Shown: in pieces, positions 1 through 64,000 of the stretch | Layout: each line of letters opens with the position of its first letter | Position numbering within the stretch: the stretch's first letter is position 1 | Virus record (IMG/VR): IMGVR_UViG_3300036790_000419 | Span: 84,914 to 148,913 of that record | Length of the DNA stretch: 64,000 bases | Source of the DNA: a virus | Strand: one strand, 5' to 3' | Translations under genes and position numbers: made by a program | The notes under the pieces: model-generated | Seen by the model: only the letters and a program-made list of their open reading frames with translations | What the model was told of the DNA's origin: nothing | The model's database searches: none

Positions 1-340
1 GCACTCGGCCGCGGTGCTCGCTGCTTCCGGGCACGGCAACGCCTCGGCCGCCAAGGCGCTGATCCGCAAGCGGGCCAGGGAGCTGGGGGTGGACGTGAAC
101 ACGCTGCCCGGGTTCGGGGGGTCCGGCAAGGAGAACGACAAGGCCGCCGCGTCGATGGTGGCCCTGGCCAAGCAGGCGGGCGGCGGGGTCGCGATGCACC
201 ACGCGCCGATGACCGGCACCCACAGCCACGCGCACGCGGTCGGCGCGACGCACGAGCACGACCACCAGCACTTCGGCGACAACAACCACAGCGGCGGCCC
301 GCTGCACCGTCCGGGCTCCGAGCCGCGAAGGGACTGGTAA
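1..340 (+). CDS. 3' end of a truncated gene, histidine-rich C-terminus
   Basis: The frame is open at the left edge of the window, so the true start lies upstream. The visible part (about 112 residues) begins with an Ala/Lys/Arg-rich helical stretch containing the motif ALIRKRARELGV. It ends in a tail with more than a dozen histidines (motifs HSHAHAV and HEHDHQHF), which could bind metal. The next gene starts three bases after its stop, so it belongs to the terminase operon. The family is not recognised. Confidence 0.6.
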   Translation, partial: HSAAVLAASGHGNASAAKALIRKRARELGVDVNTLPGFGGSGKENDKAAASMVALAKQAGGGVAMHHAPMTGTHSHAHAVGATHEHDHQHFGDNNHSGGPLHRPGSEPRRDW

Positions 341-342
341 CC

Positions 343-525
343 GTGTTCGGCTGGCTGTCCTCGCTGTTCTTCGCCATCGCGTTCATCCTGTACGCGGCCA
401 AGGCCGGCACCTCGCTGCCCTGGACCCCGGAGGGCTTCACGATCCTCGGCCTGCTGTGCCTGGCCCTGCACGTGGCGTTCTGGTGGTACCCGGTCGGCCG
501 CCGCCCCGGGCCGCCGGTCGCGTGA
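343..525 (+). CDS. small two-helix membrane protein
   Basis: Sixty residues starting at GTG, directly after the preceding stop. Two hydrophobic segments (about residues 4-18 and 32-48) suggest a hairpin membrane protein, followed by a short basic, proline-rich tail. Its TGA overlaps the GTG of the terminase gene, which suggests translational coupling. Function unknown. Confidence 0.6.
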   Translation: MFGWLSSLFFAIAFILYAAKAGTSLPWTPEGFTILGLLCLALHVAFWWYPVGRRPGPPVA

Positions 526-2489
526 CCGCCGCCGGCGCGGCTGCCGCGGCCCTGCTCGGGTCGTCCGGCGGCGCGGGCACGTCCGCTACCGGGCCCGGCA
601 TCTTCGAGGAGGAGCCGGTCCCGCTTGACGTCTTCGTCCGGGACCGGGCCTACCTGGCCAACCCGCCGCTGAGCGAGGTCCAGTACGAGGCGGTCCGGCA
701 CGCTGAGCGGGTCTACTACCTGCCGACCTACGAGCTGCTGGCGGCCAGCGCCGACAAGGAGGTGAGGAACTACTGGTCGCAGCCGACGCGCATGGTCAAC
801 TTCCTGGAGCTGGAGTGGGGGAAGGGCGGGGGCAAGGACCACACCTGCCGGATGATCGCCATGCGGGTCTGCTACCTGCTGCTGTGCCTGAAGTCCCCGC
901 AGGATTACTACCAGATGCCCGAGCAGGATTCGATTCACGTCCTGAATGTCGCATCATCTTCGAAGCAGGCCCAGCGCGCGTTCTTCGCCCCCATGCGCCG
1001 CGCGGTGCAGCGGCCGGGCTGCTGGTTCCAGCGCAAGGCCGGCATCGACATCATCGACGCCGCCGCCCGCCAGCAGCGCGGCGCCCGCGGGGAGCGCACC
1101 GTCACGCTGCTGGACACCATCCGGTTCGAGCACAACATCGAGGCTGTCTCCGGCCACTCCGACGCCGACAGCCAGGAGGGGCTCAACCTCATCCTCGGCA
1201 TCGCCGACGAGATCGACGCGTTCCGCTCGGCCGCGGAGCTGGCTCGCAACGCCTCGGCCAAGCAGCGCGAGTCGTCCTCCTCGGCCGAGGCGATCCTCGA
1301 CATGATCCGGACCAGTGCCACCACCCGGTTCCCGGAGACCTTCAAGAACGTGCACATCTCCTACCCGCGCTACCTGGGCAGCACCATCCAGCAACTGGTC
1401 GCCAAGGGCAAGGCTGACAACGAGGCGCGCGGTGAGCGGAGCCGCTACTACGTGTCCGGCCCGCTGGCTACCTGGGAGGCCAATCCCCGCATCAGCGGGA
1501 AAGAGGCGTTCGCGGAGGACTACGAGAAGGACCCGGCGCTGGCCGAGGCGAAGTACGAGTGCAAGCCGCGCCGCGCGATTAACCCGTACTTCGCCAACGA
1601 GGAGGCCATCCGCGACTGCCTGGTGGAGTACGCCCAGCCGCCGGTGAGCGTGGCCTACGTGCGCGAGGGCGCGACCTGGAGGCCGCTCTACACCTTCAGC
1701 CCCGGGTTCTTCCCGGTCAAGGGTGCCTTGTACGCCATGCACGCTGACCTGGCGGCCACCGGCGACCGGGCCGGCGTGACGATGGCGCACGTCAAGCGCT
1801 GGCAGGACCACGCCCTTGTCGGCTACGACGAGGAAGGCCTGGAGATCAAGGTCCAGGAGCGCCGCCCGGTGGTGAAAGCCGACTTCACCATCAGCTACGA
1901 GGCGGACGCCGGCGCGAGGCCGCCGATGGAGATCCAGATTCGCTGGGCGAGGATGTTGTGCCTTGAGCTGCGCCGGATGGGATTTCCGGTAGTTTTCTTC
2001 TCATTCGATCAGTGGCAGTCAAAAGACTCCATGCAGATCCTGGAATCGCACGGAATAGAGACTGACCGGTTCTCCACCGACGTGTCCGAGGAGGGCTGGC
2101 GGACGCTGCGGGACGTCATGTACGAGGGCCGCCTGGAGATGCCCGCGCGCGAGCTGACCGTCATCGAGCTGCTCGGGCTGTCGCGGCTGCCGAACGGCAA
2201 GATCGACCACCTGGGTGACAGCTCCAAGGACGAGGCCGACTCCCTGGCCGGCGCGGTTTCCGGCGCGCTGAGGACCGGCGGCCAGGAGGACGCGAGCGGC
2301 AAGCGCGCCTACCCCGGCCAGGCCTCGTTCTACGGCCCGGCCGCTGAGATCCCCTCCCCGGCTGGAATGCCCGCGGCGATGTCAGTGCTCGGCCCGGATA
2401 ACTTCATGCCGGCGGACCGCCCCGGCATGGAGTACGGCAGCAGCTACCTGGACGACTGGGGCTCGGCCAGCGGGGACTACCAGCAGTAA
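522..2489 (+). CDS. terL: terminase large subunit
   Basis: DNA-packaging motor: ATPase plus head-full or site nuclease. The GTG at 522 was chosen because it overlaps the preceding stop (GTGA); the upstream extension in this frame overlaps the membrane protein. About 655 residues, a normal length. A Walker A-like loop GKGGGKD is at residues 100-106 and a Walker B-like LILGIADE ends at D229-E230. The C-terminal RNase H-like nuclease shows H-x-D-L-A (D409), FSFD (D496) and a SSKDEAD segment (D570/D573) as likely metal ligands. A perfect palindromic terminator follows immediately. Confident from the motifs; the packaging type cannot be told. Confidence 0.93.
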   Translation: MTAAGAAAAALLGSSGGAGTSATGPGIFEEEPVPLDVFVRDRAYLANPPLSEVQYEAVRHAERVYYLPTYELLAASADKEVRNYWSQPTRMVNFLELEWGKGGGKDHTCRMIAMRVCYLLLCLKSPQDYYQMPEQDSIHVLNVASSSKQAQRAFFAPMRRAVQRPGCWFQRKAGIDIIDAAARQQRGARGERTVTLLDTIRFEHNIEAVSGHSDADSQEGLNLILGIADEIDAFRSAAELARNASAKQRESSSSAEAILDMIRTSATTRFPETFKNVHISYPRYLGSTIQQLVAKGKADNEARGERSRYYVSGPLATWEANPRISGKEAFAEDYEKDPALAEAKYECKPRRAINPYFANEEAIRDCLVEYAQPPVSVAYVREGATWRPLYTFSPGFFPVKGALYAMHADLAATGDRAGVTMAHVKRWQDHALVGYDEEGLEIKVQERRPVVKADFTISYEADAGARPPMEIQIRWARMLCLELRRMGFPVVFFSFDQWQSKDSMQILESHGIETDRFSTDVSEEGWRTLRDVMYEGRLEMPARELTVIELLGLSRLPNGKIDHLGDSSKDEADSLAGAVSGALRTGGQEDASGKRAYPGQASFYGPAAEIPSPAGMPAAMSVLGPDNFMPADRPGMEYGSSYLDDWGSASGDYQQ

Positions 2490-2493
2490 GAAA

Positions 2494-2521
2494 GGGAGGC
2501 TGGCCCGCGGGCCAGCCTCCC
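2494..2521. terminator. perfect 14-bp palindromic terminator after terminase
   Basis: GGGAGGCTGGCCCG and its exact complement form an uninterrupted hairpin five bases after the terminase stop. There is no T-tract, as is usual in GC-rich actinomycetes. Confidence 0.7.
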
Positions 2522-2648
2522 TCGCTTCGCCATCTGCCCATGCCCGCCCGTGCGACCGGAAAGGCACTTCCAGTGTGCAGCCTCCGGAGGCCGTTGTCGC
2601 CCGCGCGAACGATTCCGAACGAAGGAAAACGCCCGCGTACGGAACTGG

Positions 2649-2661
2649 TAGGTTCCGGTCG
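2649..2661 (+). promoter_or_regulatory. putative leaderless promoter -10
   Basis: TAGGTT (2649-2654, a TANNNT -10) is followed by exactly six bases and then the GTG of the zinc-ribbon gene. This is the spacing of a leaderless transcript. No convincing -35 is visible. Confidence 0.4.
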
Positions 2662-2864
2662 TGCCGTGGTTCCGCCGCAAGCCGTTCCGGCTCCTGTGCC
2701 CGTACTGCGGCAGCTGCTTCTTCTGGGCCCGGGTCAGCCTGGCACGCAAGGGGTACGACCGGCCCCCGGCCATCACCTCGCTGCGCTATGACCTGACGTG
2801 TGACGATTGCGGCTTCGTGGCCGATTACCAGGATTTCATTGACCAGCACCGGGGCTGGCTGTGA
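2661..2864 (+). CDS. zinc-ribbon protein
   Basis: Sixty-seven residues with two Cys pairs, CPYC and CDDC, about 36 residues apart. This is the layout of a single zinc ribbon. No Shine-Dalgarno precedes the GTG, which fits the leaderless promoter just upstream. The stop overlaps the next gene's GTG. Such proteins are common in actinophages; the role is unknown. Confidence 0.6.
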   Translation: MPWFRRKPFRLLCPYCGSCFFWARVSLARKGYDRPPAITSLRYDLTCDDCGFVADYQDFIDQHRGWL

Positions 2865-3142
2865 GTATCCCGTTCGAGGCACTGGTTGAGTACGCGGCCG
2901 GCCTTGCCGAGGAGGACATGGAGGAGGGCCTGGACCAGCTCGCGGCGCGGGCCGGGACCGTGCCCGGGCGGCTGGCCGACGCGATGGTCGCGGCCAGGCT
3001 GGTGCGGCTGAACCCGGCGGAGGTCCGCGCGTCCGTGCACCCGGCGGTCCGCAGGGCGGTGGAGGCCGACCGGGGCGGGGTGGCTAGCGGCGCCGCGGCC
3101 AGCCTCTTTACCCAGCCAGAAATTCCCCTGGATTTAGCTTGA
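2861..3142 (+). CDS. hypothetical protein
   Basis: Ninety-three residues, GTG start overlapping the zinc-ribbon stop, so co-translated. Mostly alpha-helical, with an acidic N-terminal third and an Arg/Ala-rich middle. No motif recognised. Its stop overlaps the -35 of the promoter before the tRNA region. Confidence 0.55.
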   Translation: MSIPFEALVEYAAGLAEEDMEEGLDQLAARAGTVPGRLADAMVAARLVRLNPAEVRASVHPAVRRAVEADRGGVASGAAASLFTQPEIPLDLA

Positions 3143-3167
3143 CACCAGTCAAGCAGGGTAGTAACGT
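3139..3167 (+). promoter_or_regulatory. strong promoter with TTGAC-N4-GTCAA operator
   Basis: -35 TTGACA (3139-3144), 17-base spacer, -10 TAACGT (3162-3167). The -35 lies inside an inverted repeat TTGAC-ACCA-GTCAA (3139-3152), a likely repressor site. It drives the two tiny frames below and possibly the tRNA array if the following terminator is leaky. Confidence 0.7.
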
Positions 3168-3181
3168 AGTAGCTACCCGGG

Positions 3182-3283
3182 ATGCGACCCAACCAGCCGC
3201 ACCCGGGGTTCACCGCAAAGAACTGGCGCGGGTTAGGCCCGCTCCGCTACCGTAAGGATCATGATGTCAAGGTCATCGAGTAA
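3182..3283 (+). CDS. tiny basic protein (33 aa)
   Basis: ATG lies about eight bases after the expected transcription start of the promoter at 3139, without a Shine-Dalgarno. The product is rich in Arg, Lys, Asn and Pro and ends KDHDVKVIE. It overlaps the next tiny frame. It could be a leader peptide or a small phage protein; only its position supports it. Confidence 0.35.
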   Translation: MRPNQPHPGFTAKNWRGLGPLRYRKDHDVKVIE

Positions 3284-3371
3284 GCAGTGGCAGCGAGGGC
3301 ACGAGCCCTTCGCAGCCGCCGTGCTGCCCGAAGACAACTGCATCCCGGCGAACAAGGCGGTCGTTGTGTAG
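3261..3371 (+). CDS. tiny protein (36 aa)
   Basis: ATG-ATG start inside the end of the preceding frame. The C-terminal half looks protein-like (GHEPFAAAVLPEDN). It ends 21 bases before an intrinsic terminator, so promoter, two tiny frames and terminator form a compact unit. Function unknown. Confidence 0.35.
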   Translation: MMSRSSSKQWQRGHEPFAAAVLPEDNCIPANKAVVV

Positions 3372-3391
3372 CGGCCAACCTGCACCAGCAG

Positions 3392-3426
3392 ACCGCCTCG
3401 GGAGAAGCCTCCTGAAGGCGGTTTTT
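3392..3426 (+). terminator. intrinsic terminator before the tRNA array
   Basis: ACCGCCT pairs with AGGCGGT around an inner GGGAG/CCTCC stem and is followed by TTTTT. This is one of the few terminators here with a real T-run. Confidence 0.75.
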
Positions 3427-3444
3427 AGTTGGACAACTCAACAT

Positions 3445-3517
3445 AGGGACGTAGTTCAGCGGCCAGAACGGCAGCTTCCAACACTGCGCGCCGGGGGTTC
3501 GAGTCCTCCCGTCCCTG
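3445..3517 (+). tRNA. tRNA-Trp(CCA)
   Basis: Acceptor AGGGACG/CGTCCCT, D-stem GTTC/GAAC, loop TTCCAAC (anticodon CCA), T-loop TTCGAGT, discriminator G. The anticodon stem closes with a C31-A39 mismatch. First tRNA of the array. Confidence 0.9.
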
Positions 3518-3815
3518 CGACCGTCAGCAACGGCGAGAGCCCGCGCAGGCGCATGTCAATGCAGCTTGAGAACTCCACAGCGTGAGCATCAGCGGCGGGC
3601 GCCATCCCGTCGCACATGACTGGCAGCCGGGTGCGCTCACACCGTGCCCGGCTGCCGATCAACGCCCGGTTCACGGCATGCCGTGACGATGGGCAAGCAC
3701 CGTGCCGTCCGCCGGCCTCCGGGCTCGCGTTCCACCGTAGGGGTGTGCGGCCTGGCTCCGGCCAGGTGGCGGCGGTACTTGGTGTCAAGAGTTTTTGCAC
3801 GATATGCAAAGCAAT
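3518..3815. other. gene-poor spacer with inverted repeats
   Basis: No convincing gene. It holds a 10-bp inverted repeat GGCAGCCGGG (3622-3631) / CCCGGCTGCC (3647-3656) and a perfect 16-base palindrome TCACGGCATGCCGTGA (3671-3686). A TTTGCA/TGCAAA pair lies just before the next tRNA. These are probably processing or termination structures of the array transcript. Confidence 0.5.
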
Positions 3816-3888
3816 GGGGCCTTAGCTCAGCTGGTAGAGCATCTGCTCGGCAGACAGAAGGTCGGGGGTTCGATCCCCCCAGGCTCCA
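3816..3888 (+). tRNA. tRNA-Ala(GGC), C33
   Basis: Acceptor GGGGCCT/AGGCTCC with the alanine-specific G3-U70 pair. Loop TCGGCAG puts C at position 33 and GGC at 34-36. The anticodon stem closes with C31-A39. The other arms are normal, with discriminator A. Confidence 0.75.
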
Positions 3889-3890
3889 CA

Positions 3891-3965
3891 GCGGCGGGTT
3901 GCCGGTTCGAATCCGGTCCGGTCCACGCATGGGCTGGTAGCTCAAATGGACAGAGTGTCGCATCT
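3891..3965 (+). tRNA. circularly permuted tRNA-like element 1
   Basis: The 3' half comes first: GCGGC (anticodon-stem strand, 3891-3895), variable GGGTT, T-arm GCCGG-TTCGAAT-CCGGT, acceptor strand CCGGTCC and discriminator A3925. After a 5-base linker comes the 5' half: acceptor GGGCTGG (3931-3937), TA, D-arm GCTC/GAGT, anticodon-stem strand GTCGC and ATCT. All seven acceptor pairs and all five anticodon-stem pairs form between the halves, including three G-U pairs. It is wedged directly between two complete tRNA-Ala genes. It could be a functional permuted tRNA or the remnant of a tandem duplication. Confidence 0.5.
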
Positions 3966-4038
3966 GGGGACGTAGCTCAGCTGGTAGAGCAGCCGCCTCG
4001 CAAGCGGCGTGTCGCGGGTTCGATTCCCGCCTTCTCCA
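3966..4038 (+). tRNA. tRNA-Ala(CGC)
   Basis: Acceptor GGGGACG/CTTCTCC with G3-U70 and one C-T mismatch. Anticodon stem GCCGC/GCGGC, loop CTCGCAA (anticodon CGC), discriminator A. Starts at the base after the permuted element. Confidence 0.9.
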
Positions 4039-4194
4039 CTTAGGGCACTACTGCCGCGCGTCGGCCGGCGCAAGGCGAGAGAGGGCAGCTGACCTCTCTG
4101 GTGCCTTACCGTTCACCCGTGCGGTAAAACCGGGGACCAGCGGAGCCGAATGTCCGGGGCACCGGGCTGAGGGTGGGGTAAGCCTCCGCAACAT

Positions 4195-4269
4195 CGGGGT
4201 GTGGCGCAGCTTGGCTAGCGCGCTACGTTCGGGACGTAGAGGTCGTGAGTTCAAATCTCACCACTCCGA
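4195..4269 (+). tRNA. tRNA-Pro(CGG)
   Basis: Acceptor CGGGGTG/CACTCCG, D-stem GCGC/GCGC, stem CTACG/CGTAG, loop TTCGGGA (anticodon CGG), discriminator A. CCA is encoded at 4270-4272. Confidence 0.92.
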
Positions 4270-4272
4270 CCA

Positions 4273-4328
4273 GGATCTCAATGGCTCAAGTGAGGCGGCA
4301 GTAAAGGGCCACGCCCTGCCGGAGATCC
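4273..4328 (+). other. structured RNA spacer between tRNA-Pro genes
   Basis: An outer 7-bp stem GGATCTC/GAGATCC encloses two hairpins, CTCA/TGAG and CGGCAG/CTGCCG (with inner GGGC/GCCC). It has no T-loop, so it is not a tRNA. It may be an RNase III or RNase E processing element. Confidence 0.4.
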
Positions 4329-4332
4329 GTAA

Positions 4333-4404
4333 CGGGATGTAGTTCAGTGGAAGAGCGCCTGGTTTGGGACCAGGATGTCGCGGGTTCGAGCCCTGCCATC
4401 CCGA
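4333..4404 (+). tRNA. tRNA-Pro(TGG)
   Basis: Acceptor CGGGATG/CATCCCG, anticodon stem CCTGG/CCAGG, loop TTTGGGA (anticodon TGG), T-loop TTCGAGC, discriminator A. No encoded CCA. Confidence 0.92.
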
Positions 4405-4474
4405 CTGCTGGTCAGAGCCGCGTGGCGTGCGGGCCCTTAGCGGGGCACTCAGGGTTCGAGTCCCTGCCTGGTCA
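4405..4474 (+). other. orphan T-arm, probable tRNA remnant
   Basis: A perfect T-arm CAGGG-TTCGAGT-CCCTG (4450-4466) is followed by CCTGGTC-A like an acceptor end, but no matching 5' acceptor strand lies next to it. CTGGTCAG occurs at both ends (4407 and 4469), suggesting a deletion or rearrangement. Confidence 0.35.
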
Positions 4475-4553
4475 GCCGCTCCGGTAATAGGGACGCCAGC
4501 AGCGGACGCGCGCTGGCGGTCGGTGAAACCCCGTTGCGAATCCGGAGCACCCT

Positions 4554-4626
4554 GGGGCCTTAGCTCAGATGGCAGAGCGCCCGGTTGAAACCCGGAAGGT
4601 CGGAGTCTCGGAATCTCCAGGTCCCG
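4554..4626 (+). tRNA. tRNA-Phe(GAA), aberrant T-loop
   Basis: Acceptor GGGGCCT/AGGTCCC, loop TTGAAAC (anticodon GAA). The T-loop reads CTCGGAA instead of TTCGANT, so the T54 and A58 positions are changed. Discriminator G rather than the usual A. Possibly decaying. Confidence 0.7.
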
Positions 4627-4640
4627 CGCAGTAACACAAT

Positions 4641-4713
4641 GGGGATGTGGCCGAACGGTTACAGGCACTTGCCTTCCAAGCAAGCTACGCGGGTTCGACC
4701 CCCGTCATCCCCT
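4641..4713 (+). tRNA. tRNA-Gly(TCC)
   Basis: Acceptor GGGGATG/CATCCCC, stem CTTGC/GCAAG, loop CTTCCAA (anticodon TCC), discriminator T. Confidence 0.92.
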
Positions 4714-4841
4714 CTGGTACGGGCCGGACTCATACTCCGGTTGCGTGCAAGTAACCGGTCCGCGGCTGTCGGGCTGCGGACCGGGAGCGCCTGGGCTGCC
4801 CGGAGGGGCCGACACCCTCTCCGGGGGCACCAGTACTCAAT

Positions 4842-4913
4842 GCGCCGCGAGCATGTACGGCTATGCAGCGGACTCTTAATCCACGGAACGGGGTTCAAGT
4901 CCCTGGCGGCGCA
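4842..4913 (+). tRNA. tRNA-Lys(CTT)
   Basis: Acceptor GCGCCGC/GCGGCGC, D-stem GCAT/ATGC, loop CTCTTAA (anticodon CTT), discriminator A. Position 8 is G instead of T and the anticodon stem has one C-A mismatch. Confidence 0.85.
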
Positions 4914-4957
4914 CTTCACCTGGCTTCGCCGATTTTCGGCAGAGTTCGGTGTTATTC

Positions 4958-5032
4958 GGGCGAGTAGAGCAACCTGGCAGACCCTCCGCTCCCAAAAAGC
5001 GGGATGTGCGGGTTCGAATCCCGCCTCGCCCA
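4958..5032 (+). tRNA. atypical tRNA, Gly(CCC) or CAA anticodon
   Basis: Perfect acceptor GGGCGAG/CTCGCCC and T-arm GCGGG-TTCGAAT-CCCGC, but a poor D-arm. The anticodon arm reads CCGCT-CCCAAAA-AGCGG. With a 7-base loop the anticodon is CAA with C33, on a short variable region unlike Leu. With a 9-base loop U33 precedes CCC, a glycine anticodon. Identity unresolved. Confidence 0.55.
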
Positions 5033-5136
5033 CGCCGGCTGGCAAGGCCGTCCTGCGAATCCTTGCCCGGCCTCTCCTGTGGGGAGAGCAAAGGCCGTTA
5101 CAGGAGGGGGAGAAAAGGCCCCTCCCGTCAATTCAG

Positions 5137-5209
5137 TGGGGTATGGCGCAATTGGCAGCGCAGGTGCGTCTGGTGCACAAGGTTCTAGGTTCGAGTCCTG
5201 GTACCCCAG
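5137..5209 (+). tRNA. tRNA-Gln(CTG)
   Basis: Acceptor TGGGGTA/TACCCCA with G73 (Gln identity), D-stem GCGC/GCGC, loop GTCTGGT (anticodon CTG), T-loop TTCGAGT. Confidence 0.92.
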
Positions 5210-5212
5210 CGA

Positions 5213-5287
5213 GCTGGAGAATGCGGGTTCGAATCCTGCCCGGCGAGAGAGATCTCGCCGGTGGCTTAATCGGCAAAGCGCCAGCAA
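5213..5287 (+). tRNA. circularly permuted tRNA-like element 2
   Basis: The 3' half is first: anticodon-stem strand GCTGG (5213-5217), variable AGAAT, T-arm GCGGG-TTCGAAT-CCTGC, acceptor strand CCGGCGA and G73 (5247). A 7-base linker follows, then the 5' half: TCGCCGG (5255-5261), TG, D-arm GCTT/AAGC, G26, CCAGC (5281-5285) and AA. The acceptor stem (7 of 7) and anticodon stem (5 of 5) are fully Watson-Crick. A hairpin CCCCGGGC/GCCCGGGG (5288-5320) follows at once. Three bases separate it from the tRNA-Gln end. The anticodon cannot be read because the loop is split. Confidence 0.55.
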
Positions 5288-5321
5288 CCCCGGGCACGGA
5301 CGGTATCCCGGCCCGGGGCCC

Positions 5322-5395
5322 GCCCTTGTAGCTCATCTGGCAAGAGCGCCCGCCCCGTAAGCGGAAGGTCCCGCGTTCGACTCGCGGCAAGGGCT
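5322..5395 (+). tRNA. tRNA-Thr(CGT), C33
   Basis: Acceptor GCCCTTG/CAAGGGC, loop CCCGTAA where CTCGTAA is usual, so U33 is C. T-loop TTCGACT, discriminator T. Confidence 0.8.
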
Positions 5396-5506
5396 CGTAG
5401 TGTCCCGCCGAAGGCGTCACAGGCCCTCATGCCGGCTCCGTTCCAGGTGCCGTGCGGGGTTCGAGTTCTGCTCGTTTCTCCCTCGATCGCGCGTCGCGAT
5501 CATTAT
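5396..5506. other. tRNA remnant and hairpin spacer
   Basis: Contains an isolated T-arm-like GCGGGGTTCGAGTTCTGC (near 5453-5470) without a matching acceptor, and a perfect hairpin GATCGCG-CGT-CGCGATC (5485-5501). Confidence 0.35.
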
Positions 5507-5580
5507 GCCCGGATAGCTCAGACGGCGAGAGCGTATCCCCGGTACGGATGAGGCCCCGAGTTCGATTCTCGGTCCGGGCT
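5507..5580 (+). tRNA. tRNA-Thr(GGT), C33
   Basis: Acceptor GCCCGGA/TCCGGGC, stem TATCC/GGATG, loop CCGGTAC (anticodon GGT, C at 33), T-arm CCGAG-TTCGATT-CTCGG, discriminator T. Confidence 0.8.
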
Positions 5581-5591
5581 CGCAAGTTCAC

Positions 5592-5665
5592 GCGGATGTA
5601 GCTCAGTTGGTTAGAGCGTGACGTTGCCAACGTCAAGGTCGCCGGTTCGAGTCCGGTTATCCGCT
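5592..5665 (+). tRNA. tRNA-Gly(GCC)
   Basis: Acceptor GCGGATG/TATCCGC, stem TGACG/CGTCA, loop TTGCCAA (anticodon GCC), discriminator T. Confidence 0.92.
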
Positions 5666-5666
5666 C

Positions 5667-5749
5667 GGGTGAGTGGCGTAATGGCAGCCGCGCACGGTTC
5701 AGGCCCGTGTGTCCGCAAGGACGTGAGGGTTCAAGTCCCTCCTCGCCTA
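5667..5749 (+). tRNA. tRNA-Leu(CAG)
   Basis: Class II tRNA with a long variable arm (GTCC/GGAC). Acceptor GGGTGAG/CTCGCCT, stem CACGG/CCGTG, loop TTCAGGC (anticodon CAG), discriminator A. Confidence 0.92.
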
Positions 5750-5859
5750 CTTCGAGGTTGTCCACCGTGGCCGCGGGCCGCTGCGCCTGCCGTGCGAGAG
5801 CACGGGTTCCAGGACGGCGGTTAGTTTCCCTGCTAGCGGGAGCGAACGGTGACCTACAC

Positions 5860-5943
5860 GGACGCGTGGCTCAGTGGCTACAGCAGCGCCCTGCTAAGGC
5901 GTACAGGGGTAACCCTGCGGAGGTTCGAGTCCTCCCGCGTCCG
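5860..5943 (+). tRNA. tRNA-Ser(GCT)
   Basis: Class II, variable arm CAGGG/CCCTG. Acceptor GGACGCG/CGCGTCC, loop CTGCTAA (anticodon GCT), discriminator G as expected for Ser. Confidence 0.92.
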
Positions 5944-6028
5944 CTTCTGCGCCGGATACCAGCCGAGTCCGTCAGGTGGTGACGCAGGCGCAGTGCCCGT
6001 GGGGGACGGCAACCCGCGACGGGCGCCC

Positions 6029-6116
6029 GGAAGCGTAAGTCGAGCCGGCCTACCGACAGCGGTCCCGAAAACCGTGAGGGGTAACTCCCGTGTGGGTTCG
6101 AGTCCCACCGCTTCCT
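6029..6116 (+). tRNA. tRNA-Ser(CGA), C33
   Basis: Class II, variable arm GGGG/CTCC. Acceptor GGAAGCG/CGCTTCC, stem GCGGT/ACCGT, loop CCCGAAA where CTCGAAA is usual, so C33. Discriminator T instead of G. Confidence 0.78.
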
Positions 6117-6123
6117 CCGCACA

Positions 6124-6167
6124 TGATTGAGGCGGCACCCACGGGCCGCTTGCGGGTACCGCCTCAA
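6124..6167 (+). terminator. 10-bp hairpin inside the tRNA array
   Basis: ATTGAGGCGG pairs exactly with CCGCCTCAAT around a 23-base loop. It may end or pause a sub-transcript of the array. The following 115 bases are relatively AT-rich, with a second hairpin CGAGCAG/CTGCTCG. Confidence 0.5.
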
Positions 6168-6283
6168 TGTGTAATCAGCCAGGCTGGTGATCCAGTCCAG
6201 AAGGAAGGAACCACGTGCCTTTACGAGCAGCCTAGTTTACTGCTCGCGTTCGCAAGCATACGCACAGTCACAGTGATTGTCGA

Positions 6284-6357
6284 GGGCGGGTAGCTCAGCA
6301 GGTTGGAGCACTTCCCTGATAAGGAAGAGGCCGCTGGTTCGATCCCAGCCTCGCCCA
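6284..6357 (+). tRNA. tRNA-Ile(GAT)
   Basis: Acceptor GGGCGGG/CTCGCCC, stem CTTCC/GGAAG, loop CTGATAA (anticodon GAT), discriminator A, CCA encoded at 6358-6360. Confidence 0.93.
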
Positions 6358-6361
6358 CCAC

Positions 6362-6436
6362 GGCGGTATAGCTCAGCCGGTGAGAGCGCCCCGCTCATAA
6401 CGGGAGAGGCCGGGGGTTCGAGCCCCTCTACCGCTA
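6362..6436 (+). tRNA. tRNA-Met(CAT)
   Basis: Acceptor GGCGGTA/TACCGCT, loop CTCATAA (anticodon CAT), discriminator A. Elongator type, or Ile2 if C34 is lysidinylated; the sequence does not decide. Confidence 0.88.
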
Positions 6437-6437
6437 C

Positions 6438-6511
6438 GGGCCGCTAGCTCAACTGCGCAGAGCGGCTGACCTTTAATCAGCGGGTTCGGGGTTCGAGTCC
6501 CCGGCGGCCCA
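6438..6511 (+). tRNA. tRNA-Lys(TTT)
   Basis: Acceptor GGGCCGC/GCGGCCC, stem GCTGA/TCAGC, loop CCTTTAA (anticodon TTT), T-arm CGGGG-TTCGAGT-CCCCG, discriminator A. Confidence 0.93.
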
Positions 6512-6519
6512 CTAGCCTG

Positions 6520-6675
6520 GTGCGCGTGAGGAACCTCGCGCTCCGGGCAGCTGAGCGCCTGCACGTCATCTTCGACGCCGTCCCGGTTTACGAGGACGAG
6601 CGGTGGTACAGGTACGGAGACTGGGGCTGCCGGGCGTCCAACTGGGTGCGCCGGCAGCGGAACAAGCGCCGGTAG
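6520..6675 (+). CDS. small basic protein inside the tRNA array
   Basis: Fifty-one residues from a GTG nine bases after tRNA-Lys. It is rich in Arg and aromatic residues (RWYRYGDWGC), and its stop TAG lies inside the start of tRNA-Arg(TCT). No clear Shine-Dalgarno. The aromatic and charged composition argues for a real protein, but no family is recognised. Confidence 0.45.
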   Translation: MRVRNLALRAAERLHVIFDAVPVYEDERWYRYGDWGCRASNWVRRQRNKRR

Positions 6676-6739
6676 CTCAGTCGGACAGAGCAGGCGGCTT
6701 CTAACCGCCAGGCCGCGGGTTCGAGCCCCGCCTGGCGCA
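6666..6739 (+). tRNA. tRNA-Arg(TCT)
   Basis: Acceptor GCGCCGG/CTGGCGC, stem GGCGG/CCGCC, loop CTTCTAA (anticodon TCT), discriminator A, CCA encoded. Its first ten bases are also the end of the small frame before it. Confidence 0.93.
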
Positions 6740-6745
6740 CCACAC

Positions 6746-6818
6746 GGTCCTGTCGTCTAGCGGCCCAGGATGCCTGATTCTCGATCAGGTCGCGCGAGTT
6801 CGAATCTCGCCAGGACCA
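6746..6818 (+). tRNA. tRNA-Glu(CTC)
   Basis: Acceptor GGTCCTG/CAGGACC, stem CCTGA/TCAGG, loop TTCTCGA (anticodon CTC), T-loop TTCGAAT, discriminator A. Confidence 0.9.
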
Positions 6819-6912
6819 CGCAGAGCCTGCTACGCGGGAGACGGCCATTGCCAAAGCAGGTACTCTGAGGTCCGCGCCGGGAGCTGGCTGAAATCCGCTC
6901 GGCAGGACGCAA

Positions 6913-6986
6913 GCCCCTCTCGACTAGCGGTCCAGGTCGCCTGCCTTTCAAGCAGGATGACACCGGTTCGAATCCGGTGGGGGGAA
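6913..6986 (+). tRNA. tRNA-Glu(TTC)
   Basis: Acceptor GCCCCTC/GGGGGGA with a G1-A72 mismatch, stem CCTGC/GCAGG, loop CTTTCAA (anticodon TTC), T-arm ACCGG-TTCGAAT-CCGGT. Confidence 0.82.
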
Positions 6987-7017
6987 CGAGGGCCTCCGGG
7001 GTAACCTGGGGGCGCGA

Positions 7018-7095
7018 CGCGGAGTAGGGGAGTTCGGTTGTCCCCGCGGCGCTTTCATAACGCCGAGATCGCGGGTCCGAATCCCGCCTCCGCCA
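7018..7095 (+). tRNA. tRNA with CAT in a 9-base loop, initiator-like
   Basis: Acceptor CGCGGAG/CTCCGCC with a C1-C72 mismatch, as initiators have a 1-72 mismatch. D-stem GGGG/CCCC. Anticodon stem CGGCG/CGCCG encloses a 9-base loop CTTTCATAA; the normal Met loop is CTCATAA, so TT is extra. The T-loop is TCCGAAT, so C replaces T55. Read with a 7-base loop and a C-A closing mismatch the anticodon would be TCA (UGA). Function uncertain. Confidence 0.6.
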
Positions 7096-7186
7096 CGAGG
7101 CCCGGCACTGGCGGCCGGCGAAAGCCCCGGGGAATACGTGGCTGGCCCTGCTGGATAAGGGCTAAACAGCCGGGGGCCTCAGTCGA

Positions 7187-7259
7187 TCCGGCGTAGCTCA
7201 ATCGGCAGAGCAGCGTCCCGTTAAGGCGAGGGTTCCCAGTTCGAGTCTGGGCGCCGGAG
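7187..7259 (+). tRNA. tRNA-Asn(GTT), C33
   Basis: Acceptor TCCGGCG/CGCCGGA with G73, loop CCGTTAA where CTGTTAA is usual, T-arm CCCAG-TTCGAGT-CTGGG. Confidence 0.82.
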
Positions 7260-7364
7260 CGCGTCAGTCTGGGATACGAGGGGCAGCAGCCCTGCCGCGG
7301 CCCGCGCGGCGGTCGCCGAAGCGGGACGAGTGCCGGGGCTCCCCAGTCAGCCGCCGGCACACAT

Positions 7365-7440
7365 GGTCTTGTAGGGGAGCCTGGCCGTCCCCGCCGCCCC
7401 GTCAAGGCGAAGATCGCGGGTTCGAATCCCGCCAGGACCG
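7365..7440 (+). tRNA. tRNA-Asp(GTC), C33
   Basis: Acceptor GGTCTTG/CAGGACC with G73, D-stem GGGG/CCCC, loop CCGTCAA where CTGTCAA is usual, T-arm GCGGG-TTCGAAT-CCCGC. Confidence 0.82.
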
Positions 7441-7464
7441 CTTTCTCACCCGGGGCCGGGGCGT

Positions 7465-7599
7465 TTAGACACCGGAGCGCTTGCGCCGCTCGCCCAGCTC
7501 GGTCCGCCCGAGCCGGTACAGGGCGCGGTAGCCGCCGAGCCTCAGCCCGATCCAGATGCCGGAGCCGAAGGCGATGACCAGGAGGATGAAAATGCCCAC
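7465..7599 (-). CDS. small membrane protein inside the tRNA array
   Basis: Forty-four residues on the minus strand from GTG at 7599, in the gap between tRNA-Asp and tRNA-Val. One hydrophobic helix (residues 3-17, IFILLVIAFGSGIWIG) is followed by an Arg-rich tail (GERRKRSG). It is a plausible single-pass protein with a cytoplasmic basic tail. No homologue recognised. Confidence 0.5.
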   Translation of the reverse strand: MGIFILLVIAFGSGIWIGLRLGGYRALYRLGRTELGERRKRSGV

Positions 7600-7641
7600 G
7601 TGATTAAACGGTACCTGGTTCTTTACCAGTGTCTAGGCACT

Positions 7642-7713
7642 GCCCCTGTAGCTCAACGGGAGAGCGCCGTCTCGACAAGGCGGAGGGAGGTGGTCCGACA
7701 CCACCTAGGGGCA
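7642..7713 (+). tRNA. tRNA-Val(GAC), C33
   Basis: Acceptor GCCCCTG/TAGGGGC, stem CCGTC/GGCGG, loop TCGACAA (anticodon GAC, C33). T-loop TCCGACA has C at 55. Discriminator A, CCA encoded. Confidence 0.78.
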
Positions 7714-7717
7714 CCAT

Positions 7718-7791
7718 GCACTAGTAGCTCAGCGGACAAGAGCAGCGGCCTACGGAGCCGCGTGGCGGGGGTTCGAGTCCCTCCTAGTGCA
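7718..7791 (+). tRNA. tRNA-Arg(ACG)
   Basis: Acceptor GCACTAG/CTAGTGC, stem GCGGC/GCCGC, loop CTACGGA (anticodon ACG, needs inosine for CGC), discriminator A. Confidence 0.92.
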
Positions 7792-7802
7792 CGCGAGTAC
7801 AA

Positions 7803-7874
7803 GGGCGCATAGCTCAGCGGAAGAGCGCTCGGTTCACACCCGAGAGGCCGGCGGTTCGATCCCTTCTGCGCCCA
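7803..7874 (+). tRNA. tRNA-Val(CAC)
   Basis: Acceptor GGGCGCA/TGCGCCC, stem CTCGG/CCGAG, loop TTCACAC (anticodon CAC), discriminator A. The T-stem has one mismatch. Confidence 0.9.
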
Positions 7875-7875
7875 C

Positions 7876-7947
7876 GGTCGGTATAGCTCAACGGCAGAGC
7901 GCTGGACTGTGGCTCCAGACATACGAGTTCGATTCTCGTTACCAACC
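7876..7947 (+). tRNA. tRNA-His(GTG)
   Basis: Carries the His identity pair G-1 (7876) with C73. Stem CTGGA/TCCAG, loop CTGTGGC (anticodon GTG), T-arm ACGAG-TTCGATT-CTCGT, one C3-A70 acceptor mismatch. Confidence 0.9.
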
Positions 7948-7951
7948 CCAT

Positions 7952-8032
7952 GGCGGAGTGACCCGAGATGGCAAGGGGGCCGGCTGTAAACCGGCTGCGC
8001 GAGCATGGCAGGTTCGAGCCCTGCGTCCGTCA
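7952..8032 (+). tRNA. tRNA-Tyr(GTA)
   Basis: Long variable arm as in bacterial Tyr tRNAs. Stem GCCGG/CCGGC, loop CTGTAAA (anticodon GTA), T-arm GCAGG-TTCGAGC-CCTGC, discriminator A, CCA encoded. Confidence 0.9.
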
Positions 8033-8036
8033 CCAA

Positions 8037-8110
8037 GGTCTCATAGCTCAGTGGAACAGAGCACCCGCCTCCGGAGCGGGGGGCCGGCGGTTCGAGTCCG
8101 TCTGAGACCA
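8037..8110 (+). tRNA. tRNA-Arg(CCG)
   Basis: Acceptor GGTCTCA/TGAGACC, stem CCCGC/GCGGG, loop CTCCGGA (anticodon CCG), discriminator A. Confidence 0.92.
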
Positions 8111-8198
8111 CGACTGAGTTCACCGCCGTGACCTGGCAGCGGGTAGCGGTGGGCCAGTAAAGCGGGGCGTGCTGCCGGCTACGCCTGCCCCGTCCAAT

Positions 8199-8271
8199 GG
8201 CGGTATGGCCGAGTGGTACAGGCGCACGCCTGCAAAACGTGCTTACCCGGGTCCGATTCCCGGTGCCGCCT
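8199..8271 (+). tRNA. tRNA-Cys(GCA)
   Basis: Acceptor GGCGGTA/TGCCGCC, stem CACGC/ACGTG with C31-A39 closing mismatch, loop CTGCAAA (anticodon GCA). T-loop TCCGATT has C at 55. Discriminator T, CCA encoded. Confidence 0.88.
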
Positions 8272-8275
8272 CCAG

Positions 8276-8348
8276 GACCCTGTAGCTCAGCGGACAGAGC
8301 TGCTTCCCCCTAAGGAGCGAGTCGCTGGTTCGAGTCCAGCCAGGGCCG
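8276..8348 (+). tRNA. tRNA-Arg(CCT), C33
   Basis: Acceptor GACCCTG/CAGGGCC with one A-C mismatch, stem GCTTC/GGAGC, loop CCCCTAA where CTCCTAA is usual, discriminator G. Last tRNA of the array. Confidence 0.82.
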
Positions 8349-8378
8349 CCTTCGGTGCTCACGCTGTGGCAGCCTGGA

Positions 8379-8438
8379 GACGGGAGACCGGGTACGGGCT
8401 CGGCTTCGCGGGTCTGAGATCGTTTCCGGTCTCCCGTC
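8379..8438. repeat. 13-bp perfect inverted repeat after the tRNA array
   Basis: GACGGGAGACCGG (8379-8391) and its exact complement (8426-8438) enclose a 34-base loop. It may stabilise the array's 3' end or terminate it; an intrinsic terminator follows 47 bases later. Confidence 0.6.
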
Positions 8439-8484
8439 ACACCAGGGTACATGCACATCACTGCGTTACGCTGGCCCTATTACT

Positions 8485-8518
8485 CCCTGTTGTCCTCTTG
8501 AGGCTGACAGGGGTTTTT
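8485..8518 (+). terminator. intrinsic terminator of the tRNA array
   Basis: CCCTGT/ACAGGG stem with an inner TCCTC/GAGG pairing, followed by GTTTTT. Confidence 0.75.
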
Positions 8519-8629
8519 GCGTTCCGGTCACGTTTTGAGGGAAACAGTTCCGCCGGCCGGCGGGGTGCGACATAGTGGACTGTTTCCCCGTGACAAGCAC
8601 AGGGGGCCTATGAGTGAGGGGTTTTACCT

Positions 8630-9565
8630 ATGAAGCTCAGCAGGCGGCTTGCTGCCGTCATTGCGGTACCTGCCCTGGCGCTGGGGACCGGGCTGGCCGC
8701 GGCCGGCACCGCGCACGCCGCGCCAGGTGTCACCCAGCCCGCTGTGACCGACACCTGGGGTTTCGCCGGCGACGAGGCCGCGGCTAACTCCGGGACCAAT
8801 TTCACCCACTTCTCCGCCCTGGTCGGCGCGGGCACGCAGTACAGCGCGGCCAACCCGGCGCTGCCGTCTGTCGGCAGCGTGCTGAACGGCGCGGGCTCCG
8901 CCTGGCACCCGGTACCGCTGAGCGGCTCGCTGGGCAGGGCGCTGGCCTCGGTTGAGGCTGCGGGCCTGCAGTTCGGCGCGCACGGCAGCGAGACCGCCTC
9001 GCTGGGCGTGCTGCGGGCTGGCAGCCGCAATGACGTGGTGGCCGTCATCACCGGCCACGGCAGCCTTTCCTACGCGGTGCTGGCCTCCTACCCGGTGGCG
9101 GACACCGTCGGCCTGGACCTGCTGCACGACGGCAGATCGGCCTACACGTTCCGTGGCCGGCACATCCAGGCTGGCGCGGTGGCGTTCAGCACCGAGGACG
9201 TCCGCGCCGGCATCAGCTCGGTGAAGACGATCGACAGCTCGCACGTCAGCGGCGGCGTCATCAGCGGCGGCTTCCACACCGCCCTGGGCGGCATCCTGTC
9301 CGGTGCCCGCGCGGCGCAGGGCGGCGTCAGCGCGTTCGCCTCTGACCCGGTGCCCGACACCGCCGGCGGCATCGTGGTCCGGCTGGCGCACCTGCACCTG
9401 GACGCCAACGCCACCGCGGGCGAGACCTTCTCCGAGGGCTTCCAGTCCGGCGCGGCCTGGGCGGTCATCCCGTACGCGGCCTCGGTGAGCAACCGCACCG
9501 TCGCGGAGTCCACCGTCTTCGCCTCCGACCACATCTCGGTCGCGGAGCTGAGCACGCAGCACTAG
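8630..9565 (+). CDS. secreted protein of unknown function
   Basis: The 311-residue product has a clear Sec signal peptide: basic MKLSRR, a hydrophobic core and an AHA-A cleavage site near residue 30. The mature part is Ala/Gly/Ser/Thr-rich, seems beta-rich, and has no cysteines or recognised domain. A 7-codon frame (8610-8633) with its own AGGGGG site overlaps the start as ATGA, and its GAGGGG serves as the Shine-Dalgarno. It stands alone between two terminators, like a moron gene. It could alter the host surface or exclude superinfecting phages; that is inference only. Confidence 0.65.
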   Translation: MKLSRRLAAVIAVPALALGTGLAAAGTAHAAPGVTQPAVTDTWGFAGDEAAANSGTNFTHFSALVGAGTQYSAANPALPSVGSVLNGAGSAWHPVPLSGSLGRALASVEAAGLQFGAHGSETASLGVLRAGSRNDVVAVITGHGSLSYAVLASYPVADTVGLDLLHDGRSAYTFRGRHIQAGAVAFSTEDVRAGISSVKTIDSSHVSGGVISGGFHTALGGILSGARAAQGGVSAFASDPVPDTAGGIVVRLAHLHLDANATAGETFSEGFQSGAAWAVIPYAASVSNRTVAESTVFASDHISVAELSTQH

Positions 9566-9583
9566 CCAGCCCTGTCTCACGCG

Positions 9584-9615
9584 GGCAGCCCCGGGCGACG
9601 TCGCCCGGGGCTGCC
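9584..9615. terminator. perfect 16-bp palindromic terminator
   Basis: GGCAGCCCCGGGCGAC and its exact complement abut without a loop. It separates the secreted-protein gene from the head operon. Confidence 0.7.
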
Positions 9616-9637
9616 TGTGCTTCCCGATTAACCGGGC

Positions 9638-9937
9638 ATGCACCTCACGGGAATGTGGCACGAGTTCATGGCCGCCGCCGGCAATGCCCCGGGCGCGCAG
9701 AAGGGTGACGTCATCGTCACCCTGATGGACCCGGTCGGCGGGGTCGGCGAGGTCACGGTCCCCAGCAGTGACGTGACCATCGCGGCCGAGGCCGGCAACC
9801 TGATCGGCGTGCAGCTCAAGATGCCGGACGGGCGCCGCCTGTTCGTGTCCGCAGCCAACCTGGCCGGCATGATCGACGCGCCGCGCGAGGAGGCCCGGGA
9901 GGACAAGCCGGCCCGGGCGCGGCAGCCTGGCAGGTAG
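9638..9937 (+). CDS. hypothetical protein upstream of portal
   Basis: Ninety-nine residues; the ATG ends a perfect start-associated motif (CCGATTAACCGGGCATG, 9624-9640) and has no Shine-Dalgarno. The middle is beta-rich (GDVIVTLMDPVGGVGEV), and the tail is charged. Its place just before the portal suggests a head-related role, but no family is recognised. Confidence 0.6.
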   Translation: MHLTGMWHEFMAAAGNAPGAQKGDVIVTLMDPVGGVGEVTVPSSDVTIAAEAGNLIGVQLKMPDGRRLFVSAANLAGMIDAPREEAREDKPARARQPGR

Positions 9938-9953
9938 CCCCGATTAAGGGGGC

Positions 9954-11552
9954 ATGACTACACCGGGCGGCGGGCAGGGCTCCTACAGCTCCAGCGTGCA
10001 GCCGCCTGGTGGCCTCGGGGTTAGCAGTCAGGGCTACGGCCAGGAGGGCTACGTCCTGCAGGACGAGCAGACGCTTGTCCAGCCGCCCGACGAAGCTCTC
10101 AATTTTGCCACCGGCGTCCCGTACTTCCTCCCCTTCGCCACCCCGTACCGGGACTCGTGGGAGGTCTTCCGCGACGACCCGGTCAGCATCCGCCAGCTGG
10201 TCACCATGCGCCGCCGCGACGGCCAGGCCAGGGCGCTGTACCGGCTGCTGACCAAGCCGCTGCTGAGCGCGATGAAGAACGCCGACGTGGTGCCCGCCGA
10301 CGGGGTGACCGGCGGGGTGGAGGAGGCCCGGTTCTGCAAGGACCTGCTGTTCGCGCCGCGGGCGCAGGGCGGCATGTCTCAGTCGTTTGACAAATTCGTC
10401 AAGCAGATGCTGCTCGCGCTGTTCAACGGGTTCAGCGCCTGGGAGATGGTCTACTGGGTCCCCAAGACCGGGCCGAACAAGGGCAAGTGGACGCTGCGCA
10501 AGATGGACTGGCGCCCTTCGGAGACCCTCACCTTCCTGCTTGACGGCCAGGGCGAGTTCAACGGCTTCCGGCAGCGCACGTTCTTCCAGGGCCGGACGAT
10601 CGACGTCAAGATCGCGAAAGAGACCGCGCTGTACTACGCGCACGAGGAAGCCGAGCGGCCGTTCTACGGCGTGTCCATGTTCGAGAGCGCCTTCTACCAC
10701 TACGACAAGAAGGAGAAGCTCTACTACATCGCTCACCTGGCGGCGCAGCGGGCCGCGGTGGGCCTGCGGGTGGGCACGATGGTGCCGAATGCCCCGGCTG
10801 AGGACAAGAACAACTTCATCCGGGCGCTGGCCCAGCTCGGGCTCGCGCAGTACATCGCGCTGCCCACCGCCGACTGGACGGTGCAGACCCTCAACGAGTC
10901 AGCCAGCCGGTTCGACTTCCTGGGGCTGATCAACCACCACAACAGCCAGATGTCCAAGAGCGTTCTCGCCCAGTGGTTCGACAACGAGCAGGGAGGCGGC
11001 CAGGGGGACAGCACGCTGGTCGACTTCGGCAAGCAGGACGACGTCACCTACTTCCTGATGCTGGAGGGCATCCTGGAGGAGATGGCCGGGATCATCACCG
11101 ACCACATCTTCCCGCGCTTCGTCGACTGGAACTTCGGCTCCGGCAAGTACCCGCAGTTCAAGTGGGGCCCGCTGACCGAGGAGGCCAAGGCCGCCATCCA
11201 GGACACGTTCGACAAGCTGGCCACCGCCGGCCAGCAGGCCAACGTCACGCCGGAGTTCATGCTCGACCTGGAGCAGCGGATGGCCGTCGACTTCGGGTTC
11301 GACATCGACTACGACAAGATCAAGGCGGACCGCGAGAAGCAGCAGAAGCAGATGGCCGCCCAGCAGAAGCAGATGGCCGCCCAGGCCCAGCAGCAGGCGC
11401 AGAACCCGGTCCAGGCCGGGAAGGGCGGGTCCCCCCAGCAGCCGGTGGTGCACATCAAGGTCCCGGTCGGCTCCCAGACTTCCGCCACCGGCACGTCGGC
11501 CTCCGGCGGCAGCGCGGTCGGCCAGCGCAGCGGGAACGGGCTAGACAGGTGA
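9954..11552 (+). CDS. portal protein (DUF935/Mu gp29-like)
   Basis: The 532-residue protein forms the dodecameric ring at the capsid vertex through which DNA passes. Recognised by the DUF935-like order: N-terminal MRRRDGQARAL region, FNGFSAWEMVYW, then WRPSETLTF, HEEAERPFYGVSMFE and HLAAQRAAVGLRVG. The C-terminal 80 residues carry a Gln-rich segment with the repeat QKQMAAQ. The ATG is fixed by the start-associated motif CCGATTAAGGGGGCATG. The next gene overlaps its stop. Confidence 0.85.
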   Translation: MTTPGGGQGSYSSSVQPPGGLGVSSQGYGQEGYVLQDEQTLVQPPDEALNFATGVPYFLPFATPYRDSWEVFRDDPVSIRQLVTMRRRDGQARALYRLLTKPLLSAMKNADVVPADGVTGGVEEARFCKDLLFAPRAQGGMSQSFDKFVKQMLLALFNGFSAWEMVYWVPKTGPNKGKWTLRKMDWRPSETLTFLLDGQGEFNGFRQRTFFQGRTIDVKIAKETALYYAHEEAERPFYGVSMFESAFYHYDKKEKLYYIAHLAAQRAAVGLRVGTMVPNAPAEDKNNFIRALAQLGLAQYIALPTADWTVQTLNESASRFDFLGLINHHNSQMSKSVLAQWFDNEQGGGQGDSTLVDFGKQDDVTYFLMLEGILEEMAGIITDHIFPRFVDWNFGSGKYPQFKWGPLTEEAKAAIQDTFDKLATAGQQANVTPEFMLDLEQRMAVDFGFDIDYDKIKADREKQQKQMAAQQKQMAAQAQQQAQNPVQAGKGGSPQQPVVHIKVPVGSQTSATGTSASGGSAVGQRSGNGLDR

Positions 11553-11851
11553 GCGCGCACGAGGCCATGGCGGCGCTCGCCCGCGACCTGGTCGAGGAGC
11601 TGGCGGCCGGGCGGGCACTGGAGCTGGCCGCTCAGGCCCAGGGGCCGGGGGCGCCCCCGGCCGCGCCCTTGCCCCCGGTACCGCCCGCGAAGACCGGGGC
11701 CGGGGCCGTGTACCCGCAGCTCGGCAGCGCGCTGCTGGTCCCGCCCGGCGATACCATCTCCGGCCTTGCCTACGCGCACCTGCAGCCGCCTCAGCCGCCT
11801 GGTGCCCCGGGCGGCCAGCCGGGCGCGCGGCCTCCGATTGCCGGTCAGTGA
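11549..11851 (+). CDS. proline/alanine-rich hypothetical protein
   Basis: One hundred residues; GTG overlaps the portal stop. An amphipathic helix (residues 1-30) is followed by Pro/Ala/Gly-rich low-complexity sequence. It lies between portal and MuF genes, so a structural or scaffolding role is possible. Not recognised. Confidence 0.55.
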   Translation: MSAHEAMAALARDLVEELAAGRALELAAQAQGPGAPPAAPLPPVPPAKTGAGAVYPQLGSALLVPPGDTISGLAYAHLQPPQPPGAPGGQPGARPPIAGQ

Positions 11852-12306
11852 CCGACGACCGTCTGATGCGCCAGCAGGCCCCGTATCCCGAAGCCCTCGC
11901 TTACCTGGTGGAGCGCCTTGAGTACCGGCCAGGCTGGGAGTTCCGCCTTGCGGACGCCGACCGGGGCCAGGGTAGCGCGGGCCTCACCCTGACCATCACG
12001 ACACGGGGGTACGACAGCAGGCACCCTGACCGGGGTGAGAACTACCGGGTGGACCACTACATGCTGGTGCCGCCGGCCGCCTACGACCTCCGGTCGTGGC
12101 AGCACTGGCTATTTGAGCAGCTGCTCCTCGTTGAGCGGCACGAGGCCATGGAGTTCTTCGCCGTTCACGACTCGCCGGGCAGCGAGCACCTGGTGCGCCC
12201 GCTGTCCCCGAGTCACGGGCCGGGTAACGATCCTTACCTTGTCCGTGAGGTCGGTACTGATGTTGACCAGCGCACCAGCTTTCGCGGCGTCCTGAACCCG
12301 GGGTAG
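11848..12306 (+). CDS. conserved phage protein, head region
   Basis: The 152-residue protein overlaps its neighbours by four and one bases, so translation is coupled. The N-terminal half, with YLVERLEYRPGWEFRLAD and GLTLTITTRGYDS, is typical of a conserved actinophage protein of unknown function encoded near the head genes. It has no catalytic motif. Confidence 0.65.
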   Translation: MTDDRLMRQQAPYPEALAYLVERLEYRPGWEFRLADADRGQGSAGLTLTITTRGYDSRHPDRGENYRVDHYMLVPPAAYDLRSWQHWLFEQLLLVERHEAMEFFAVHDSPGSEHLVRPLSPSHGPGNDPYLVREVGTDVDQRTSFRGVLNPG

Positions 12307-13313
12307 TGGCGGACCCCGGGCAGCAGGCCGCGGCAGCCGTGCGCCAGTCGGCGGCGGGGGCGGCCGGGTACCTCGCGTTGGTCACCCGCAGCAACCCGCT
12401 CGGCTCGGCCGACGACCTGCTGCGCCGCCCCGACACTGACGCGGTCCTGCGGCAGGCACTGGACGAGGCGCGCTCGGCGGCGGGTGAACTAGTCCGCCAG
12501 GCCTGGGACGACTCGGGCGCCGTGAGCGGCGACGACGAGACACTGAACGACCTGCTGGACGACATCGGCAAGATCTTCGGTGAACTAGCCCGCCTGCGCG
12601 GCCTTGTCCGGCACGCCCACGCCTCGGTCCCGCCGCGCGTCTTTATCCGCGGCGTGCACTCCCCGGGCGAGCACCCGTCCCAGAGAGCCGCCGAGGAGCG
12701 CGCGGACGCCGTGCGGGACGCTCTCCTCGGCTGGGGCCGCCAGGCTGCCCTGAGGGCCCGCATGGCCGCGCACGCAGCCGCTGGCGCCGGCGCGTCGGCT
12801 GCGGTTCTCGCCGGCGGCCTGGCCCGCGAGGCCGCCGGCGAGAAGCTGCGCAAGCGGTGGCGGGCGCACGCCGAGAGCCCGTCGTGCTGCTACTGGTGCC
12901 GGAAGCTGAACGGGGTGACGATTGGCCTGCGCGAGTCGTTCGCCCCGTACCTGGGAGGCCCGGTGGCGATGCCGCAGTCCCGCGAGCGGCGCGTGGCCAC
13001 GCGAGCGGGGGCCGCGCGGTACGGCCTGCCGGCGGGCTCTAGGATCGTCTACACGCACCCGCCGCGCCCGTACCACGGTAAGCTTCAGGGACCGTTGCTC
13101 CACCCCTTCTGCAGGTGCTGGCTGGAAATCGTACGTACTGGCGATTCCGTCAGGGTGCCTGTGGACGGCGGCCCGGCACCGGAGAAGTTCATGTCCGCGG
13201 ACGACATCCGGGACATGCCCGAAGACGGCTACCAGGCTGACCTCGCGTTCCTGCGGGCGGCCGTCCACGAGCTGGACCAGGTACTGAAGAGACTGGCTGA
13301 GGGTGGTGGCTGA
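12306..13313 (+). CDS. MuF-like minor capsid/head morphogenesis protein
   Basis: The 335-residue protein lies directly after the portal group, the usual place for MuF-like proteins. A helical N-terminal half (residues 1-185) precedes a small domain with CCYWC (C194, C195, C198) and HPFCRCW (H266, C269, C271). This Cys/His set is typical of phage MuF-like C-terminal domains and could bind zinc. GTG start overlaps the previous stop. Confidence 0.75.
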   Translation: MADPGQQAAAAVRQSAAGAAGYLALVTRSNPLGSADDLLRRPDTDAVLRQALDEARSAAGELVRQAWDDSGAVSGDDETLNDLLDDIGKIFGELARLRGLVRHAHASVPPRVFIRGVHSPGEHPSQRAAEERADAVRDALLGWGRQAALRARMAAHAAAGAGASAAVLAGGLAREAAGEKLRKRWRAHAESPSCCYWCRKLNGVTIGLRESFAPYLGGPVAMPQSRERRVATRAGAARYGLPAGSRIVYTHPPRPYHGKLQGPLLHPFCRCWLEIVRTGDSVRVPVDGGPAPEKFMSADDIRDMPEDGYQADLAFLRAAVHELDQVLKRLAEGGG

Positions 13314-13539
13314 CAAGACGCGCCAGTGGTTCGCGGACAGTACCGTTTCCTACGCGCTGGGCGTGCTCGCACTGTTCGAGTACGCGAGGGCACACGGGGT
13401 GAAGTACGTTTTCGGGCCGCTGGACACGCACTCGATGACCGACGGGGGACTCACCGTCTCCGGTGCCGAGCACGACCTGGACCAGGCCGCCGCCGTGCTC
13501 GCCGGGGTTCCCGGGCTGGTGGAGTACGAGCCCGATTAG
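13303..13539 (+). CDS. small hypothetical protein
   Basis: Seventy-eight residues from GTG at 13303 (or 13306), overlapping the MuF-like gene. It has one alpha region (YALGVLALFEYARAHG) and an acidic C-terminus. Its last codons and stop form the CCGATTAG of the next start-associated motif. Function unknown. Confidence 0.55.
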   Translation: MVADKTRQWFADSTVSYALGVLALFEYARAHGVKYVFGPLDTHSMTDGGLTVSGAEHDLDQAAAVLAGVPGLVEYEPD

Positions 13540-13545
13540 CTGTCC

Positions 13546-13950
13546 GTGGACAGCGAGTGGGCGATCCGGGACGACGGGGAGTGGGCGGTCAGGGAAGAGC
13601 CGCCGCCGGAAGACGAAAGCAGCTCCCGGGCCGGCGATGACCCGGGAGCTGCTAGCGCTGACGGTACTGCGGCCCCTGACGCTGGCGAGTTACGAGCCGA
13701 GCTTGTCGAACTCACCCTTGTTCACGCCACCGAGGAAGGCGTGCCACTCATCCGGAGTGAAGCGGAGCACCGCCCCGTCCCGGTCACGGCTGTTGCGGAC
13801 GCCCACTACCCCGTTGCCGAGGTCCGCCGCTTCCACGCAGTTGCCGTTCGCGAAGCTCAGGGAACTCTTGACCCATTCAGGATCGGGTGCCATACACATT
13901 CTCCTGCCGTAGCTACCGAAAGTTGCAGCAGAGCCCATCTTGCCTGCTAA
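13546..13950 (+). CDS. doubtful reading frame with start-associated motif
   Basis: GTG at 13546 ends a motif copy (13532-13548). The first 20 residues look real (two copies of a D-E/D-EWA pattern), but the frame then runs through a perfect 13-bp palindrome and antisense to the DUF397 gene with poor composition. Probably a short gene that has lost its stop, or only its 5' part is meaningful. Confidence 0.3.
   Translation: MDSEWAIRDDGEWAVREEPPPEDESSSRAGDDPGAASADGTAAPDAGELRAELVELTLVHATEEGVPLIRSEAEHRPVPVTAVADAHYPVAEVRRFHAVAVREAQGTLDPFRIGCHTHSPAVATESCSRAHLAC
13618..13653. terminator. bidirectional palindromic terminator
   Basis: AGCAGCTCCCGGG (13618-13630) and its exact complement (13641-13653) with a 10-base loop. 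It lies between the rightward head genes and the leftward DUF397 gene. Confidence 0.7.
13690..13893 (-). CDS. DUF397-domain protein
   Basis: The 67-residue minus-strand product is a textbook DUF397 domain: WVKSSLS, GNCVEAADL, GVVGVRNSRDRDGAVLRFTP, EWHAFLGGV and EFDKL. In Streptomyces such proteins usually pair with an XRE-type regulator and act in developmental or toxin-antitoxin-like control; no partner is visible here. ATG at 13893 was chosen for the AGGAG eight bases upstream. It looks like a gene acquired from a host, within the head operon. Confidence 0.85.
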   Translation of the reverse strand: MAPDPEWVKSSLSFANGNCVEAADLGNGVVGVRNSRDRDGAVLRFTPDEWHAFLGGVNKGEFDKLGS

Positions 13951-13968
13951 CTAGACTCAAGTCAAGAG
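13946..13968. promoter_or_regulatory. divergent control region, TTGAC operator-like
   Basis: On the minus strand TTGACTTGAGTC (rightmost base 13966) resembles the TTGAC-N4-GT site at 3139, and TAGACT (13952-13957) is a plausible rightward -10. Spacing to a matching -35 is not convincing. Confidence 0.4.
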
Positions 13969-13973
13969 GAAGC

Positions 13974-14189
13974 ATGATCGCCAAGTCCCGCGAGGGCATA
14001 CCGGCCGAAGCAGCCGAGATCGCTGACCGCCTGGAAGCGGCCGGGCTGGACGACGCGGCGGCCAGCGTGCGCCGGGCCGCGCGGGTGGCGAGGACCGATC
14101 CCGCGCTGGCGGAGTCCATCCTGCGCGAGGCGGCCGATGACCTCATGGCCCGCAGTCCCGCCTACAGCCACCGGCGCAAAACCCCGTAG
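13974..14189 (+). CDS. small helical protein divergent to DUF397
   Basis: Seventy-one residues, ATG preceded by AGAGGA. Two Ala-rich helices are visible (AAEIADRLEAAGLDDAAASV and TDPALAESILREAADDL). It is divergent from the DUF397 gene across a short gap that holds TAGACT and the palindrome GACTCAAGTC, so the pair may be co-regulated. Function unknown. Confidence 0.55.
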   Translation: MIAKSREGIPAEAAEIADRLEAAGLDDAAASVRRAARVARTDPALAESILREAADDLMARSPAYSHRRKTP

Positions 14190-14204
14190 TCCGATAACAG
14201 GGGC

Positions 14205-15320
14205 ATGCTCGATGACCTGCGCTGCATCATCCCGTCGCCTTCGGAGCAGACGTTTTCTCCTGTCGATGACGTGCCTGTAGCGCTGGCACGCACCAGGCGG
14301 GTGACCGGCAGGCTCTTTGAGAAGCACATCCTCAACATGGGCGACCTGATCCACCCCAAGACCGGGGAGAAGATCCGGGTCGACGACGCCTTCGTGGCGT
14401 CGCTGCAGGACAACTTCACCCGGGGCGTGTGCGACATCGTGCAGGTCCCGCTGGCCAACGACCAGAACCAGCACGTGGAGAACCCGGGCGCCAACCTGGG
14501 CGAGGTCGTCGGCATCAGCGCGCGCGGCAAGAAGGTGTACGCGCTGCTCGACGCGCGCCAGGACGCGGAGAAGTTCGGCAAGACCTACCTGGGCGCCTCA
14601 GCGTTCCTGAGCACGAACTACACCGACAGCGCGACCGGCAAGAAGGCAGGCCCCACCCTGCTGCACGTGGCGGTCACCAACCGGCCCTACGTGACCGGCC
14701 TGGACGACTACAAGGAAGTCCTGGCCGCGTCGGCCGATAGCACAGGCGAAGTTGTCGTCCTGACTCCCGCGCCGCCGGAGGAAACCGTGCCGCTTACCAG
14801 GGAAGAGCTGCTCGCCGCTCTGAAGAACGAGCACGGCATCGACGTGGCCGCGCTGCAGGCCGCTGCCCCGCCCGCGCCGGACACCGCCGCGCTGACCGCC
14901 TCCGTCGTGCAGGCGCTCAAGGACGCCGGCATGGTGGGCCTGAGCGCTGATCCCGGCCAGGTGAGCCTGTCCGACGTCACCGCCGCGGTGGTCGAGCTGG
15001 CCGGCAGCAACAAGGGCCTGCGCAGCGAGGTGGACGGGCTGAAGCTGGCCGCCGCCGCGACCGAGGTGGACGGCTACATCGGCGCCGGCCGGCTGCTGCC
15101 GAAGACGCGCGAGACCGCCATCGAGATGGCACTGTCCAACCGTGCCGGGCTGGACTCGATCCTCGCTCCCGAGGACAAGCCCTACGTCGCCCTCGGCGTG
15201 CAGAAGGGCGTCTCCGGCCCGGACGGCGAGCAGCGCCAGGAGCAGGACGTCGATGCTGAGCTGGCGCGGCTGGCCGCGGAGCACAAGGAGTTCTTCACTC
15301 CGGACGGCACCCGGAACTGA
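14205..15320 (+). CDS. prohead protease fused to scaffold (Mu I-like)
   Basis: The 371-residue protein processes the head shell and, through its helical C-terminal half, probably acts as scaffold. The N-terminal 180 residues follow the Mu gpI-like pattern: VPLANDQNQHVENPGANLGEVVG, a YLGASAFLSTNY segment and the closing LLHVAVTNRPYVTGLDDY. The C-terminal part is Ala/Glu-rich and predicted helical. ATG is placed by a motif copy (CCGATAACAGGGGCATG). It precedes the decoration and capsid genes as expected. Confidence 0.75.
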   Translation: MLDDLRCIIPSPSEQTFSPVDDVPVALARTRRVTGRLFEKHILNMGDLIHPKTGEKIRVDDAFVASLQDNFTRGVCDIVQVPLANDQNQHVENPGANLGEVVGISARGKKVYALLDARQDAEKFGKTYLGASAFLSTNYTDSATGKKAGPTLLHVAVTNRPYVTGLDDYKEVLAASADSTGEVVVLTPAPPEETVPLTREELLAALKNEHGIDVAALQAAAPPAPDTAALTASVVQALKDAGMVGLSADPGQVSLSDVTAAVVELAGSNKGLRSEVDGLKLAAAATEVDGYIGAGRLLPKTRETAIEMALSNRAGLDSILAPEDKPYVALGVQKGVSGPDGEQRQEQDVDAELARLAAEHKEFFTPDGTRN

Positions 15321-15348
15321 CCGGGTTTAGCGACGAGGAGCGCGGCAG

Positions 15349-16038
15349 ATGCCATCCAACGACAGCTTCGAGTTCGACTACCCGCCGGGTTACGTCAAGC
15401 CGACGCACGAGTACGGCCAGTCGTACGGCGACGAGTTCCACGCTGAGGCGGTTCAGGAACTCCTGCTGTCCTATGCCGGCTTCACCCAGCGGGGCGTCAC
15501 CCTGGCGGCCGGGCAGGGCGTGCTGCCGACTGGCTGCATCATCGCCCGGCACGTCGCCTCCGGCCGGTACTTCTCCTACCAGGCGGGCGCCACCGACGGG
15601 CGGCAGGTCCCGGTCGGCGTGCTGCGCGACTCCCGTGACACCGGCGGCCCCGGCGCGGCGAGCCTGTCCGCCTTCAACGCCGGCACCAACGGCGTGAACC
15701 CGGACGGCATCACGCTGGTCGGCGGCGCGGTCGTCTTCCCGGCGAGCCCGGGCGGCAAGGTGGCGACCGACGCGCTCGGCAACATGGTGGTGCGCGGCAT
15801 CCTCAACGGCAACGTGGTCTCCGGCACCGACACGACCAACATCATCAACGGGCGCGGCCTCGGCTCCGGGGTCGGCCAGTCGATGGTGCTGCTCGGCGCG
15901 CGGTACGTGCCCTACGGCGGCGCGGTCTCCGGTGCCTCCCTCGGTGCCCCGTTCCCCGGCGGCCCGATGGACGGCGTGCCGCCGAGCAACGCGGGCGTGG
16001 TGCCGACCGGCGTCGGGGTCTCGGCGTTTATTTTCTGA
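15349..16038 (+). CDS. capsid decoration protein (lambda gpD-like)
   Basis: The 229-residue product fits a head decoration protein that stabilises the expanded capsid. Recognised by the gpD-like core GCIIARHVASGRYFSY, DGRQVPVGVLRD and the Gly-rich C-terminal beta region. GAGGAG lies upstream of the ATG. It follows the protease as in lambda-like head operons. It is longer than lambda gpD (110 residues), so it has extra C-terminal sequence. Confidence 0.7.
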   Translation: MPSNDSFEFDYPPGYVKPTHEYGQSYGDEFHAEAVQELLLSYAGFTQRGVTLAAGQGVLPTGCIIARHVASGRYFSYQAGATDGRQVPVGVLRDSRDTGGPGAASLSAFNAGTNGVNPDGITLVGGAVVFPASPGGKVATDALGNMVVRGILNGNVVSGTDTTNIINGRGLGSGVGQSMVLLGARYVPYGGAVSGASLGAPFPGGPMDGVPPSNAGVVPTGVGVSAFIF

Positions 16039-16364
16039 TGGCTGACGGGCTGCTGTGGGCCTACAGCGGGCCTGCGCTCACGCAGGCGAAGAGCCCGCTC
16101 AACTCACCGTGGTTCGCGCTAGGGGGGCCACAGCTTTCTGCCAACAGCATCAGCCAGGCCCTGCTCTCATGGGCTGCGGCCGGGGGCACCACCACGGTGA
16201 CCGTGCAGGGCAGCTTTGACGGGGTGAACGTGGACGCGGACCTCACCTACACGGTGACGACAGGTACGCCGTTCAGCATCATTACCCCGTACTTCCGAGT
16301 GAACGTGGCACAGACCGTGGCAGATGCGACCAAGACCAAACTGGTTCTCGTTGGAAGGTCCTGA
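16038..16364 (+). CDS. small structural protein candidate
   Basis: The 108 residues, start overlapping the decoration gene's stop, look beta-rich (TVTVQGSFDGVNVDADLTYTV). The fold suggests a small virion surface or fibre-like protein. No homologue recognised. Confidence 0.55.
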   Translation: MADGLLWAYSGPALTQAKSPLNSPWFALGGPQLSANSISQALLSWAAAGGTTTVTVQGSFDGVNVDADLTYTVTTGTPFSIITPYFRVNVAQTVADATKTKLVLVGRS

Positions 16365-16367
16365 CCG

Positions 16368-16685
16368 GTGATTTACGCGCAAGTAATTAGCATTCCTGCG
16401 AGTTCGGTCGTCGAGGTCTTCACGGAGATGGGTATCGACCCTCTCCGCTGCGAAGTCATTGTTCAGTTCGAGAGCCCGGTCGTTACCGGGATCGTGCTGT
16501 TTCTCGCGCAGGACGCTGCCGGAACCAATGTCGGGCCAGCGCTTGACACGGAGGCCGTGGGCAGCGGGGGGGCTGCGCTCCCGCTGGCTACCTCCCGTTT
16601 CTGCACGGATAAGGACCCGGTGTACCTCCAGAACACGCACAGCTCCGCAATTAACGTGGCAGTCGCGCTCACTGACCACCCCTAA
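16368..16685 (+). CDS. small structural protein candidate
   Basis: The 105-residue product is beta-rich with VEVIVQFES-like strands. Codon use here is less GC-rich than in the neighbours, hinting at recent acquisition. It is part of the run between decoration protein and capsid. Not recognised. Confidence 0.5.
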   Translation: MIYAQVISIPASSVVEVFTEMGIDPLRCEVIVQFESPVVTGIVLFLAQDAAGTNVGPALDTEAVGSGGAALPLATSRFCTDKDPVYLQNTHSSAINVAVALTDHP

Positions 16686-16704
16686 CCCCGCCGATAGCCC
16701 GGTC

Positions 16705-17046
16705 GTGTGGGTTCCGTGGAGGACTCTTCAGGTCGTGCTCCAGAAGATGGAGGCACGGCTCGACCAGCGGCTGTCACAGCTTGACAGCAGACTAGGAGCT
16801 GTAATGGCATCGCAGGATGACATCGACGCGGCAGTCACGCAGATCAACACCACGCTGGGCGACCTGCAGGCGCAGTCGACGGCCATCGGCACGGACGTGA
16901 CCGCCATCCAGGCCGCGCTCGCGGCCCTCCCGGCGGACGTGGACACCTCGGCCCTCAACGCCGCGGTGGCCTCGCTCGCGCAGAACCAGGCGAGCCTGGA
17001 CACCTCGGTCGGCGGCCTGTCCGCCGTGGTGCCGCCTGTCTCCTGA
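16705..17046 (+). CDS. coiled-coil protein (fibre stalk candidate)
   Basis: The 113-residue product starts at the GTG that ends a motif copy (16691-16707). From residue 15 on it is a heptad coiled coil (LQKMEARLDQRLSQLDSRLG, then ITQ/LQAQST/IQAAL repeats). It could form a trimeric stalk on the capsid. A terminator follows. Confidence 0.6.
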   Translation: MWVPWRTLQVVLQKMEARLDQRLSQLDSRLGAVMASQDDIDAAVTQINTTLGDLQAQSTAIGTDVTAIQAALAALPADVDTSALNAAVASLAQNQASLDTSVGGLSAVVPPVS

Positions 17047-17079
17047 GATTGACGGTTGCGCAGTACACCGCCAGTGCCA

Positions 17080-17113
17080 GCCCCCGGACCCACCCTCCGG
17101 GGGCCGGCTTTTT
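17080..17113 (+). terminator. intrinsic terminator
   Basis: GCCCCCGGA/TCCGGGGGC stem, 7-base loop, then CGGCTTTTT. Ends the decoration-gene transcript before the oppositely oriented nuclease. Confidence 0.8.
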
Positions 17114-17132
17114 GCTATAGCCCTGTTCTGCG

Positions 17133-17948
17133 CTAGGGCTCTGTTCGAACTGTCGGCCGGGCTTTTCGCGACCGAGGTACCTGTGTCCGGACTGGCCAAG
17201 CATGCCAGGGCTGCGGGCAGGCGTCGTTTCTGTGGCGCTCGATGTAGTCGGCTGCGGCCCGGAGCCAGTCCGGGTTGTCGTCGAACAGCCCGATCCCCTG
17301 GTTGTGCCGGTGGCACAGCAGGTCCCGGAGATGATCAGTAGCGTGGTCGTGGTCGACCGGCAGGCCCCAGTTCCCTTCTCGCCAGTTCTGCGTAGGGGGA
17401 GGTGACGGCGGTTCCCCGCAGATCGCGCAGCGGTTGCCCTGGGCCGCGACCATCTCCTGGTACTGCTCGGGCGTGACCCCGTAACGACGGAAGCGCTCAC
17501 TGAGCCGCCATGGTGCGTTTATCTCCCGGCAGCTTCTTGAGCAGTACGCCTGATTTCCTTTACCGTGGCTGTTTCCTTTAACGACGAATTCGCGGGAGAG
17601 CAGGTGCCGTCCGTCCTCATCACGTTCGGGTAGCTCACAGCGTGGGTTGGCGCACACGAGTGTGAAGTCTGGGCGGCCAGGGCAGTCTGCTCCGCAGGTC
17701 TTGCTGTCTGCCCTGGACGGCTGATACGTGCGCTGGCATTTCTCGCACTGCCGTGGTCCGGGCTTCAGGTCTTCGAACATGCCCGCGCTGTCTCGGGTCC
17801 CTCCGCGTTTCCTGTTTGAGAGGGTCATCGCGCAGTTCCGGCCGGTTGAAGGCGGGCATGCCTCTTGCTTCCTGCGTACTGGTGTGAACTCTGCTTGGCA
17901 GATCACGCAGTTTCTGGGTTGAGCCCCAGCTAGTCGTCCCTGTGCCAT
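17133..17948 (-). CDS. endonuclease VII-like HNH nuclease
   Basis: The 271-residue minus-strand protein has two N-terminal zinc-binding modules (CVICQAEF and CEKCQRTY with partner cysteines). The C-terminal recombination endonuclease VII domain shows CAICGEPP, LPVDHDHATDHLRDLLCHRHN and NQGIGLFDDNPDWLRAAADY. Such genes are mobile homing nucleases in phages. It sits alone, reversed, between the decoration and capsid genes, at lower GC than its surroundings. GGGAG eight bases before the ATG supports the start. Confidence 0.88.
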   Translation of the reverse strand: MAQGRLAGAQPRNCVICQAEFTPVRRKQEACPPSTGRNCAMTLSNRKRGGTRDSAGMFEDLKPGPRQCEKCQRTYQPSRADSKTCGADCPGRPDFTLVCANPRCELPERDEDGRHLLSREFVVKGNSHGKGNQAYCSRSCREINAPWRLSERFRRYGVTPEQYQEMVAAQGNRCAICGEPPSPPPTQNWREGNWGLPVDHDHATDHLRDLLCHRHNQGIGLFDDNPDWLRAAADYIERHRNDACPQPWHAWPVRTQVPRSRKARPTVRTEP

Positions 17949-17962
17949 GGTTCTTCTCCCCG

Positions 17963-17979
17963 CCGATTAGACACGCGTA
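17963..17979 (+). promoter_or_regulatory. start-associated motif without a start codon
   Basis: CCGATTAGACACGCGTA matches the recurrent 17-base block but ends in GTA. The major capsid gene begins about 100 bases downstream, so it may set the 5' end of the capsid mRNA. Confidence 0.5.
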
Positions 17980-18079
17980 AAGGCCAGCCATGTGGCCCGG
18001 TGATTCGGGCGGCGCAGGCCGGGCACCCGCAGGTGTCGCTGCTACAGACATTTATTAGTCTACACCAGCTCACTAAGGG

Positions 18080-19288
18080 GTGGTCGAGATTCCTGACATA
18101 AGTCTACTCGAACCGGTAGTGCTACGCGGAGTAGTCGAGAAGTTCGTGACTCCGGAGACCCTGCTGCTGCTGAACAGGCTCGACCAGACCCCCTGGCCTT
18201 TCCCCAGCGCCACCTGGGACGTGGTGAAGGGCAGCCGCGCGGTCGCCAAGCCGAACGTGCCCAACAGCGAGGCGCACATCATCTCCCGGCTCGGCCGCAG
18301 CCAGGAGTCCGCGAGCTTCATCTACCTGCGCGAGAAGAAGGTCTTCGAGCCGACCACGCTGCACTGGCTGAGGACGCCGGGCGAGATCGCCCGCATCAAC
18401 GCCGAGCAGGCGGTGCTGCGCGAGATCAACGACCTCAACCAGCGGTTCGACAACTTCGCGGAGTGGAGCTGCTGGCAGGCCCTGGGCGGGGCGATCCAGT
18501 ACAACTACGCGGACATCCAGGCGACGGTCGACTACAAGTTCCCGTCGAGCCACTTCGTAACGCCCGCCGTGCCGTGGGTCACCAACACCGCGCTGGGCTA
18601 CTACACCACCGGCGGCACGTCGGTGAACAGCGGGGCGCCGGGCAGCGCGGCAACGCTCGGCCAGGCCAACACGAACCTGAACACCGGCGGTGCCGGCGGC
18701 ATCACCTACGCCACCCCGGTCGGCATCATCGAGGACGTCCGGTCCTGGAAGAGGCTGCTGCAGGTGCACGGCCGGGTGCCCGCCAAGGAGACCTTCGGTA
18801 CCTCGGTCACCATGGCGGGCCTGATGGAGGCCTGGGTGAGTGCCACGCAGGCCTCCACCGTGTCCATCCCGGCGACCATGCTGTCCGACCGGATGAAGGA
18901 CGAGTACTACTCGACCGGCATCATGACCGGCTTCATGGGCTTGACCTGGACCACGGTGGAGCAGGTCTTCGAGTCTGACCTCGGCAACCTGACGTTCTTC
19001 GTCCCGGACGGCCAGCTCTACATCGGGAACTACACCGACCAGCGGCCGGTGGAGATCCTGGTGGGCCCGACGGCCGATGACGAGGCGCCCCAGGGCTTCA
19101 CCGGCAAGTACGCGAAGACCTGGAAGGAGAAGGACCCGTCGGCCAGGCAGTACCTCCTGGAATGGCACCTCCTGCCGATCGTGACCAGGCCGGAGCAGAT
19201 GCTGGTGGCCACCAACGTCATCTCGGCCGGCGAGGACAACGCCGCGCCCGCGGGCTACTACAACGGCGGCGCCGGGTCGGTCGACTAA
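18080..19288 (+). CDS. major capsid protein (lambda gpE-like)
   Basis: The 402-residue protein forms the capsid shell. Family clues: the N-terminal LLNRLDQTP...FP segment, the central RTPGEIARINAEQAVLREI and NQRFDNFAEW helices, and the C-terminal SARQYLLEWHLLPIVTRPEQML, all in the phage_cap_E pattern. It follows decoration and protease genes. GTG at 18080 is preceded by a tight AAGGGG; a start at 18083 is also possible. A strong palindromic terminator follows, as expected for a highly expressed gene. Confidence 0.85.
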   Translation: MVEIPDISLLEPVVLRGVVEKFVTPETLLLLNRLDQTPWPFPSATWDVVKGSRAVAKPNVPNSEAHIISRLGRSQESASFIYLREKKVFEPTTLHWLRTPGEIARINAEQAVLREINDLNQRFDNFAEWSCWQALGGAIQYNYADIQATVDYKFPSSHFVTPAVPWVTNTALGYYTTGGTSVNSGAPGSAATLGQANTNLNTGGAGGITYATPVGIIEDVRSWKRLLQVHGRVPAKETFGTSVTMAGLMEAWVSATQASTVSIPATMLSDRMKDEYYSTGIMTGFMGLTWTTVEQVFESDLGNLTFFVPDGQLYIGNYTDQRPVEILVGPTADDEAPQGFTGKYAKTWKEKDPSARQYLLEWHLLPIVTRPEQMLVATNVISAGEDNAAPAGYYNGGAGSVD

Positions 19289-19320
19289 GCTGAGGCCAGC
19301 TCTGCCCTAGAGCTGCGGTT

Positions 19321-19360
19321 GCGGAGAGCCCCCGGTAGTAGACGGCCGGGGGCTCTCCGC
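19321..19360. terminator. 15-bp perfect terminator after major capsid
   Basis: GCGGAGAGCCCCCGG (19321-19335) pairs exactly with 19346-19360 around a 10-base loop. Confidence 0.8.
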
Positions 19361-19380
19361 GCCCGGGCGTAGTAGTTACC

Positions 19381-19584
19381 GTGCCGCGGCACGGGCCCTC
19401 CTCCCCGGACCCGGCACCGGGAATGAGGGAGGGGCGGAGGCAAACTGCTGGCCCGGAACGAGACACGCCGGCCCCGGCCGACGGCGAGGATCTCCGGGCA
19501 GAGCCGCTAGCCGTCCCTCCCGATTTCCGGGTATGCTCCGTGACTGCTAAGGGGATTCACCGTCAGGGCCGCCTTGCCCGCTAA
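19381..19584 (+). CDS. uncertain small frame after capsid
   Basis: Sixty-seven codons from GTG at 19381, five bases after TAGTAG, which may be a leaderless -10. The composition (Pro/Arg-rich) is weakly protein-like. A slightly shortened start-associated motif at 19520-19535 points to an internal ATG of a 5-codon frame. Only the C-terminal stretch may be translated. Confidence 0.25.
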   Translation: MPRHGPSSPDPAPGMREGRRQTAGPERDTPAPADGEDLRAEPLAVPPDFRVCSVTAKGIHRQGRLAR

Positions 19585-19597
19585 GCCCTGGCCTCGA

Positions 19598-19624
19598 AGG
19601 GGCCCGGCCCGCAACCGGGCCCCT
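19598..19624. terminator. palindromic terminator
   Basis: AGGGGCCCGG / CCGGGCCCCT with a 7-base loop, 13 bases before the next motif copy. Confidence 0.65.
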
Positions 19625-19650
19625 CTCGTGTTTCCGCCGATTGCCCTCGC

Positions 19651-20361
19651 ATGGCAGGACTGAGCGGCGAGCAGGCCGTTATCGACGTGGTGGCCCTCTC
19701 CGAGCGGCTGTGCCCCAGCACCTCCAACGAAACCGCCGCAAGACTGGAACTGCCGCCCGAGGTTCCAGCGGAAATTGGGCCCTCCTGCGCGCTCGGGCAC
19801 CCCAACGCGCCCGGCATGCGGTTCTGCGGCGCGTGCGGGCTGCCGGTCGGCGCGTCCATCCCGGTGCGCGGCGAGCCCCAGCGGCCCAAGCCGGCCGGCC
19901 AGCTGACCCCGGCGGAGAAAGCGGAGCGCGAGCGGCAGCACGCTGAGGCCGTGGCCGCCGCCGCGCGGTTCGAGAACCAGCCCCAGCGGTTCGTGCCGGC
20001 TGAGGGCGAGGCCGTGCTCATCCACTTCGTGGCCGACGGGCTGACCGCGTTCGGCCAGGTCTGGTACCGCGGGCAGGAGCTGCAGATCGGCCCGGATCAC
20101 CCGCGCTGGGCCGAGGCCCTGGGGTGGATCACCCTTAACCGCTTCCAGCAGGCCAGTCGCTGGGGTGAGCAGAAGTTCGACTTCGGCCCCTGGCCCGGCC
20201 GCCGCCACGTCGATGCCCTGGGCAGCTTCGAGCAGCTGACCGGCACCGACCCTCAGGGCAACAAGGTGGCCATCACCGGGCCGACCGAGCAGCAACTGCG
20301 CGACGCGGACGCGGCGGAGCGCAGGCGCGGCCGGGCGGTGCCCGCCCCGGCGTTCGGGTAA
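19651..20361 (+). CDS. zinc-ribbon-containing hypothetical protein
   Basis: The 236-residue product starts at the ATG of a motif copy (19637-19653). Residues 48-75 hold a zinc-ribbon-like CALGHPNAPGMRFCGACG. A charged helix follows (TPAEKAERERQHAEAVAAAA), then a C-terminal domain with VLIHFVADGLTAFGQVWYRG. It is common next to capsid genes of actinophages; the role is unknown, possibly virion-associated. Confidence 0.6.
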   Translation: MAGLSGEQAVIDVVALSERLCPSTSNETAARLELPPEVPAEIGPSCALGHPNAPGMRFCGACGLPVGASIPVRGEPQRPKPAGQLTPAEKAERERQHAEAVAAAARFENQPQRFVPAEGEAVLIHFVADGLTAFGQVWYRGQELQIGPDHPRWAEALGWITLNRFQQASRWGEQKFDFGPWPGRRHVDALGSFEQLTGTDPQGNKVAITGPTEQQLRDADAAERRRGRAVPAPAFG

Positions 20362-20366
20362 CCGCC

Positions 20367-21902
20367 GTGGCGCTGCCGGGCGGCCTGGCCACGGTCGAGG
20401 TCACCGGGCTGAACCTGCTGTCGCTGGACGGCACGCCGCTGTCCGGCACCGTAATCTTCAGCGTTGACGGGCCGGTCGCCGCTCCGGCGGTCAGCGCGCT
20501 GCTGGAGGGCTCGGCCGCGGCGGAAGTGCAGGACGGGGTGATGGAGCCGCTGGTCATCCCGGCTACCGACTGCGTCTCCCCCGGCTTCTCCTACACGGTC
20601 ACGCAGCGGCTGACCACCCCGGACGGGCCGGGCGGCAACCCGGTGCCGTCCGCCGGGGTGGCCATCCCGTCGAGCCTGGGCCCGTCGGTCGACCTGTCGT
20701 CCCTGGTGCCGTCGGCTCCTGTCCCCCCGCCGTCGGCATTCGGCACGGCCAACACCTGGGCGCAGACCCAGGCCTTTGAGGGCTCCCCGCCCCTGCTCGT
20801 GCCTGAGGGCGCAGCGGACGGCTACGTGTGGACCTCGGACGCTGACGGGGGCGGCAGCTGGCAGCCGGCCGGCGGTGGCGTCCCCGGCTCCGGCACGGTC
20901 ACCTCGGTCAGCGTCGCGAGCGCCAACGGGTTCGCCGGCACGGTCGCCAACCCGGGCACCGTGCCGCAGCTCACGCTCAAGACCACGGTCACGGGGCTGC
21001 TGAAGGGCAGCAGCGCCGCCGGCGCGGTCGCCGCCGCGGCCGCGGGTACCGACTACCTCGCGCCGGGCGGCTCGGGCGCGGCCCTGACGGGCATCACCGC
21101 CGCGCAGGCCGGCGCGGACGCCGCCGGCGCTGCCGCCAGTGCCCAGGCGGCCAGCCTGCAGAAGTCCGCCAGCCTGGGCGACGTCGCCTCGCCCGCCACG
21201 GCCAGGGCTAACCTGGGCCTCGGGTCGGCGGCGGTCCAGTCGTCCGCCGCATTCGACGCGGCGGGCGCCGCGTCGGCCGTCGAGGCCCTGGCGCTGCTCA
21301 TCGCGAGCAACCTGTCAGACCTGCAGTCGGCGGCGACCGCTCGCTCCAACCTGGGGCTCGGCACCGCTGCCACCCAGGCGTCGGGCGCGTTCGACGCGGC
21401 AGGCGCGGCGGCTTCGGCGCAGTCAGCGGCCGAGGCTTTCGCGTCCGGGCTGCAGCCGTCCTCAGGCAGCCCGCTGGCGGTCACTGACGGCGGCACCGGC
21501 CTGTCGGCTGCGTCGCTGGCCGTGCTGCTCGCCAGCCTGCTCGCGGCCGGCGGCGGGGCGATGGGCGCGGGCCTCGCGCCGAAGGTCGTCTCGCTGTCCC
21601 AGTCGGGCGGGTCGGTCGCCGTTGACGCGAGCGCCGGCAACGCGCTCAACCTGACGCTCACCGCTTCCGGCTGGACGATAGCCAACCCGTCCGGCCCCGC
21701 CGACGCGGAGGTGATCCGCTTCCGGATCACGCAGGGCGCCGGCGGCTCGTTCACCGTGGCGTGGGGCAGCGCCTACGACTTCGGGTCTGGCAGTGCCCCG
21801 ACGCTGAGCACCGCCGCCGGCAAGGTCGACATCATCGCCTTCGAGTACGTCAGCTCCAACAGCAAGTGGTGCTGCCTTAACAACGGGGGCCTGGATTACT
21901 GA
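20367..21902 (+). CDS. tail-fibre-like or receptor-binding protein
   Basis: The 511-residue protein carries an N-terminal beta domain, a Gly/Ser/Pro linker, and repeats of the phage tail-fibre type: (A/S)NL-x-DL-x-S-x-ATAR-x-NLGLG, twice near residues 270-335, with GTDYLAPGGSGAALTGI before them. The C-terminal domain (VVSLSQSGGSVAVDASAGN to KWCCLNNGGLDY) resembles fibre tip domains. Its place among head genes is unusual, so a head fibre is also possible. Confidence 0.65.
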   Translation: MALPGGLATVEVTGLNLLSLDGTPLSGTVIFSVDGPVAAPAVSALLEGSAAAEVQDGVMEPLVIPATDCVSPGFSYTVTQRLTTPDGPGGNPVPSAGVAIPSSLGPSVDLSSLVPSAPVPPPSAFGTANTWAQTQAFEGSPPLLVPEGAADGYVWTSDADGGGSWQPAGGGVPGSGTVTSVSVASANGFAGTVANPGTVPQLTLKTTVTGLLKGSSAAGAVAAAAAGTDYLAPGGSGAALTGITAAQAGADAAGAAASAQAASLQKSASLGDVASPATARANLGLGSAAVQSSAAFDAAGAASAVEALALLIASNLSDLQSAATARSNLGLGTAATQASGAFDAAGAAASAQSAAEAFASGLQPSSGSPLAVTDGGTGLSAASLAVLLASLLAAGGGAMGAGLAPKVVSLSQSGGSVAVDASAGNALNLTLTASGWTIANPSGPADAEVIRFRITQGAGGSFTVAWGSAYDFGSGSAPTLSTAAGKVDIIAFEYVSSNSKWCCLNNGGLDY

Positions 21903-22591
21903 TGGCTGTCAGCTTCCCCGCGACTGCCAGCGACGTCACTGTCGTGCAGGGGCTGGCGACCATGGCCGGAGCGCCGCCGGCGAACACGGCCGACGGGGAC
22001 GTGCTGGTCGCGGTCGCCTCCACCCGCACCGGGGCCGTTACCCCGCCGGCCGGGTGGACGAGCGTGGCGCCCCTGTTCGGGGTGGACGGCGGCGCGGTCG
22101 TCCACGTGCTGCCCGTGCCTGCCACGGGGTCGCTGCCCGGGAGCTGGACATGGTCGGCGGGTTCGGCCCGGTCGTCGCTGATCATCGCCCGGGTGGCCGG
22201 CGCGTCGCTGGCCAGCCCGGTGTCACAGGCGGGGACGCCGGGCTCGGGCGGGACCGACAGCCCGAACGGGCTGCCGCTGGTGCTGCCCGGCGTCACCGCG
22301 GGCGGCGGCGTGCTCGCGTTCGTGTTCACCTACTTCACCGCCACCGCCCCGCCGACGGCGTACGTGCCGGGGATGACGCAACTGGCGGTCGCGACCACCG
22401 CCGGATCCAACAGGTCGGGTACCGGCCTGTGGGGGATGACCGCCACCGGGGCAACCGGCGACGTCACCTGCGCGGACACCTCCACCTGGGCGTCCGGCGC
22501 GGCGACAGGCCAGTCGGGCGTGCTGGTCGGCATCGCCGCCGCCTCCGCGCCGGCCGCTCCCTCCGGCCTGCTCATGACCGGGATCATCTGA
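21902..22591 (+). CDS. beta-rich virion surface protein, domain copy 1
   Basis: The 229-residue protein overlaps the fibre gene by one base. It has the DGDVLVAVAS / PAGWTSVAP / SSLIIARVAGA pattern of a jelly-roll-like surface domain that also appears at 33090 and at the N-terminus of the 47703 protein. Probably decorates capsid or fibre. Function inferred only. Confidence 0.55.
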   Translation: MAVSFPATASDVTVVQGLATMAGAPPANTADGDVLVAVASTRTGAVTPPAGWTSVAPLFGVDGGAVVHVLPVPATGSLPGSWTWSAGSARSSLIIARVAGASLASPVSQAGTPGSGGTDSPNGLPLVLPGVTAGGGVLAFVFTYFTATAPPTAYVPGMTQLAVATTAGSNRSGTGLWGMTATGATGDVTCADTSTWASGAATGQSGVLVGIAAASAPAAPSGLLMTGII

Positions 22592-22605
22592 CTGTCCGAT
22601 TAGCG

Positions 22606-23208
22606 GTGCATGGCGTTCGCGAGGCTGCCGTGACCTGGCCGGTGCCGACCGTCACGGAGCTGGCCGAGTACACCGGCCGGCCGGTAACCGGCTACACCAG
22701 CTACGTCAATTCGGCGCTGCTGCAGTCCGCGATGATGTTCACCGTCCTGGCTGAGCTGGGCGCGGACGACTACGGGGGCATGCGACCGGACTTCCAGGCC
22801 CTGGCGAACATGGGCATCATGGCGATGGGGGACTACCTGTACCTGCGCTGGCCGTACGCGCAGGCCCTGGCGAGCCCGATGCAGAGCGAGACGATCGGCT
22901 CCTACTCCTACTCCAAGCCGGTCGAGCAGATGGCCCGCAACGCGCAGGCCATCGAGGTGACCTCGGAGAAGACCGGGGTTGACATGTTCGACCTGGCGGT
23001 ACGCCGCCTGGCCCGGCGGCGCTCGATGAACGGCGTGTTCTTCGGGCAGATCACAGGCTTCGAAAAGCGCGCCCGCGAAGACCTGGCGTACGTCAAGTGG
23101 GATCCTGACGAGGAGCGCATGGTGCTGGTCGGGCCGGCGGATAGAGATCAAATTGATTTCCAGTTCTTCAGCATCAGCTCCGAGTCCTTCCCCGGCGATC
23201 CTGCGTAG
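22606..23208 (+). CDS. head-tail adaptor
   Basis: About 200 residues. Helical N-terminal half (ALLQSAMMFTVLAELGADDY, YLRWPYAQALASPMQSETIG, SYSYSK) of the kind seen in head-tail connector proteins; the C-terminal part has DEERMVLVGPADRDQ. GTG at 22606 is in frame. The motif copy at 22596-22612 instead points to an ATG at 22610 of an 8-codon frame that ends at a second possible GTG (22630). Confidence 0.7.
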   Translation: MHGVREAAVTWPVPTVTELAEYTGRPVTGYTSYVNSALLQSAMMFTVLAELGADDYGGMRPDFQALANMGIMAMGDYLYLRWPYAQALASPMQSETIGSYSYSKPVEQMARNAQAIEVTSEKTGVDMFDLAVRRLARRRSMNGVFFGQITGFEKRAREDLAYVKWDPDEERMVLVGPADRDQIDFQFFSISSESFPGDPA

Positions 23209-23216
23209 ATGTCATA

Positions 23217-23231
23217 TACACTGACGCTATG
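23217..23231 (+). promoter_or_regulatory. leaderless promoter -10 of the AP2 nuclease gene
   Basis: TACACT (TANNNT) followed by six bases and then ATG. It would let the inserted nuclease gene be expressed independently of the head operon. Confidence 0.4.
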
Positions 23232-24011
23232 CCTAGTGGAAGACCGCCAACTATTCACCTGACACCTGGCCAGCGCATTGGCCGGGGTGTCGTCATCGAT
23301 CCGGAAATCCGGCTAGCTCGCACGGCTGCGATGCCGAAAGGGCGGCGCGGCGCGAGACTCCAGTGCGATTGCGGCACGGTCTACGAGGCCGACATAGGCA
23401 GTCTGGTGGAGCGCAAGGGCCGGATCAACACCACGTCCTGCGGCTGCGTGCAGCGGGAAACCTCAGCCCGTATCGGGCGGCAGACCGTGCTGTACGCACA
23501 GACGGCCCGCTGGCAAGCTCGCGGGCTGGATGGCCTTTGTGCTGCGCGGAAGTCGGACTACCAGCGCTGGTCGAACATGATGGCACGCTGTTATAACCCG
23601 GAGTACCCGAGGTACCCGGATTGGGGCGGCCGGGGCATCCGGGTCTGCGAGCGCTGGCACGACTTCCGCTTGTTCCTGGAGGACATCGACCGGCTGCTTG
23701 GCCCTTGTCCGGACGGTTACACACTGGACCGGACCGACAACAACAGCGGTTACGCACCAGGCAAGGTCCGGTGGGCTTCCTACTCAACGCAGAACCGGAA
23801 CCGGCGCAAGAACAAGGGCGCAACCTCTCAGTACCGGGGGGTTAGCTGGGATACGAGCCGACGTAGGTGGCAAGCCAAGATTCAGGTAGCTGGCCGTACC
23901 GTATCGCTGGGCCGGTTCACTGATGAAGAAGACGCGCACAAGGCATACCTGGCAGCAGTGCGCGGCCTGCCTGGCGATCCGGGCTTAGCACGTAGTACGG
24001 GGCATGAGTGA
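23229..24011 (+). CDS. AP2-domain homing endonuclease
   Basis: The 260-residue protein has, in order, a zinc-binding N-terminal region (CDCGTVYEADI, CGCVQRE), an HNH-like core (RWSNMMARCYNPEYPRY to VCERWHDFRLFLEDI, then LDRTDNNSGYAPGKVRWAS), and a C-terminal AP2 DNA-binding domain (YRGVSWDTSRRRWQAKI, LGRFTDEEDAHKAY). This is a known architecture of phage homing endonucleases. It is inserted between two head-tail joining genes. Confidence 0.85.
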   Translation: MPSGRPPTIHLTPGQRIGRGVVIDPEIRLARTAAMPKGRRGARLQCDCGTVYEADIGSLVERKGRINTTSCGCVQRETSARIGRQTVLYAQTARWQARGLDGLCAARKSDYQRWSNMMARCYNPEYPRYPDWGGRGIRVCERWHDFRLFLEDIDRLLGPCPDGYTLDRTDNNSGYAPGKVRWASYSTQNRNRRKNKGATSQYRGVSWDTSRRRWQAKIQVAGRTVSLGRFTDEEDAHKAYLAAVRGLPGDPGLARSTGHE

Positions 24012-24249
24012 TTCACTGAGTGCTGAGAACGACGCCCTGGCCGCCGCGCTGCTATGGCTGAAGGACGCCCCGCAAGATGACCGGCTGTACGAGGCCGAGT
24101 TCGGCCGGTTCGCGAACAGCTCGGGCTGCTGGTGGTACCTGAAGCTGGTCACCGAGGTGCGCAACGGCGAGGTCCTGGCGAGCCCGGAGGACGACGAGAA
24201 GAAGTACCTGGCGGTCATCGAAGCCTGGCGCAAGGCCTACCAAGCATGA
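24004..24249 (+). CDS. small acidic protein
   Basis: Eighty-one residues; ATG lies five bases after TAGTAC, a likely leaderless -10. Contains WLKDAPQDDRLYEAEFGRF and an acidic C-terminal helix. No family recognised; coupled by a 4-base overlap to the SLOG-family gene. Confidence 0.5.
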   Translation: MSDSLSAENDALAAALLWLKDAPQDDRLYEAEFGRFANSSGCWWYLKLVTEVRNGEVLASPEDDEKKYLAVIEAWRKAYQA

Positions 24250-24692
24250 CCGAGCCGCGCCGCCGCCTGCTGGTCACCGGCTCACAGGACTGGGATGACG
24301 CGGTTACCGTCCGGCGGGTGCTGAAGGCCGTGTGGATGTACGACCCGGAGACGCTGCTGGTGTCCGGGGCCTGCCCGCGCGGCGCTGACCTGATCTGCGA
24401 GGCGTACTGGGGCATGTTTCTGCACGGCGACGCCGAGCGGCACCCGGCGGACTGGTACCCGGGCGGGAAGTACGACGGCACGGCCGGCATCCGGCGGAAC
24501 CAGGCGATGGCAGACCTGGGCGCATGGGGCTGCGTAGCCTTCGGGCTGCCCTGCGAGCGCGTGACGTGCAGGGGCAGGCAGCCCGACCCTGGCTGGCCGT
24601 TCCACGTAACGCACGGGACGGGGGGCTGCGCGCGCTACGCTGAGGCTCGCGGCATCCCGGTGAAAAGGTACGTGCCGATCCTGGCGGCATGA
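24246..24692 (+). CDS. SLOG/DUF2493 (YspA-like) protein
   Basis: The 148-residue protein matches the DUF2493 nucleotide-binding SLOG fold: RLLVTGSQDWDD at the N-terminus, LLVSGACPRGADLICE, AERHPADW, GIRRNQAMADLGAW and a final GIPVKRY. SLOG proteins bind nucleotide-derived ligands and are frequent in phages and anti-phage systems; the ligand here is unknown. Confidence 0.85.
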   Translation: MTEPRRRLLVTGSQDWDDAVTVRRVLKAVWMYDPETLLVSGACPRGADLICEAYWGMFLHGDAERHPADWYPGGKYDGTAGIRRNQAMADLGAWGCVAFGLPCERVTCRGRQPDPGWPFHVTHGTGGCARYAEARGIPVKRYVPILAA

Positions 24693-24808
24693 GCGGGCTT
24701 TGGCAGTACTTCGGCCCTTCAGGCTGGTGGTCGCAGTGGTACTGGCCCGAGGGCGTGCACGGCTGCGTCTACAACTTCTTTCACGGGAACGGGTGGCAGG
24801 TGACGTGA
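24689..24808 (+). CDS. tryptophan-rich micro-protein (39 aa)
   Basis: ATG overlaps the preceding stop and its TGA overlaps the next ATG. The sequence is rich in aromatic residues (six Trp, for example GWWSQWYWPEG). It could be membrane-interfacial. Tight spacing on both sides argues that it is translated. Confidence 0.5.
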   Translation: MSGLWQYFGPSGWWSQWYWPEGVHGCVYNFFHGNGWQVT

Positions 24809-24948
24809 TGGTGCACCGCGGTATCCCTGAGCACGGTCCCTGGTGGAAGCTCGGCCGCGACCTGCTGTTCCTCATCATCGCCGCAGGCATCTTCGCCGCG
24901 CTGTTCATCCTCCTGAGCCTGGCCCTGCGCGGTACGGTCAACTGGTGA
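24808..24948 (+). CDS. single-pass membrane micro-protein (46 aa)
   Basis: After a basic and aromatic start (HGPWWKLGRD) comes one transmembrane helix, LLFLIIAAGIFAALFILLSL (residues 19-38). Overlaps both neighbours. Function unknown. Confidence 0.55.
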   Translation: MVHRGIPEHGPWWKLGRDLLFLIIAAGIFAALFILLSLALRGTVNW

Positions 24949-25214
24949 GTATCCCGTTCGACGCGGGCACCCGCCAGCGGGCGGCCCGGCTAGCCATTTA
25001 CCTCTACTACCCGGACGGCTCATCGGCGGTGGCGGAGGGCACGGACCTGACGGTCGACTCCGAGTTCGACTACGGCGGGCGGGTGACCGACATCCAGGCG
25101 GCACCGGAGCTGACGTCCCGGCTGACCCCGGCCATGCGCCTGCGCATCTACCCGGCACAGCCCGGCCGGGCCACGCTGCGGGTGACGAAGCGCCCTCCGA
25201 TTAGCGAGACGTGA
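24945..25214 (+). CDS. hypothetical protein
   Basis: Eighty-nine residues, GTG overlapping the previous stop. Beta-rich (AIYLYYPDGSSAV, TVDSEFDYGGRVTDIQ). Its last codons provide the CCGATTAG of the next gene's start motif, so end and start are interlocked. Not recognised. Confidence 0.5.
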   Translation: MSIPFDAGTRQRAARLAIYLYYPDGSSAVAEGTDLTVDSEFDYGGRVTDIQAAPELTSRLTPAMRLRIYPAQPGRATLRVTKRPPISET

Positions 25215-25705
25215 CCACGCCGCAGCCTTACCAGCCTTTCGCGCCTGGCCAGGGCCTGCGGATGTTCTATTCCTCGGTCTGCCAGGTGCTGCGCCTCAAC
25301 CCCTCGCTCAGTGCGGGCGGCGGCATGTCATTCACCTGGGACCTGGTGAGCGACGTGGTGGACCACTACCTGAACGAGCCAGGCCTGCTGCAGTGCCGCC
25401 TTGACCTGACGTTCCTGCGCCCGGGCAAGGACCAGCCTGCCCCCGTCGTGGCCGGCCGCGCCCCGGACCGGACGGGCGTCTGCTACTTTGACCCCGCGCC
25501 CGACGCCAACGGCGCGTCGCTGGTCAAGGCGGGGGACCGGCTGCAGTGCGTGAGCGGCCCCGTCTTCGGGACATTTGAAATCAGGTTGATTCCAGATGTT
25601 GCACAAGGCTTGACCGGTGCACATCACATCGAAGTCCAAGTAGTGGAAGTCTCGCAGATGCTCAAGCCCGGCACATCGCCAACGCCGTTCGGCACTCCGG
25701 AGTGA
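25211..25705 (+). CDS. head-tail joining protein candidate
   Basis: The 164-residue product starts at the GTG of a motif copy (25197-25213). Beta-barrel-like composition with FTWDLVSDVVDHYL, LDLTFLRPGKDQ and VQVVEVSQML. Its position between adaptor and gp10-like gene suggests a stopper or minor joining protein; assigned by context. Confidence 0.5.
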   Translation: MTTPQPYQPFAPGQGLRMFYSSVCQVLRLNPSLSAGGGMSFTWDLVSDVVDHYLNEPGLLQCRLDLTFLRPGKDQPAPVVAGRAPDRTGVCYFDPAPDANGASLVKAGDRLQCVSGPVFGTFEIRLIPDVAQGLTGAHHIEVQVVEVSQMLKPGTSPTPFGTPE

Positions 25706-25708
25706 GCC

Positions 25709-26137
25709 GTGGCTGAGTACTTCGCGGTCTACCTGGACGGCGCGGGCGGGGAGCTGGACCGCCTGGCGCGCGGCCCGGACGCCCGCACCATCGCCGCGAT
25801 GGAGGCGGCACTGCTGGAGGGCTACGCCATTACCGAGGGGCGCGTGCACGTCATCACCGGCGGCCTGCTGGAGTCCGGCCACCCGCAGTCGAGCTTCGAC
25901 AGGTACACCTGGTCCGGGGAGATCGACTTCGCGCGGGACCCCGGCATCTTCGAGCTGGCGCGCGGCGACGCCCCGACGGAGCACCACCCCGCGCCCGCGG
26001 GCCATTATTTCTTTGGCCCGGGCGGTCACGAGTTCGAGTCCGGCGTACGGCAGGCGTTCTGGGACTGGGTGACCGGCTACAAGGGCGGCAAGGCTCCCTC
26101 GGGCGGGCTGCCGTGGAAGTCCGGCGGCGACGATTAG
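25709..26137 (+). CDS. HK97 gp10-like tail completion protein candidate
   Basis: The 142-residue product has a helical centre (RTIAAMEAALLEGYAI) and a C-terminal HYFFGPGGHEFESGVRQAFW. The position just before the tail terminator is that of gp10-like neck proteins. Its stop lies in the next motif copy. Confidence 0.5.
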   Translation: MAEYFAVYLDGAGGELDRLARGPDARTIAAMEAALLEGYAITEGRVHVITGGLLESGHPQSSFDRYTWSGEIDFARDPGIFELARGDAPTEHHPAPAGHYFFGPGGHEFESGVRQAFWDWVTGYKGGKAPSGGLPWKSGGDD

Positions 26138-26144
26138 CGCCGGC

Positions 26145-26324
26145 ATGGACAGTGATTCGACCGCGCACGCCGAGATCCGCGAGCTGGTCAGCCTGGAGGA
26201 GGCGGACGCCTTCGTGCTCGGCTGGAAAGAGCGCGTCTTCTACGAGCTGGACCAGATGCGGAAGCAGATGCCCTACGCGGACACGCTTGAGCTGCGCCTG
26301 ACCAGCACGAGGCGGCCCGATTAA
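26145..26324 (+). CDS. small helical protein (59 aa)
   Basis: Starts at the ATG of a motif copy (26130-26147, one base longer than consensus) and its own stop forms the next copy. Acidic helix ELVSLEEADAFVLGWKERVF. It would be missed by a 60-codon cutoff; the motif on both sides supports it. Confidence 0.6.
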   Translation: MDSDSTAHAEIRELVSLEEADAFVLGWKERVFYELDQMRKQMPYADTLELRLTSTRRPD

Positions 26325-26330
26325 CCCGGC

Positions 26331-26852
26331 GTGGACGACGTAGCGACCGGGAGCGTCAAGTACCTGACCGGGTTCAGCGACGTCACCTCGCTGCTCGGCT
26401 CCTACCCGCCGACCGACCCGCCCGGCTTCGCGAACAAGCCGTGGCTGTTCAGCGACATGAACCAGGGCGTGCTCAAGGTCATGGAGGGCACCTCGGCCGC
26501 GGCCATCGTGTGCGCCGACTTCGGCGGCTGGGAGGTGCCGGTGCCCGGCTCCAGTGCCCGGTACCGGCGGCTGCGCACGGACATCTGGATCGACCCGCAG
26601 CGCGACGCGGGCCAGAACGTGACGGAGTCCTCCTCCGTCACCGCCAACCGGGGCATGGCGGTGTTCAACGCGGTCCAGCGCCGCCTCCACCGGCTCGACC
26701 CTGACGCGGTGCTCTGGGGCGACCTGTGCACCGTGGGCTGCCAGCTGCTCACCGAGCCTGTCTTCCAGCCGGTGACCGACGGCGATTACCTGCTGCGCGG
26801 TACTGCCTACTTTGGGGTGGAGTACAGCGGCTGGACGGATGCGACCGAATAG
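26331..26852 (+). CDS. tail terminator protein candidate
   Basis: The 173-residue protein starts with the GTG of a perfect motif copy (26317-26333). Pattern of tail terminators: VKYLTGFSDVTSLLG at the start, YRRLRTDIWIDPQRD in the middle, and a final LLRGTAYFGVEYSGW. It is the last neck gene before the inserted glycosyltransferase block. Confidence 0.65.
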   Translation: MDDVATGSVKYLTGFSDVTSLLGSYPPTDPPGFANKPWLFSDMNQGVLKVMEGTSAAAIVCADFGGWEVPVPGSSARYRRLRTDIWIDPQRDAGQNVTESSSVTANRGMAVFNAVQRRLHRLDPDAVLWGDLCTVGCQLLTEPVFQPVTDGDYLLRGTAYFGVEYSGWTDATE

Positions 26853-26924
26853 TTACCCGCAGCCGCGTCATTACCGCCGGCGCGGCGCGTGAAGTCATCG
26901 CGAGCGTAAGGGGGAGAGCCTGAA

Positions 26925-28145
26925 GTGCCAGCTGACCGGCCGTTGAAGATCTTGATTAAGTCGCCGTTCTCTGAATACAGCGGCTACGGCCGGGACGGCT
27001 ACGGCCTCGCCCGCGCACTGCACCACTGGGGCTGCGACGTCTACCTGCAGCCGACCTGGCTGGACGTCCCGGTGCCGCGCGACCTGCTGCCACTGTTCGC
27101 CAAGGAGCTGCGTGCCCCGTTCGACCTGCTCATCAACCACTGGGACCCGTCGCACCTGTTCATCACCCCCGAGGCCCGCCAGTGCGCCCGGGTAGCGGTG
27201 GCCTGGACCATGTGGGAGTTCGCCGGCGGCCCCGGCAAGGGCGGCAAGGGCGTGTCCGGGCTGGTGCCGCACTGCGAGCAGCGGTCCAAGCTGCGCGCCT
27301 CGCTGCGCTGGTTCGACCTGGTGCTGGGCTACGACCAGGTGAGCCTGGACGCGCTGGAGCCTTACATTCCGGCGAGGGTGCACCGCGGCATCCTGCAGGG
27401 CGGCTACGACGCGGGCGAGTGGAAGCGGGCTGAGCGGGACTGGTTCAGCGAGCGGTTCGGCTTCATCATGCACGGCGCGCTCAACGACCGGAAGTGCCCG
27501 TGGACGGCGATCGAGGCGTTCCAGCAGCTGAAGTTCGAGAAAGGCGCGGACTTCGAGGGCGCGACGCTGGCGCTGCACACTAACGCCCCCGGCAAGCTGT
27601 TCCCCGAGTTGAACGAGCCGTTCAGGAACACCAAGATCCGGGTGTTCGTAGAGGCGTTCGACCGGCCCACGCTAGATGACTTCTACGCGGCCGGGCACTG
27701 CCTGCTCGCCCCGTCCCGCGGCGAGGGCAAGAACCTGCCGGCGCTGGAGTTCCAGACGACCGGCGGCGTGGTGGCGGCCACCAACTTCGGCGGTCACACG
27801 CAGTGGCTGAACGGCGACTACGCCTATCCGCTGGACTACGCCCTGACTCCCACTTTCCCGGATAAGCCCTGGGCTGCGCACGACGCCCGGGTGAGCGTGG
27901 GGCACCTGAAGGAGGTCATCTGGCACATCTACACCCACCGGGCCGAGGCCAGGGAGAAGGGGAACCTGGCCGCGCGGCTCATCCCGCAGATGTGCGACTG
28001 GTCAGTGGTCACGGAGAACCTGTTCCGGCGCATCGGCGACCAGGTGGCCGGCCCCGGGCCCGAGGTGGCTGCCCAGGCGTTCGCCTGCCGGCGCGAGCCT
28101 GAGCCGGGCCCGTCGGCCGCGCTGCCCGGCTGGCACCAGCCGTGA
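26925..28145 (+). CDS. GT4-type glycosyltransferase
   Basis: The 406-residue protein has the GT-B layout: N-terminal KILIKSPFSEYSGYGRDGYGL (sugar-acceptor domain) and C-terminal nucleotide-sugar domain with FIMHGALNDRKCPW and the E-x7-E motif EGKNLPALE (E267 and E275). It probably transfers a sugar to a virion protein, phage DNA or a host wall component; the target cannot be told. GGGGGAG precedes the GTG. It is inserted between neck and lysis genes. Confidence 0.85.
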   Translation: MPADRPLKILIKSPFSEYSGYGRDGYGLARALHHWGCDVYLQPTWLDVPVPRDLLPLFAKELRAPFDLLINHWDPSHLFITPEARQCARVAVAWTMWEFAGGPGKGGKGVSGLVPHCEQRSKLRASLRWFDLVLGYDQVSLDALEPYIPARVHRGILQGGYDAGEWKRAERDWFSERFGFIMHGALNDRKCPWTAIEAFQQLKFEKGADFEGATLALHTNAPGKLFPELNEPFRNTKIRVFVEAFDRPTLDDFYAAGHCLLAPSRGEGKNLPALEFQTTGGVVAATNFGGHTQWLNGDYAYPLDYALTPTFPDKPWAAHDARVSVGHLKEVIWHIYTHRAEAREKGNLAARLIPQMCDWSVVTENLFRRIGDQVAGPGPEVAAQAFACRREPEPGPSAALPGWHQP

Positions 28146-28405
28146 CCGTGGAAGAGGTCGAGATCCGCTGCCCGGTGCCGCAGCCGCTTCCCGGGGGAGA
28201 GTGCAAACCGGGGAAGCTGCTGATGAAGCTGCTGGTATCCGGCCGGCCGCCCTCGTTCGTGCACCCCGACAACCTCATCGAGCTGGCCTGCGACGACTGC
28301 CGGGCGCAACTGCGCAGGCGGGGGGTCCGCGTGAGGCGCGTGCTGCACCGGTTTGACCTCAGCGGCTCGCTGGTTGAGACACTGACTGACGGCCAGGTGA
28401 TATAG
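28142..28405 (+). CDS. small CxxC protein
   Basis: Eighty-seven residues, GTG overlapping the glycosyltransferase stop. ELACDDCRAQLRRRGVRV with upstream cysteines (C10, C20) suggests a zinc knuckle. It may partner the glycosyltransferase. Role unknown. Confidence 0.55.
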   Translation: MTVEEVEIRCPVPQPLPGGECKPGKLLMKLLVSGRPPSFVHPDNLIELACDDCRAQLRRRGVRVRRVLHRFDLSGSLVETLTDGQVI

Positions 28406-28432
28406 CGGTAACCTCGCCGCGGAGGCGATTTG

Positions 28433-28900
28433 ATGAACAGGAGCGCGCGCGGGCTGCGGGTCATCCCGACCGAGGCCGCTGAGCTGGCCAGCCACATGGC
28501 GGCGATCGAGGACCACGAGGTGGAGTGCCGCGCCGGGCACCACGGCTTCGAGCTGGACACCTGGAAGATCAGCGACCCGCTGCCTGCCTCGGTGTACGCC
28601 CGCCCGGCCAAGGACGGCTGCTACGAGCTGGTCAGCCCCTGCGACAACTGCGGGGCGAAGCTCATCATCACCACCGGCCCGGGCGGCAGCCTGGACGGCG
28701 CGCTGCCGCGCCGCATCGACTACGACGGAACCTGGTACCACCTGCCCTCGCACCTGCCCCGGGGCAAGCGGGCGTTCCGGCGCGAGAAGTTCAAGCGGGG
28801 CCAGCCCAAGATCCAGGCCCGCATCCGCTCAGCCGCGCTGACAGAGGAGGCCGGGGCGTACAGGCCCGTGCCGGCGGTCACGTTCCGGGGTACCCGCTAG
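28433..28900 (+). CDS. zinc-finger-like phage protein
   Basis: The 156-residue product starts at ATG with GGAGG eight bases upstream. Cys/His residues in CRAGHHGFEL and CDNCGAKL suggest a zinc site; the C-terminus is strongly basic (RGKRAFRREKFKRGQPK), so nucleic acid binding is possible. Function unknown. Confidence 0.55.
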   Translation: MNRSARGLRVIPTEAAELASHMAAIEDHEVECRAGHHGFELDTWKISDPLPASVYARPAKDGCYELVSPCDNCGAKLIITTGPGGSLDGALPRRIDYDGTWYHLPSHLPRGKRAFRREKFKRGQPKIQARIRSAALTEEAGAYRPVPAVTFRGTR

Positions 28901-28909
28901 TTGGGCGGG

Positions 28910-29164
28910 ATGAAGTTCACCCCGGCCGGGGTACACCGCGAGCCCCAGGGCGTGAAGCGGCCGGCTGAGTGGTACGTCGTCTGGCTGGGCCGGCCGCACG
29001 CCGAGGGCAGCGTCATCATCGGCCGGACCAGGCGGCTGCGGCGGCACCTGTGGCACCGCTGCTTCCCTGAGTCGGGCGGCGCGTGCCGCGACGTCAAGGG
29101 CCACACGGCGGGCGTCGAGTGGCTGCTGGAGATGTACCGGGCGGCCGTCCCGGCGCCCGATTAA
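28910..29164 (+). CDS. possible GIY-YIG-like small protein
   Basis: Eighty-four residues. WYVVWLGRP, SVIIGRTRRLRRHLWHRC and the later VEWLLEMY resemble the spacing of a GIY-YIG core (Y...IGRT..LRRHL) and the stronger copy at 63381. The catalytic Glu is uncertain (E in GVEWLLE). It may be inactive. Its stop overlaps the next gene's motif copy. Confidence 0.4.
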   Translation: MKFTPAGVHREPQGVKRPAEWYVVWLGRPHAEGSVIIGRTRRLRRHLWHRCFPESGGACRDVKGHTAGVEWLLEMYRAAVPAPD

Positions 29165-29170
29165 GCGGGC

Positions 29171-29755
29171 GTGCACCGTGCTCCCCCCGCTGGCTGGCCC
29201 GCTCCTGTCGTGATGGCTCAGCCGCGGCCCGGGGACTTCTGCTGCGTTCCCGTCAGCGGCCCGGTCGGCTTCAGCATCACCGTCGGGCAGTGGCTGGACG
29301 GCGACGCCTTCCAGTTCTACGACCACGCCGAGGTCTACGTGGGCAGGGCCGACAAGGCGGGCCCGTACGGCTACACGGTCAGCACCTACCCCAGCGGGGG
29401 CGGCAAGCGCGCGCTGCCCTGCCCGCCGGCGAGGCTGCCGGGCTCCCTGTGGTCCAGCGGCCTGATCGACCTCACCGGCACCCAGCGGGTCGGCATCACC
29501 GGGTGGGCGCTCGCGCACCAGGGCACCGGTTACTCGTTCGCCGACTACGGCGCGCTGTTCCTGCGCATGATGCGCGTGCCGGCCCCGGGCCTGCGCGAGT
29601 ACATCGCGAGCACGAGGCACCAGATCTGCTCGCAGTACACCGACGCGGCCTACCTGGCCAACGGCGTGCACCTGTTCGACGACGGGCGCTGGGAGGGCTA
29701 TGTAAAGCCAGGTGACCTGGCACGGGTGCTGCAGGCCCGGATCCGGGTCGTCTAG
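29171..29755 (+). CDS. permuted papain-like amidase (YiiX/NlpC-P60 type)
   Basis: The 194-residue protein probably cleaves peptidoglycan peptides or amides. Permuted papain order: PGDFCCVPV, then YDHAEVYVG with H52, then HQICSQYTDAAY with nucleophile C153. GTG at 29171 closes a perfect motif copy (29157-29173). No signal peptide. First gene of the cell-wall enzyme cluster; could be an endolysin or a tail-associated enzyme. Confidence 0.7.
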   Translation: MHRAPPAGWPAPVVMAQPRPGDFCCVPVSGPVGFSITVGQWLDGDAFQFYDHAEVYVGRADKAGPYGYTVSTYPSGGGKRALPCPPARLPGSLWSSGLIDLTGTQRVGITGWALAHQGTGYSFADYGALFLRMMRVPAPGLREYIASTRHQICSQYTDAAYLANGVHLFDDGRWEGYVKPGDLARVLQARIRVV

Positions 29756-29913
29756 CGGTTCCCCTGCGGCCTTCGTGATCTTGGTGTTACCGTCACCTGG
29801 TCCGCACCTGACCGCCAGCATGCCCGGTGGCCGGGCGCCCCGCGCCCCCCTGACCCCGGGGTGCCCGCCGGAGGGAGCCGGCACGGCGCTCACCGCCTGG
29901 CCGGGAGACACCT
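29756..29913 (+). promoter_or_regulatory. structured leader of the LysM gene
   Basis: 158 bases with several GC-rich complementary blocks, but no open frame. In Streptomyces, secreted LysM/Rpf-type wall hydrolases are often controlled by ydaO (c-di-AMP) riboswitches. The position fits, but I cannot confirm the consensus by eye. Confidence 0.3.
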
Positions 29914-30594
29914 ATGCACGCACGCCTAGCGTCCCTTCTTCCGCCTGTCGCCTTGTCCGTCGCCGTCGCCGCGGCAGCACCCCTGGTCCCGCACCAGGCC
30001 GCAGTCGTCCCGGAGCCCGCCGTTGACGAGGCTCACGTTCAGCACGCCACCCTGGCCGTTCCCGCCGCGCACGTGCGCCGGGCGGCCCCGGGCACCTATA
30101 CCGTCCGTGCCGGCGACACCCTGTCCGCCATCGCCGGCAGCCTCTGCGGCGACCCGGGCGACTACCTTGCCCTGGCCTACAACAACCAGGTCGCCAACCC
30201 TGACCTCATCTACGCCGGGCAGGTGTTCAGGGCGGCCTGCCAGGCTGCCGCGCAGGCCGTCGCCGGCCGGTACGCCCTGCCGCCTAGTTCGCCGCCCGCG
30301 CGCCGTTACACGGCCCCCGCCGCGCGGGCGACGGAGACCCTCGGGGCAGGCACCTACCACGGTGACAGCGGCATGCAGGCGTGCATCATCGCCCGCGAGT
30401 CCGGCGGTAACAGCCAGGTGACGAACTCATCGGGCCACTACGGCCTTTACCAGTTCAGCGAGCAGACCTGGGCCGCGCACGGCGGCAACCCAGCCGACTT
30501 CGGTCACGCTTCTATCGCGGAGCAGAACCAGGTGTACGCGCAGACAGTGCATGACGACGGGTACTCAGACTGGAGCCAGTACGACGGCTGCTAG
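29914..30594 (+). CDS. secreted LysM plus transglycosylase-like wall hydrolase
   Basis: The 226-residue protein has a signal peptide (residues 1-28), a LysM domain (YTVRAGDTLSAIAGSLCGD to NPDLIYAGQVF), a Pro/Ala linker and a C-terminal Rpf/lysozyme-like domain: ACIIARESGGNSQVTNSSGH with catalytic-type E162, then YGLYQFSEQTWAAHGG. It cleaves glycan strands outside the membrane. Very like host secreted hydrolases, so it may be host-derived and serve as a signal-exported lysin. Confidence 0.85.
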   Translation: MHARLASLLPPVALSVAVAAAAPLVPHQAAVVPEPAVDEAHVQHATLAVPAAHVRRAAPGTYTVRAGDTLSAIAGSLCGDPGDYLALAYNNQVANPDLIYAGQVFRAACQAAAQAVAGRYALPPSSPPARRYTAPAARATETLGAGTYHGDSGMQACIIARESGGNSQVTNSSGHYGLYQFSEQTWAAHGGNPADFGHASIAEQNQVYAQTVHDDGYSDWSQYDGC

Positions 30595-30610
30595 CCGGCC
30601 TTTTCCTGAC

Positions 30611-30648
30611 CCGATTAAGAGGGCGTCCCGGACTTCCCGGGACGCCCT
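30611..30648 (+). promoter_or_regulatory. start-associated motif followed by hairpin leader
   Basis: CCGATTAAGAGGGCGTC (30611-30627) matches the 17-base block except for GTC. A perfect 12-bp hairpin (30620-30631 / 30637-30648, 5-base loop) follows, then the AGGAGG of the next gene. A transcription start here would give a hairpin-capped mRNA. Confidence 0.5.
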
Positions 30649-30667
30649 TCGTCGTGCAGGAGGCGGC

Positions 30668-31465
30668 ATGCCGCGGCAGGCAGGCAAGTACGGACGTCTC
30701 CGGCCCGACCCGGGCCGGCCCAGGCTGATCCTGGAGAAGTACCTGGACCCGCGGGCCCCGCTGCAGCTGGCCGGCCTGCCCGCGGTCCCGCTGACCGAGG
30801 ACGTGGACCGGGCCAGCGAGGTGACCAGCTGGCCCATGTACCTGAACGACCAGCTCGGGGACTGCACCATCGCCGCCGTCGGGCACATGTACGGCGCCTG
30901 GACCCGCTACGCGGGCCGCACCGAGGCGCTGTTCGCCGACGGCCAGGTGCAGTCGGTGTACTCGCGGGTCGGCGGCTACGTGCCCGGCCAGCCCGACACC
31001 GACCAGGGATGCGTCATGCAGGACGTGCTGGCCGACCAGAAGTCCGTCGGCATGACCGACGCCGACGGCCGGGTGCACAAGGTCGCGGGCTACGCGGCGC
31101 TGGGCAACCCGCACGACGCCATGCTGCTCGGCCAGGTGCTGGAGGTGTTCGGCTCGGTCTACGTCGGCATCGAGGTCCAGCAGGAGATGGAGACCGAGTT
31201 CGCGCAGGGCAAGCCCTGGAGCTGGAAGGCCGGCTCGGAGGTCATCGGCGGGCACGCGATCTGCCTGCAGCGCCGCCTGGGCAAGGGCGCCGCCCCGTAC
31301 GAGTACGTCACCTGGGGCGCGCTGCAGCCGGCCACCAAGAAGTTCCAGGCCGACGCCGTCGAGGAGGCCTGGGCGGTGGTCACCGAGGACTGGCTGAACG
31401 ACCAGAGCGTCACCGCCGAGGGCCTGGACCTGGACCAGCTGCTCGCCGACATGAGGCACGTCTGA
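30668..31465 (+). CDS. cysteine peptidase-like phage protein
   Basis: The 265-residue protein has a papain/C39-like core: LNDQLGDCTIAAVGHMYGAW with C66 as likely nucleophile, and GGHAICLQ with H196. GCAGGAGGC precedes the ATG at 30668. It lacks a signal peptide. Placed among wall enzymes, it may cut peptide cross-links, but proteins of this kind in actinophages have no proven role. Confidence 0.6.
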   Translation: MPRQAGKYGRLRPDPGRPRLILEKYLDPRAPLQLAGLPAVPLTEDVDRASEVTSWPMYLNDQLGDCTIAAVGHMYGAWTRYAGRTEALFADGQVQSVYSRVGGYVPGQPDTDQGCVMQDVLADQKSVGMTDADGRVHKVAGYAALGNPHDAMLLGQVLEVFGSVYVGIEVQQEMETEFAQGKPWSWKAGSEVIGGHAICLQRRLGKGAAPYEYVTWGALQPATKKFQADAVEEAWAVVTEDWLNDQSVTAEGLDLDQLLADMRHV

Positions 31466-31468
31466 GCC

Positions 31469-31999
31469 GTGAACGGGGCCGCGCTCGCCCTGGTCCTGAG
31501 CGTCGCGGGGGCATTCCTCGGCGGCGTCGGGACCTTCCTGGGCTACCTGTACGCGCGCTCGCGCAACGCCCGGGACGACGTGAAGGCGGAGACCCGGGCG
31601 CAGGCGGAGGCCAAGGCCGAGCGCGAGGTCACGCACGCCCTCGCGCAGTCAGCCCACGACCTGGCCACCTCGGCGAGGGCGGAGACCCGCGGGCTGCGCT
31701 CGGAGATGACCGCGCAGGACTCCCGGGTCTCCATCCTCGAATCGAAGATGGAGGTCTTCTGGCGGAATGTGGCATTCGACGTGAGCAAGATCCTGCACAG
31801 CCCGCACCCCGGGTGGGAGAACCTGGACGCACTGCTGGAGAAATTCCGGGACGAGGCCATCACGGCCACGGAGATGGCTGACCTGGAAACCCAGCTGCGG
31901 GACATGGTGGAAGGCCGGTGGACCCCGGCCGAGGTGACGCGCGCGGACCAGGTGGCGGCCTCGCTGCTGCTGCGCGCGATCGAGCAGACGAGGGTGTGA
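31469..31999 (+). CDS. membrane-anchored coiled-coil protein, holin-region
   Basis: The 176-residue protein has an N-terminal transmembrane helix (ALALVLSVAGAFLGGVGTFL) and a long charged coiled coil (DDVKAETRAQAEAKAEREVT, onward to residue 100). The position after wall hydrolases and before another membrane protein suggests a lysis role, for example a spanin-like or holin-partner protein. Inference from context. Confidence 0.5.
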   Translation: MNGAALALVLSVAGAFLGGVGTFLGYLYARSRNARDDVKAETRAQAEAKAEREVTHALAQSAHDLATSARAETRGLRSEMTAQDSRVSILESKMEVFWRNVAFDVSKILHSPHPGWENLDALLEKFRDEAITATEMADLETQLRDMVEGRWTPAEVTRADQVAASLLLRAIEQTRV

Positions 32000-32002
32000 A
32001 GG

Positions 32003-32365
32003 ATGTCGGAGGCTGCCTCGCACAACCTGCAGCGGACCGTTGACGAGATCACCGGGTACCGCAAGCGCACCCGGAAGCTGGTCATCGGGCTCATCGCCGT
32101 CACGGTCGTCGCTGTCGTGCTGGCCGTGGCGGCGGTCTACCTCTACATCCGCCAGCACGACAGCAACGTGGGCAACTGCGTGGCGGGCAACCAGACCCGG
32201 ATCCAGCAGGAGCAGCTGTGGAACACGCTGTTCACCCTGGCGTCCAAGAACACCAGCGGCACGCCGCCGACCGCCAAGACGGTGCAACTGACAAAAGAGT
32301 TCCTGGGCGACGTGAAGAAGACTTACGCGCCGGTGGACTGCGGCGCGCGCTACCCGTTCTGGTGA
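32003..32365 (+). CDS. single-pass membrane protein, holin candidate
   Basis: The 120-residue protein has a basic N-terminus, one transmembrane helix (LVIGLIAVTVVAVVLAVAAV, residues 27-46) and an extracytoplasmic part with two Cys (NCVAG, VDCGA) that may form a disulfide. AGGATG start. Proteins of this kind are common in Streptomyces phage lysis regions; holin function is inferred. Confidence 0.55.
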   Translation: MSEAASHNLQRTVDEITGYRKRTRKLVIGLIAVTVVAVVLAVAAVYLYIRQHDSNVGNCVAGNQTRIQQEQLWNTLFTLASKNTSGTPPTAKTVQLTKEFLGDVKKTYAPVDCGARYPFW

Positions 32366-32378
32366 GCTTCCGGCCTCG

Positions 32379-32395
32379 CCGATTAGACGTGCGAA
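32379..32395 (+). promoter_or_regulatory. start-associated motif, detached
   Basis: CCGATTAGACGTGCGAA lies 31 bases upstream of the tail tube ATG, which has its own GGGAGG. Supports a transcriptional reading of the motif. Confidence 0.4.
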
Positions 32396-32425
32396 GACCA
32401 CGGGCTACCGGGAGGTCGCGCGACC

Positions 32426-33088
32426 ATGCCTACCGCCAGCAACACTTTCGCGGGCACGCCGTTTGAGGGTTTCTCCCTCTCGCACGCGGCCATCCTCAAC
32501 GGCAGCACCGGCGCTGAGGGCGCGACCGTTTACGGTGTCCGCAACGGCACCATCAGCACGGACCAGGGCAACTTTGAGAACACTGGTGACGACGTAGTTC
32601 TCAGTGAACATTTTTGGATCAACTTTGCGAATGTGACCATTGAGGAGGGCTACATCCCCTTCTCGACGATCGCGTACATCACCGGCACGCAGGTCACCAG
32701 CTCGGGCGCGGCGGGCGCGGACTACTACGCCATCCCGCTGTGGACCCTGGCCTCCATGAACCAGGTCACCCAGCCGCTGGCCATCCGCGTGCCGTCCAAG
32801 GACGCCGGCGGACAGATCCGGACGCTGGACTTCATCCTGTACCGCGTGCAGTTCCAGCCGTTCAACTTCACGGGCCCCAGTTACAAAACTGGCCTGAGCT
32901 GCAGCATCGCGGGCCGCGCGCTGTTCTCCACCGTCAACGAGATCGGCACCGCGCTGCCCTCCGCCTACGGTGGCACCTCCGGCTCGGCCGGCAACGCCAT
33001 CGGCCGCCTGGTGTCCCTGCCCGGCACCGAGACCGGCGCGTTCGTACCCGAGCCGTTCCAGAGCACTGGCTCCGGGGGCATTGTCTAG
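32426..33088 (+). CDS. major tail protein (tail tube)
   Basis: The 220-residue product is the likely tube subunit: a small-residue-rich, beta-strand protein (FAGTPFEGFSLSHAAILNGS, GATVYGVRNGTISTDQGNF, TLDFILYRVQFQPFNFTG) directly upstream of the tail assembly chaperones. GGGAGG precedes the ATG. No Ig-like extension visible. Confidence 0.7.
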   Translation: MPTASNTFAGTPFEGFSLSHAAILNGSTGAEGATVYGVRNGTISTDQGNFENTGDDVVLSEHFWINFANVTIEEGYIPFSTIAYITGTQVTSSGAAGADYYAIPLWTLASMNQVTQPLAIRVPSKDAGGQIRTLDFILYRVQFQPFNFTGPSYKTGLSCSIAGRALFSTVNEIGTALPSAYGGTSGSAGNAIGRLVSLPGTETGAFVPEPFQSTGSGGIV

Positions 33089-33089
33089 C

Positions 33090-33758
33090 GTGGGCCATGA
33101 CATCGTGGTGTCTTCGCTGGACGCCAATAAGGGCTACGCTCCGTATCCGGATACGCTCAGTACTTTTTCCACGGCTTCCGTGTCTGCTGATGCAGGAGAC
33201 CTCCTGATCTTTTGGATAGCTTCGACGTCAGGCGGCGGTAACTCGTCCAGTATCTCGGGTATTTCCGGGCTGACCTGGGAGAAGCAGGCTGCGCGGTCGT
33301 CTGATCCTGGGGGCCAGAGCCTTCTAGAATGCTGGACCGCCGCTGTCCCTTCTGGTGGTGTGTCCGGGTCGTTGACCGTGGAGTTCGCTGTCGGGACGAG
33401 CCAGTACAACTACGACCTGGATGTGGCCGAGCATGTGTGTTACCTCGTACCCGTAGTCGCCGGTAACGTCCAGACGGCTAGCGAAAACGGGAATCCCTCT
33501 TCGCTTACGTTCGACACTGCCGCAGACGTCGAGAACTTGTTCCTGTTCGGTTGCATGATCGAGTCCAACTCCGGTCAGACGCCTGAAGAGAGCCCGGCCT
33601 GGTCTGTTGTGGCCGATGTTTACCAAGTAGGTTCTTACACTCTTGGGCTGGAGACACAATTGTCGCCGGATGCCACTGATACCACGGCGTCTTCTTCGTG
33701 GTCTACGAATCCGGGCGACCGATGGGCCGGCATCGGCCTTGAGCTGGCGGCATGCTGA
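33090..33758 (+). CDS. beta-rich virion surface protein, domain copy 2
   Basis: The 222-residue product starts at GTG just after the tube gene. It has SADAGDLLIFWIASTSGGG, GLTWEKQAAR and a final GDRWAGIGLELAAC. The layout matches the proteins at 21902 and 47703 (AGD-LLxF...W...). GC is lower than in the neighbours. Possibly a tail-tube decoration inserted by duplication. Confidence 0.55.
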   Translation: MGHDIVVSSLDANKGYAPYPDTLSTFSTASVSADAGDLLIFWIASTSGGGNSSSISGISGLTWEKQAARSSDPGGQSLLECWTAAVPSGGVSGSLTVEFAVGTSQYNYDLDVAEHVCYLVPVVAGNVQTASENGNPSSLTFDTAADVENLFLFGCMIESNSGQTPEESPAWSVVADVYQVGSYTLGLETQLSPDATDTTASSSWSTNPGDRWAGIGLELAAC

Positions 33759-33785
33759 ATGCGTGCAGATAGGGCGGGGCTGTAA

Positions 33786-34016
33786 GTGGCGGGCAAGCAC
33801 CGCAAGAAGACCCGTGATGAGGTAGCAGCGGACGACCTTCTGGAAGTTGAGCCTCAGCCGGGCATCGCAGCCATGGCCCAAGGGTTGCCGGAGGCCGGGG
33901 TTAGCCCGGCTGAGGAGTCACCAGAGCAGCCGGACAACCTGGCCACCGGCGGCGAGGCCCTGGAAGAGCAGCAGCAGAACCCGGACCTGGACGACACCTC
34001 CGGGGCGCACCCGTAG
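33786..34016 (+). CDS. small acidic protein
   Basis: Seventy-six residues from GTG. Basic start (GKHRKKTRDE) then acidic Glu/Gln/Pro-rich and probably disordered. Lies between tail tube and chaperones. Function unknown. Confidence 0.5.
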   Translation: MAGKHRKKTRDEVAADDLLEVEPQPGIAAMAQGLPEAGVSPAEESPEQPDNLATGGEALEEQQQNPDLDDTSGAHP

Positions 34017-34022
34017 CCTGCG

Positions 34023-34039
34023 CCGATTGTCCCGGCATC
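34023..34039 (+). promoter_or_regulatory. start-associated motif, detached
   Basis: CCGATTGTCCCGGCATC fits the block but ends in ATC. The chaperone ATG with its own AGGAGG is 30 bases further. Confidence 0.5.
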
Positions 34040-34066
34040 TGATCCCGAGAGGCCCAGGAGGCCCGC

Positions 34067-34678
34067 ATGCCGGATGACAGCGAATTGGATCGTATCGATC
34101 CACAGCCGGAGACCTGCAAGCTGTCGACCGGCTTCGAGGTCGACATCGTGCGGATGCGCACCCGCCAGTTCTTCCGCCTGCTGCGCGTGCTCACCCACGG
34201 GGCCGGCCCGGCGCTCACCCAGGCCGGGCTCGACTTCTCGGCCGGGGCGGAAGAGTTCGGCCAGAAGCTGCTGATGCTGGTGGTCATGTCCATCCCCGAC
34301 GCCGAGCAGGAGGCGATCGGCTTCCTCGCCTCCATGTGCCGTCCGGCGGGGGTCGTGGACAAGCCGGCCAGCCAGCTCACCAAGCAGGAGAACGAGGCCA
34401 ACCAGGTCCTGTGGGACCGGTACGGCACCGAGCTGCACAACCCGGACCTGGAAGACACCCTTGACCTGATTGAGGTCATCGTCCGCCAGGAGGCCCCGGA
34501 GCTGCAGGCCCTGGGAAAAAAGCTGCAGCGGACACTGGAGGTGTTCCGCAAGACGGGCCAGGACAAGCAGCCGCCGGAGCCGGAGCCGGGCCCGCAGGAG
34601 ATCAACTTGCCGGCGCGTTCGCGGCGGCGTTCGACGGCCTCAGCCATGAGTACGGATGGACCGACGAGTACGTCCTAG
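34067..34678 (+). CDS. tail assembly chaperone, zero-frame product (G-like)
   Basis: The 203-residue protein is needed to load the tape measure. Helical, with FEVDIVRMRTRQFFRLLRVL and an acidic segment. At 34513-34519 it carries the heptamer GGGAAAA read as G-GGA-AAA, the classical -1 slippery site. Downstream of it the zero frame becomes Pro/Glu-rich. AGGAGG precedes the ATG. Confidence 0.8.
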   Translation: MPDDSELDRIDPQPETCKLSTGFEVDIVRMRTRQFFRLLRVLTHGAGPALTQAGLDFSAGAEEFGQKLLMLVVMSIPDAEQEAIGFLASMCRPAGVVDKPASQLTKQENEANQVLWDRYGTELHNPDLEDTLDLIEVIVRQEAPELQALGKKLQRTLEVFRKTGQDKQPPEPEPGPQEINLPARSRRRSTASAMSTDGPTSTS

Positions 34679-35076
34679 ACCTCCCGGTCTGCCGGCTGAG
34701 GCAGTGCCTGGAGGCCGCGGGGGCGCGACGCCGGCGGGAGCAGCTGGCACGGCTGCGGCTGGCCGAGTGGCAGGTGAAGACAGTGTGCCAGTTCATCGGC
34801 GCGCAGGCCGCGATCGACACGTCCAAGACCGGCGGGCGCAACCCGCTGGTGGAGATGGCCGCCTCCATTGACATCTTCGGCGACAAGTCGCCCGAGGAGC
34901 AGGAGCTGGACCGCATCCGCGGCCCGAAGGTCGCTGACTCGGTCGAAGACGACCCGCGGTTCGGCAAGGTGGCCGCTGACCCGGATGCCGGGATCGAGGC
35001 CAGCAACTCGGCCGGCTCGTACGAGGCGTTCATGACGCTCATGGGCGGCCCGCCGCCTGTCCCGGGAAGGGGGTGA
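34067..35076 (+). CDS. tail assembly chaperone, -1 frameshift product (GT-like)
   Basis: Join of 34067-34519 with 34519-35076 in the -1 frame. The fused frame stays open for 185 codons with protein-like sequence (FDGLSHEYGWTDEYVLDL, REQLARLRLAEWQVKTV, VEMAASIDIFGDKSPEEQEL). This conserved G/GT arrangement lies immediately before the tape measure in siphophages. No separate start is needed for the second frame. Confidence 0.8.
34513..34519 (+). other. programmed -1 frameshift site GGGAAAA
   Basis: Heptamer X-XXY-YYZ in the correct phase, followed by further A residues (GGGAAAAAAG), giving slippage from frame 2 to frame 1. Confidence 0.8.
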
Positions 35077-35085
35077 CGCCCCGCC

Positions 35086-38000
35086 ATGGCTTACGAAGGT
35101 CCGTCTTACTGGTACGTGATCTACAAGGCCGTGGGTTTACCCAGGTGACTTCAGCGACCTGATGCGGGACGCGGCCGAGGCCAAGGCCGCGCTGCAGGGC
35201 ATGTCCGACGCGGTCAAGGCGGAAACCGCCGCTGAGGTGACCGGCTCTACGCAAGCCGCCACCGCGCGCCAGAAAGACATCGTCTCCATCCAGCAGGAGA
35301 CGCAGGCCCTGTCCCAGCTGGCCAACTCCGCCAAGCAGACCAACGTTCAGCTGCTCTACGGCGGCCGGAACGACATGACCCAGCACCTGAGCGACATGGC
35401 CCAGGAGCTGAATTACACCACGCTGCTCAACCGCCAGAAGTGGCTCGGGTTCTCCAGCGTGCAGCAGGCCATGTCGTACCGCCAGCAGATGTACAACCTG
35501 GCACTTCTCGAAAACAAGGCCCACTTTGCCGGGTACCTGACGGCCGACCAGTACCTGGGCTTCCTGCAGCGGGAGACCGCGCAGACCGCCGCGCTGTCCG
35601 CCGCCATCCGCGACCGCACCGCCGCCATCGGGTCCGAGACGGCGATGCTGCTCGCGCACACCAACGCCCTGCAGGGCACCAGTCAGACGGCGGGCAGCCT
35701 CGGCGAGGGGCTGACCGCGGTCGGTGCCTACAACGCGGCGCTGGTCGGGCTGCCGGACACGGTGACCACCAAGGCCGTGCTGGACGACAGCCAGGCGATG
35801 GCGCAGCTCGCCGCCTACCGGGCGGCGCTGACCGGGCTCCCGCACGCCGAGCGGATGGACATCGTGTCGGCGGCCACGCGCGCGGGAGGGGTCCCGCTCA
35901 CCCCGCAGCGCGCCGCGGCGCCGGTCGCCGCGCACCCGGGCATCGACTACGCGTCGGTCAACCGCATGCTGTCGCAGGCGGCCAGCCAGGCCCGCCCGGC
36001 CGCGAGCGCGCCACTGGCCCTCGGCGCCGCCGGGCAGTCCGGTGACGCCTTGTCGGCTGCCTCCGGCGAGGCCAGCGCGCTCGCGGCGTCGGTGTCGGCA
36101 CTGAGCGACAAGGCCGCTGTCTCCGCCGACGCGATCCGCAAGTTCCAGGACTCGCTCATGCTCGCCGCGGTGGACGCCCGCGCGCTGGAGCAGGGGCTGG
36201 GCCGCCTGACCGCCGCCGAGCAACTGCTCAGCGAGGCCAGCGGCAAGTTCGGCAGCGCCCAGGTGGGGCGCAGCAACCGGCGCAGGCAGCTCAGCCCGCA
36301 GGAGAGCCAGCAGGGTATCGCGGACGTCGCCGGGCTGCAGGACATCACCGGGGCGCTGCGCGGCGGGGAGATGTCCAATGCGCCGCGCGGCTACCCGCTG
36401 CCCGCGCCCGGCATGCGGATTGTCCCGCCCGCGCAGGGGGGCGGGGAGCAGGACCTGTGGGGCGCGCTCAGCAAGTACATGCAGCCGGCCAAGGCGGCAG
36501 CGCAGGTCAGCGTCGAGGGCGGCGAGCAGTCCGAGGCCGTGCTGGACAAGATCGCCGTCCAGATGCAGTGGCTGGACAAGGAGGACGCCCGGCCGCGCCT
36601 GGACCTGGAGGGCGGCCAGCAGGCCGTTACCGAGGCGGACCTGCTGGCCCGCGAGCTGGCCGAGCTGGACACGCGGTCGCGGCTGAACGTCGGCATCGGC
36701 TTCGAGGAGGTCGAGCAGGCCCGCCTGGAGACGGAGGCACTGGGCGAGGACCTGGCCGGCCTGCCCCGGGAAGTGGACACCGTGCTGGTGGTCGAGTCCA
36801 GCGGCGCGACGCGCGAAGTCCGCGACTACACCCGCGACATCCAGGACATCGAGCGCGAAGTGGGCACCCGCGCCGACTTCGAGGACGCTGACGCCGAGAA
36901 CGGCCTGTCGCGGTACCTGACGGCGCTCATCGAGGCGGTGCAGCACAAGTACGAGTTCTACGCCAGCTTCGATGACACCGCCGCCAAGGAGGAGCTGAGC
37001 GGCTGGATCCGGGAACTGGAGGAGGCCCGGGCGCAGGAGAACCGCATCACCGCCGGCATGGGCGGTGCCTCCGGCGGCGGGGGCGGGGGCGGGCCGCCAG
37101 CGGGAGCAGCCGGCGCGGGCGACGCGCCAGACCCGGGTGACGCCCGGGCGTGGGAGGAAATCGCCAAGGCGATGCGCGACGCGGACCAGTCCGCGATCGA
37201 CGCCAACCGCGCCCTGTACGACGTCAAGGCCGGGCTCGGCGGGATGGCCGACCCCGCCGCCAAGGCTGCCTCCGCGCTGAAGGCCGAGGGCGACGCCGCC
37301 GTCTACATGGGCTGGCGCATCGGGCTGCTGCGCACGCAGGTCCAGCTCTGGTCGGGCGTCTTCGGGGACACCAAGCTCATCGGCGAGGTGGCCCTGTGGC
37401 ACATCCTGCTGGACAGCGTCGTGGAGGTGCTGGCCCTGTGGGTGCCCGCCCTGGCGACCGCCGCGGCCGGGCTCATCGCGTTCGGCGCGGCCGGCTACCA
37501 GTCTTTTAAAGAGATAACCCAGCAGTGGATGACCCTGAGCACGGTCGGCACCGCGCTCAACACGACGATCCCGCCGCTGACTGACAGCTTCGCCAAGCTG
37601 CAGGCCGCGGTCCGGCCGCAGGTTTACGAGCTGCTCGGCGACTACCTGACCGCAGCGGGCGACAAGACCGGCGTCCTCGGCCAGCTCATCAACGAGACTG
37701 GCAGCTACCTCGACAAGTTCGCCGCCAAGGTCGTCGTCGCCATGCAGTCCGGCGGGACCGGGCTGCAGGACTTCCTGTCGGCCGGCGCGAAGGACCTCGC
37801 GCTCATCGGCCAGGGGTTCGCATCCCTGGGCGTCATCGTCGTCAAGTTCATCCAGGCCACGGCCATCACGCACATCGCCGAGGACCTGGCCGCGGTCGGC
37901 GACCTCATCCTCAGGGTCGCCGCCGACGTCGTGTCGATCGTGCCGACGCCGGTCCTGGCCCTCGTGCTGGCCCTGCACGGCGTCATCCTGTGGGGCGGCC

Positions 38001-41000
38001 TGGCGGCCGATGCCGTGGGCAAGGTGGTCATCGGCGTGGCCGGGCTGGCCGGCAAGCTGCCCGCCCTCAGCGCCGGGGCGGAGGCCGTAGCCCGCGCGCT
38101 GGGCGCGACCAACACCCAGCTGGTCAGTATCGCCAGGAGCAGCACCGAGGTCAGTGCCGTCTCCGACATGATGGGGGCGAAGGCCAGCGAGGAGGAGCTG
38201 GCCCAGCTCGCGATCTCCATCAAGGCCACCGGGCAGAGCGTCGAGGAGTTCGTGGCCTCGGCCGGCACCACCTCAGCGGCGCGGCTTGAGAGGTTCAGCA
38301 CCGGGCTGGACGACGCGGGCAAGAAGTCCGTCGCCCTGGGCATCGCCGCCGGCGCGAGCGACACCCAGCTGGCCGGGATGGCCACCCGGCTGGGCGGCAC
38401 CGCTGAGGAAGCGGGCGCGCTGGCCATCGAGGGCGGCGCGGCGGCCGAGGCGGTCGGCGCGGGCGGGGGCGGGCTGCTGGCCGCGCTCGGCAACCTTGTC
38501 CCGGTGCTGGGCAACGCCTACGTCGACCTCGGCCTGCTCGCTGCCGCCCTGGTCGGCCTCGGGGTGTACCTGGGGACCCGGGCCGACCAGACTAAGCAGT
38601 TCACCGACGCCATGGGGCAGGCCGTCGAGAAGGCGTCGCTGCTCACGGTGATTTCCACCACGGTCGGCAACCTGGCCGAGGTCACCACCACCCTCAACAA
38701 GGCCCAGGCCACCGGCGTCGGCAACGCCAGCGAGCTGGCCGCCTCCCAGTCCGACCTGTCCGGCAAGCTCCAGGAGGAGCTGACCCACGTCGGCGACGTG
38801 TCCAAGGCCTACGGGACGAACTTCGTCGGCTCACTGGCACTGATGAACGCCGCCGGCGTCACCACCAACCAGCTGTTCACCACCCAGGCAGGCGTCTGGG
38901 CCGTGGCGATGCAGCAGGTCAAGGGCCTCATCTCCGGCTACCAGGCCATGGGCCAGCAGATGGGGGCGGTCGGCGAGGACCTCAACGCGCTGAACCTGCA
39001 GAACTCGGCGCAGGCCGCGTCGATGGACAAGCTCAACCAGGCCTACGACGCGTGGACCAAGACCGTCGGCCAGGGCCCGAGCGCGTTCATCTCCATGGCC
39101 CAGGGCTTCGCCACCTTCCAGAAGGACGCGGCAGCGGCCGGGGCCTCGATGTCCGGCCTGAGCGCCACCAGCCTCACCCTGCAGAGCGACTTCCAGGCCA
39201 GCTACGGCGATGTCGAGTCCCTGTTCGACGCGTTCCGCAACGACCAGGCGCTCACCGGCACCGGTGACTTCACGTCCTTCGTCAAGGACGCCGTCGCCCA
39301 GCTGATTCCCATGGCGGGCGGGTCCAAGGAGGCCGCGGCCCAGATCTCGGCGCTGGCCCAGGAGGCCGGCGGCCCGGCCACGACCAGCATCAAGACCCTG
39401 CAGCAGTGGGTCGGCAACATCACTGACCCGCTGCAGAAGATGTACGACGCGACCAACAGCGAGTCGGACGCCGCCTCCAACCTGAGCCAGGACGCCGCCC
39501 GGCTGACTAACACGCTGCAGCAGCAGCTCAACCCCGCCATGGCGAGCGCCATCTTCAACGCGCACGGCGGCCAGGGGGTCTTCAACGCGTTCGCTGACGC
39601 GCTGGCTAAGTCCGGCCCGTCCAGCGCGGCCACCGTGACAGCGGCACACAACGTGGCCGCCGAGCTGCTGGCGGTGTCCGGCACCAGTGCGAGCGCCAAA
39701 GCCAGTTTCGTCGGCTTCGGCGAAGCGATGGGGCTGAGCACCAAGAAGGCCAACGCGCTGTGGGCTCAGGTCACCGCGCTCCCGAAGAACGTCACGACCA
39801 CCTACGAGCTGGACGCCACCGAGGCGCTCAAGAAGGCGGCCAAGCTCCAGGCCGAGCTACCGGGACTTACCGGGAAGAAAAAGCTTGAGGTCGAGGCACA
39901 GATCAAGGACCTGAAGCTGCAGGCCCTGCAGGACAAGCTCAAGGCGGCCAAGGGCGACGTCTCCGACCTCGACAACGCGAGCCTGAGCAAGCTGCGCGGC
40001 GAGCTGGCGAAGACGGCCAGCTCCACAGCGAACCTGGTCAAGCCGGGCGAGACCGACACGATTCTCAAGTCGTTCAAGGACGGCACGTTCTACGAGGCGA
40101 CGTTCCTCGCCTTCATCCCCCAGGTGCAGCGCGGCCTGGAGGTCATGAACCACGCGATCGGCCAGTTCTTCGTTCACGACATCCCGGAGGCACTCGGCGT
40201 CACCGGCCACGCCTTCGAGGCGGCGTGGGACGGGATGGTCAACTGGTTCACCCAGTCGGTGCCGCACGCGCTGGAAGCCGCCTGGGACACGGTCTCCGGC
40301 TTCTTTGACCGGGCGTTCACGCACGACATCCCCGAGGCCTGGGACCGGGCCTGGAACGACCTGGTCTCCCCGGTGACCCACGCGTTCGACTCGGTGAAAA
40401 CCTGGGTCTCCTCCAATTTCGACAACTGGTGGAAGACTCACGGCAGCGCCGTCGAGGCAGTCTGGAACGCGGTCTGGGGGCAGGTCCGCGGTGACGCCCT
40501 CGCCGCGTGGCACTTCATCGAGTCCGACGCGACTACCGCCTGGCACGTCGTCACCGCCCTGTTCACCAGCGGGCCCGCCAAGCAGCTCTGGAGCGGGTTC
40601 GCCAGTGCCGGCAAGGACGTCTGGAACGGGTTCACCGGGGCTGCCCGGGCCGCCTGGGGCCTGGCGGTCGCCGGCGCCAAGGGCGCGCTGAGCAACATCG
40701 AGGCCGTCTTCAAGGCCGGCTGGGCCGTCGTCGCCGCGCTCGGCAAGTCCGCCTGGGACCTGCTTTCGAATTTCATCGTTGCCGACGTGAAATCCGCCGC
40801 AGCCGTGGTCGAGGCCGTCTTCAAGGTGGCCTGGGCCGTGGTGGAGGCCGCGGGCAAGATCATCTGGGACACCCTGGTCCTGGTAATCAACGAGTTCCTG
40901 GACATCGTCACCGGCCACTGGCAGACCGCGTGGAAAGACCTGCAGGCCTACGCCGTTCAGGTGTGGAACGCGATCAGGACCGCCGGCATCCAGGTGTGGA

Positions 41001-43687
41001 ACGCGCTTTCGAGTGCGGCCACCCAGGTCTGGAACAACATCTGGAACGCGGTCAAGACCTCGGCCACCCAGGTCTGGAACGCGCTGCGCACCGGCGGCCA
41101 GCAGGCGTGGTCCGCGATCTGGCACTCGCTGGACGCCACGGTCATCCAGCCGATGCAGCGGTTTTTCACCGGCACCGTCCCCGGCTGGTGGAACTCGCTG
41201 GCAGGCAAGTGGAAGTCCATGTGGTCGAGCGCGTGGACCACCTTCAACAGCGACATCCTGAGCCCGATCGAGAAGTTCTTCACCTCAACGCTGCCGACCG
41301 CGATGGAGAACTCCCTCAAGGGCGGCATCAACCACGTCATCGACGACATCAACAAGGTCATCGGCTTCATCAACGCCGTGACCTCGGTGGTGGGCGTCCA
41401 CATCGGCACCATCTCCCACCTGGCGTCGGGCGGCGCGGTGCGGATGGCCGCGGGCTCGGTGCCGGGCACCGGCGACGAGGACGGCACGCACATCATCGCC
41501 ATGGGCGGCGAGTACATGCTGCGCAAGCCCGCCCGGATGGCGCTGCAGCAGGAGTACGGGCCAGGCTTCCTGGACCGCCTGAACCAGGCGGACAGCTGGC
41601 TGGGCGCCGGCTCGCGCGGCAACGCGGCGTCGCAGCGCCGCCCCGGCGGCGGCCGGTACGCCAGTGGCGGCGGGATCCTCGGTGACATCGGCAACTGGGT
41701 CGGCGACGCGGCCAGCGCCGTGGCGGGGGCGGCCACCGACGTCTGGCACGGGATCAGCGACGCGGCCGGCGAGGTGGCCAAGTTCGGCGAGAAGGCCGTC
41801 TTCAACGCGATGTGGACCGTCTCCGGCGCCCCGGCGGAAAAGGCCATGGAGGCACTCGGCACCCCTGGCGACATGGGCGCGTCCTGGCTGCAGCAGGTCC
41901 ACAACGGCGTCGAAACCTGGATGACCGCCCAGACCTCGAAGGCCGCGGCCCAGGCCGGCGGCCCGGCCGGCGGCGCGACCGGCAGCGACATGGCCAACGG
42001 CCGGGAGCTGTACAACTACCTGCTGAGGAACCTGTTCGGCGGGAACAAGATAGCGGCGGCCGGGGCAGCTGCTAGCATCTGGGGCGAAAGTTCCTGGAAC
42101 CCGTTCGCGCAGGGTACCGGGGGCCGCGGCCTGATCGGCTGGACCCCGCCGAGCACCATCAGCGACGCCGACTTCAAGGGCGGCATGGCCACCCAGCTGC
42201 CGGCCATCCTGCGGTTCGTGACCTCCAGCGGGGACGCCGGCGTCATCGCGGAGATGTTCCAGGCTGGCAGCGTGCTGCAGGCGGCCAACGAGTGGGGGGT
42301 GGGCGTCGAGCGGTTCGGCATCAACGACGTGCACCCGGAGGGCGTCGCGCTGGCGTCCTCGTTCATGGCGGGCGGCGGGCCGGTGGCGGACGCGATCCGG
42401 TCGGTGACCTCCAACCTCAGCAACCAGGAGGCGATGGCAGTCAGCTCCTGGCTGCTGACCAGGATGAACCCGGCCGGGTCTGACACCGCGCACGGGGCGT
42501 ACGGCGCGTGGCTGCTGCCGCTGGCCAGGAACAAGGGCCTCACCCAGGCGCAGGCGCAGAACCCGCTGACCGAGGCACGCCTGGTGGCCCCTGTCTACGC
42601 CAAGGCGGTTCTCGGGTCCACCCCGGCCGCCTGGAAGGCGACCCCCGCGCAGGCGGCGGAGAAGGCCTACGCGGCGGCGAGCCAGTCCCTGGGCGTCCGC
42701 TGGGCCACCCCGGCCGCCGGCACCCTGGCGGCGGCCTGGAACGCCGTCTCCCAGGCACTCGGCCCGGCCGTGCCGCAGACCACCGCGGGCACCAGCTCCG
42801 CAAGCACCGCGGCCTACCAGGCCGCCGCCGCGCAGTTGTACCCCGACTGGGAGGGCGCGCTCGGCCCGTGGCACAGCCTGTACGCGCTAAAGCAGCCCAA
42901 GGGCACCCCGGCCGCGGACTGGGCGACGTGGCTGGCGCAGCGCGCCGTCGTGCAGAACCGGGTGGGCACCGCCAGCAGCTACATCGCGCCGCTGTTCACC
43001 GACCTGAAGGCCAACCCGCAGGAGCTGACGGCGGCCACGTGGTCGAACGCCGACTCCTCGGTCCGGCGCTGGCAGGCGGCGATGGACGTGGCCGGCTGGG
43101 CGAAGTCCAAGGAGGCCCAGTACTACAGCCCGGTCCAGTCGAACCTGGCGAAGCTGGAGCCGGAGATCATCGCGGCGGCCAACGCGTGGCACCAGGTGTG
43201 GGGCACCACGCACACCCCGGCCCCGGGGGACGGGTCCTCCGGGGGAGGCGGCGGGGGAACAGGGACCACCGGGCCGGGCTCCGGGCCGGGCGGCGGCGCC
43301 GGGCCCACCGTCATCGACCTCGCCCCGCTCATCACCGGCGGCCCGAAGGTGACCAACGCCGGCGACTACGGCTTCACCGTCGCCACCGGGGGCGGCGTCC
43401 CGGCGCTCGGCAGCGTGGCGGGGATGTTCAGCGGCGGCATGGGCATGGCGGCCGGCGGGGTGGTGCCTAACCTGTTCGTGCCGGGCCTGTCGGCTAACCT
43501 GTCGCGCCAGCTGACGGCCGCCACCTCGGGCCAGCTGCCGCGCACCCTGTCGGACGCGGCCGGCAACCGGGTGGGCCTGCACGTAGATCAGTTGAATATT
43601 TCGAATCCTGTTGGCCAGACCACTGAAGAATCGATAATTCGAACGAGCAACCGGCTGGCGTTCCTCGGGGGGCGCGGAATGATATGA
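35086..43687 (+). CDS. tape measure protein with tail lysozyme domain
   Basis: The long frame opens at ATG 35162 and runs 2,841 codons. The likely real start is ATG 35086 (AGGGGGTGA upstream), whose frame reads MAYEGPSYWYVIYKAVGLPR and then TGA at 35146; the long frame resumes with DFSDLMRDAAEAKAAL. A +1 shift at AGG-TGA-C would join them. The body is rich in Ala and helices with several hydrophobic segments (residues about 730-1000 of the long frame) and Trp-rich helical repeats (VWNALSSAATQVWNNIWNAV). Near residues 2275-2400 a phage tail lysozyme domain is visible: ELYNYLLRNLFGGNKIAAAG, ASIWGESSWNPFAQGTGGRG, LIGWTPP. The length predicts a tail of about 430 nm. Confidence 0.9.
35143..35149 (+). 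other. possible +1 frameshift or indel at AGG-TGA-C
   Basis: The ribosome from ATG 35086 meets TGA after the rare codon AGG. Skipping T35146 gives GAC-TTC and the tape-measure frame. UGA-C after a slow codon is the context of known +1 shifts (for example RF2). Confidence 0.45.
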
Positions 43688-43708
43688 GCGGGGCGTAGCA
43701 GGAAGGCA

Positions 43709-44228
43709 TGGCACCTCCTCGCATACCCGTAGAAGTCCGCTTTTGGCGGAACGTCGAACGGCGCAGCTTCGCGGAGTGCTGACCCTGGCTGCTGACCACG
43801 GATAAGCGCGGTCGTGGTGTTTTTGGGCTTCATGCTGGCGAGCTTGAGGCTTTGCATACAGGCACTTACCTACCTGCGAGGGTGGCATACCGCCTCTTGT
43901 GGGGCCGTTGGCCTGACCCGCAGGCTCTCCATGGGTGTGACAACCCGCCGTGCTGCAACGCAGAGAACCCAGAGCACATCCACGAGGGAACACAGTTGCA
44001 GAACATGCAGGAGATGAACAGCCGGGGTCGTCATGCACATGGCTACTCCCTGAGCGCCCGTGCTGGTGAGCGACACCCGCTAGCGAGGCTCACGCAGGAG
44101 CAGGCAGATGAGATGCGACAGCTTGCCGGGGGCGTTAGCCGGAAGGACTTGGCCGTCATGTTCAACATCTCCCTGTCTCAGGTGGGCATGGTCTTGCGGG
44201 GCGAGTCGTACCGGCGATTAGCCGTGTA
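43709..44228 (+). pseudogene. HNH endonuclease with in-frame TGA
   Basis: From ATG 43709 the frame reads PRIPVEVRFWRNVERRSFAEC then TGA (about 43781) then PWLLTTDKRGRGVFGLHAGE, and continues open. The second part holds the HNH core: GTYLPARVAYRLLWG, LHGCDNPPCCNAENPEH, EGTQLQNMQEMNSRGR, and a C-terminal HTH (LTQEQADEMRQLAGGVSRKD). Family members have CWPW where this has C-TGA-PW, so TGA replaces TGG (Trp). Either a nonsense mutation, translation of a shortened protein from TTG 43852, or UGA readthrough. The true 3' end is unclear; the frame runs into the Dit gene. Confidence 0.65.
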
Positions 44229-45088
44229 TGCCCCAGGCTCCTGTTGCCGCGTTCTCCCCCAACGAGCTGTGGTTTTGGAACGGAATGCCACTGAATCAAC
44301 CGTTTTGGAACATCGCTACCTTCGGCGGCTCGCGGTTCGGCCTGCCCACATTGCGCGGCCAGGACTACCAGGTGCCCTACCGGGCCGGGCAGAGCTGGCG
44401 GGCGAAGTACCCCGACGAGCGCACCGTCACGCTCACCATGTGGACCGACAGCCAGATGTCGGGTAACCAGTCCTACCCCGCGTCTGACCCGCGCCGCGCG
44501 TTCAACGACAACTGGCAGGCGTTGCGGCAGGCGTTCTGGACCCGGGGCGTGCAGGGCAGCGTGCAAGGCCAGCTCACCCGCAACTGGTTCCTGACGGTGG
44601 GCGGCACGCCGGTCATGGTGCAGTCCACCGCCATGGCCGAGATCGCCGGCAGCATGGATCCGACGATGAACGGCCGCCTGAGCGCTGCGTTTTCCGTGGA
44701 CCTGCTCCTTGCGGACCCGTATTTCGCAGGGGGCCAGGTTACGCAGGCCGTAACAGGCAGCGGCACTGTCGTCAACCCCGGCGAGGGGGTGGCAGGGGAG
44801 AACTTCGCCAGTGCGGTCAACAGCTTCACTGTGGCCATCTCCGCAGCCTGCACGGTCACCAATTCCACAGCTGGGGTGTCGTTCACTCACAACGGGTCCG
44901 GGGTGGTGTCCTGGCCAGTCACCGTGGACGTACTGCGTGCCACGGCCGCGGACCACGCGGGAAACAACGTGATCGGCGGCTTGAGCCACACTGGTGCCCG
45001 GATGTTCATGGCTTTGCTTAACGGGTCGAACACGATCCTGGTCTCCGCTGGCACAGCGACGCTGGCTTACAACCCCCCGTATGTCTGA
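44228..45088 (+). CDS. distal tail protein (Dit)
   Basis: The 286-residue protein connects the tube to the tail tip. Position right after the tape measure and the pattern NELWFWNGMPLNQPFWNIAT, YQVPYRAGQSWRAKY, TVTLTMWTDSQM, then RNWFLTVGG in the first 140 residues fit Dit N-terminal domains. ATG ends a motif copy (44214-44230) that lies inside the end of the HNH frame, so the inserted nuclease did not destroy it. Confidence 0.75.
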   Translation: MPQAPVAAFSPNELWFWNGMPLNQPFWNIATFGGSRFGLPTLRGQDYQVPYRAGQSWRAKYPDERTVTLTMWTDSQMSGNQSYPASDPRRAFNDNWQALRQAFWTRGVQGSVQGQLTRNWFLTVGGTPVMVQSTAMAEIAGSMDPTMNGRLSAAFSVDLLLADPYFAGGQVTQAVTGSGTVVNPGEGVAGENFASAVNSFTVAISAACTVTNSTAGVSFTHNGSGVVSWPVTVDVLRATAADHAGNNVIGGLSHTGARMFMALLNGSNTILVSAGTATLAYNPPYV

Positions 45089-45176
45089 TGCTGCTGAAGA
45101 CGAGGCCGCTCGCGGTCGCCGCTTAACGCTTGCCGATTACGCCCCCAGAGTCCCAACGAGGATCGAGGGGGTGTAA
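45081..45176 (+). CDS. micro-protein (31 aa)
   Basis: ATG overlaps the Dit stop, and the frame ends seven bases before the next GTG. Acidic then basic (SDAAEDEAARGRRLTLADYA). Translational coupling on both sides is the only support. Confidence 0.4.
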   Translation: MSDAAEDEAARGRRLTLADYAPRVPTRIEGV

Positions 45177-45182
45177 CGCAGC

Positions 45183-46097
45183 GTGGTGCAGTGGAGGTAC
45201 TACAGTAACACGGCTGTTCAGGACACCCTGGCTTCGGCTGTTAACACCTCGGTCACCTCGCTTGTCACCGGCTCCGGTGCCCCGCAGGGCTACCCGGTCA
45301 GCTTCCCGTTCACCTTGTCGCTGGAGCCGGGCACCGCTAACTTCGAGCTGGTCTCCGCCACCGCCGGCGCGGGCACCAGTGCCAGCCCGTGGACCGTGAC
45401 GCGCGGCTACGACGGAACCCTGGCCAGGGCTCACGCCGCCGGGTCCGTCCTCGTGCACTCCTGGAGCGCGGGCGACCTCACCGAGGCGGCGGAGCACTAC
45501 GCGATGGGCTCCGGCTCGGGGGTGCACGGCCTGCCCGCCTCAGCGTGGGCGGGCAACGCGGCGGTCACCGTCAACGAGGTCACGCTGGCGAACTCGACCA
45601 CCAACGTGGTGAGCTGGTCGGGCATCCCGGCCACTTACCAGCACCTGCTTATCCTGGTGCAGGCCCGGCTGACCGAGACCACCGCGCTGGCCGACGACGT
45701 CACGCTGACGTTCAACGGCGATACCGGCGCGCACTACTCCAGCCTCACCGTGTCGGCGACCAACACCTCCGGCTCGCTGGTCGGCCCGGCCGCGGCCACC
45801 GCCTTCGCCACGGCGAACATCCCGGCCTTCCGGGTGGCCGCCAGCCAGGCCGGGGCCCCGGCCAACGCGGGCAGCGGCTTCGCGTGGATCCCGAACTACG
45901 CCTCGGCCGCCTTCAACAAGAACGTCCTCGCCATGTCCGGAGCCGGCAACGGCACCTCCGCCATGGTCGACGGGCGGCTGCGCTGGGGCTTCTGGAACCC
46001 GTCCTCGCAGGCGGCGGTGACCGCCGTGTCGCTGACCGCCCCGGCCGGGTCCAACTTCCTGACTGGCAGCCAGTTCGCGCTGTACGGGGTGGGCTGA
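45183..46097 (+). CDS. minor tail protein, fibre-like
   Basis: The 304-residue protein has an N-terminal SFPFTLSLEPGTANFELVSA and the sequence SASPWTVTRGYDGTLARAHA, a linker typical of phage fibre attachment (W-TVTRG-DGT-A-AH), then EHYAMGSGSGVHGLPASAWA and a beta-rich C-terminal receptor-type domain. GAGGGGG lies upstream. Probably a tail-tip fibre. Confidence 0.65.
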   Translation: MVQWRYYSNTAVQDTLASAVNTSVTSLVTGSGAPQGYPVSFPFTLSLEPGTANFELVSATAGAGTSASPWTVTRGYDGTLARAHAAGSVLVHSWSAGDLTEAAEHYAMGSGSGVHGLPASAWAGNAAVTVNEVTLANSTTNVVSWSGIPATYQHLLILVQARLTETTALADDVTLTFNGDTGAHYSSLTVSATNTSGSLVGPAAATAFATANIPAFRVAASQAGAPANAGSGFAWIPNYASAAFNKNVLAMSGAGNGTSAMVDGRLRWGFWNPSSQAAVTAVSLTAPAGSNFLTGSQFALYGVG

Positions 46098-46327
46098 TGG
46101 CGACTGAGCGGATCGTCGACCTGGAGAACCAGCGCTACGCGGACCGCGAGTACGAGGGGCTGGTTCCCGAGAGCGCCGCTGCTGCTGAGGAAGCCAGCCG
46201 CGAGCGGCAGGCCCTGGCCCTGGCCCGGCTGCGCAAGCGGGTGCGCGAGCCCGCCAGCCCGAGGACCTTCCTGACTCTCTCCGACCTGACTGACCTGCTT
46301 ATCGTGCTGGGAGTGGACGACTGGTGA
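46097..46327 (+). CDS. small helical protein
   Basis: Seventy-six residues, ATG overlapping the fibre stop. Highly charged helix (AAAEEASRERQALALARLRKR) and hydrophobic end (LTLSDLTDLLIVLGVDDW). It may be a fibre chaperone or baseplate accessory; unknown. Confidence 0.55.
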   Translation: MATERIVDLENQRYADREYEGLVPESAAAAEEASRERQALALARLRKRVREPASPRTFLTLSDLTDLLIVLGVDDW

Positions 46328-46479
46328 GCGAAACCGTGACCGTGACCGATTACGACGAGTACCGGGTGAGCGAGGGCCTGGAGCTGGGCTTGCGCGGCAC
46401 CAGGTTCGTCCCGTACCCGGCAACCCCCGGGCCACGCCCGCGTCCCGAGAATGCCGAGGGGCCACATGACGTCCGGTGA
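46324..46479 (+). CDS. micro-protein (51 aa)
   Basis: GTG overlaps the previous stop, and the end overlaps the next ATG (46466) by 14 bases. Begins SETVTVTDYDEYRVSEGLEL and ends Pro-rich. Function unknown. Confidence 0.45.
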   Translation: MSETVTVTDYDEYRVSEGLELGLRGTRFVPYPATPGPRPRPENAEGPHDVR

Positions 46480-47155
46480 TTTTGCAGGAGCAGCTGAGCA
46501 GCTTCGCGTCGGGGCCAGTATCCCGCTAGGCGAGTTCGTCCGCGTGCGCACCTCACTCAACGTGAAGCGGTGGGACGCTGACCAGACCGAGTGGGCCCTC
46601 CGCAAGCTCGACCGTGACACGCTGGGCCTGCTCAAGGCGGGCCGGGACGTCACCATCTCTGCGGAGACGTTCGCCCGTCTCGGGGTGGCCCCGTACTCCG
46701 AGACGCAGGACGACGACTGCAACCTGGTGACGCAGGCCGGCTGGGTGGCTATCCTCGGCTCGGTTGCCGGCACGTCGATCGCCACCAAGTTCAGCGCGAC
46801 CGCCGGGCGCGTCGGGGCTGGCACCGTTAGCACCACTGCCACCTACGCCGATGCGCACCTGGGCGGGGACGGCAACTCGACCACCGCTTGGTACAAGCTG
46901 GTCTCCGGAGCCCCCGCCATCTCCACTGGCTCCTCGCCACCCACCCTGGCCTTCGCCGCGACGTTCGGCACGTCGGCGGGTAACTTCGCGTGGGCCGAGT
47001 TCGGCACCGACAACGGGACGGCCGACTCTAACACGGTCTCCGGCGTGTTCCTGAACCACGGCATCAGCGCGCAGGGCACCAAGGTCAGCGGCCAGACCTG
47101 GACCGCGACAGAGACCCTGACGTTCGGCTTTGCGCCACTAGTGGACATTAGTTAG
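46466..47155 (+). CDS. minor structural protein
   Basis: The 229-residue product has an N-terminal helical part (DQTEWALRKLDRDTLGLLKA) and a C-terminal beta domain rich in Gly/Ser/Thr (TYADAHLGGDGNSTTAWYKL, ATETLTFGFAPLVDIS). The start sits after GAGGGG. Tail-tip region protein of unknown detail. Confidence 0.55.
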   Translation: MTSGDFAGAAEQLRVGASIPLGEFVRVRTSLNVKRWDADQTEWALRKLDRDTLGLLKAGRDVTISAETFARLGVAPYSETQDDDCNLVTQAGWVAILGSVAGTSIATKFSATAGRVGAGTVSTTATYADAHLGGDGNSTTAWYKLVSGAPAISTGSSPPTLAFAATFGTSAGNFAWAEFGTDNGTADSNTVSGVFLNHGISAQGTKVSGQTWTATETLTFGFAPLVDIS

Positions 47156-47215
47156 CTGCCTTTAGGAGACCTCACATGATCATCGCTATAAATTTGAGAA
47201 AGGAGTTCCTGAAAG

Positions 47216-47629
47216 ATGAATTTTCCGTTCATTGGTGCCGCAAGCGGCGTTGAAGGAGTTCTAATCCCTGGGGGCATTCCGGGTTACAAGATCTCTCTTC
47301 GCGGGTTGCAAGTTACGGTGCAGTCAGCCCCGGTCGTTTCGGGGCCAGCCACGTTGGCCCTTAGTCAGCTCGCTACTGTCGACAACAAGCAGGGGCGGGG
47401 CCCTAACGGGAGTTTCGTTCTTACGTTCTTGCCGTCTACCACAAAAGCCCTCTACTTCTCGTATGAGTTCCCCGAAGGCTGCGTAGAGACCATTGGGTTT
47501 CCTGTTGAGGACATCCAAGGGCCGCCCGGTCAGCCATACAGCATCACCTGGGCAGTAACGCCTTCCGGGACAGACGACCTCAATGTAGATCTCGCCTACT
47601 GGGGGCAGTTTGTGCCCATCTCGGGATAA
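47216..47629 (+). CDS. small structural protein on an AT-rich insert
   Basis: The 137-residue product has AAAGGAG upstream, a much more Bacillus-like signal than its neighbours, and AT-richer codons. It is beta-rich (LRGLQVTVQSAPVVSG, YFSYEFPEGCVETIGF). Base composition from about 47170 to 47640 differs from both sides, suggesting a recently acquired module. Confidence 0.55.
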   Translation: MNFPFIGAASGVEGVLIPGGIPGYKISLRGLQVTVQSAPVVSGPATLALSQLATVDNKQGRGPNGSFVLTFLPSTTKALYFSYEFPEGCVETIGFPVEDIQGPPGQPYSITWAVTPSGTDDLNVDLAYWGQFVPISG

Positions 47630-47702
47630 TTGTTCCGGCTAGGCGCAAACCGTCGTCGCAATTGCCCGAAAGTCCGGCAGGAGGTGAGGCGGTGATGTCC
47701 CG

Positions 47703-50700
47703 GTGAGCTTCAGCGCCATCGGTTCGCCCATCTCCCCGACCGTTACCAGTAAGACGTTCACAATAGTCCCGGGTGCCGCCGGCGATTTCATCTTGTTCAG
47801 CGTTGTCTGCACGTCGACTGTCGCTGACTGGGCCACGGCACTGACCAGCGCGGCAGGCCAGGTCACGTGGACGGCATTGGGTTCGCACTTCGCAGGTAGC
47901 GCGGGCATCAACGACGTTACCGTAGCGGTCTTCCTCGGGAAGGTCGTTACTGCCGCCTCCCACGTGGTCACCGTCACCACCAATGCTGGCTCGCCGTCCT
48001 TGCGCGTCGCCGGGCAGGAGTTCTCTAACACCGCCGGGTTCAGCGTGGTCACCCTGGACGCGTCGGGCACCATCGACGTGGCCTCCAGCGGCAAGTTTCC
48101 GGCGGTTACCCCGCTACAGGGCGCAGGTGACCTGTACTGGTCGTTTGTCTACGACAACGGAACCGGCGTCGTCGGCTCCACGTCGGGTTACACCTACCAT
48201 GTCGACGGCAACGGCAACATTCAGTGCTACAACCTGAGTTGCGCTAACGCCACGCAGCAGCCGAATATCGGCGACACTACCGACGGCACCACGGGCATTG
48301 CCGTCATGCTCTACGAGGCCAGCACCAGCACCCCGGTTTCGGTGGCGGACACCGCTGCCGCGAGTGACAAGACCGCAGTCAGCGCCACCTTTCCGCTAGG
48401 TGACACCGCCGCTGCGGCCGACAAGCTGGCAGTTGCCGTCGCCGTCCCGCTGACCGATACCGCTGCGGCTGCCGAGTCCCTGGCATCCGGCAGCCCCGTT
48501 GCCCTCTCTGATACCGCTGCTGCGGCCGACTCCTTGCAAGTCAGCGTCACGGTTCTGCTAGCCGACACCGCTGCGGCAGCCGACGCGTCGGCCAACATTA
48601 CGCCGACCCCGGCGGACGCCGCCGCCGCGGCCGACAAGCTGACGGTCGGCGGTGCCCTCGGCCTTTCGGACACCGCCGCTGCTGCTGACAGGCTGACGGT
48701 CAGTGCCGCTGTCCCGCTGCACGACACCGCGGCTGCTGCCGACGCCCGCACAGTGCCGTCCGTCACCGTTGCCCTGGGAGACACCGCCGCCGCACGGGAT
48801 GATCTCGGGGCGGTAGGGCCGGGCACCGGCCCTACCGGCTTCGGGTCCGCGCTGCCGAGCGCCGTCCTCAGTGCCTACTCCCCGCCCGGCTACCCGGGCG
48901 GCCCGTCGGGTGCGGGGTCCATCGCCCCGTCAGCGCTCGGCAACGGCTGGGAGGTCGAGGTCCGCGACGGCGGCGACTACGCCACGCTGCTCGCCGTCAT
49001 CCCCGGGTCGATGCTGCTGAACTGGCAGTTCGCCCGGATGCTGAACGACATCGGCTCAGGCACGGTGGTGCTCAGCCAGGACGACCCGTGGTGGGCGGAG
49101 GTGACGCTGCCCGGCGGCCTGCCGTCGGAGACCCTGCTTGACGACGAGTGCCTGTGGCAGGTGTGGAAAGACGGCGTGTGCCGGATGGAGTTCCTCGGCG
49201 AGACCATCACCGAGCAGCTGGCGGACACCAGCGAGCAGCGCCAGGTGACGGTCACCGGGCCGGGCACCGTCACCACGCTGAAGTGGGCCATGGTCGCCCC
49301 GCAGGGCTTCCCGGACATCGTGCTCAAGCTGGACGGGCTGCTTGACGCCTTCGACGAGGTGGACGGCGCGGGCGACCCGGTGCTGGACACCAACATCTGG
49401 ACCACGGCCTCACCCGCCAGCGACGTCTACATCACGCCCATCGCGGTCATCTACAACTACCCGACCGGGGCCGGCTACGCGCTGTCCACGCTGTACCCGT
49501 CGGGCTCGCTCACCCTGTCGGCCACGCCGGGGGCCACGTACCTGGGAGCCAGCCCGTACGACGCCACCGACACCCTCATCAGCGCCGAGATCTCGCCTGT
49601 CGGGGTGAGCAGCAGCTCCACCGACGCCACCGACGCGGCCAGCTACGGCACCGGGCTCGACGGCAGCGAGCTGACCCAGTTCTACATCCAGAGCAACTAC
49701 GACGACCGCGACTACGCGATGATCGGCTTGTCCGCGACAGCCTTCTACGCGCAGCTCGGGTCAGGCGGGCAGGTGCAGACTAAGGTCCTGCCCGCTTACG
49801 ACAGCCAGAGCCACGGCAACTGGATGATCACCGAGCAGGCCGGCAGCGGGGGCGGGGCGGGCACCTTCTACTTCTGGACCTCGCCCGACGGCCAGCAGTG
49901 GACCCAGCAGTGGACGACCGTGCACAGCTGGGACGCCACCAACGTGACGTTCTTCGTCACCGCCGCCTACTCCGCGGCGGGGTCTCAGGCCGTCCAGTTG
50001 TCCAACCTGAACTCCAACGTCACCACGCCGAGCTACCAGGGCTCGATCTACCTGGGCGAGCCGATGATGGGCGTCTGGTTCGACCAGTTCACCCGGGCCC
50101 AGGAGCGCGGCACCATCCCGTTCGTCACCACCACCGCCAGCCCCGCGGCCGACAGCTACGGCCGGGCGTGGGGCGATGTGGAGAACGTGCAGGCGGTCAA
50201 CGGCACCGACCTGTACTCGTTCCTGCAGGGTGCCACCGCGCTGGTGGACGCCGACTACGTGATGGACCCCGGCTTCCAGCTGCGCATCGGCATCCCGGTA
50301 GCCGGGCAGGTCACCCTCGGCGTGGACCGCTCGGGCTACATCATCTTCCGCGACGGCTACGACGTGCAGGCCAGGCAGCGGGTGCGGGCGCGCGACCAGA
50401 TCGCCACCCTCATCGGCGGGGAGAACAGCGACGGGCACGAGATCTCGGCCGAGAGCCCGTCGTTCATCGCCGAGTGGGGGCAGCGCGAGGCCTGGTTCCA
50501 GACCTCCGCCCAGGTCGACCCGGTCTCAATGGCCTACGCCACCGCCTCCAGCCTGGCGGAGAACGAAACCGAGGTCGTCTCCTGGACGTTTAACCTGCTG
50601 CCCAACGTGCCGGGCAAGACGGTGTTCGACGACTTTGACGTGGGCGACTGGGTGGGCCTGGAGCGCCCTGACTTCTCCGCGGTTGACATCGTGCGGGTGG

Positions 50701-53027
50701 TCGGCATCGCGGTCTCCGCCGACAGCGCCGGCGCGGAGACGCACGAGCTGACCTTCCAGAGCTACGTCCAGTGGCTCGCCGAGCAGCTCACCTACCTGGC
50801 CAACAAGCTGGGCGGCGCGTTCGTCAACACGCTCGGCACCACGCCGGTGGCGCCCTCCAAGTACGGCACCGGGCAGGTGCCCACCTACTTCACCCCGGCC
50901 GCCACGCTGTCCGGGCTCGCCGACGTGGCCTCCACGGCGGGCTCGGCCCAGTCGACCTCGCCGCTGGTCTACAACCCGGCCACCGGCCAGTACCAGCACG
51001 CGGGCACCACCGACCCGGTGACCGGGCAGGTAATCCCGGTCACCGTGCAGACGCCGAGCGGGTCTGCCACGCTGTCGGACACCTCCGTGCTGGTGAACAC
51101 GGGCAACGGGTCGACGCTCATCGGCCTGCAGGGCGACGGCACGGTGACCACGGTGGACGGCGGCGGCACCGCGCCGGCGGTCCCCGACGCCCCGGCCGTG
51201 GCGGGCATCGTGCAGGGCCTGGTGGTGGCCTGGGACGGGCTGCTGGGCGGAGCGGCCCCGCTGTCCAACTTCTTCCACGTGACCGCCTACGTCGGCACTA
51301 CCAGCTCGTTCACCCCGAGCGGGTCCAACCAGGCGGGCACGCTGGCCGCGGCCGGGGCGCTGACCGTCGGGAACCTGACCGCCGGGGCTACCTACTACGT
51401 CAAGCTGGCGGCGGTCAGCACTTCCGGCGCGGCCTCGGCGGCCACCTCCGCCGTCTCGGCGGTGGCCGCGGCGGTGCCCACCTCGCTGCTGACCGGGCAG
51501 CTCCCGGCCAGCCTCATCGGCAACAGCGCCGGCAACGCGCTCAACCCGAACCCGTTCTTCAACGGCGGGGACCTGACCGGGTGGTTCGTCACCAACGGCA
51601 CGGTGTCGGCGACCGCGCCGCCGTCCGGTGCCCCGGGGAACGCCCAGTTCGCCGCCCGGGTCGTCTCCACCTCGGCGAACTGCCTGCTGGCCGGCTCGAC
51701 CGCGCCGTTCCCGGTCACGGCCGGGCAGCCGTACGCGATGACAGCCTGGGCCTACAACCCGGGCGGCTCGGCCGTGAACGTGGCGATCGGCTTCAACTGG
51801 GCGTCCGGCACCGCGACGGTGAGCGTCTCGCCCGGCACCTGGGTACCGCTGACCACCGTGCAGACCTGCCCGCCCGGGGTGACCAGCGCCTACCAGGTCA
51901 TCGGGCCGACAGCCTCCGGGGTAACCGTCTACGTGCTCGGGGCGGTCGCCGCCGGGCAGGTGCCCGGCCAGCTGCTGGTGGCCAACTCGGTGGCCGCCGC
52001 GCAGATCGCGGCGAACACCATCACGGCAGCCCAGCTCGCCGCCAATACCATTACCGCCGGGCAGATCGCGGCGAACACCATTACCGCCGGGCAGATCGCC
52101 GCCAGTACCATCACGGCAGCCCAGATCGCCGCGGCGACCATCACCGCCACCCAGATCCTCGCCGGGACCATCACCGCCACCCAGATCCAGGCGGGTACCA
52201 TCACCGTCGCGAAGCTGGCTGCCGGCATCATCATCGCCGGGGCGGTCAACGGCACGACCATCACCGGCGCGCAGATCGTGGCCGACGGGTCGTCCGGCGA
52301 GATCCTCATCTACAGCGGCACCCCGGCCAGCGGCAACCTGGTCGGCAGCTGGTCAGCCAATGCCGGCAGCGACGGCTTCAGCAACGGGTACGACGCCGGC
52401 CTGTGGATCTACGACAGCGGCGGCAACTCGATCGGCCTGGTGCCCGGCGGGTCCGGCGCGGCCAGCCAGCTGGCACTGAGCACCGGCAGCGGGACCCCGA
52501 TGCCGCCGGGCGGCTGCGCGGCACTGTACGGCGCGGGCTCCGGCGCGGTGCAGGCGGTCGACGGCACCGACGGCCAGGCGTACGGCACGCAGCGCCGGTC
52601 GCTGGTGACCGGCAGCACGCAGCTCATCAGCTCCGGCACGCCGGCCTACTGGATAACCTCCCCGGTATCCGGCGGCAGCGGCAGCGGGCGCAGCTACCGG
52701 GTGCACGGCCAGGCGATCGTCAAGGCACTCGGCAGTACCGGGGTCATGAGCTTCTACTTCAACGGCCCGGCCGGCGCTGGCGGCAACGTCATCTTTACCT
52801 TCTACAGCGGAGCTGTACTCAACACGACCGGCCCGCAGAACATCGGTGTCGCTAACCAGCCGGCGTCGTTCAACCCCATGGTCAACGGCCAGTTCTACAC
52901 GGTCAGCTTTGACGGGGTAATCACCATCCCGGCCGGCGTCAGCGGCGCGATGGGCATCCAGGCAGCTACCACGGGCAGCAACTTCGACATCGCCGCCAAC
53001 TCGTTCATGGAGGTCATGCCAGTTTAG
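47703..53027 (+). CDS. large tail-tip/baseplate protein
   Basis: The 1,774-residue protein combines several parts: an N-terminal surface domain (1-210) related to the proteins at 21902 and 33090; nine tandem repeats of (L/V)xDTAAAADxL (about 213-368); a Tal/gp37-like core (WEVEVRDGGDYATLLAVIPG, FARMLNDIGSGTVVLSQDDP) for tip binding; a fibronectin-like segment near 1150-1260; beta-helix repeats of ITAxQIAANT (about 1427-1530); and a C-terminal beta domain, perhaps carbohydrate-binding. GTG start. Probably the central host-recognition protein. Confidence 0.75.
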   Translation: MSFSAIGSPISPTVTSKTFTIVPGAAGDFILFSVVCTSTVADWATALTSAAGQVTWTALGSHFAGSAGINDVTVAVFLGKVVTAASHVVTVTTNAGSPSLRVAGQEFSNTAGFSVVTLDASGTIDVASSGKFPAVTPLQGAGDLYWSFVYDNGTGVVGSTSGYTYHVDGNGNIQCYNLSCANATQQPNIGDTTDGTTGIAVMLYEASTSTPVSVADTAAASDKTAVSATFPLGDTAAAADKLAVAVAVPLTDTAAAAESLASGSPVALSDTAAAADSLQVSVTVLLADTAAAADASANITPTPADAAAAADKLTVGGALGLSDTAAAADRLTVSAAVPLHDTAAAADARTVPSVTVALGDTAAARDDLGAVGPGTGPTGFGSALPSAVLSAYSPPGYPGGPSGAGSIAPSALGNGWEVEVRDGGDYATLLAVIPGSMLLNWQFARMLNDIGSGTVVLSQDDPWWAEVTLPGGLPSETLLDDECLWQVWKDGVCRMEFLGETITEQLADTSEQRQVTVTGPGTVTTLKWAMVAPQGFPDIVLKLDGLLDAFDEVDGAGDPVLDTNIWTTASPASDVYITPIAVIYNYPTGAGYALSTLYPSGSLTLSATPGATYLGASPYDATDTLISAEISPVGVSSSSTDATDAASYGTGLDGSELTQFYIQSNYDDRDYAMIGLSATAFYAQLGSGGQVQTKVLPAYDSQSHGNWMITEQAGSGGGAGTFYFWTSPDGQQWTQQWTTVHSWDATNVTFFVTAAYSAAGSQAVQLSNLNSNVTTPSYQGSIYLGEPMMGVWFDQFTRAQERGTIPFVTTTASPAADSYGRAWGDVENVQAVNGTDLYSFLQGATALVDADYVMDPGFQLRIGIPVAGQVTLGVDRSGYIIFRDGYDVQARQRVRARDQIATLIGGENSDGHEISAESPSFIAEWGQREAWFQTSAQVDPVSMAYATASSLAENETEVVSWTFNLLPNVPGKTVFDDFDVGDWVGLERPDFSAVDIVRVVGIAVSADSAGAETHELTFQSYVQWLAEQLTYLANKLGGAFVNTLGTTPVAPSKYGTGQVPTYFTPAATLSGLADVASTAGSAQSTSPLVYNPATGQYQHAGTTDPVTGQVIPVTVQTPSGSATLSDTSVLVNTGNGSTLIGLQGDGTVTTVDGGGTAPAVPDAPAVAGIVQGLVVAWDGLLGGAAPLSNFFHVTAYVGTTSSFTPSGSNQAGTLAAAGALTVGNLTAGATYYVKLAAVSTSGAASAATSAVSAVAAAVPTSLLTGQLPASLIGNSAGNALNPNPFFNGGDLTGWFVTNGTVSATAPPSGAPGNAQFAARVVSTSANCLLAGSTAPFPVTAGQPYAMTAWAYNPGGSAVNVAIGFNWASGTATVSVSPGTWVPLTTVQTCPPGVTSAYQVIGPTASGVTVYVLGAVAAGQVPGQLLVANSVAAAQIAANTITAAQLAANTITAGQIAANTITAGQIAASTITAAQIAAATITATQILAGTITATQIQAGTITVAKLAAGIIIAGAVNGTTITGAQIVADGSSGEILIYSGTPASGNLVGSWSANAGSDGFSNGYDAGLWIYDSGGNSIGLVPGGSGAASQLALSTGSGTPMPPGGCAALYGAGSGAVQAVDGTDGQAYGTQRRSLVTGSTQLISSGTPAYWITSPVSGGSGSGRSYRVHGQAIVKALGSTGVMSFYFNGPAGAGGNVIFTFYSGAVLNTTGPQNIGVANQPASFNPMVNGQFYTVSFDGVITIPAGVSGAMGIQAATTGSNFDIAANSFMEVMPV
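48342..48806 (+). repeat. nine tandem DTAAAAD protein repeats
   Basis: Codons for VADTAAASDKT, LGDTAAAADKL, LTDTAAAAESL and six variants, each about 17-20 residues apart. A low-complexity spacer within the tip protein, prone to length change. Confidence 0.8.
51985..52290 (+). repeat. ITAxQIAANT repeat array
   Basis: About ten 10-residue repeats (NTITAAQLAA, NTITAGQIAA, STITAAQIAA and others), typical of trimeric beta-helical fibre stalks. Confidence 0.8.
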
Positions 53028-53064
53028 GCACCACGCCCGTACGTGCCTGACCGATCAACCGGCC

Positions 53065-53394
53065 ATGTCCGTAGGAGCGCAGGCGAGCAAGGCAGTCCTT
53101 GACCAGAACCTCACCCAGCTGGCCCTGCAACTGCGCAGCGCCATGCAGCAGATCCAGAACGAGTGGACGTTCGTCAACAACGGCGCGGCCGGCTCGCCCG
53201 TCGAGGTGCTGACCGCGCTCGGCTACGACAACGCCAACAGCGACGCGCCGGGCGGCCAGTCGGACGCCAGCTACGCCAGCTACCTGCTGAACAACCTCAA
53301 CACGATGGCGGGGCTGTACTTCGGTACCGCGACGCAGGCCAGCCCGTTCGACTTCGCCAACGCCCTCGCGCCGCTGAGCGCCGCGCAGCCCTAG
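53065..53394 (+). CDS. hypothetical protein after tail tip
   Basis: The 109-residue product starts at the ATG of a motif copy (CCGATCAACCGGCCATG, 53051-53067). Helical N-terminus (LDQNLTQLALQLRSAMQQIQ), then loop-rich. Last gene of the tail block; convergent with the DivIVA-like gene three bases away. Confidence 0.6.
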   Translation: MSVGAQASKAVLDQNLTQLALQLRSAMQQIQNEWTFVNNGAAGSPVEVLTALGYDNANSDAPGGQSDASYASYLLNNLNTMAGLYFGTATQASPFDFANALAPLSAAQP

Positions 53395-53397
53395 GCG

Positions 53398-54057
53398 CTA
53401 GGCCAGCGGTACCCCGGGGACCGCCGGCTGCGGCCCGGTCTGCGGCCTCCGGGGGCGCAGTGACGCCGCGCCCTCGCGCTCGGCCTGCTCCCAGGACCGC
53501 ACCTGGGCGGAGATGTTGGCCAGCCCGGCGGTCAGCCCGGCGCGCACCGAGTCCGCCAGCGACTGGTAGTAGGCGAGCTGGCGCTGGGCATCGACCGGCG
53601 CCTGGGCGGCGATGCGCGCGGCCTCCCGGCCGGCCTCGTCGACGGCCTCGCGGAGCATGCGCTCGCGCTGCGCGCGGCCGTCAGCCAGCATGCCCTCCCG
53701 CTGCCGCCGCCCGTTCTCCACCATGCTGCGGGCCTGGCCCTGCGCGTCGGTCATCAGCCGGTCCGCGCCCTCTTGCGCCCGGCGCAAGACGTGCACCGCC
53801 TGCTGCTCCACCGGGGGCGGGAGGTAGCTGCTGCCCGGCGCGGCGGCCAGCTCCCCGGAGAGGCGCCCGACCTCCTGCTCCAGTTCGTCGCGCTCGCTGC
53901 CGAGCGCGTCCAGCTCCGCGGCGACCCGGTTCATGAACCGGGTCACCTGCTCGGCGTTCAGTCCCCGGCTGAAGCCGGCCGAGGGGAAGACGGTCCCCCG
54001 GACCTCCGCGGAGGTCAGCCGCCCGGCCTCGCCGGCCAGCAGGCTTGAGTGCACCAT
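53398..54057 (-). CDS. DivIVA-domain coiled-coil protein
   Basis: The 219-residue product has an N-terminal DivIVA/Wag31-like block: RLTSAEVRGTVFPSAGFSRG, then NAEQVTRFMNRVAAEL, matching the L-T-x3-V...F...RG-x5-V-x2-F pattern. A long coiled coil follows (ALGSERDELEQEVGRLSGEL and a second from about 85 to 150). DivIVA proteins mark hyphal tips and septa of actinomycetes. ATG at 54057 follows GGAGGG inside the flavohaemoglobin end, so the two genes are co-transcribed. Confidence 0.75.
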   Translation of the reverse strand: MVHSSLLAGEAGRLTSAEVRGTVFPSAGFSRGLNAEQVTRFMNRVAAELDALGSERDELEQEVGRLSGELAAAPGSSYLPPPVEQQAVHVLRRAQEGADRLMTDAQGQARSMVENGRRQREGMLADGRAQRERMLREAVDEAGREAARIAAQAPVDAQRQLAYYQSLADSVRAGLTAGLANISAQVRSWEQAEREGAASLRPRRPQTGPQPAVPGVPLA

Positions 54058-54062
54058 GTCGC

Positions 54063-55250
54063 CTATCCCTCCCACCCGAAGTCCTCAGTGTGGACTTGCT
54101 CTCCGGGCATTCCCAGCGCCGTCAGGCGGCCTTTTGCCGCCCGCACCATCGGCGAGGAGCCGCAGACGTAGGCGTCCCGCTCGCGCCAGTCACCCTGGCC
54201 GGCCGCGACGTCCACGATGCTCCCGTGCCTCCCCGCGTAGCCCGGGGTCTCTCCCGGGTCAGCGGTTACCGCGTGCACGACTGTCAGCCAGTCGTGCTGA
54301 GCCGCCAGTTTCTCCAGCCGGTCAAGCTCGTACAGGTTCTCCGGGGCCCTCGCCCCGAAAAACAGGTTCACGGCCGGGGTCCGGGGCCAGGATGAGATCT
54401 CTTCGAGGATGGCCTGCAGCGGGGCGAGCCCGGTGGAGCCCGCGATGAGCAGGACGTCCCGGCCGGAGGAGGTGTCCAGCTTCAGGTTGCCGACCGGGGG
54501 CCCGAGCCGGAGCCGCGCGCCCGGCCCGGCGTGCAGGGCCAGGGCGGTGGACAGCATGCCGCCGTCCTCGACCTTGACGTGAAAGGTCAGCGCGCCGGAG
54601 TCGTCCGGCGCGTTGGCCGGGGAGTAGAACCGCCATACGCGCGGGGCGCGCTCGGGGAACTGGACCGCCACCGACTGCCCGGGCGCGTAGCTCATGGGCT
54701 GCGACAGCCGGGCGCGGATGACGGCGATGTCCGGGCCGCGCATCTCCCGCTCGGTGACCACCGCCTCCCACCACGGCGGGGAGTCCCCGGCGGCCTCAGC
54801 CCCGGACCGCATCACCTGGGCGATGAGCGCGTAGGCCGCGGCCCAGGTCTCCCGCACCTCCGGTGTCCAGGCTTCGCCGGCGAAGTGCGCCAGGGTGGCC
54901 AGCAGGGCCTGGCCTACCACGTCGTAGTGCTCCGGCTTCACGTCGAACTTGCGGTGGTCGCGGCCGAGCCCGGTCAGGAACCCGCTCAGCCTGTCCAGGT
55001 CGTCCACGTCGGTGACGATCCGCACCAGGGCCGCCAGCAGGCGGTCGCGCTGCGCCGTCATGGCCGGCGGGAACATGTCCGTCACCTCGGTCCCGCCCCG
55101 GTAGAACACCTCCGCGTAGAAGAACGCGGCCAGCTCCTCCGCCTGCGGGGCCACCAGGGCGAAGCTCTCCTTCAGCAGCTTGGTGTCCAGGGCCGCTTCC
55201 CCCCTTAGTCCGGGTGTGTGATTCACACGCACAAGAGCGGAGCTTAACAC
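54063..55250 (-). CDS. flavohaemoglobin (NO dioxygenase-like)
   Basis: The 395-residue product has a globin domain with proximal His in GLGRDHRKFDVKPEHYDVVG (H99 from the GTG start), then an FAD-binding RVWRFYSPANAP (R207-x-Y-S) and an NAD(P) domain with AGSTGLAPL and CGSSPM. This is the full Hmp-type layout, which oxidises nitric oxide to nitrate. The start is uncertain: GTG 55250 or GTG codons a few residues later; AAGGGGGG lies further inside. GTGTG-ATT-CACAC at the start may be an operator. Unexpected in phage DNA. Confidence 0.88.
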   Translation of the reverse strand: MLSSALVRVNHTPGLRGEAALDTKLLKESFALVAPQAEELAAFFYAEVFYRGGTEVTDMFPPAMTAQRDRLLAALVRIVTDVDDLDRLSGFLTGLGRDHRKFDVKPEHYDVVGQALLATLAHFAGEAWTPEVRETWAAAYALIAQVMRSGAEAAGDSPPWWEAVVTEREMRGPDIAVIRARLSQPMSYAPGQSVAVQFPERAPRVWRFYSPANAPDDSGALTFHVKVEDGGMLSTALALHAGPGARLRLGPPVGNLKLDTSSGRDVLLIAGSTGLAPLQAILEEISSWPRTPAVNLFFGARAPENLYELDRLEKLAAQHDWLTVVHAVTADPGETPGYAGRHGSIVDVAAGQGDWRERDAYVCGSSPMVRAAKGRLTALGMPGEQVHTEDFGWEG

Positions 55251-55329
55251 CGCAATCCCTACTGGTCAGTTACTTGCCTGGATGCAAGCACATGTGCCCA
55301 GGGCCAGGTCAGGGGACGATTGCCCCGGC

Positions 55330-55959
55330 ATGACCCTGCTCCCTGACCGCGACGGCATCCGCTGGCACCCCCGCTCCGTCATCGAGAAGTACAGCAGCGA
55401 CCAGGTGCGGTGGGCGCGGCGGCGTGACCTCGCCGCGCCGCCGCGGTTGAACGGGGAGACCCTGCGGGGGCTGTTCCCTGAGCCGGAGGACGGGATAGTT
55501 GAAGACCAGGGCAACGGGGTGACCGCGGGCGGCACCGCCAACCTGGCGCTGGTGCTCACCGGCGCGGGCGGCCACCCGCTCGCGCCGGGCCGGGCGGTGT
55601 TCGGGGTGGGCAGCGACGCCACCGGGTTCAGCCGCGAGCACGTGCGCCTGGCGAATGCCGTGGGCGAGGAGCCGGGCCGGTCCTGGTACCGGCCGATGGA
55701 CGCCGGCTACCCGCGTGTCACCCGGACGGGGGCCGTCGAGGGGCAGGCCACGTTCGCTGAGGCCGAGGCCTGCTTCGCCTGGCACGAGTGGTGCTGGGGA
55801 ACCGGGCCGGGCGGGCCCGTGCCGCACCACTCGCTGCGCGGCTGCTACGGCGGCGAGCAGCCGGTGATGATGAACCGGCGAGCGCACCCTGCCGGGTACG
55901 GGGAGAAGCTCGCCGGGGTCGCGTGGGTGTTCCGGACGGAGGTGGCCATCGGAAACTGA
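55330..55959 (+). CDS. conserved actinophage protein
   Basis: The 209-residue product starts at the ATG of a motif copy (55316-55332). C-terminal pattern FAWHEWCWGTGPGG, HHSLRGCYGGEQPVMMNRR, GYGEKLAGVAWVFRTEVAI is shared by many actinophage proteins that appear virion-associated. Divergent from the flavohaemoglobin gene. Function unknown. Confidence 0.6.
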   Translation: MTLLPDRDGIRWHPRSVIEKYSSDQVRWARRRDLAAPPRLNGETLRGLFPEPEDGIVEDQGNGVTAGGTANLALVLTGAGGHPLAPGRAVFGVGSDATGFSREHVRLANAVGEEPGRSWYRPMDAGYPRVTRTGAVEGQATFAEAEACFAWHEWCWGTGPGGPVPHHSLRGCYGGEQPVMMNRRAHPAGYGEKLAGVAWVFRTEVAIGN

Positions 55960-56329
55960 GGTGGCCATGAGGGCAGTGATTGCCCTATCCTTGGGTGAAG
56001 GCCCCCGTGTCAGTGGTGCAACTCCGGTTGTGTGCGCTGGTCTCACCACGGGGGCCTTTGCTATGCTCGCCAACGAGACCAGTGCACAGCACAACCAAAT
56101 GAACGCACCGCTGCCCTCTGCGGATGGGTGAGCCGCTTACTTATTTGATCTTGCGCTGGTGGAGAAGGCTTGGGGCACCTCTCCCCATGCGGACGGCACT
56201 GACCTGATGTCATGCCGGGGCACGGGCCCTCAACTCCTGAATTTCGAACACTTAACTTTTGTTCGAGTCCGGGGGTAGGGGGCGAGCCATGCCCCGGCAT
56301 GGCAATCAGCGCGAGGGCGGCGGGGCGGT
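55960..56329. other. non-coding region with terminator and AT-rich inverted repeat
   Basis: No credible gene. It holds the terminator below, then an AT-rich stretch with TCGAAC (56244-56249) and GTTCGA (56261-56266) flanking ACTTAACTTTT. The right arm reads GTTCGAGTCC, like a tRNA T-loop; an attachment site or protein-binding site is possible. Confidence 0.4.
55998..56059 (+). terminator. 12-bp terminator
   Basis: AAGGCCCCCGTG (55998-56009) pairs exactly with CACGGGGGCCTT (56047-56058), followed by TT-rich sequence. Confidence 0.65.
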
Positions 56330-56797
56330 ATGGGCGGGGCGGTTTACAACGCGTACCTGATGAGCGACGTGTGGCGCAGTAAGCGCCGCTGTCGGTTGGC
56401 GATCGACAGCGGCAGGTGCCAGGGCTGTGGCGTTATAAGCCGGCTTCATGTGCACCATCGCACGTATGAGCGCTTTGGCGGCCGGGAGCTGATGTCAGAC
56501 CTGGTTACGGTCTGTGAGAAGTGCCATGAGGCTATCCACAGGGCACACCGGGGTAAGAGCCGGCAGTCTCTTGACGCAGTAACAACGCGGGTGCTCGCGC
56601 GGCTTCACCGGGAGCGGCCTGGTCAGGTCAAGACCCGGTTGAAAAGAAAAGTCCGGGAGGCTCCTCGGAAGAAACAACACGTTGCGCCGGAGGCCACAGT
56701 GCCCTGGGAACGTGACTCGGACCCCACGTGGACGGCTAGGGCAGCTCACCGCACGGCCCTCACCCCCGCCGACGTACGTCGGCGGAACGGGCTTTGA
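56330..56797 (+). CDS. HNH endonuclease
   Basis: The 155-residue protein has a compact HNH domain: GRCQGCGVISRLHVHHRTYE (zinc Cys pair and HH), RFGGRELMSDLVTVCEKCHE (second Cys pair and closing His), then a basic tail (RLKRKVREAPRKKQH). It could be a homing nuclease or a packaging-associated HNH. The codons are less GC-biased than in its neighbours. ATG at 56330 or 56360. Confidence 0.8.
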   Translation: MGGAVYNAYLMSDVWRSKRRCRLAIDSGRCQGCGVISRLHVHHRTYERFGGRELMSDLVTVCEKCHEAIHRAHRGKSRQSLDAVTTRVLARLHRERPGQVKTRLKRKVREAPRKKQHVAPEATVPWERDSDPTWTARAAHRTALTPADVRRRNGL

Positions 56798-56816
56798 GCC
56801 TGGCATCCTTGACCTC

Positions 56817-57059
56817 ATGAAAACCTTGCGGGAGTGCCTGGAGTACAGGGACCGGCTGCTGCGCGCCGGCTACACGGTCGCCGGCTGCGGGGAGGTCCGG
56901 CTGGCCGAGGGCGCGGCGGGGGACCTGGGCGGCTGGTGGGCACGCCTCGGGGACGACGCCGAGACCCTGGCCGCCGTCATCTTCGTCCCGCTCGGCGCCG
57001 GGGCCTGGCAGGTGCTGCTGGCCGGCAGCAGGGTCCCGGCGGCGGTGGAGGCCCCTTGA
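56817..57059 (+). CDS. small hypothetical protein
   Basis: Eighty residues from ATG. Starts TLRECLEYRDRLLRAGYTVA and contains WWARLGDDAETLAAVIFVPL. Codon usage is typical of the window. Not recognised. Confidence 0.5.
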   Translation: MKTLRECLEYRDRLLRAGYTVAGCGEVRLAEGAAGDLGGWWARLGDDAETLAAVIFVPLGAGAWQVLLAGSRVPAAVEAP

Positions 57060-57069
57060 GGAGGTTCCG

Positions 57070-57276
57070 ATGCCGGGTTACGTTATAGCGGCTTCGCCGT
57101 CAGCGCCTTTCCCCGGCTGGTACCTGAAGAGCGTCGGGTCAGTGGACGCTTACTGGACGCCGGCACCGGCGGAAGCGATGCGGTTCACGTCTTCTGCCGC
57201 GGCGATGACTTACTGGGACTCTGTGCCGCCTGGCCTTGGCGCCTTTTTCCCGGTATCGGCGGAGGAAGCCCCTTGA
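57070..57276 (+). CDS. small hypothetical protein
   Basis: Sixty-eight residues, ATG preceded by GAGGAGG. Aromatic and Pro-rich (SAPFPGWYLKSVGSVDAYWT). Next gene's GAGGAG lies at its end. Function unknown. Confidence 0.55.
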   Translation: MPGYVIAASPSAPFPGWYLKSVGSVDAYWTPAPAEAMRFTSSAAAMTYWDSVPPGLGAFFPVSAEEAP

Positions 57277-57287
57277 GGAGCAAGACC

Positions 57288-57464
57288 GTGGCCGTCACCT
57301 GGATGGACGACCGGACCGAGACGTACAAGACCCGCGGCTCCGTTGACGTGAACGAGGCTGAGCTGGTCATCACCAGCCCGGAGTTCGAGCGGGACCTGCC
57401 GGGCGGCAGCCGCACGCGCGTCCCGCTGGCCAACGTCCGCTTCTACGACATCACCCTGGACTGA
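57288..57464 (+). CDS. small hypothetical protein
   Basis: Fifty-eight residues from GTG 57288, chosen for GAGGAG seven bases upstream; TTG 57273 is an alternative. Beta-rich (VAVTWMDDRTETYKTRGSV, ANVRFYDITLD). Such short proteins are common in Streptomyces phages; role unknown. Confidence 0.55.
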   Translation: MAVTWMDDRTETYKTRGSVDVNEAELVITSPEFERDLPGGSRTRVPLANVRFYDITLD

Positions 57465-57477
57465 CGTAGTAACAGTC

Positions 57478-57963
57478 ATGGGACGAGCAGCTTCAGGGAA
57501 GAGAACCCGCCGCGAGGTCGCCGAGGCGGCCGGCCTGCGGGCCTGGTACAACAGGCAGCTGGCCCGGCCGGAGGTGGCGGACGCTGAGTTGCAGGCCAGG
57601 CTGAAGGCTGACAACCCCGGCCAGCGCACCCGGCTGCGCCGGGCCGGCTGGACCCGGGCGGCGGAGGGGAACGACGGCATCGGCTGGTGGGCGCAGCCGC
57701 AGCGCGGCCAGAAGATGATCCACTCGGTCAGCCGCGAGGCCGACGGGCACCTGTGGGGGCACTTCTCCATGTCGCTGTACGGCGGCGAGCTGCCCGGCTG
57801 GTACGAGCTGCGCGACATGCAGTGGCTGCTGTACCCGGACCTGACGGGCATGCAGCTGGCGGTGCCGCAGGCCGCGCACGTCTCCATCGCCGAGGTGGCG
57901 CACATGTGGACGTGCCTGACCGCGGACCTGCTGCCGGCCTTCGGCCGGCTGGGCAGCATCTGA
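57478..57963 (+). CDS. conserved actinophage protein
   Basis: The 161-residue product starts at ATG five bases after TAGTAA, a likely leaderless -10. Basic N-terminus, then DGHLWGHFSMSLYGGELPGW and VSIAEVAHMWTCL. Seen by type in many actinophages, with no known function. Confidence 0.55.
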   Translation: MGRAASGKRTRREVAEAAGLRAWYNRQLARPEVADAELQARLKADNPGQRTRLRRAGWTRAAEGNDGIGWWAQPQRGQKMIHSVSREADGHLWGHFSMSLYGGELPGWYELRDMQWLLYPDLTGMQLAVPQAAHVSIAEVAHMWTCLTADLLPAFGRLGSI

Positions 57964-57988
57964 TGAGCGGGCACTGGCGGCTGCTCCC

Positions 57989-58105
57989 GTGACCCGGACG
58001 TGGTGGATCGGCCCCCGCGAGGTCGGGCGCTCGCTGGCCCGCTGGGGCCACTGCGTCGCCACGCTCTGGAACCCAGGGCACCTGGACGGGCGGTACCGGC
58101 TGTGA
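57989..58105 (+). CDS. micro-protein (38 aa)
   Basis: GTG start, Trp- and Arg-rich (TWWIGPREVGRSLARWGHCV). Lies between the preceding gene and the bidirectional terminator. Weak support. Confidence 0.35.
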   Translation: MTRTWWIGPREVGRSLARWGHCVATLWNPGHLDGRYRL

Positions 58106-58125
58106 CCCCGGTCCTGTGAAAATAA

Positions 58126-58162
58126 GAAGAGCCCGCACCAGCTCAGGGGGTGCGGGCTCTTC
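58126..58162. terminator. bidirectional 14-bp terminator
   Basis: GAAGAGCCCGCACC (58126-58139) pairs exactly with 58149-58162, between convergent genes. Confidence 0.8.
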
Positions 58163-58182
58163 GCGGCCTTGACGCTTACACC

Positions 58183-58929
58183 TTACGGCTCGATGTCCGC
58201 CTCGACGACCCGGTTCGGCGGGAGCACGAACTCGGTGTATTCCAGCAGGTCGTCCCCGTGCCGCCAGCCGCTGACCCCGGCGAGGACGTACGCGCCGCTC
58301 TCCAGCCCCAGGGCGGGCAGCTCGCGCCCGTCGTCCTTCGCCGCCCGGCATTCGAACGCGATGCCCCCGGCCAGCTCAGCCGGGTCGGTGCCGGACCGGG
58401 CCGCGATCAGGTGCCCGGCCCCGCGCGGGTCGGGCAGCGGGGCCGGCAGGGCCAGCTCGGGCACGCTGGGGAAGTACCGCGGGTGAACCCAGGTGACGCT
58501 CAGCCGCGACGGGCTGCCGTCGCGCAGCCGGGTGACCTCCTCGCGGCGGATGACCGGGTGGTCCGGCGGCCCGTCGGCTAGCCCGAACATCGGCACGATG
58601 TACCCGGGCGCGGTCACGGTGCCGGCGAAAGTGACGGTGACCACCTCCGAGGCCGGGCTGTCCCGCAGCCGCATGCGCTGCTGGGGGGACAGCGCGGCAC
58701 GGGGGGCGTCCACGTAGGTGCCGGAGGCGTCGGTCCGCACCAGGCGCTCGGCCAGGTGCAGGTGGGCGACCGCCTGCTGGGCCACGCCCTGGCTGACCCC
58801 CCACTCGTCGCGGATGGCGCGGACGGAGGGCAGCGGGTCGCCCTGCCGCAGCTCACCGCGCAAGATCATTTCCTTGTAGTGGGTGACGATCTGCTTCCAG
58901 AGCGGCTCGCTCCGCTGGGCCTGGGGCAC
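58183..58929 (-). CDS. GntR/HutC-family repressor (KorSA-like)
   Basis: The 248-residue product has an N-terminal winged helix (PLWKQIVTHYKEMILRGEL, PLPSVRAIRDEWGVSQGVAQ) and a C-terminal UTRA effector domain (residues about 95-245, RREEVTRLRDGSPSRLSVTW). In pSAM2 and related Streptomyces elements a repressor of this kind (KorSA) controls transfer and excision genes. Divergent from the HTH-DUF2637-FtsK operon, with a palindromic operator in between. Confidence 0.85.
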   Translation of the reverse strand: MPQAQRSEPLWKQIVTHYKEMILRGELRQGDPLPSVRAIRDEWGVSQGVAQQAVAHLHLAERLVRTDASGTYVDAPRAALSPQQRMRLRDSPASEVVTVTFAGTVTAPGYIVPMFGLADGPPDHPVIRREEVTRLRDGSPSRLSVTWVHPRYFPSVPELALPAPLPDPRGAGHLIAARSGTDPAELAGGIAFECRAAKDDGRELPALGLESGAYVLAGVSGWRHGDDLLEYTEFVLPPNRVVEADIEP

Positions 58930-59005
58930 TGCGGCCTCCTGTTATTCGGTCAGTTCGCGTACGCCCCGATTTTACTTCGGCAAAGACCGGGGCCAGTGGA
59001 ACATC

Positions 59006-59034
59006 TTGCGAACGTGTACTGTTCACACTACAGT
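59006..59034 (+). promoter_or_regulatory. operator-overlapped promoter of the transfer module
   Basis: -35 TTGCGA (59006-59011), 17-base spacer, -10 TACAGT (59029-59034). The inverted repeat ACTGT-TCACACT-ACAGT (59018-59034) covers the -10, the expected position for repression by the divergent GntR protein. Confidence 0.65.
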
Positions 59035-59083
59035 GAGCGGAACGAGGTGATTCCGCCGGAGATCTCAGAGAGGCGGAGGGGAG

Positions 59084-59347
59084 ATGCCGAAGAGCGCGCA
59101 AGAGGCAGGAGAGCAGCTGGTCCGGTGGACGGACGCCGCTCTCGAACTCGGCGTGTCCGTCGACACCCTGGAAGCGTGGTACGGCGACGGGATCGTGCCG
59201 CTGCGCCGTACCCCCGGCCTCCGCCTCACCTGGCGGTCCTGGCTGGACGCGGTGCTCGCGCCGAGCGAGCCGGGGACCGACGGGGACATCGCCAAGGTAA
59301 CCGCCGCCTGGTGGGCGGCGCGGGCAACGGCGGGGGTGGCGGCGTGA
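59084..59347 (+). CDS. small HTH protein (excisionase-like)
   Basis: Eighty-seven residues, GAGGGGAG before the ATG. WTDAALELGVSVDTLEAWYG resembles a MerR/excisionase-type helix-turn-helix. It could act in excision, regulation or plasmid control. First gene after the operator. Confidence 0.55.
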   Translation: MPKSAQEAGEQLVRWTDAALELGVSVDTLEAWYGDGIVPLRRTPGLRLTWRSWLDAVLAPSEPGTDGDIAKVTAAWWAARATAGVAA

Positions 59348-60204
59348 TGTCCTCGTTCGGCGGTGTGATTAAGGCGGCGCGCGAGCGGGCCGACTCGCTG
59401 ACGGTCGGCACCGCCATGGGCGTGGTGGCGTTCTGCTCCGGCTTCATCAGCTTCACCCACATCAGCGCGCTGACCCAGTACCTGGGCGGGTCCTGGAAGG
59501 TCGCGCACCTGATGCCGTTCTGCGTGGACGGCCAGATCGTCATCGGCTCCGCGTACTTCATGTACGGGAAGAACTGGTGGTCCAAGTCGGCCGGGCTGCT
59601 GTTCGGCGTCATTCCCGGCATCGCCGAGTCGCTGATCGCCAACTGGGAGTCGGGCATCGCGCACGGGCTGTTCTCCGCGGGCTGGGACACCGTTCCCGCG
59701 CAGTCGTTCGCCTGCTCCATGATCCTGTTCGAGCGCTGGCTGCACCAGCGCCGGGCGGAAGGGCCGGCCTCGCGTCCGGCTCCCGTGACCGTCTCGCAGG
59801 CACTGGAGCCCGCCGCACCCGTGGCTCCTGAGGCCGGCCCGGCGCTGGTGCACCTGCACGCCGCGCCGGCGGGAGCGCCGTGGGGCCTGGCGGTCCCCGC
59901 GGCTGCTCCCGTGCCTGAGCCGGTGCCCGCGACCGCCGCGGCCTCGCTGCCGTTCCCGCTGCAGGTGGCCGGCCCGTCCATGCCGCTGGACAGCCGCCCG
60001 GCCCGGCCCCGCCGCCAGACGGCCACCACGTCCGTGAGCATCGACCGCAGGCCGCTGCCGGCGGAGGGCTCGGACGAGCTGCGCGCGCTGGTCAACAGCC
60101 TGAGCCGCAATGACCTGTACCGGCAGTACGAGGTCAGCAAGCACGGCGCGGACAAGCTCCGCGAGCAGTACCTGAACGAGGAAGTGGCCACCGATGTCGC
60201 CTGA
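59347..60204 (+). CDS. DUF2637/Spd-like membrane protein
   Basis: The 285-residue product has four hydrophobic segments in the first 130 residues (VVAFCSGFISFTHISALTQY, DGQIVIGSAYFMYGKNWW, SAGLLFGVIPGIAESLIANW), the DUF2637 pattern of Streptomyces conjugative elements. A long Pro/Ala linker and a C-terminal helix (SLSRNDLYRQYEVSKHGADK) follow. Spread (Spd) proteins aid plasmid movement through mycelium. Start overlaps the HTH gene. Confidence 0.75.
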   Translation: MSSFGGVIKAARERADSLTVGTAMGVVAFCSGFISFTHISALTQYLGGSWKVAHLMPFCVDGQIVIGSAYFMYGKNWWSKSAGLLFGVIPGIAESLIANWESGIAHGLFSAGWDTVPAQSFACSMILFERWLHQRRAEGPASRPAPVTVSQALEPAAPVAPEAGPALVHLHAAPAGAPWGLAVPAAAPVPEPVPATAAASLPFPLQVAGPSMPLDSRPARPRRQTATTSVSIDRRPLPAEGSDELRALVNSLSRNDLYRQYEVSKHGADKLREQYLNEEVATDVA

Positions 60205-62263
60205 CAAGACCCCGAGCCTGCACCAGCAGGCACACCACGCGCGCAGCGAGCTGCTGGTGCGCGCCGTCCAGCTCGGCGTGCCGTGGGCCGTGTTCGCGCT
60301 GCTCACCATCTGCGGCAACGTGCTGCACCTGGTGTCCGCGCACGACCGCGCACTTGGCGAGTGGCTGCCGCTGACCGCGGGGCTGGCCATGGCGGCGGGC
60401 AGCGCTACCGTCGCCATTGACTGGCACCTGCGGCGCAACCGCACGTCGCGGGTCGGCCGGGTCATCGGGCCGGTCACCACCGGGGCCGCCACGGTGATGC
60501 TCACCGCGTTCCTGCTGGCCGGCTACAGCGTGCCGCTGGTGCTGCTGTGGCTGTTCGGCGGCATCGCCGGCTGCGCGGTGTGGGACCTGTGGTTCGCGCA
60601 CGCCCCGCGGCACGACCTGGGCACCGCGTTCGCGCTGTCCGCCGAGCGCGCGGGCCTCGGCCAGGTGCGGCTGTCCCCGGCCCGCGGGGGCACCGCCCCG
60701 GCCCTGCCGCAGCGCCCGGCCGCCCCCGGCCGCCCGGCCCCGCGCCAGCCGCTGTCGGCCCGGCTGCGGCCCTCGCGCGGGGCCCCGGCCCCCGGCCCGC
60801 AGCGCGGCACCATCTACTTCCCGCCCGGCGACGTGCCCGACGGGGAGCGCGCCGCCCGGGTGGAGAGCGCCAACCAGCTGCCGCCCGGCGCGCTGGTGCT
60901 GTCCCCCAACCCGGACAACAGCGCCGCCGCCGACTACGCCTACTCCGACCCGCGCACGCTGGACGCCCCGCAGCCGTGGCCCGGCCCGTCGGCGCCCGGC
61001 GCGGACATGAGCGTGCCGTTCCGCTACGGCCTCTACCAGACCGGCGAGGTGGTGCTGGTGCCCCGGCTGCCGCTGTTCCACACCCGCGGGATGGGCCAGA
61101 CCGGCAGCGCCAAGACCACCGGGTGGAGCTGGAACCAGCTGGGCGAGGGGGTGACCCGGCAGGACTACGCGGCGATGGTGCTGGACCCCTCCAAGGGCGA
61201 GCAGTTCTACGGGGCCTGGCGTCCCGCGCTGCACCGGTTCGAGACCGACGAGGAGAAGGGGCTGTACCTGCTGCGCGGCCTGCACCGGGCCCGCATCGCC
61301 CGGTGCAACTACCTGGGCCGCAAGCGGCTCATCAACTGGGAGCCGGGCTGCGGGCTGAGCTTCCTGGACGTGTTCATGGCCGAGGCTCCCGACATCATCC
61401 GGCTGCTGGAGACCGCCAGGACCCGGACGGCGAGCGCGGTCATGGCCCTGGAGACCTGGAACAGCGACGTCAAGAACGGCCGGTCCGCGGGCATCGCCTA
61501 CAACCTGGACCTGCAGCTCACCCTGGCCACCGAGATGCCGAGCGTCGCCCAGGGGCAGATGAGCCACCTGTGCCTGGGCGTGGAGGACCTGAAGCAGGCG
61601 GCGTTCGGCCTCTCCGCGCGGCAGAAGGCGGCGGGCTGCCGCCCGGAGCTGTGGGGCAAGCGGTACCCGGGCAAGGCGTACTGGGACGCGCCGACGGTGC
61701 CCGAGGAGTACGGCACCACCGCGATGCGGTTCTGGTACTGGGAGGGCGAGGCCCGCCAGGCGTTCGCCTACGCCGAGCAGTACGAGGCGGCCGGCCGGCC
61801 GCTCGACGACGTGACCGGCGAGGCGCTGGAGGCCGAGCCGGCCGCCCCGGCCAGTCACGCGCTGCCCGGCCCCGGCGGCACCCTGGCCGGCGCCCCGCCC
61901 CGCCCCGGCTGGCCGGCGGCCCTGCCGGGCAACGTCCGGCCGCTGTTCCGCGCGGAGCCGTCCGTGCCCGGCCGCGACGACGCGGCGGCCGAGGCCGAGG
62001 AGAAGGTCCGCGCGCACCTGGCCGGCCTGCTGGCCGCCGGCACCGCCGTGGTCGCGTTCGACGACCTGACCAAGCAGGGCCTGTGGGGCGGGGCCGGCGA
62101 CGGCCCCGGCGGCAAGACGGCCCGGTCCCGGTCGTGGGGCTACACCGCCATGGGGTCCATGTGCCACCTGGGGTACGCCGAGGCCCTGACGGGCGGGGGC
62201 CGCAAGCGGTGGAGGATCCTGCCGGAGGCCGCGCGCGGCGCGGCGGAGGGCGAGGAGGGCTAG
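60194..62263 (+). CDS. FtsK/TraB-like DNA translocase
   Basis: The 689-residue product has N-terminal membrane helices (about 24-46, 56-75, 96-128), a Pro-rich linker, and an AAA+ motor with a variant Walker A GMGQTGSAKTTG near residues 300-311 (the usual GK is AK). Later blocks MVLDPSKGEQFYGAWRPALH and GVEDLKQAAFGLSARQKAAG match plasmid-encoded FtsK-like proteins of actinomycetes. TraB proteins move double-stranded DNA between hyphae. Overlaps the DUF2637 gene. Confidence 0.82.
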   Translation: MSPDKTPSLHQQAHHARSELLVRAVQLGVPWAVFALLTICGNVLHLVSAHDRALGEWLPLTAGLAMAAGSATVAIDWHLRRNRTSRVGRVIGPVTTGAATVMLTAFLLAGYSVPLVLLWLFGGIAGCAVWDLWFAHAPRHDLGTAFALSAERAGLGQVRLSPARGGTAPALPQRPAAPGRPAPRQPLSARLRPSRGAPAPGPQRGTIYFPPGDVPDGERAARVESANQLPPGALVLSPNPDNSAAADYAYSDPRTLDAPQPWPGPSAPGADMSVPFRYGLYQTGEVVLVPRLPLFHTRGMGQTGSAKTTGWSWNQLGEGVTRQDYAAMVLDPSKGEQFYGAWRPALHRFETDEEKGLYLLRGLHRARIARCNYLGRKRLINWEPGCGLSFLDVFMAEAPDIIRLLETARTRTASAVMALETWNSDVKNGRSAGIAYNLDLQLTLATEMPSVAQGQMSHLCLGVEDLKQAAFGLSARQKAAGCRPELWGKRYPGKAYWDAPTVPEEYGTTAMRFWYWEGEARQAFAYAEQYEAAGRPLDDVTGEALEAEPAAPASHALPGPGGTLAGAPPRPGWPAALPGNVRPLFRAEPSVPGRDDAAAEAEEKVRAHLAGLLAAGTAVVAFDDLTKQGLWGGAGDGPGGKTARSRSWGYTAMGSMCHLGYAEALTGGGRKRWRILPEAARGAAEGEEG

Positions 62264-62481
62264 TGGGGCAGCGGGTGGCGGCAGTGGCCAGGATCGCGCG
62301 CGAGGGGGACGGCCGCGTGACCCTCGCGAGGGTCCAGGCGGACCCGGGCGTGCAGCGGCACGTCATGTCGCCCTCGCGCGTAACAGACATCATGGGCGAG
62401 CTGGAGGGGCACGGGCTGGTGCGGATGGTGTGCCGCCACCCGGTCCCCACGTGGCGGGTGACGGGGGAAGCATGCGGGTAA
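62263..62481 (+). CDS. winged-helix regulator candidate
   Basis: Seventy-two residues, GTG overlapping the translocase stop. Contains VTLARVQADPGVQRHVMSPSRV and DIMGELEGHGLVRMV, a winged-helix-like pattern. Probably regulates replication or transfer of the element. Not assigned to a family. Confidence 0.5.
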   Translation: MGQRVAAVARIAREGDGRVTLARVQADPGVQRHVMSPSRVTDIMGELEGHGLVRMVCRHPVPTWRVTGEACG

Positions 62482-62889
62482 CCAGGATCGCCCGCGCCGT
62501 GTGCTCCGGGGACGGCGCGCGCCGTCCCGCAAGCGGGGTAAAGTCCGGTCGCCGCGACCCGGGCCCGCTTCCAGGGCCCGTTCCCGCCCCGCAAGCGGGG
62601 GGAAGTCCGGATACGCCGAAGGCCAAAACTAAGAAATCACCCTCAACACTGACAGTAACCGCCCGGGTACCCCCCCTGGCCGCCGGTGCCCCCGCGGCGG
62701 GCCCGGACAGCCCCGTAGCGGCCCTCAGGGGCCCGGCCAGGCCTCGCGGGCGCGCGAGGGCCCGCCGCGGCCCGCAGGGTGGCTCTCCGCGCCGCAAGCC
62801 CTCCGCCTGGCCGGGCCCTGGACCGGAGGATATCCTGGCCCTGAGCGGGCCCGTGAGCGCCCGCCAGGGACCTGGAGGTCACCGGAGCC
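62482..62889. other. repeat-containing non-coding region
   Basis: No convincing gene despite open frames, which have poor composition. It contains two copies of a hairpin-forming repeat and a short AT-rich patch (about 62615-62650), features seen at plasmid replication or partition sites. The remainder is extremely GC-rich. Confidence 0.45.
62526..62610 (+). repeat. two direct repeats, iteron-like
   Basis: CCCGCAAGCGGGG followed by two variable bases and AAGTCCGG occurs at 62526-62548 and 62588-62610, 62 bases apart. Each copy also forms a small hairpin. Confidence 0.6.
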
Positions 62890-63066
62890 ATGACGACCCG
62901 CACTCTCCGCGCCTGGGCCGTCCTGGGGGCCTTCGCGGCCGTGACCGCGGCCACTGCGGCGGGCACCAGGCTCGCCGAGGCGGCGGCCGGGATGCTGCTG
63001 GTCGCGCTCGCGCTGCTGCTGGTGAGCCTCGACGGCCTGCGCAAACGCGGCAGGACCCGCCGCTAG
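62890..63066 (+). CDS. two-helix membrane micro-protein (58 aa)
   Basis: GGAGG precedes the ATG. Two hydrophobic segments (AWAVLGAFAAVTAATAA and AAAGMLLVALALLLVSL) and a basic tail (RKRGRTRR). Function unknown. Confidence 0.6.
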   Translation: MTTRTLRAWAVLGAFAAVTAATAAGTRLAEAAAGMLLVALALLLVSLDGLRKRGRTRR

Positions 63067-63241
63067 CCGCGTTTCCTGCGGAAAAACCCCCGGCCGGGCA
63101 TTATTTTCTTTCGGCTGGTCCCGGCTGGAAAAGGAAATCTTCCCGCTGGCTGCCGCGTCAGCCCGGCGGCCCTGCCTGTCAGGGTGATTGCGGACACCGG
63201 CCCGCGCCGCTGACAGAGATTACGCAGGCCAGGGCTCTGCG

Positions 63242-63383
63242 CCTAAACGGAGGCTTGTGCCTTTCAGGTGCCCTCCGCTCGCCGTTTCGCGGGTCTCCGC
63301 CCGGTAATTCCGGAGACCCGCCGCCGGGCGAAGTTAACTTTCCGCAGGTCAGCGAGATTCACCCTAAACGGAGGTTTGCCGTG
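63242..63383 (+). promoter_or_regulatory. duplicated leader with possible attenuator
   Basis: CCTAAACGGAGG occurs twice (63242-63253, 63363-63374). The first is followed by GTG and a 16-codon frame ending in TAA (63257-63307). The frame overlaps a perfect 11-bp hairpin GCGGGTCTCCG / CGGAGACCCGC (63289-63321). The second copy is the ribosome site of the GIY-YIG gene. Confidence 0.5.
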
Positions 63384-63863
63384 GCCCTGGGCCGTAAGCC
63401 GGAACCGCGGCGCGAGGTCACCCCGCTGGCCATGTACCGCGCCGAGCGGGTCGAGGCCCGCCCGGAGGTGACCCCGCTGGAGCTGTACGGCGCGGTGGTC
63501 ACCGAGGACCTGTCCGGCATGTGGGTGTACGCGTTCGCCGACCACCCGGGCTCCCGGTGGTCGGACGGCAGGGTCTGGTACGCCGGGCAGACCGACCACC
63601 TGTGGTCACGGTGGCGCGACCACTACTACAGGTTCGGCGAGCGGTTCGCCGCGGCGGTCAAGTGGCGCATCCGGGTGGCCAACGAGGCCGAGGCCGACCT
63701 CATCGAGCTGGTGCTGATCCACTTCTACCAGCCCGAGTGCAACGACAAGGGGCGGCGCGCGGACCTGGAGGCGAAGGTCCGGGCCTGGGGCCGGGGCACC
63801 CGGCAGTACAAGCGCGGCGAGGGCTGGCCGGAGCGCCTTGACTCAGGTAAAGCAAGCAACTAG
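63381..63863 (+). CDS. GIY-YIG nuclease
   Basis: The 160-residue protein from GTG, GGAGG upstream. Core: MWVYAFADHP, RVWYAGQTDHLWSRWRDHYY (Y-x2-GQT-x2-L-x2-R), VKWRIRVANEAEADLIELVL with the likely catalytic Glu, and HFYQPECN. This order fits GIY-YIG endonucleases, often mobile in phages. An N-terminal repeat EVTPLAMYRAERVEARPEVT / PLELY is specific to this protein. Its last codons contain the next promoter's -35. Confidence 0.75.
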   Translation: MALGRKPEPRREVTPLAMYRAERVEARPEVTPLELYGAVVTEDLSGMWVYAFADHPGSRWSDGRVWYAGQTDHLWSRWRDHYYRFGERFAAAVKWRIRVANEAEADLIELVLIHFYQPECNDKGRRADLEAKVRAWGRGTRQYKRGEGWPERLDSGKASN

Positions 63864-63883
63864 ACTCGGGTTAAGCAACCAAC
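63838..63883 (+). promoter_or_regulatory. promoter with two direct-repeat operator sites
   Basis: -35 TTGACT (63838-63843), 17-base spacer, -10 TAGACT (63861-63866). Two near-identical 20-base blocks of the form GACTCRGGTWAAGCAASCAA begin at 63840 and 63863, 23 bases apart, about two helical turns, so a repressor or activator could bind both. Confidence 0.7.
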
Positions 63884-63896
63884 CGAGGAGGACCCG

Positions 63897-64000
63897 ATGG
63901 CGGACAGGCTGAGGCCGAGTGCCGCGCGGCTGACCCCGGCCGCGCTGACTCTGCTGGCCAGGCAGAGCGCGTCCACCGCGCGCGCCGCGCGGTCGCAGGG
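63897..64000 (+). CDS. start of a regulated gene, truncated by the window
   Basis: ATG with GAGGAGG upstream. The visible 34 residues are basic and Ala-rich (ADRLRPSAARLTPAALTLLA). The family cannot be judged. Confidence 0.55.
   Translation, partial: MADRLRPSAARLTPAALTLLARQSASTARAARSQ

Follow-up and report, generated by a model that had tools for sequence, protein, structure and literature searches.

Position 33 of tRNAs, almost always U, is among the most conserved bases of these molecules and, in textbooks, anchors the U-turn of the anticodon. A virus in which many tRNA genes carry C at this position raises the question of what such genes are: working tRNAs, tRNAs restored by editing, tRNAs shielded from nucleases, or genes in decay. 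The window analysed here, a stretch of 64,000 nucleotides, is the final 64 kb of a 148,913-base IMG/VR virus record (IMGVR_UViG_3300036790_000419). ARAGORN finds 33 tRNA genes in it, every one on the + strand, in the following setting:

456..2489, + strand: terminase large subunit, used as the query for finding relatives
3445..8350, + strand: array of 33 tRNA genes (ARAGORN, Rfam scan), flanked by the terminase and portal genes
9954..11552, + strand: portal protein, basis of the family tree

The Rfam tRNA cut-off is exceeded by 32 of the 33 genes. The remaining one, Ser-CGA, matches solely the tRNA-Sec model of the same clan (34.5 bits for a cut-off of 47), so that all 33 match tRNA models when this clan-mate is included. 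The record also encodes a TraB-like protein (60194–62263), whose nearest sequences are those of Nonomuraea and Thermobispora, and a DUF2637 protein; together they hint at a possible actinomycete host.

A structural parse places C, and not the U33 of bacterial-type tRNAs, at position 33 of ten of the 33 array genes, listed here with one U33 gene of the same array that serves as an internal control:

3816..3889, + strand: tRNA-Ala(GGC), C33 at 3848, loop TCGGCAG, C31.A39 mismatch
4958..5033, + strand: tRNA with anticodon CAA, C33 at 4992, loop CCCAAAA
5322..5396, + strand: tRNA-Thr(CGT), C33 at 5355, loop CCCGTAA
5507..5581, + strand: tRNA-Thr(GGT), C33 at 5540, loop CCGGTAC
6029..6118, + strand: tRNA-Ser(CGA), C33 at 6065, loop CCCGAAA
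6438..6512, + strand: tRNA-Lys(TTT), C33 at 6471, loop CCTTTAA
7187..7260, + strand: tRNA-Asn(GTT), C33 at 7219, loop CCGTTAA
7365..7441, + strand: tRNA-Asp(GTC), C33 at 7400, loop CCGTCAA
7642..7716, + strand: tRNA-Val(GAC), C33 at 7673, loop TCGACAA, with C55 in the T-loop too
8276..8350, + strand: tRNA-Arg(CCT), C33 at 8308, loop CCCCTAA
7718..7792, + strand: tRNA-Arg(ACG), U33, internal control (C33 in 0/19 of its family counterparts)

The first-pass annotation had listed nine of these loops, all of which are confirmed by ARAGORN and by the structural parse, but its total missed a tenth, that of Lys-TTT. It had also described the stems as otherwise sound, which is mostly correct; the exceptions are the 31-39 pair of Ala-GGC, position 27-43 of Thr-CGT and Asp (C.A) and of Asn (G.A), and the D-arm of the 4958 gene, which is weak in the window and better in relatives. 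The latter gene is called Leu from its CAA anticodon, yet it lacks a long variable arm.

Relatives were sought among viral contigs of other metagenome assemblies, with 8 loci retrieved by the terminase search and 56 by the portal search. They come from independent soil metagenomes, their hosts being taken as GC-rich bacteria, and their arrays comprise about 30–40 tRNA genes (up to 37 in the loci retrieved). Alignment with related phages, the check suggested by the first-pass annotation, shows that C33 recurs in independently assembled relatives; identical loops across independent assemblies exclude a sequencing slip or a register error. Nearly every array of the family carries C33, in a varying set of genes. 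After removal of identical sequences, the family set amounts to 521 distinct tRNAs, in which position 33 is T in 397, C in 122 (about 23%), A in one and G in one; the change is thus pyrimidine-only. The same 521 tRNAs retain T54 in 499 (96%), T55 in 502 (96%) and C56 in 519 (99.6%).

One way to account for C33 would be that the genes carrying it are decaying, or do not decode and act as a nuclease decoy or sink, so that U33 would be dispensable. In other systems, translation by U33 mutants is poor (PMC3664417), a result that also counts against the reading preferred below, and the weak D-arm of the 4958 gene goes in the same direction. However, stem mismatches per 17 pairs are 0.51 in C33 and 0.48 in U33 tRNAs of the family, and conservation at positions 8, 54, 55, 56 and 58 is equal in both. 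Since stems, T-loop and invariant sites are kept as well as in U33 genes, general degeneration is rejected as a cause. Furthermore, a pyrimidine is strictly retained at 33, and the C33 genes include tRNAs for the commonest codons. In the window, C33 and U33 tRNAs serve codons of similar frequency (p=0.89), and GCC, the commonest codon read by its C33 tRNAs, is among those served; a confinement of C33 to rare codons is refuted by this codon usage. Decay or decoy function therefore appears improbable.

How position 33 evolves within the family argues in the same way. On the portal tree, C/T parsimony changes summed over isoacceptors reach 85 at position 33, the highest value of 26 sites, compared with 68 at 32, 51 at 60, 12 at 55, 7 at 54 and 8 at 8. 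Phylogenetic signal is absent at 33 (ratio to shuffled 1.03, vs 0.91 at 32 and 0.82 at 28). Such numerous changes with no tree signal suggest two-way switching and not the one-way loss expected of decaying genes. A comparison free of tree or recombination assumptions, made on 117 close orthologue pairs with at most 10 differences each, gives a concordant picture: position 33 differs in 19 pairs, whereas 8, 54, 56 and 58 differ in 0–1. The Glu-CTC genes of two loci (L007 and L009) differ by two bases in all, 33 among them. Likewise, 33 differs in 8 of the 30 isoacceptors, paired by name, that the window shares with locus L006 (whose contig also carries L059; 97% portal identity to the window over the shared stretch). 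Position 33 thus switches no more slowly than loop sites under weaker constraint; fluctuating selection, and not drift, could be the reason, a point against the reading favoured below.

In a second alternative, C33 would be selected as a shield of phage tRNAs against anticodon nucleases of the host (PrrC, RloC, VapC or unidentified enzymes) whose recognition or cleavage involves the surroundings of U33, shifting nuclease repertoires driving the switching between U and C. The switching is indeed fast and isoacceptor-specific as well as devoid of tree signal. The cleavage site of PrrC lies directly 3' to U33; RloC shares this site and also cleaves one position beyond it (PMC2610378). That phage tRNAs can resist through loop changes is established (van den Berg 2023, PMC10264068; T5 tRNA-Lys, PMC12409363), the anticodon arm being altered and the anticodon kept, as here; in T5 tRNA-Lys, however, the changes that counter PARIS AriB lie at 39-41 and 16, not at 33 (PMC12409363), and the terms 'U33' and 'position 33' are absent from the main texts of both papers. 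Pfam recognises no tRNA repair enzyme in the record, an observation that favours escape, and no RNA ligase, polynucleotide kinase or known tRNA-modification enzyme among its scanned ORFs. The C33 loops of the window differ from the U33 loops of the actinobacterial (Nocardia) sample. On the other hand, C is the only substitute used, when A or G would change the site as well, C33 is spread beyond any one isoacceptor group, and the family has no known host or nuclease. Two further points, presented below, weigh against nuclease escape: the effect increases with viral GC over unrelated viruses, and the nearest isolate is devoid of C33. Nuclease escape is the main rival to a relaxed pyrimidine 33; we consider it unlikely, while granting it a substantial share of the probability.

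To place the family among other viruses, two pattern scans of viral contigs were run with position 33 left unspecified. Outside the family, they yielded 222 loci and 1,337 tRNAs, of which 41 have C33 (3.1%) and 7 have A or G; the difference between 23% in the family and 3% in other viral tRNAs is highly significant (Fisher p about 1e-26). Many unrelated phages thus carry C33 too, at lower rates. Its frequency rises with viral GC, from 1.1% below 40% and 1.6% at 40–50% to 8.9% at 50–60% and 8.8% above 60% (pooled, 1.4% below 50% GC vs 9% above), the family standing at 23.5%. T-to-C changes at 55, 54 and 8 also rise with viral GC, at far lower levels, and at loop sites 32 and 60 the frequency of C shows no dependence on it in the same viral sets.

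The near-invariance of U33 in cells, on which the first-pass annotation relied, holds in the cellular samples tested. The portion of a Nocardia chromosome that was scanned (the sole actinobacterial chromosome sampled, from a record of a plasmid collection) has U33 in 32/32 tRNAs and C33 in 0/32. Among 199 Bacillota genomes, there is one genuine C33 per roughly 1,200 tRNAs of the searched shape, a denominator extrapolated from 21 genomes; of the two pattern matches, the second (Tyr) proved to be a register artefact. As for isolates, the nearest is Microbacterium phage Magritte (portal 50% and terminase 46% identity; 63–64% GC), in which all 26 tRNAs have U33. It encodes a Ro/TROVE protein that is absent from the family records. 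The Streptomyces phages Paradiddles and BillNye also lack C33 (U33 in 36/36 and 24/24), and Mycobacterium phage Gizmo, of the Bxz1 type, has two C33 tRNAs, both Val. Actinobacteriophage arrays (Bxz1 type, Stanwilliamsviridae, Magritte) therefore resemble those of the family in having about 25–40 tRNA genes, many of them in one region, but differ in that U33 is retained in Magritte, Paradiddles and BillNye, with only the two exceptions in Gizmo. GC pressure alone is insufficient as an explanation, considering Magritte, Nocardia and the lack of a GC trend at sites 32 and 60. Taken together, the viral GC trend and the isolate and cellular rates show that C33 is a general, GC-linked trait of phage tRNAs, which the family takes to an extreme. 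No earlier report of C33 in phage tRNAs was found in open-literature text, although it may be mentioned in, for example, tables of mycobacteriophage tRNAs.

Within the family, the frequency of C33 strongly depends on the isoacceptor (chi2 115, df 33). It is frequent in Ser-CGA (6/7), Thr-GGT (8/10) and Asn (11/19) and is found in about half of the Val and Asp tRNAs. It never occurs in Arg-ACG (0/19), Ile-GAT (0/13), Gly-GCC (0/13) or Ser-GCT (0/13) and is likewise absent from Phe, Trp, Lys-CTT, Leu-GAG and Pro-CGG. Grouped by base 36, C33 is most frequent with C36 (34%) and least with G36 (12%), the isoacceptor-level test being weak (p=0.04).

This unevenness bears on a third alternative, in which a phage or host cytidine deaminase would convert C33 to U33 after transcription and leave the genomic letter neutral. 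Methanopyrus kandleri edits C8 to U8 in its tRNAs; as in the family, many of its tRNA genes have C where U is invariant, but the position is a different one, and no deaminase was found in the family. Editing would explain why C and T exchange freely only at 33, why A and G are missing and why the structure is intact. Nevertheless, PF00383 is absent from the 12 family records searched, and Pfam recognises no deaminase among the scanned ORFs of the 149-kb record, window included, many of these ORFs having no match at all. Furthermore, an isoacceptor dependence as marked as that seen between Arg-ACG or Ile-GAT and Ser-CGA is unexpected for a general editor, and many unrelated phages have C33 at lower rates. 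A general C-to-U editing of stems was also considered and rejected: the excess of C.A over A.C mismatches in anticodon stems (32 v 16) has no counterpart in acceptor or T stems. Editing or modification of C33 in selected isoacceptors, by a host enzyme or an unrecognised phage one, is very unlikely, slightly more so than decay; a programmed edit of this loop is unknown in bacteria. Of the three options that the first-pass annotation had offered, editing is thus disfavoured and nuclease escape is compatible with the data, while tolerance is the best supported, given that only C substitutes, that structure is intact, that close orthologues switch and that C33 climbs with viral GC.

The explanation that we favour, to which we would give about an even chance of being right, is accordingly one of tolerance: judging from sequence comparisons, the C33 genes would be working tRNAs in which the requirement for U33 has relaxed, under GC pressure, to a requirement for pyrimidine 33. 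T-to-C changes at 33 would arise by mutation pressure in GC-rich phages. For many isoacceptors, C33 would cost little, so that it would be fixed and often reverted, C and U being nearly interchangeable. We infer that these tRNAs are produced, aminoacylated and employed in translation by the ribosome with C33 left unedited. A precedent exists in the eukaryotic initiator tRNA-Met, a functional tRNA with a natural C33 (PMC9023262), although this is a single special start tRNA, whereas C33 of the family occurs in many elongator tRNAs. Some isoacceptors probably resist C33 because their charging or modification depends on the reading of U33. Arg-ACG requires host TadA, which hydrogen-bonds U33, to deaminate its A34, and this need plausibly explains why C33 is never found there. 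The need of Ile-GAT for t6A37 would plausibly hold U33 in the same manner, but a simple t6A rule is contradicted by Thr, Asn and Arg-CCT, which read ANN codons too, yet frequently carry C33. Moreover, Ile-GAT with C33 is frequent in other phages, so that the t6A argument is not general, and this counts against the favoured explanation.

The swapping of C and U between close relatives suggests that the "invariant" U33 is, in this family, apparently a free choice between two pyrimidines. The near-identical natural pairs of C33 and U33 tRNAs constitute a ready test set for the need of the U-turn for U33, and position 33 is worth scoring in surveys of phage tRNAs. The family could show which modification and charging enzymes read U33 and whether phages alter this base to evade tRNA-cutting defences.

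The tRNA gene at 4958-5033, whose anticodon is CAA, is only putatively assigned to leucine, yet a short variable region is found in this tRNA and in its orthologues across L006-L064, that is, in all the relatives seen. The gene at 7018-7096 is called tRNA-SeC(TCA) by ARAGORN. In the relatives L006, L011 and L064, however, the equivalent array position is occupied by Met(CAT). The gene of the window has the appearance of an initiator-type tRNA whose anticodon loop is enlarged. It is also one of three tRNAs of the window (with those at 7642-7716 and 8199-8274) in which C55 replaces T55 in the T-loop. This substitution reaches a frequency of 3% in the family, versus none among those viruses of the sample whose GC content is under 50%.

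Between the tRNA genes, weak, sub-threshold matches to YrlA, a Y RNA-like RNA, lie at 3886-3967 and 5215-5283 and could correspond either to tRNA fragments or to Y RNAs. No Ro/TROVE protein was found among the family records, whereas Microbacterium phage Magritte, the nearest isolate, encodes one close to its tRNAs.

Among the protein genes, the window carries a TraB-like plasmid transfer gene (60194-62263; match to NF041214 under the cut-off of that model), adjoined in the phage genome by a gene encoding a DUF2637 protein (58756-60204). In locus L004, a radical SAM protein of 987 residues (15000-17963), related to the B12-binding radical SAM model TIGR03960, is encoded near DNA replication genes.

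C33 is also encountered outside the family. On the Paenarthrobacter plasmid pYJN5-1 (L325:2296-9990), 38 tRNA genes form an array, and C33 occurs in two of them. Among unrelated phages (L070-L189, a sample picked for C33), the commonest C33 tRNA is Ile-GAT (loop CCGATAA), whereas Ile-GAT never carries C33 in the family of the window.

Follow-up and report, generated by a model that had tools for sequence, protein, structure and literature searches.

The window analysed here is a stretch of viral DNA of 64,000 nucleotides, corresponding to positions 84914-148913 of a virus record of 148,913 bases. ARAGORN predicted 33 tRNA genes in the window, at 3445-8350. This array lies between a terminase-like gene with homology to phage terminases (456-2489) and a Mu-type portal gene (9954-11552). 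Viral contigs were searched for terminases and portals, which yielded relatives with syntenic arrays; the terminase identity of the nearest ones was 83-92%. Two minor features of the array can be mentioned here. At 7018-7096, ARAGORN called a tRNA-SeC(TCA) with the loop TTTCATAA; because of this loop and because the same slot is occupied by tRNA-Met(CAT) in relatives, this gene is probably a tRNA-Met rather than a tRNA-SeC. At 4410-4473, an orphan T arm has no clear partner half, and its tRNA-like match (mascRNA, 21.9 bits) is weak.

The gap between the tRNA-Ala(GGC) and tRNA-Ala(CGC) genes is filled exactly by two tRNA-like halves, the 3' half coming first and the 5' half second (Table 1). 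A scan of the window in which the complete tRNAs were masked detected two strong and equally good elements, this one and a second one at 5210-5285. In the Ala-Ala element, the scan delineated an acceptor-type stem of 7 bp (two of the pairs being G-U), a D stem of 4 bp, an anticodon-type stem of 5 bp (one G-U pair) and a T stem of 5 bp. The terminal anticodon-type stem is followed outward by 2 nt on the 5' side and 4 nt on the 3' side before the flanking tRNAs are reached. The initial annotation had described this locus as a permuted tRNA-like element; every part that it named could be read from the sequence, the permuted order and the 7-bp acceptor pairing were recovered in the masked scan, and the element was confirmed to fit tightly between complete tRNA-Ala genes, with CA upstream and ATCT downstream. 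A nested arrangement, with one tRNA inserted into another, was rejected, as no matching outer half was seen by eye beyond the Ala genes.

Table 1. Positions of the tRNA-like elements, their parts and associated features (window coordinates unless a relative is named).
Feature	Position	Strand	Basis
tRNA-Ala(GGC), upstream neighbour	3816-3888 (ARAGORN end: 3889)	+	ARAGORN; Rfam tRNA 58.9 bits
Whole closed element, candidate tRNA mimic, Y-RNA-like, 77 nt	3889-3965	+	masked scan; MFE fold; YrlA match
CA, directly after tRNA-Ala(GGC)	3889-3890	+	sequence
Anticodon-type stem, first strand GCGGC	3891-3895	+	pairs with 3957-3961
Variable-loop equivalent GGGTT	3896-3900	+	masked scan
T arm GCCGG-TTCGAAT-CCGGT	3901-3917	+	masked scan; stem covaries in 16 elements
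Acceptor-type stem, first strand CCGGTCC	3918-3924	+	7 pairs with 3931-3937; helix in covariation set
Short loop ACGCAT, closing the acceptor end	3925-3930	+	fold; A = 3925
Acceptor-type stem, second strand GGGCTGG	3931-3937	+	masked scan; covariation
D arm GCTC-AAATGGACA-GAGT	3940-3956	+	masked scan; covariation
Anticodon-type stem, second strand GTCGC	3957-3961	+	immediately 3' of D arm, without nt 26
3' tail ATCT, immediately before the next tRNA	3962-3965	+	sequence
tRNA-Ala(CGC), downstream neighbour	3966-4038	+	ARAGORN; Rfam 64.3 bits
Second closed element, candidate tRNA mimic, between tRNA-Gln(CTG) and tRNA-Thr(CGT)	5210-5285	+	7/5/4/5-bp stems; closed form = MFE
Strong hairpin right after the Gln-Thr element	5288-5318	+	counterparts in L004, L008; z -2.65, -2.05, -2.77
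RNA units after SCO0854-family gene	L005 20121-20505; L032 4058-4312; L055 9593-9960

Closed fold and comparison with YrlA

The uncut 77-nt RNA folds closed before any joining of its ends. Its minimum free energy (MFE) structure (-27.7 kcal/mol) comprises the T arm, the D arm, an acceptor arm capped by the short loop, and the anticodon-type stem formed at the RNA's own ends. The closed form was also the MFE structure for the L004 Ala-Ala element, the second window element, the L017 element and a module of the phage Samisti12, and it lay within 0.8 to 2.7 kcal/mol of the minimum in the six other elements that were folded. The energy of the window element was ordinary relative to shuffled sequences (z -0.79), so that the weight of the argument rests on covariation (next section).

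The best Rfam match for 3886-3967 (cmscan) was to positions 17-92 of the 114 of the bacterial Y RNA YrlA, with 30.0 bits against a gathering cut-off of 69; the second element scored 25.8 bits with the same model. The match spans the tRNA-like domain, and the T arm, the D arm and the loop-closed acceptor arm were all found. The score is supporting evidence only, because neighbouring complete tRNAs can reach about 30 bits: a chimaera of adjacent complete tRNAs across tRNA-Pro genes (G006:81527-81654) obtained about 31 bits. The similarity extends to the layout, since both the tRNA-like domain of YrlA (Rfam RF02553) and the window element consist of a 3'-type half, a closing loop and a 5'-type half, with T, D and acceptor arms, an anticodon-type stem continuing outward, and no nucleotide 26 between the D arm and this stem. 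The YrlA domain (PDB 6CU1, as cited in PMC8394870) is similar to the D, T and acceptor arms of tRNA; DusA and TruB modify it, PNPase is bound by it, and the basal stem of YrlA binds Rsr (reviewed in PMC8394870).

Closed modules of the same fold were recovered in a positive control, about 1.3 kb or less upstream of annotated Ro60 genes in three phages: mycobacteriophage ET08 (37.4 bits, below threshold), Rhodococcus phage Trina (three modules) and Microbacterium phage Cece (one module). The Samisti12 module has this fold as well and lies 5.5 kb upstream of a Ro60 gene (YrlA, 33.1 bits). Two further modules, near the portal gene in relatives and inside outer-stem units, scored 37.9 bits (L005 20249-20318) and 37.1 bits (L032 4175-4240); group I or group II intron flanks were considered around the pre-portal element of L005 and rejected, cmscan giving YrlA and no intron at a useful score. 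The modules of Samisti12 (L016 17920-17991, record NC_042012 77919-77990) and NootNoot (L089 9997-10068, record 75996-76067) are unannotated. Both are cultured Streptomyces phages that encode Ro60, a Band-7 protein and a T4 Rnl1-type ligase, which makes them good laboratory systems. The Band-7 protein, considered as a possible partner, is present in Samisti12 and absent in the clade of the window phage.

The window element differs from YrlA in its location between tRNA genes and in its sub-threshold score. It has no basal Ro-binding stem, the 2 + 4 nt outside its terminal stem leaving no room for one between the tRNAs. ET08, Trina, Cece and Samisti12 all encode Ro60, whereas no Ro60 (TROVE, PF05731) gene was found in the record of the window phage or in 14 others, all of them possibly incomplete, in a search that was positive in one control genome. 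We conclude that the element is very likely a tRNA-mimic RNA, belonging to the same structural class as the tRNA-like domain found in bacterial Y RNAs. Because the searches for a basal stem and for a Ro60 gene were both negative, we do not classify it as a Y RNA itself and treat it as a variant of this domain.

Distribution and covariation of the elements

Orthologous elements occur at the Ala-Ala site in L004, L007 and L008. Their acceptor sequences differ (CCGGGCT/AGCCCGG, CCGGTCA/TGGCCGG and CCCGGAG/ATCCGGG, respectively) and yet form 7, 7 and 6 of the 7 pairs. The element is absent from this site in L009 and L010; by eye, the Ala-Ala gap of L010 (13292-13730) carries an apparent HNH endonuclease reading frame instead. 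DNA pattern scans with the 5' or the 3' half recovered L007 and L008 again and zero new orthologues, two further matches being rejected as ordinary tRNA-like genes. At other sites, elements were found between tRNA-Pro genes (L004, L005, L008 and L017), after tRNA-Ala(CGC) (L022), and close to the portal gene, away from tRNAs (L005 20249 and L032 4175), and many tRNA gaps contain none. In L038 (50-197), two closed modules stand in tandem between tRNA-Pro and tRNA-Phe, with ACA alone separating them.

The loop capping the acceptor arm reaches 53-73 nt in the Ala-Ala elements of L004, L007 and L008 and contains a conserved hairpin common to the three (AGTA-CGC-NNN-GCG-GAA), which resembles a bulged-G (loop E) motif. 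The strong hairpin downstream of the second window element has counterparts at L004 11091-11143 and L008 15329-15382, each directly after the Gln-Thr element.

Since adjacent complete tRNAs can imitate the order of the halves, they provide the right control set: 1 of 297 adjacent complete-tRNA pairs reached at least 6 acceptor pairs together with 5 anticodon-stem pairs. Among 18 elements, each acceptor strand formed on average 5.83 of the 7 pairs with its own partner versus 3.76 with mismatched partners, and the corresponding values for the anticodon-type stem were 4.72 versus 3.44 of 5 pairs; none of 20,000 permutations was as good in either case. In a set of 16 elements, 94.9% of the cells of the T, acceptor and D stems were paired versus 75.7% in shuffles. 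Changes on both sides were observed at 13 of the 16 pairs tested, and the covariation score was 0.566 versus 0.191 in shuffles (0/500 shuffles). A hand alignment including the anticodon-type stem agreed with this result. In these pairing and covariation sets, D-arm motifs served to position the 5' anchors by visual inspection, and elements that are related do not constitute independent observations. Pairing was imperfect in some elements, with 5 of 7 acceptor pairs in five of them, and the L007 Pro-Pro and L005 Ala-Ala elements paired poorly under the strict anchor. The tRNA-like element at 3889-3965 is not a product of chance, and the RNA structure of these elements looks to be under selection, because locus-specific pairing and covariation both exceed the values obtained with permutations and shuffles.

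Probable release, possible function and alternative readings

The reading that we favour, and consider probable, is that of a free tRNA mimic excised by the processing of its neighbours and acting as a decoy or as an effector-binding RNA. We infer that the element is transcribed within the polycistronic tRNA transcript. As the terminal stem is flanked by 2 nt on its 5' side and 4 nt on its 3' side, the ends of the neighbouring tRNAs would define those of the element, and 3' trimming of tRNA-Ala(GGC) together with the 5' cut of tRNA-Ala(CGC) would free a single 77-nt RNA. We regard such a release by neighbour processing as rather likely. Established enzymology predicts a single linear product carrying a 5'-phosphate and a 3'-OH. 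The suggestion that normal end-processing of the neighbours liberates the halves therefore holds in part: this processing could set both outer ends, but it would yield one continuous RNA and not two halves.

Because it has neither an anticodon loop nor a free acceptor end, the mimic should be neither charged nor decoding. Most likely, it would instead occupy proteins that recognise the tRNA elbow; it could, for instance, be a decoy that distracts tRNA-attacking host enzymes, or an effector-binding RNA. A study in Salmonella proposed that the YrlA domain, itself uncut by an anticodon nuclease, may inhibit that nuclease (PMC7790460). A phage RNA that keeps the elbow and lacks the anticodon loop and the free 3' end would suit a decoy, a role that we propose tentatively. 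Equally speculative is a broader scenario, in which a family of free-standing mimics would have separated from the half of Y RNAs that binds Ro60, have proliferated within tRNA-array gaps and, once excised by neighbour processing, serve as uncuttable decoys against tRNA-attacking host enzymes. If such mimics are made, phage tRNA arrays would encode tRNA look-alikes beside tRNAs, and molecules with no anticodon to cut would be a plausible counter to tRNA-cutting host defences.

Alternatively, the element could be a genuine Y RNA that partners with a host protein, either Ro60 or one of the SCO0854 family, and the array copy would correspond to the effector-binding half of the ribonucleoprotein (RNP). 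The fold shared with modules beside Ro60 genes is consistent with this, as is the presence in L005 and L032, downstream of an SCO0854-family gene, of a full outer-stem unit that contains a module of this kind. Nevertheless, with no basal stem fitting between the tRNAs and neither a Ro60 nor an SCO0854-like gene found in the phage record, we consider it unlikely.

Permuted tRNA genes of red algae and archaea, like the element, have their 3' half upstream of their 5' half. In a true permuted tRNA, RNase P and RNase Z would cut in the acceptor loop and neighbour processing would expose the outer ends, so that the halves could be ligated in the anticodon loop. The order and pairing of the halves fit this scheme, and the joined Pro-Pro elements of L017 and L004 would have 7-nt loops. 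The ends expected from RNase P and RNase Z, a 3'-OH and a 5'-phosphate, are unusable by RtcB and would suit a T4 Rnl1-type ligase. However, several observations speak against a working tRNA made from ligated halves, a possibility raised by the initial annotation. The uncut strand already has the closed form as its energy minimum. When the exact halves of the window element are joined through ATCT and CA, the result is a 6-nt loop to which ARAGORN can assign no anticodon, and not a 7-nt loop with U33 and an anticodon. The discriminator position N73, which is A in the window element, is C in 8 of 16 elements versus 7 of the 329 complete tRNAs of the arrays, so that the family as a whole departs from normal tRNAs. 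No neighbouring tRNA could separate the L038 modules, since ACA alone stands between them, and a discarded spacer would not need the conserved cap hairpin of L004, L007 and L008. An RtcB-type ligase, for which the initial annotation had suggested a search, was not found in the phage record, nor were ligases of the Rnl2 and T4 Rnl1 types; the last was also absent from 14 further records, the identical search being positive in the Streptomyces phages Samisti12, NootNoot and Comrade.

Compared with the permuted genes of red algae and archaea, the element thus lacks a restorable anticodon loop, the N73 constraint and a known ligation signal. A literature search limited to one library returned no relevant report of permuted tRNAs in phages. 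Two-piece (permuted) tmRNA also has a permuted tRNA-like part, to which a part coding for the tag is added; the element has no such part, and ARAGORN calls no tmRNA in the window. The element is probably not a scrambled tRNA that is cut and rejoined, and we give a true permuted tRNA very little credence. This case illustrates how what looks like a permuted tRNA in phage DNA can be a tRNA mimic resembling Y RNA; clear tests distinguish the two.

It is also very improbable that the element is a relic, left by tandem tRNA copies that lost their outer halves and decaying since. Two like tRNAs in tandem would produce this order of halves, and orphan T arms occur elsewhere in arrays. Against a relic stand the locus-specific pairing kept despite sequence change, the conserved cap hairpin, and the lack of a non-permuted parent, no complete tRNA in the arrays matching either half above about 83-84%. 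Finally, a structured spacer that aids RNase P and the 3' enzymes on the flanking tRNAs, with no role of its own, would account for the close gap fit at several sites (Ala-Ala, Pro-Pro, next to tRNA-Phe) but is extremely unlikely given the elements located away from tRNAs (L005, L032) and the many gaps without one.

SCO0854-family genes and adjacent RNA

In L005, L032 and L055, a gene of the SCO0854 family (MXAN_6230/SCO0854) is followed by tandem RNA units (Table 1) with the motif GGCCATNGG...CTTCCTTC. In the two proteins that were scanned, the match to NF041916 was below its cut-off; the copy in L055 shares 64% identity with the one in L032. By eye, the outer stems of the L032 units differ in sequence yet pair. 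One unit in L005 and one in L032 enclose a closed tRNA-like module.

Of 15 bacterial genomes (L091-L105), belonging to Streptomyces, Actinomadura, Nocardia and Streptosporangiaceae, 14 carry the same motif shortly after the homologous gene. It corresponds to a conserved, covarying small RNA, GGCGAGGCCATG..GGGCTTCCTTC...CCTCGCC. In the consensus fold of 13 of the bacterial RNAs, 10 of 16 pairs were changed on both sides, and Rfam gave no match for the five of these RNAs that were searched.

An AlphaFold model of the SCO0854-like protein, built from 16 sequences (pLDDT 77.5), combines a helical region with a TerD-like domain (Z 15-16). Foldseek returned no match at E below 0.001 for this model. 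Structure comparison aligned it with Ro60 (2nvo, Z 6.8, 318 residues, rmsd 6.2; 2i91, Z 6.0, 242 residues, rmsd 6.1), matches that are too weak to claim a shared fold. It is possible that the SCO0854-family protein and its adjacent RNA form a Ro60-like RNP, which would make this pair a candidate Ro60-like system, with a conserved RNA, in Streptomyces and related bacteria.

What the first reader, a model, noticed from the sequence alone, without database searches (positions are those of the whole stretch)
5210..5290. Permuted tRNA with perfect stems (3' half before 5' half)
A T-arm plus acceptor 3' strand (5213-5247) precedes a D-arm plus acceptor 5' strand (5255-5287). TCGCCGG pairs with CCGGCGA in all 7 positions and CCAGC with GCTGG in all 5, with no wobble. 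By chance 12 specified pairs would be extremely rare. Permuted tRNA genes are established in some algae and archaea, where a bulge-helix-bulge at the ends is spliced; I see no such motif here, and bacteria lack that endonuclease. The alternative is a tandem duplication that lost its outer halves.
Basis: partly seen in the sequence, partly recalled or inferred. Interest (0 to 1): 0.85.

Follow-up and report, generated by a model that had tools for sequence, protein, structure and literature searches.

The report
Y-RNA-like tRNA mimic in phage array
The "back-to-front tRNA" is real, but it is most likely not a tRNA gene: it is the tRNA-imitating part of a bacterial Y RNA (YrlA type), stripped of its usual protein-binding stem and tucked between ordinary tRNA genes of a large phage, where it may act as a tRNA decoy.

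Summary
Window 5213-5285 folds, as its minimum-energy structure, into a circularly permuted cloverleaf whose acceptor-like arm is closed by a GAGA tetraloop. It is not alone: in 16 related tRNA arrays 14 such elements lie outside tRNAs (score >=17; none in 20 spacer shuffles), between Ala/Ala, Pro/Pro and Gln/Thr tRNAs, and 15 of 21 pairs show double compensatory changes. A covariance model built only from 25 bacterial YrlA (Y RNA) tRNA-like domains ranks this element first in the window (65.8 bits, E 8e-18; next non-element match 35). YrlA's domain is known to be a circular permutation of tRNA. No joining of the ends gives a 7-nt anticodon loop with U33, and no splicing endonuclease, RtcB or RNA_ligase gene was found in the phage, so a decoding permuted tRNA is unlikely. 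Two slot homologs, and relatives without any element, argue against a deletion remnant. Unusual: array elements lack YrlA's Ro60-binding basal stem and their phages lack Ro60, whereas 6 of 6 tested phages with stem-bearing YrlA encode it. I read it as a Ro-free YrlA module, probably released by processing of neighbouring tRNAs; its function as tRNA mimic or decoy is inferred.

The parts
5137..5209 (+). tRNA-Gln(CTG), upstream neighbour; discriminator G5209 is followed by C5210-G-A5212 and then the element
   Evidence: ARAGORN; sequence
5213..5285 (+). Permuted tRNA-like domain (YrlA-type): 3' anticodon-stem strand, variable region, T-arm, closed acceptor-like arm, D-arm, 5' anticodon-stem strand
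   Evidence: folds; model R1 (other phages' array elements) 64.8 bits; model R2 (bacterial YrlA) 65.8 bits, E 8e-18; Rfam RF02553 25.8 bits
5213..5217 (+). 3' strand of anticodon-equivalent stem (GCTGG), pairs with 5281-5285
5223..5239 (+). T-arm GCGGG-TTCGAAT-CCTGC
5240..5261 (+). Acceptor-equivalent arm: 5240-5248 pairs with 5253-5261 (9 bp), GAGA tetraloop 5249-5252
5264..5279 (+). D-arm GCTT-AATCGGCA-AAGC, with GG in the loop and U at the position-8 equivalent (5262)
5281..5285 (+). 5' strand of anticodon-equivalent stem (CCAGC)
5288..5318 (+). 3' hairpin following after AA; similar hairpins, with closing strands CCCCGGG / CCCCCGG / CCTCCGG and matching partners, follow the same element in L002 and L006
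5322..5396 (+). tRNA-Thr(CGT), downstream neighbour whose 5' processing would release the 3' end (inferred)
3891..3961 (+). Second permuted tRNA-like domain in the same array, between tRNA-Ala(GGC) and tRNA-Ala(CGC); 4 nt (ATCT) before the next tRNA
   Evidence: 45.9 bits; 62.1 bits; that alignment runs on into the next tRNA's D-arm
3445..8350 (+). tRNA array (33 tRNAs by ARAGORN) in which both elements lie on the same strand as the tRNAs

Best explanation
Window 5213-5285 is the tRNA-like domain of a bacterial Y RNA of the YrlA type, present without the basal stem that YrlA uses to hold the Ro60 protein, and lying inside a phage tRNA operon. Shown by sequence: the permuted cloverleaf with a closed acceptor-like arm; homology to the tRNA-like domains of bacterial YrlA; conservation with compensatory changes in relatives, including the same Gln slot; absence of a basal stem and of a Ro60 gene. 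Inferred: it is transcribed with the tRNAs, its ends are released by 3' processing of tRNA-Gln and RNase P cleavage of tRNA-Thr, and the 3' hairpin protects it. It then acts as a stable uncharged tRNA mimic seen by tRNA-binding enzymes (modification enzymes such as TruB and Dus, PNPase, or tRNA-targeting nucleases). A decoy or competitor role is the likeliest use, at about 0.3; the identity as a YrlA-type tRNA mimic is about 0.85.
For: 1) A covariance model (R2) from 25 bacterial YrlA domains, chosen by their TTACTTC/ATACTTC basal-stem motif, puts this element first in the window (65.8 bits, E 8e-18) and the element at 3891 second (62.1); all other matches are <=35 bits, and the strong ones among them overlap one or two tRNAs. 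In 21 other loci tRNA-tRNA junctions reach about 52 bits at most. 2) Rfam RF02553 (YrlA) matches it at model positions 23-85 and matches relatives L030 and L003 over the full model 1-114. 3) YrlA's tRNA-like domain is a circular permutation of tRNA (PDB 6CU1; PMC11472068). 4) Array elements of other phages: 94.8% of cells paired, 15 of 21 pairs with changes on both sides, 0 of 500 shuffles as high; R1, built from them, scores the finding 64.8 bits without having seen it. 5) Basal stem absent: flank-flank duplex z near 0 in array elements, -1.4 to -5.3 in phage YrlAs with a stem. 6) Ro60 (PF05731) in 6 of 6 tested phages with stem-bearing YrlA, in 0 of 5 further phages with array elements and in 0 of 21 records of this phage family. 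7) The acceptor arm is closed by a GNRA-type loop with no free discriminator.
Against: RF02553 is far below its gathering score (25.8 against 69), since the model includes the missing basal stem. Bacterial YrlAs were found with a pattern requiring CCGG in the acceptor arm, so that feature is partly built in. T- and D-arm similarity alone is shared with tRNA. No expression data exist. The decoy role has no direct evidence here.
Confidence: 0.82

Rival explanations
1. A genuine circularly permuted tRNA gene. The transcript ends are joined in the anticodon loop by a ligase, then RNase P and tRNase Z open the acceptor loop and CCA is added, giving a decoding tRNA.
For: Gene order, perfect stems and tRNA-like T and D loops. 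In L037 the ends left by the two flanking Pro tRNAs would join to a 7-nt loop ATAACGA with U33. Acceptor-side intervening sequences of 1-74 nt are known in permuted tRNAs (PMC3978253).
Against: At 5213-5285 no division of the two flanks gives a 7-nt loop with U33: the 5' half continues AACC, the 3' half is preceded by CCAGCGA. Other array elements end in many different ways and most lack U33. No BHB. No PF01974, PF01139 or PF09414 in the phage. The acceptor end is sealed by a GAGA tetraloop. The closest homologs are YrlA domains.
Confidence: 0.06
2. Remnant of a tandem tRNA duplication that lost the outer halves, without function.
For: Tandem duplication is a plausible route to such an order. 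Neighbouring Ala tRNAs and the Ala-slot elements have similar anticodon stems.
Against: Stems are kept by compensatory changes across phages. The same-slot homologs L002 11012 and L006 15249 are 76% identical to it yet keep the arms, apart from mismatches in the acceptor arm. No relative shows two intact tRNAs there; gaps are 8-10 nt in L005 and L008.
Confidence: 0.05
3. A YrlA-type RNA that is still a working Y RNA: it binds a host Ro60 protein or PNPase through contacts other than the missing basal stem and redirects RNA decay.
For: In the known RYPER complex YrlA's tRNA-like domain contacts PNPase (PMC8394870), and that part is intact. Related phages carry full YrlA-like RNAs beside a SCO0854-family gene.
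Against: No basal stem and no Ro60 gene in the phage. The host is unknown.
Confidence: 0.2
4. A processing spacer: a stable cloverleaf between tRNAs that guides RNase P or RNase Z, with no role after excision.
For: Location directly between tRNAs; many elements abut tRNAs within 0-4 nt.
Against: Most gaps in these arrays have no such element. A spacer would not need conserved T-loop and D-loop letters.
Confidence: 0.1

Closest known systems
YrlA bacterial Y RNA (Rfam RF02553), tRNA-like domain
   Same: Order T-arm, acceptor-like arm closed by a loop, D-arm; anticodon-equivalent stem at the base; 65.8 bits to a bacterial YrlA domain model
   Different: No basal stem from paired ends, no Ro60 gene in the genome, embedded between tRNA genes, complete 5-bp anticodon-equivalent stem instead
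Circularly permuted tRNA genes of algae and Thermofilum pendens (PMC3978253)
   Same: 3' half precedes 5' half; break in the anticodon loop (their type II)
   Different: No BHB motif, no splicing endonuclease in the phage, no possible U33 anticodon loop, acceptor end sealed by a tetraloop
Permuted two-piece tmRNA (from general knowledge)
   Same: tRNA-like part made from segments in reversed order
   Different: No tag-coding part and no tmRNA match in the array
Phage tRNAs that counter tRNA-cutting defences (PMC10264068, PMC11555353)
   Same: Part of a phage tRNA array, plausible counter-defence role
   Different: Cannot decode; any protection would be by competition rather than replacement

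Membership tests
YrlA (RF02553) | Permuted tRNA-like domain with T-arm, closed acceptor arm and D-arm | tested here: met
   fold; R2 65.8 bits
YrlA (RF02553) | Basal stem formed by the RNA's 5' and 3' ends (Ro60 binding) | tested here: not met
   flank duplex z = 0.0; upstream flank is the tRNA-Gln acceptor end
YrlA (RF02553) | Rfam gathering score 69 bits | tested here: not met
   25.8 bits, model 23-85
YrlA (RF02553) | Ro60/Rsr (TROVE) protein in the same genome | tested here: not met
   PF05731 absent from G000; a host protein cannot be excluded
YrlA (RF02553) | Binding to PNPase, modification by TruB and DusA | not testable with these tools
   known for YrlA (PMC8394870)
Circularly permuted tRNA gene | 3' half before 5' half with intact stems | tested here: met
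Circularly permuted tRNA gene | BHB motif at the junction | tested here: not met
   flanks do not pair with each other beyond chance
Circularly permuted tRNA gene | 7-nt anticodon loop with U33 after joining | tested here: not met
   every division of AACC.. and ..CCAGCGA gives A or C at 33
Circularly permuted tRNA gene | Splicing endonuclease and RNA ligase available | tested here: inconclusive
   PF01974, PF01139, PF09414 absent from the phage; the PF09511 search had a silent control; host unknown
Circularly permuted tRNA gene | Circular intermediate and mature charged tRNA | not testable with these tools
   needs RNA from infected cells
Deletion remnant of tandem tRNAs | Two tandem tRNAs at the site in relatives, decay of pairing | tested here: not met

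The most novel reading that the evidence does not exclude
Large phages without Ro60 have turned the tRNA-like domain of Y RNA into stand-alone RNAs that are cut out of tRNA operons by ordinary tRNA processing and serve as uncharged decoys against tRNA-targeting host enzymes (anticodon nucleases or modification enzymes): a Ro-independent use of Y RNA.
Probability: 0.25. Interest if true: 0.8.

Novelty: new variant of a known kind. Interest (0 to 1): 0.6.

Why it matters
It explains a permuted tRNA in a phage without invoking a splicing pathway that bacteria lack. It shows that the Y RNA tRNA mimic exists as a separable module without Ro60. It also makes a proposed role of YrlA, competitive inhibition of tRNA nucleases (PMC7790460), testable in a setting (phage tRNA arrays) where tRNA-based counter-defence is already known. 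Such elements may be misread as tRNA genes or pseudogenes.

Tried and rejected
A parallel-pairing control for the scanner was uninformative, because CCTGTCC/GGACAGG-like strands pair either way. BLAST of the array against GenBank phages found only tRNA-level similarity. The flank-pairing test with 35 nt is too short for many bacterial YrlAs, whose basal stems are longer, so it is used only for phage loci. Pattern GAGCANNNNNCTTRRAAATAGC, meant for the L003/L030 kind of flank, brought mostly unrelated contigs. Ligase family PF09511 could not be judged because its control was silent. The SCO0854-family protein of L003 has no relative beside the bacterial or other phage YrlA loci fetched (tblastn 1e-5). 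The original YrlA papers (RNA 2014, Structure 2018) are not held, so their content is cited through PMC8394870, PMC11472068 and PMC7790460. Enrichment of CCGG in the acceptor arm (9 of 17 array elements against 13 of 485 array tRNAs) is partly biased by the search pattern.

Full report
OBSERVATION. The sequence at 5213-5285 is as described. The strand reads, in order: anticodon-stem 3' strand GCTGG, a five-base variable region, a T-arm with TTCGAAT loop, CCGGCGA, eight bases, TCGCCGG, UG, a D-arm, and anticodon-stem 5' strand CCAGC. The minimum-energy fold is exactly a permuted cloverleaf, more stable than all 200 shuffles. The acceptor-like arm extends to 9 bp and is capped by GAGA. ARAGORN and Rfam's tRNA model do not call it; they call tRNA-Gln(CTG) before it and tRNA-Thr(CGT) after it.

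NOT CHANCE, NOT ALONE. The window is bases 84914-148913 of a 148,913-base IMG/VR virus record. TerL and portal searches gave relatives. A scanner for the permuted order, with hits overlapping ARAGORN tRNAs removed, found elements in the same arrays at recurring places: between Ala(GGC) and Ala(CGC) in the window (3891-3961), L002, L005 and L006; between Pro(CGG) and Pro(TGG) in L003, L037 and L117; and after Gln(CTG) in the window and L002. A covariance model also shows one after Gln in L006 (sequence). In 16 arrays there are 14 hits at score >=17 and none in 20 spacer shuffles. A pattern scan of IMG/VR added array elements in other phages, between Gly/Leu, Lys/Leu, Met/Trp and Ala/Ala tRNAs. 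In an alignment of twelve array elements from other phages, 94.8% of cells pair and 15 of 21 pairs show changes on both sides, against about 6 in shuffles; slid partners drop to about 49%. Exchanging whole strands between elements lowers acceptor pairing from 91% to 63% and anticodon-stem pairing from 94% to 67%. The scanner demanded at least 5 of 7 and 3 of 5 pairs, which inflates these figures somewhat.

WHAT IT IS. Rfam offers one family with this order: YrlA, the bacterial Y RNA. Two relatives, L003 20249-20318 and L030 1215-1281, match it over its whole length at 37.9 and 44.8 bits with a basal stem; the two window elements match only the tRNA-like part, at 30.0 and 25.8 bits. All are below the gathering score of 69. 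To test homology independently I collected bacterial genomes by pattern, kept 25 with the basal-stem motif TTACTTC or ATACTTC, aligned their tRNA-like domains and built model R2. In the window R2 scores 5213-5285 at 65.8 bits and the Ala-slot element at 62.1. The next match is 35.1, and the strong remaining matches overlap one or two tRNAs. R1, built from other phages' array elements, gives 64.8 and 45.9 bits. Across other loci tRNA-tRNA junctions reach about 52 bits, so 65.8 is well clear. That YrlA is a circular permutation of tRNA is established by its crystal structure 6CU1 (as reported in PMC11472068).

HOW IT DIFFERS FROM YrlA. In YrlA the two ends pair into a basal stem that holds Ro60 (PMC8394870). 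In array elements the flanks do not pair (z between -1.7 and +1.8, most near 0), whereas in phage YrlAs with a stem they do (z -1.4 to -5.3). The upstream flank is usually the acceptor end of the preceding tRNA. The protein partner follows the stem: Ro60 (TROVE) is present in all six phage records tested with stem-bearing YrlA and absent from five further records with array elements and from all 21 records of this phage family. Records may be incomplete, so absences are not final. The exception is L003 and L030, whose stem-bearing YrlA-like RNA lies beside a SCO0854-family gene instead of Ro60. The array elements keep the full anticodon-equivalent stem, whereas bacterial YrlAs pair only its inner part reliably.

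THE GLN SLOT. L002 11012-11088 and L006 15249-15326 lie directly after tRNA-Gln and are homologous to the finding (76% identity each). Each is followed by AACC and a hairpin whose closing strands are CCCCGGG, CCCCCGG and CCTCCGG with matching partners, so the unit probably includes 5288-5318. On its own L002's element is not the minimum-energy fold of its stretch, while L006's and the window's are. L005 and L008 have gaps of 8-10 nt there and no element; no relative has two tandem tRNAs. This argues against a deletion remnant.

PERMUTED tRNA GENE? The bases after CCAGC are AACC and those before GCTGG are CCAGCGA. Whatever the join, position 33 is A or C. Flanks form no BHB. PF01974, RtcB (PF01139) and RNA_ligase (PF09414) are absent from the phage; PF09511 could not be judged and the host is unknown. 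Intervening sequences of 1-74 nt are known in permuted tRNAs (PMC3978253), so loop length alone decides nothing. L037 is the one case where the ends left by flanking tRNAs would give a 7-nt loop with U33 (ATAACGA), so I leave this reading a small probability.

MECHANISM. Inferred: co-transcription with the array; RNase P and 3' processing of the neighbours free the element; T- and D-loop contacts make an L-shaped RNA with no free CCA end; tRNA-binding proteins bind it. For YrlA, TruB and DusA modification and PNPase binding are known (PMC8394870), and competition with an anticodon nuclease has been proposed (PMC7790460). Phage tRNAs are known to counter tRNA-cutting defences (PMC10264068, PMC11555353). 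A decoy is therefore my leading functional guess, at about 0.3, unproven.

VERDICT. Real, conserved, not a decoding tRNA on present evidence: a Ro-free YrlA-type tRNA mimic inside phage tRNA arrays. It is a new variant of a known kind.

Noticed in passing
L066:11914-11987 (= G000:C1:11914-11987): Third permuted tRNA-like element of the same phage genome, outside the tRNA array, overlapping the 3' end of a sigma-factor-like ORF; about 90% identical to the Pro-slot element L003 13394. Two relatives (L075, L085) share the upstream sequence but not the element.
   Followed up: partly
L003:17867-20700 and L030:1-1500: A MXAN_6230/SCO0854-family gene (NF041916, E 5.7e-88; below its curated cut-off) is followed by a cluster of small RNAs sharing GGCCAT..GCTTCCTTC..TAGC arms, one carrying a full YrlA-like domain; the L037-L042 phages have the gene and similar arms. 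No Ro60 in these phages. A possible second protein partner of Y RNAs.
   Followed up: partly
L024:50-193: Two permuted tRNA-like domains in tandem before tRNA-Phe, the first preceded by ...CCCGACGA.
   Followed up: no
L208:5617-5694 (Mycobacterium phage Sebata NC_041993): A permuted tRNA-like element between tRNA-Met and tRNA-Cys of a cultured mycobacteriophage; weaker match to the models (22.5 bits).
   Followed up: no
window 5209-5213, L037:3010-3014, L024:45-50: The trinucleotide CGA lies between the upstream tRNA's last base and the element in several slots; possibly a processing signal.
   Followed up: no
window 7018-7096: ARAGORN calls tRNA-SeC(TCA); most relatives have tRNA-Met(CAT) at this place, so the anticodon may be misread by a base.
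   Followed up: no
L236, L237, L247, L249, L273 (Bradyrhizobium) and other bacterial YrlA loci: ARAGORN reports tRNAs overlapping stem-bearing YrlA genes, an annotation pitfall.
   Followed up: no
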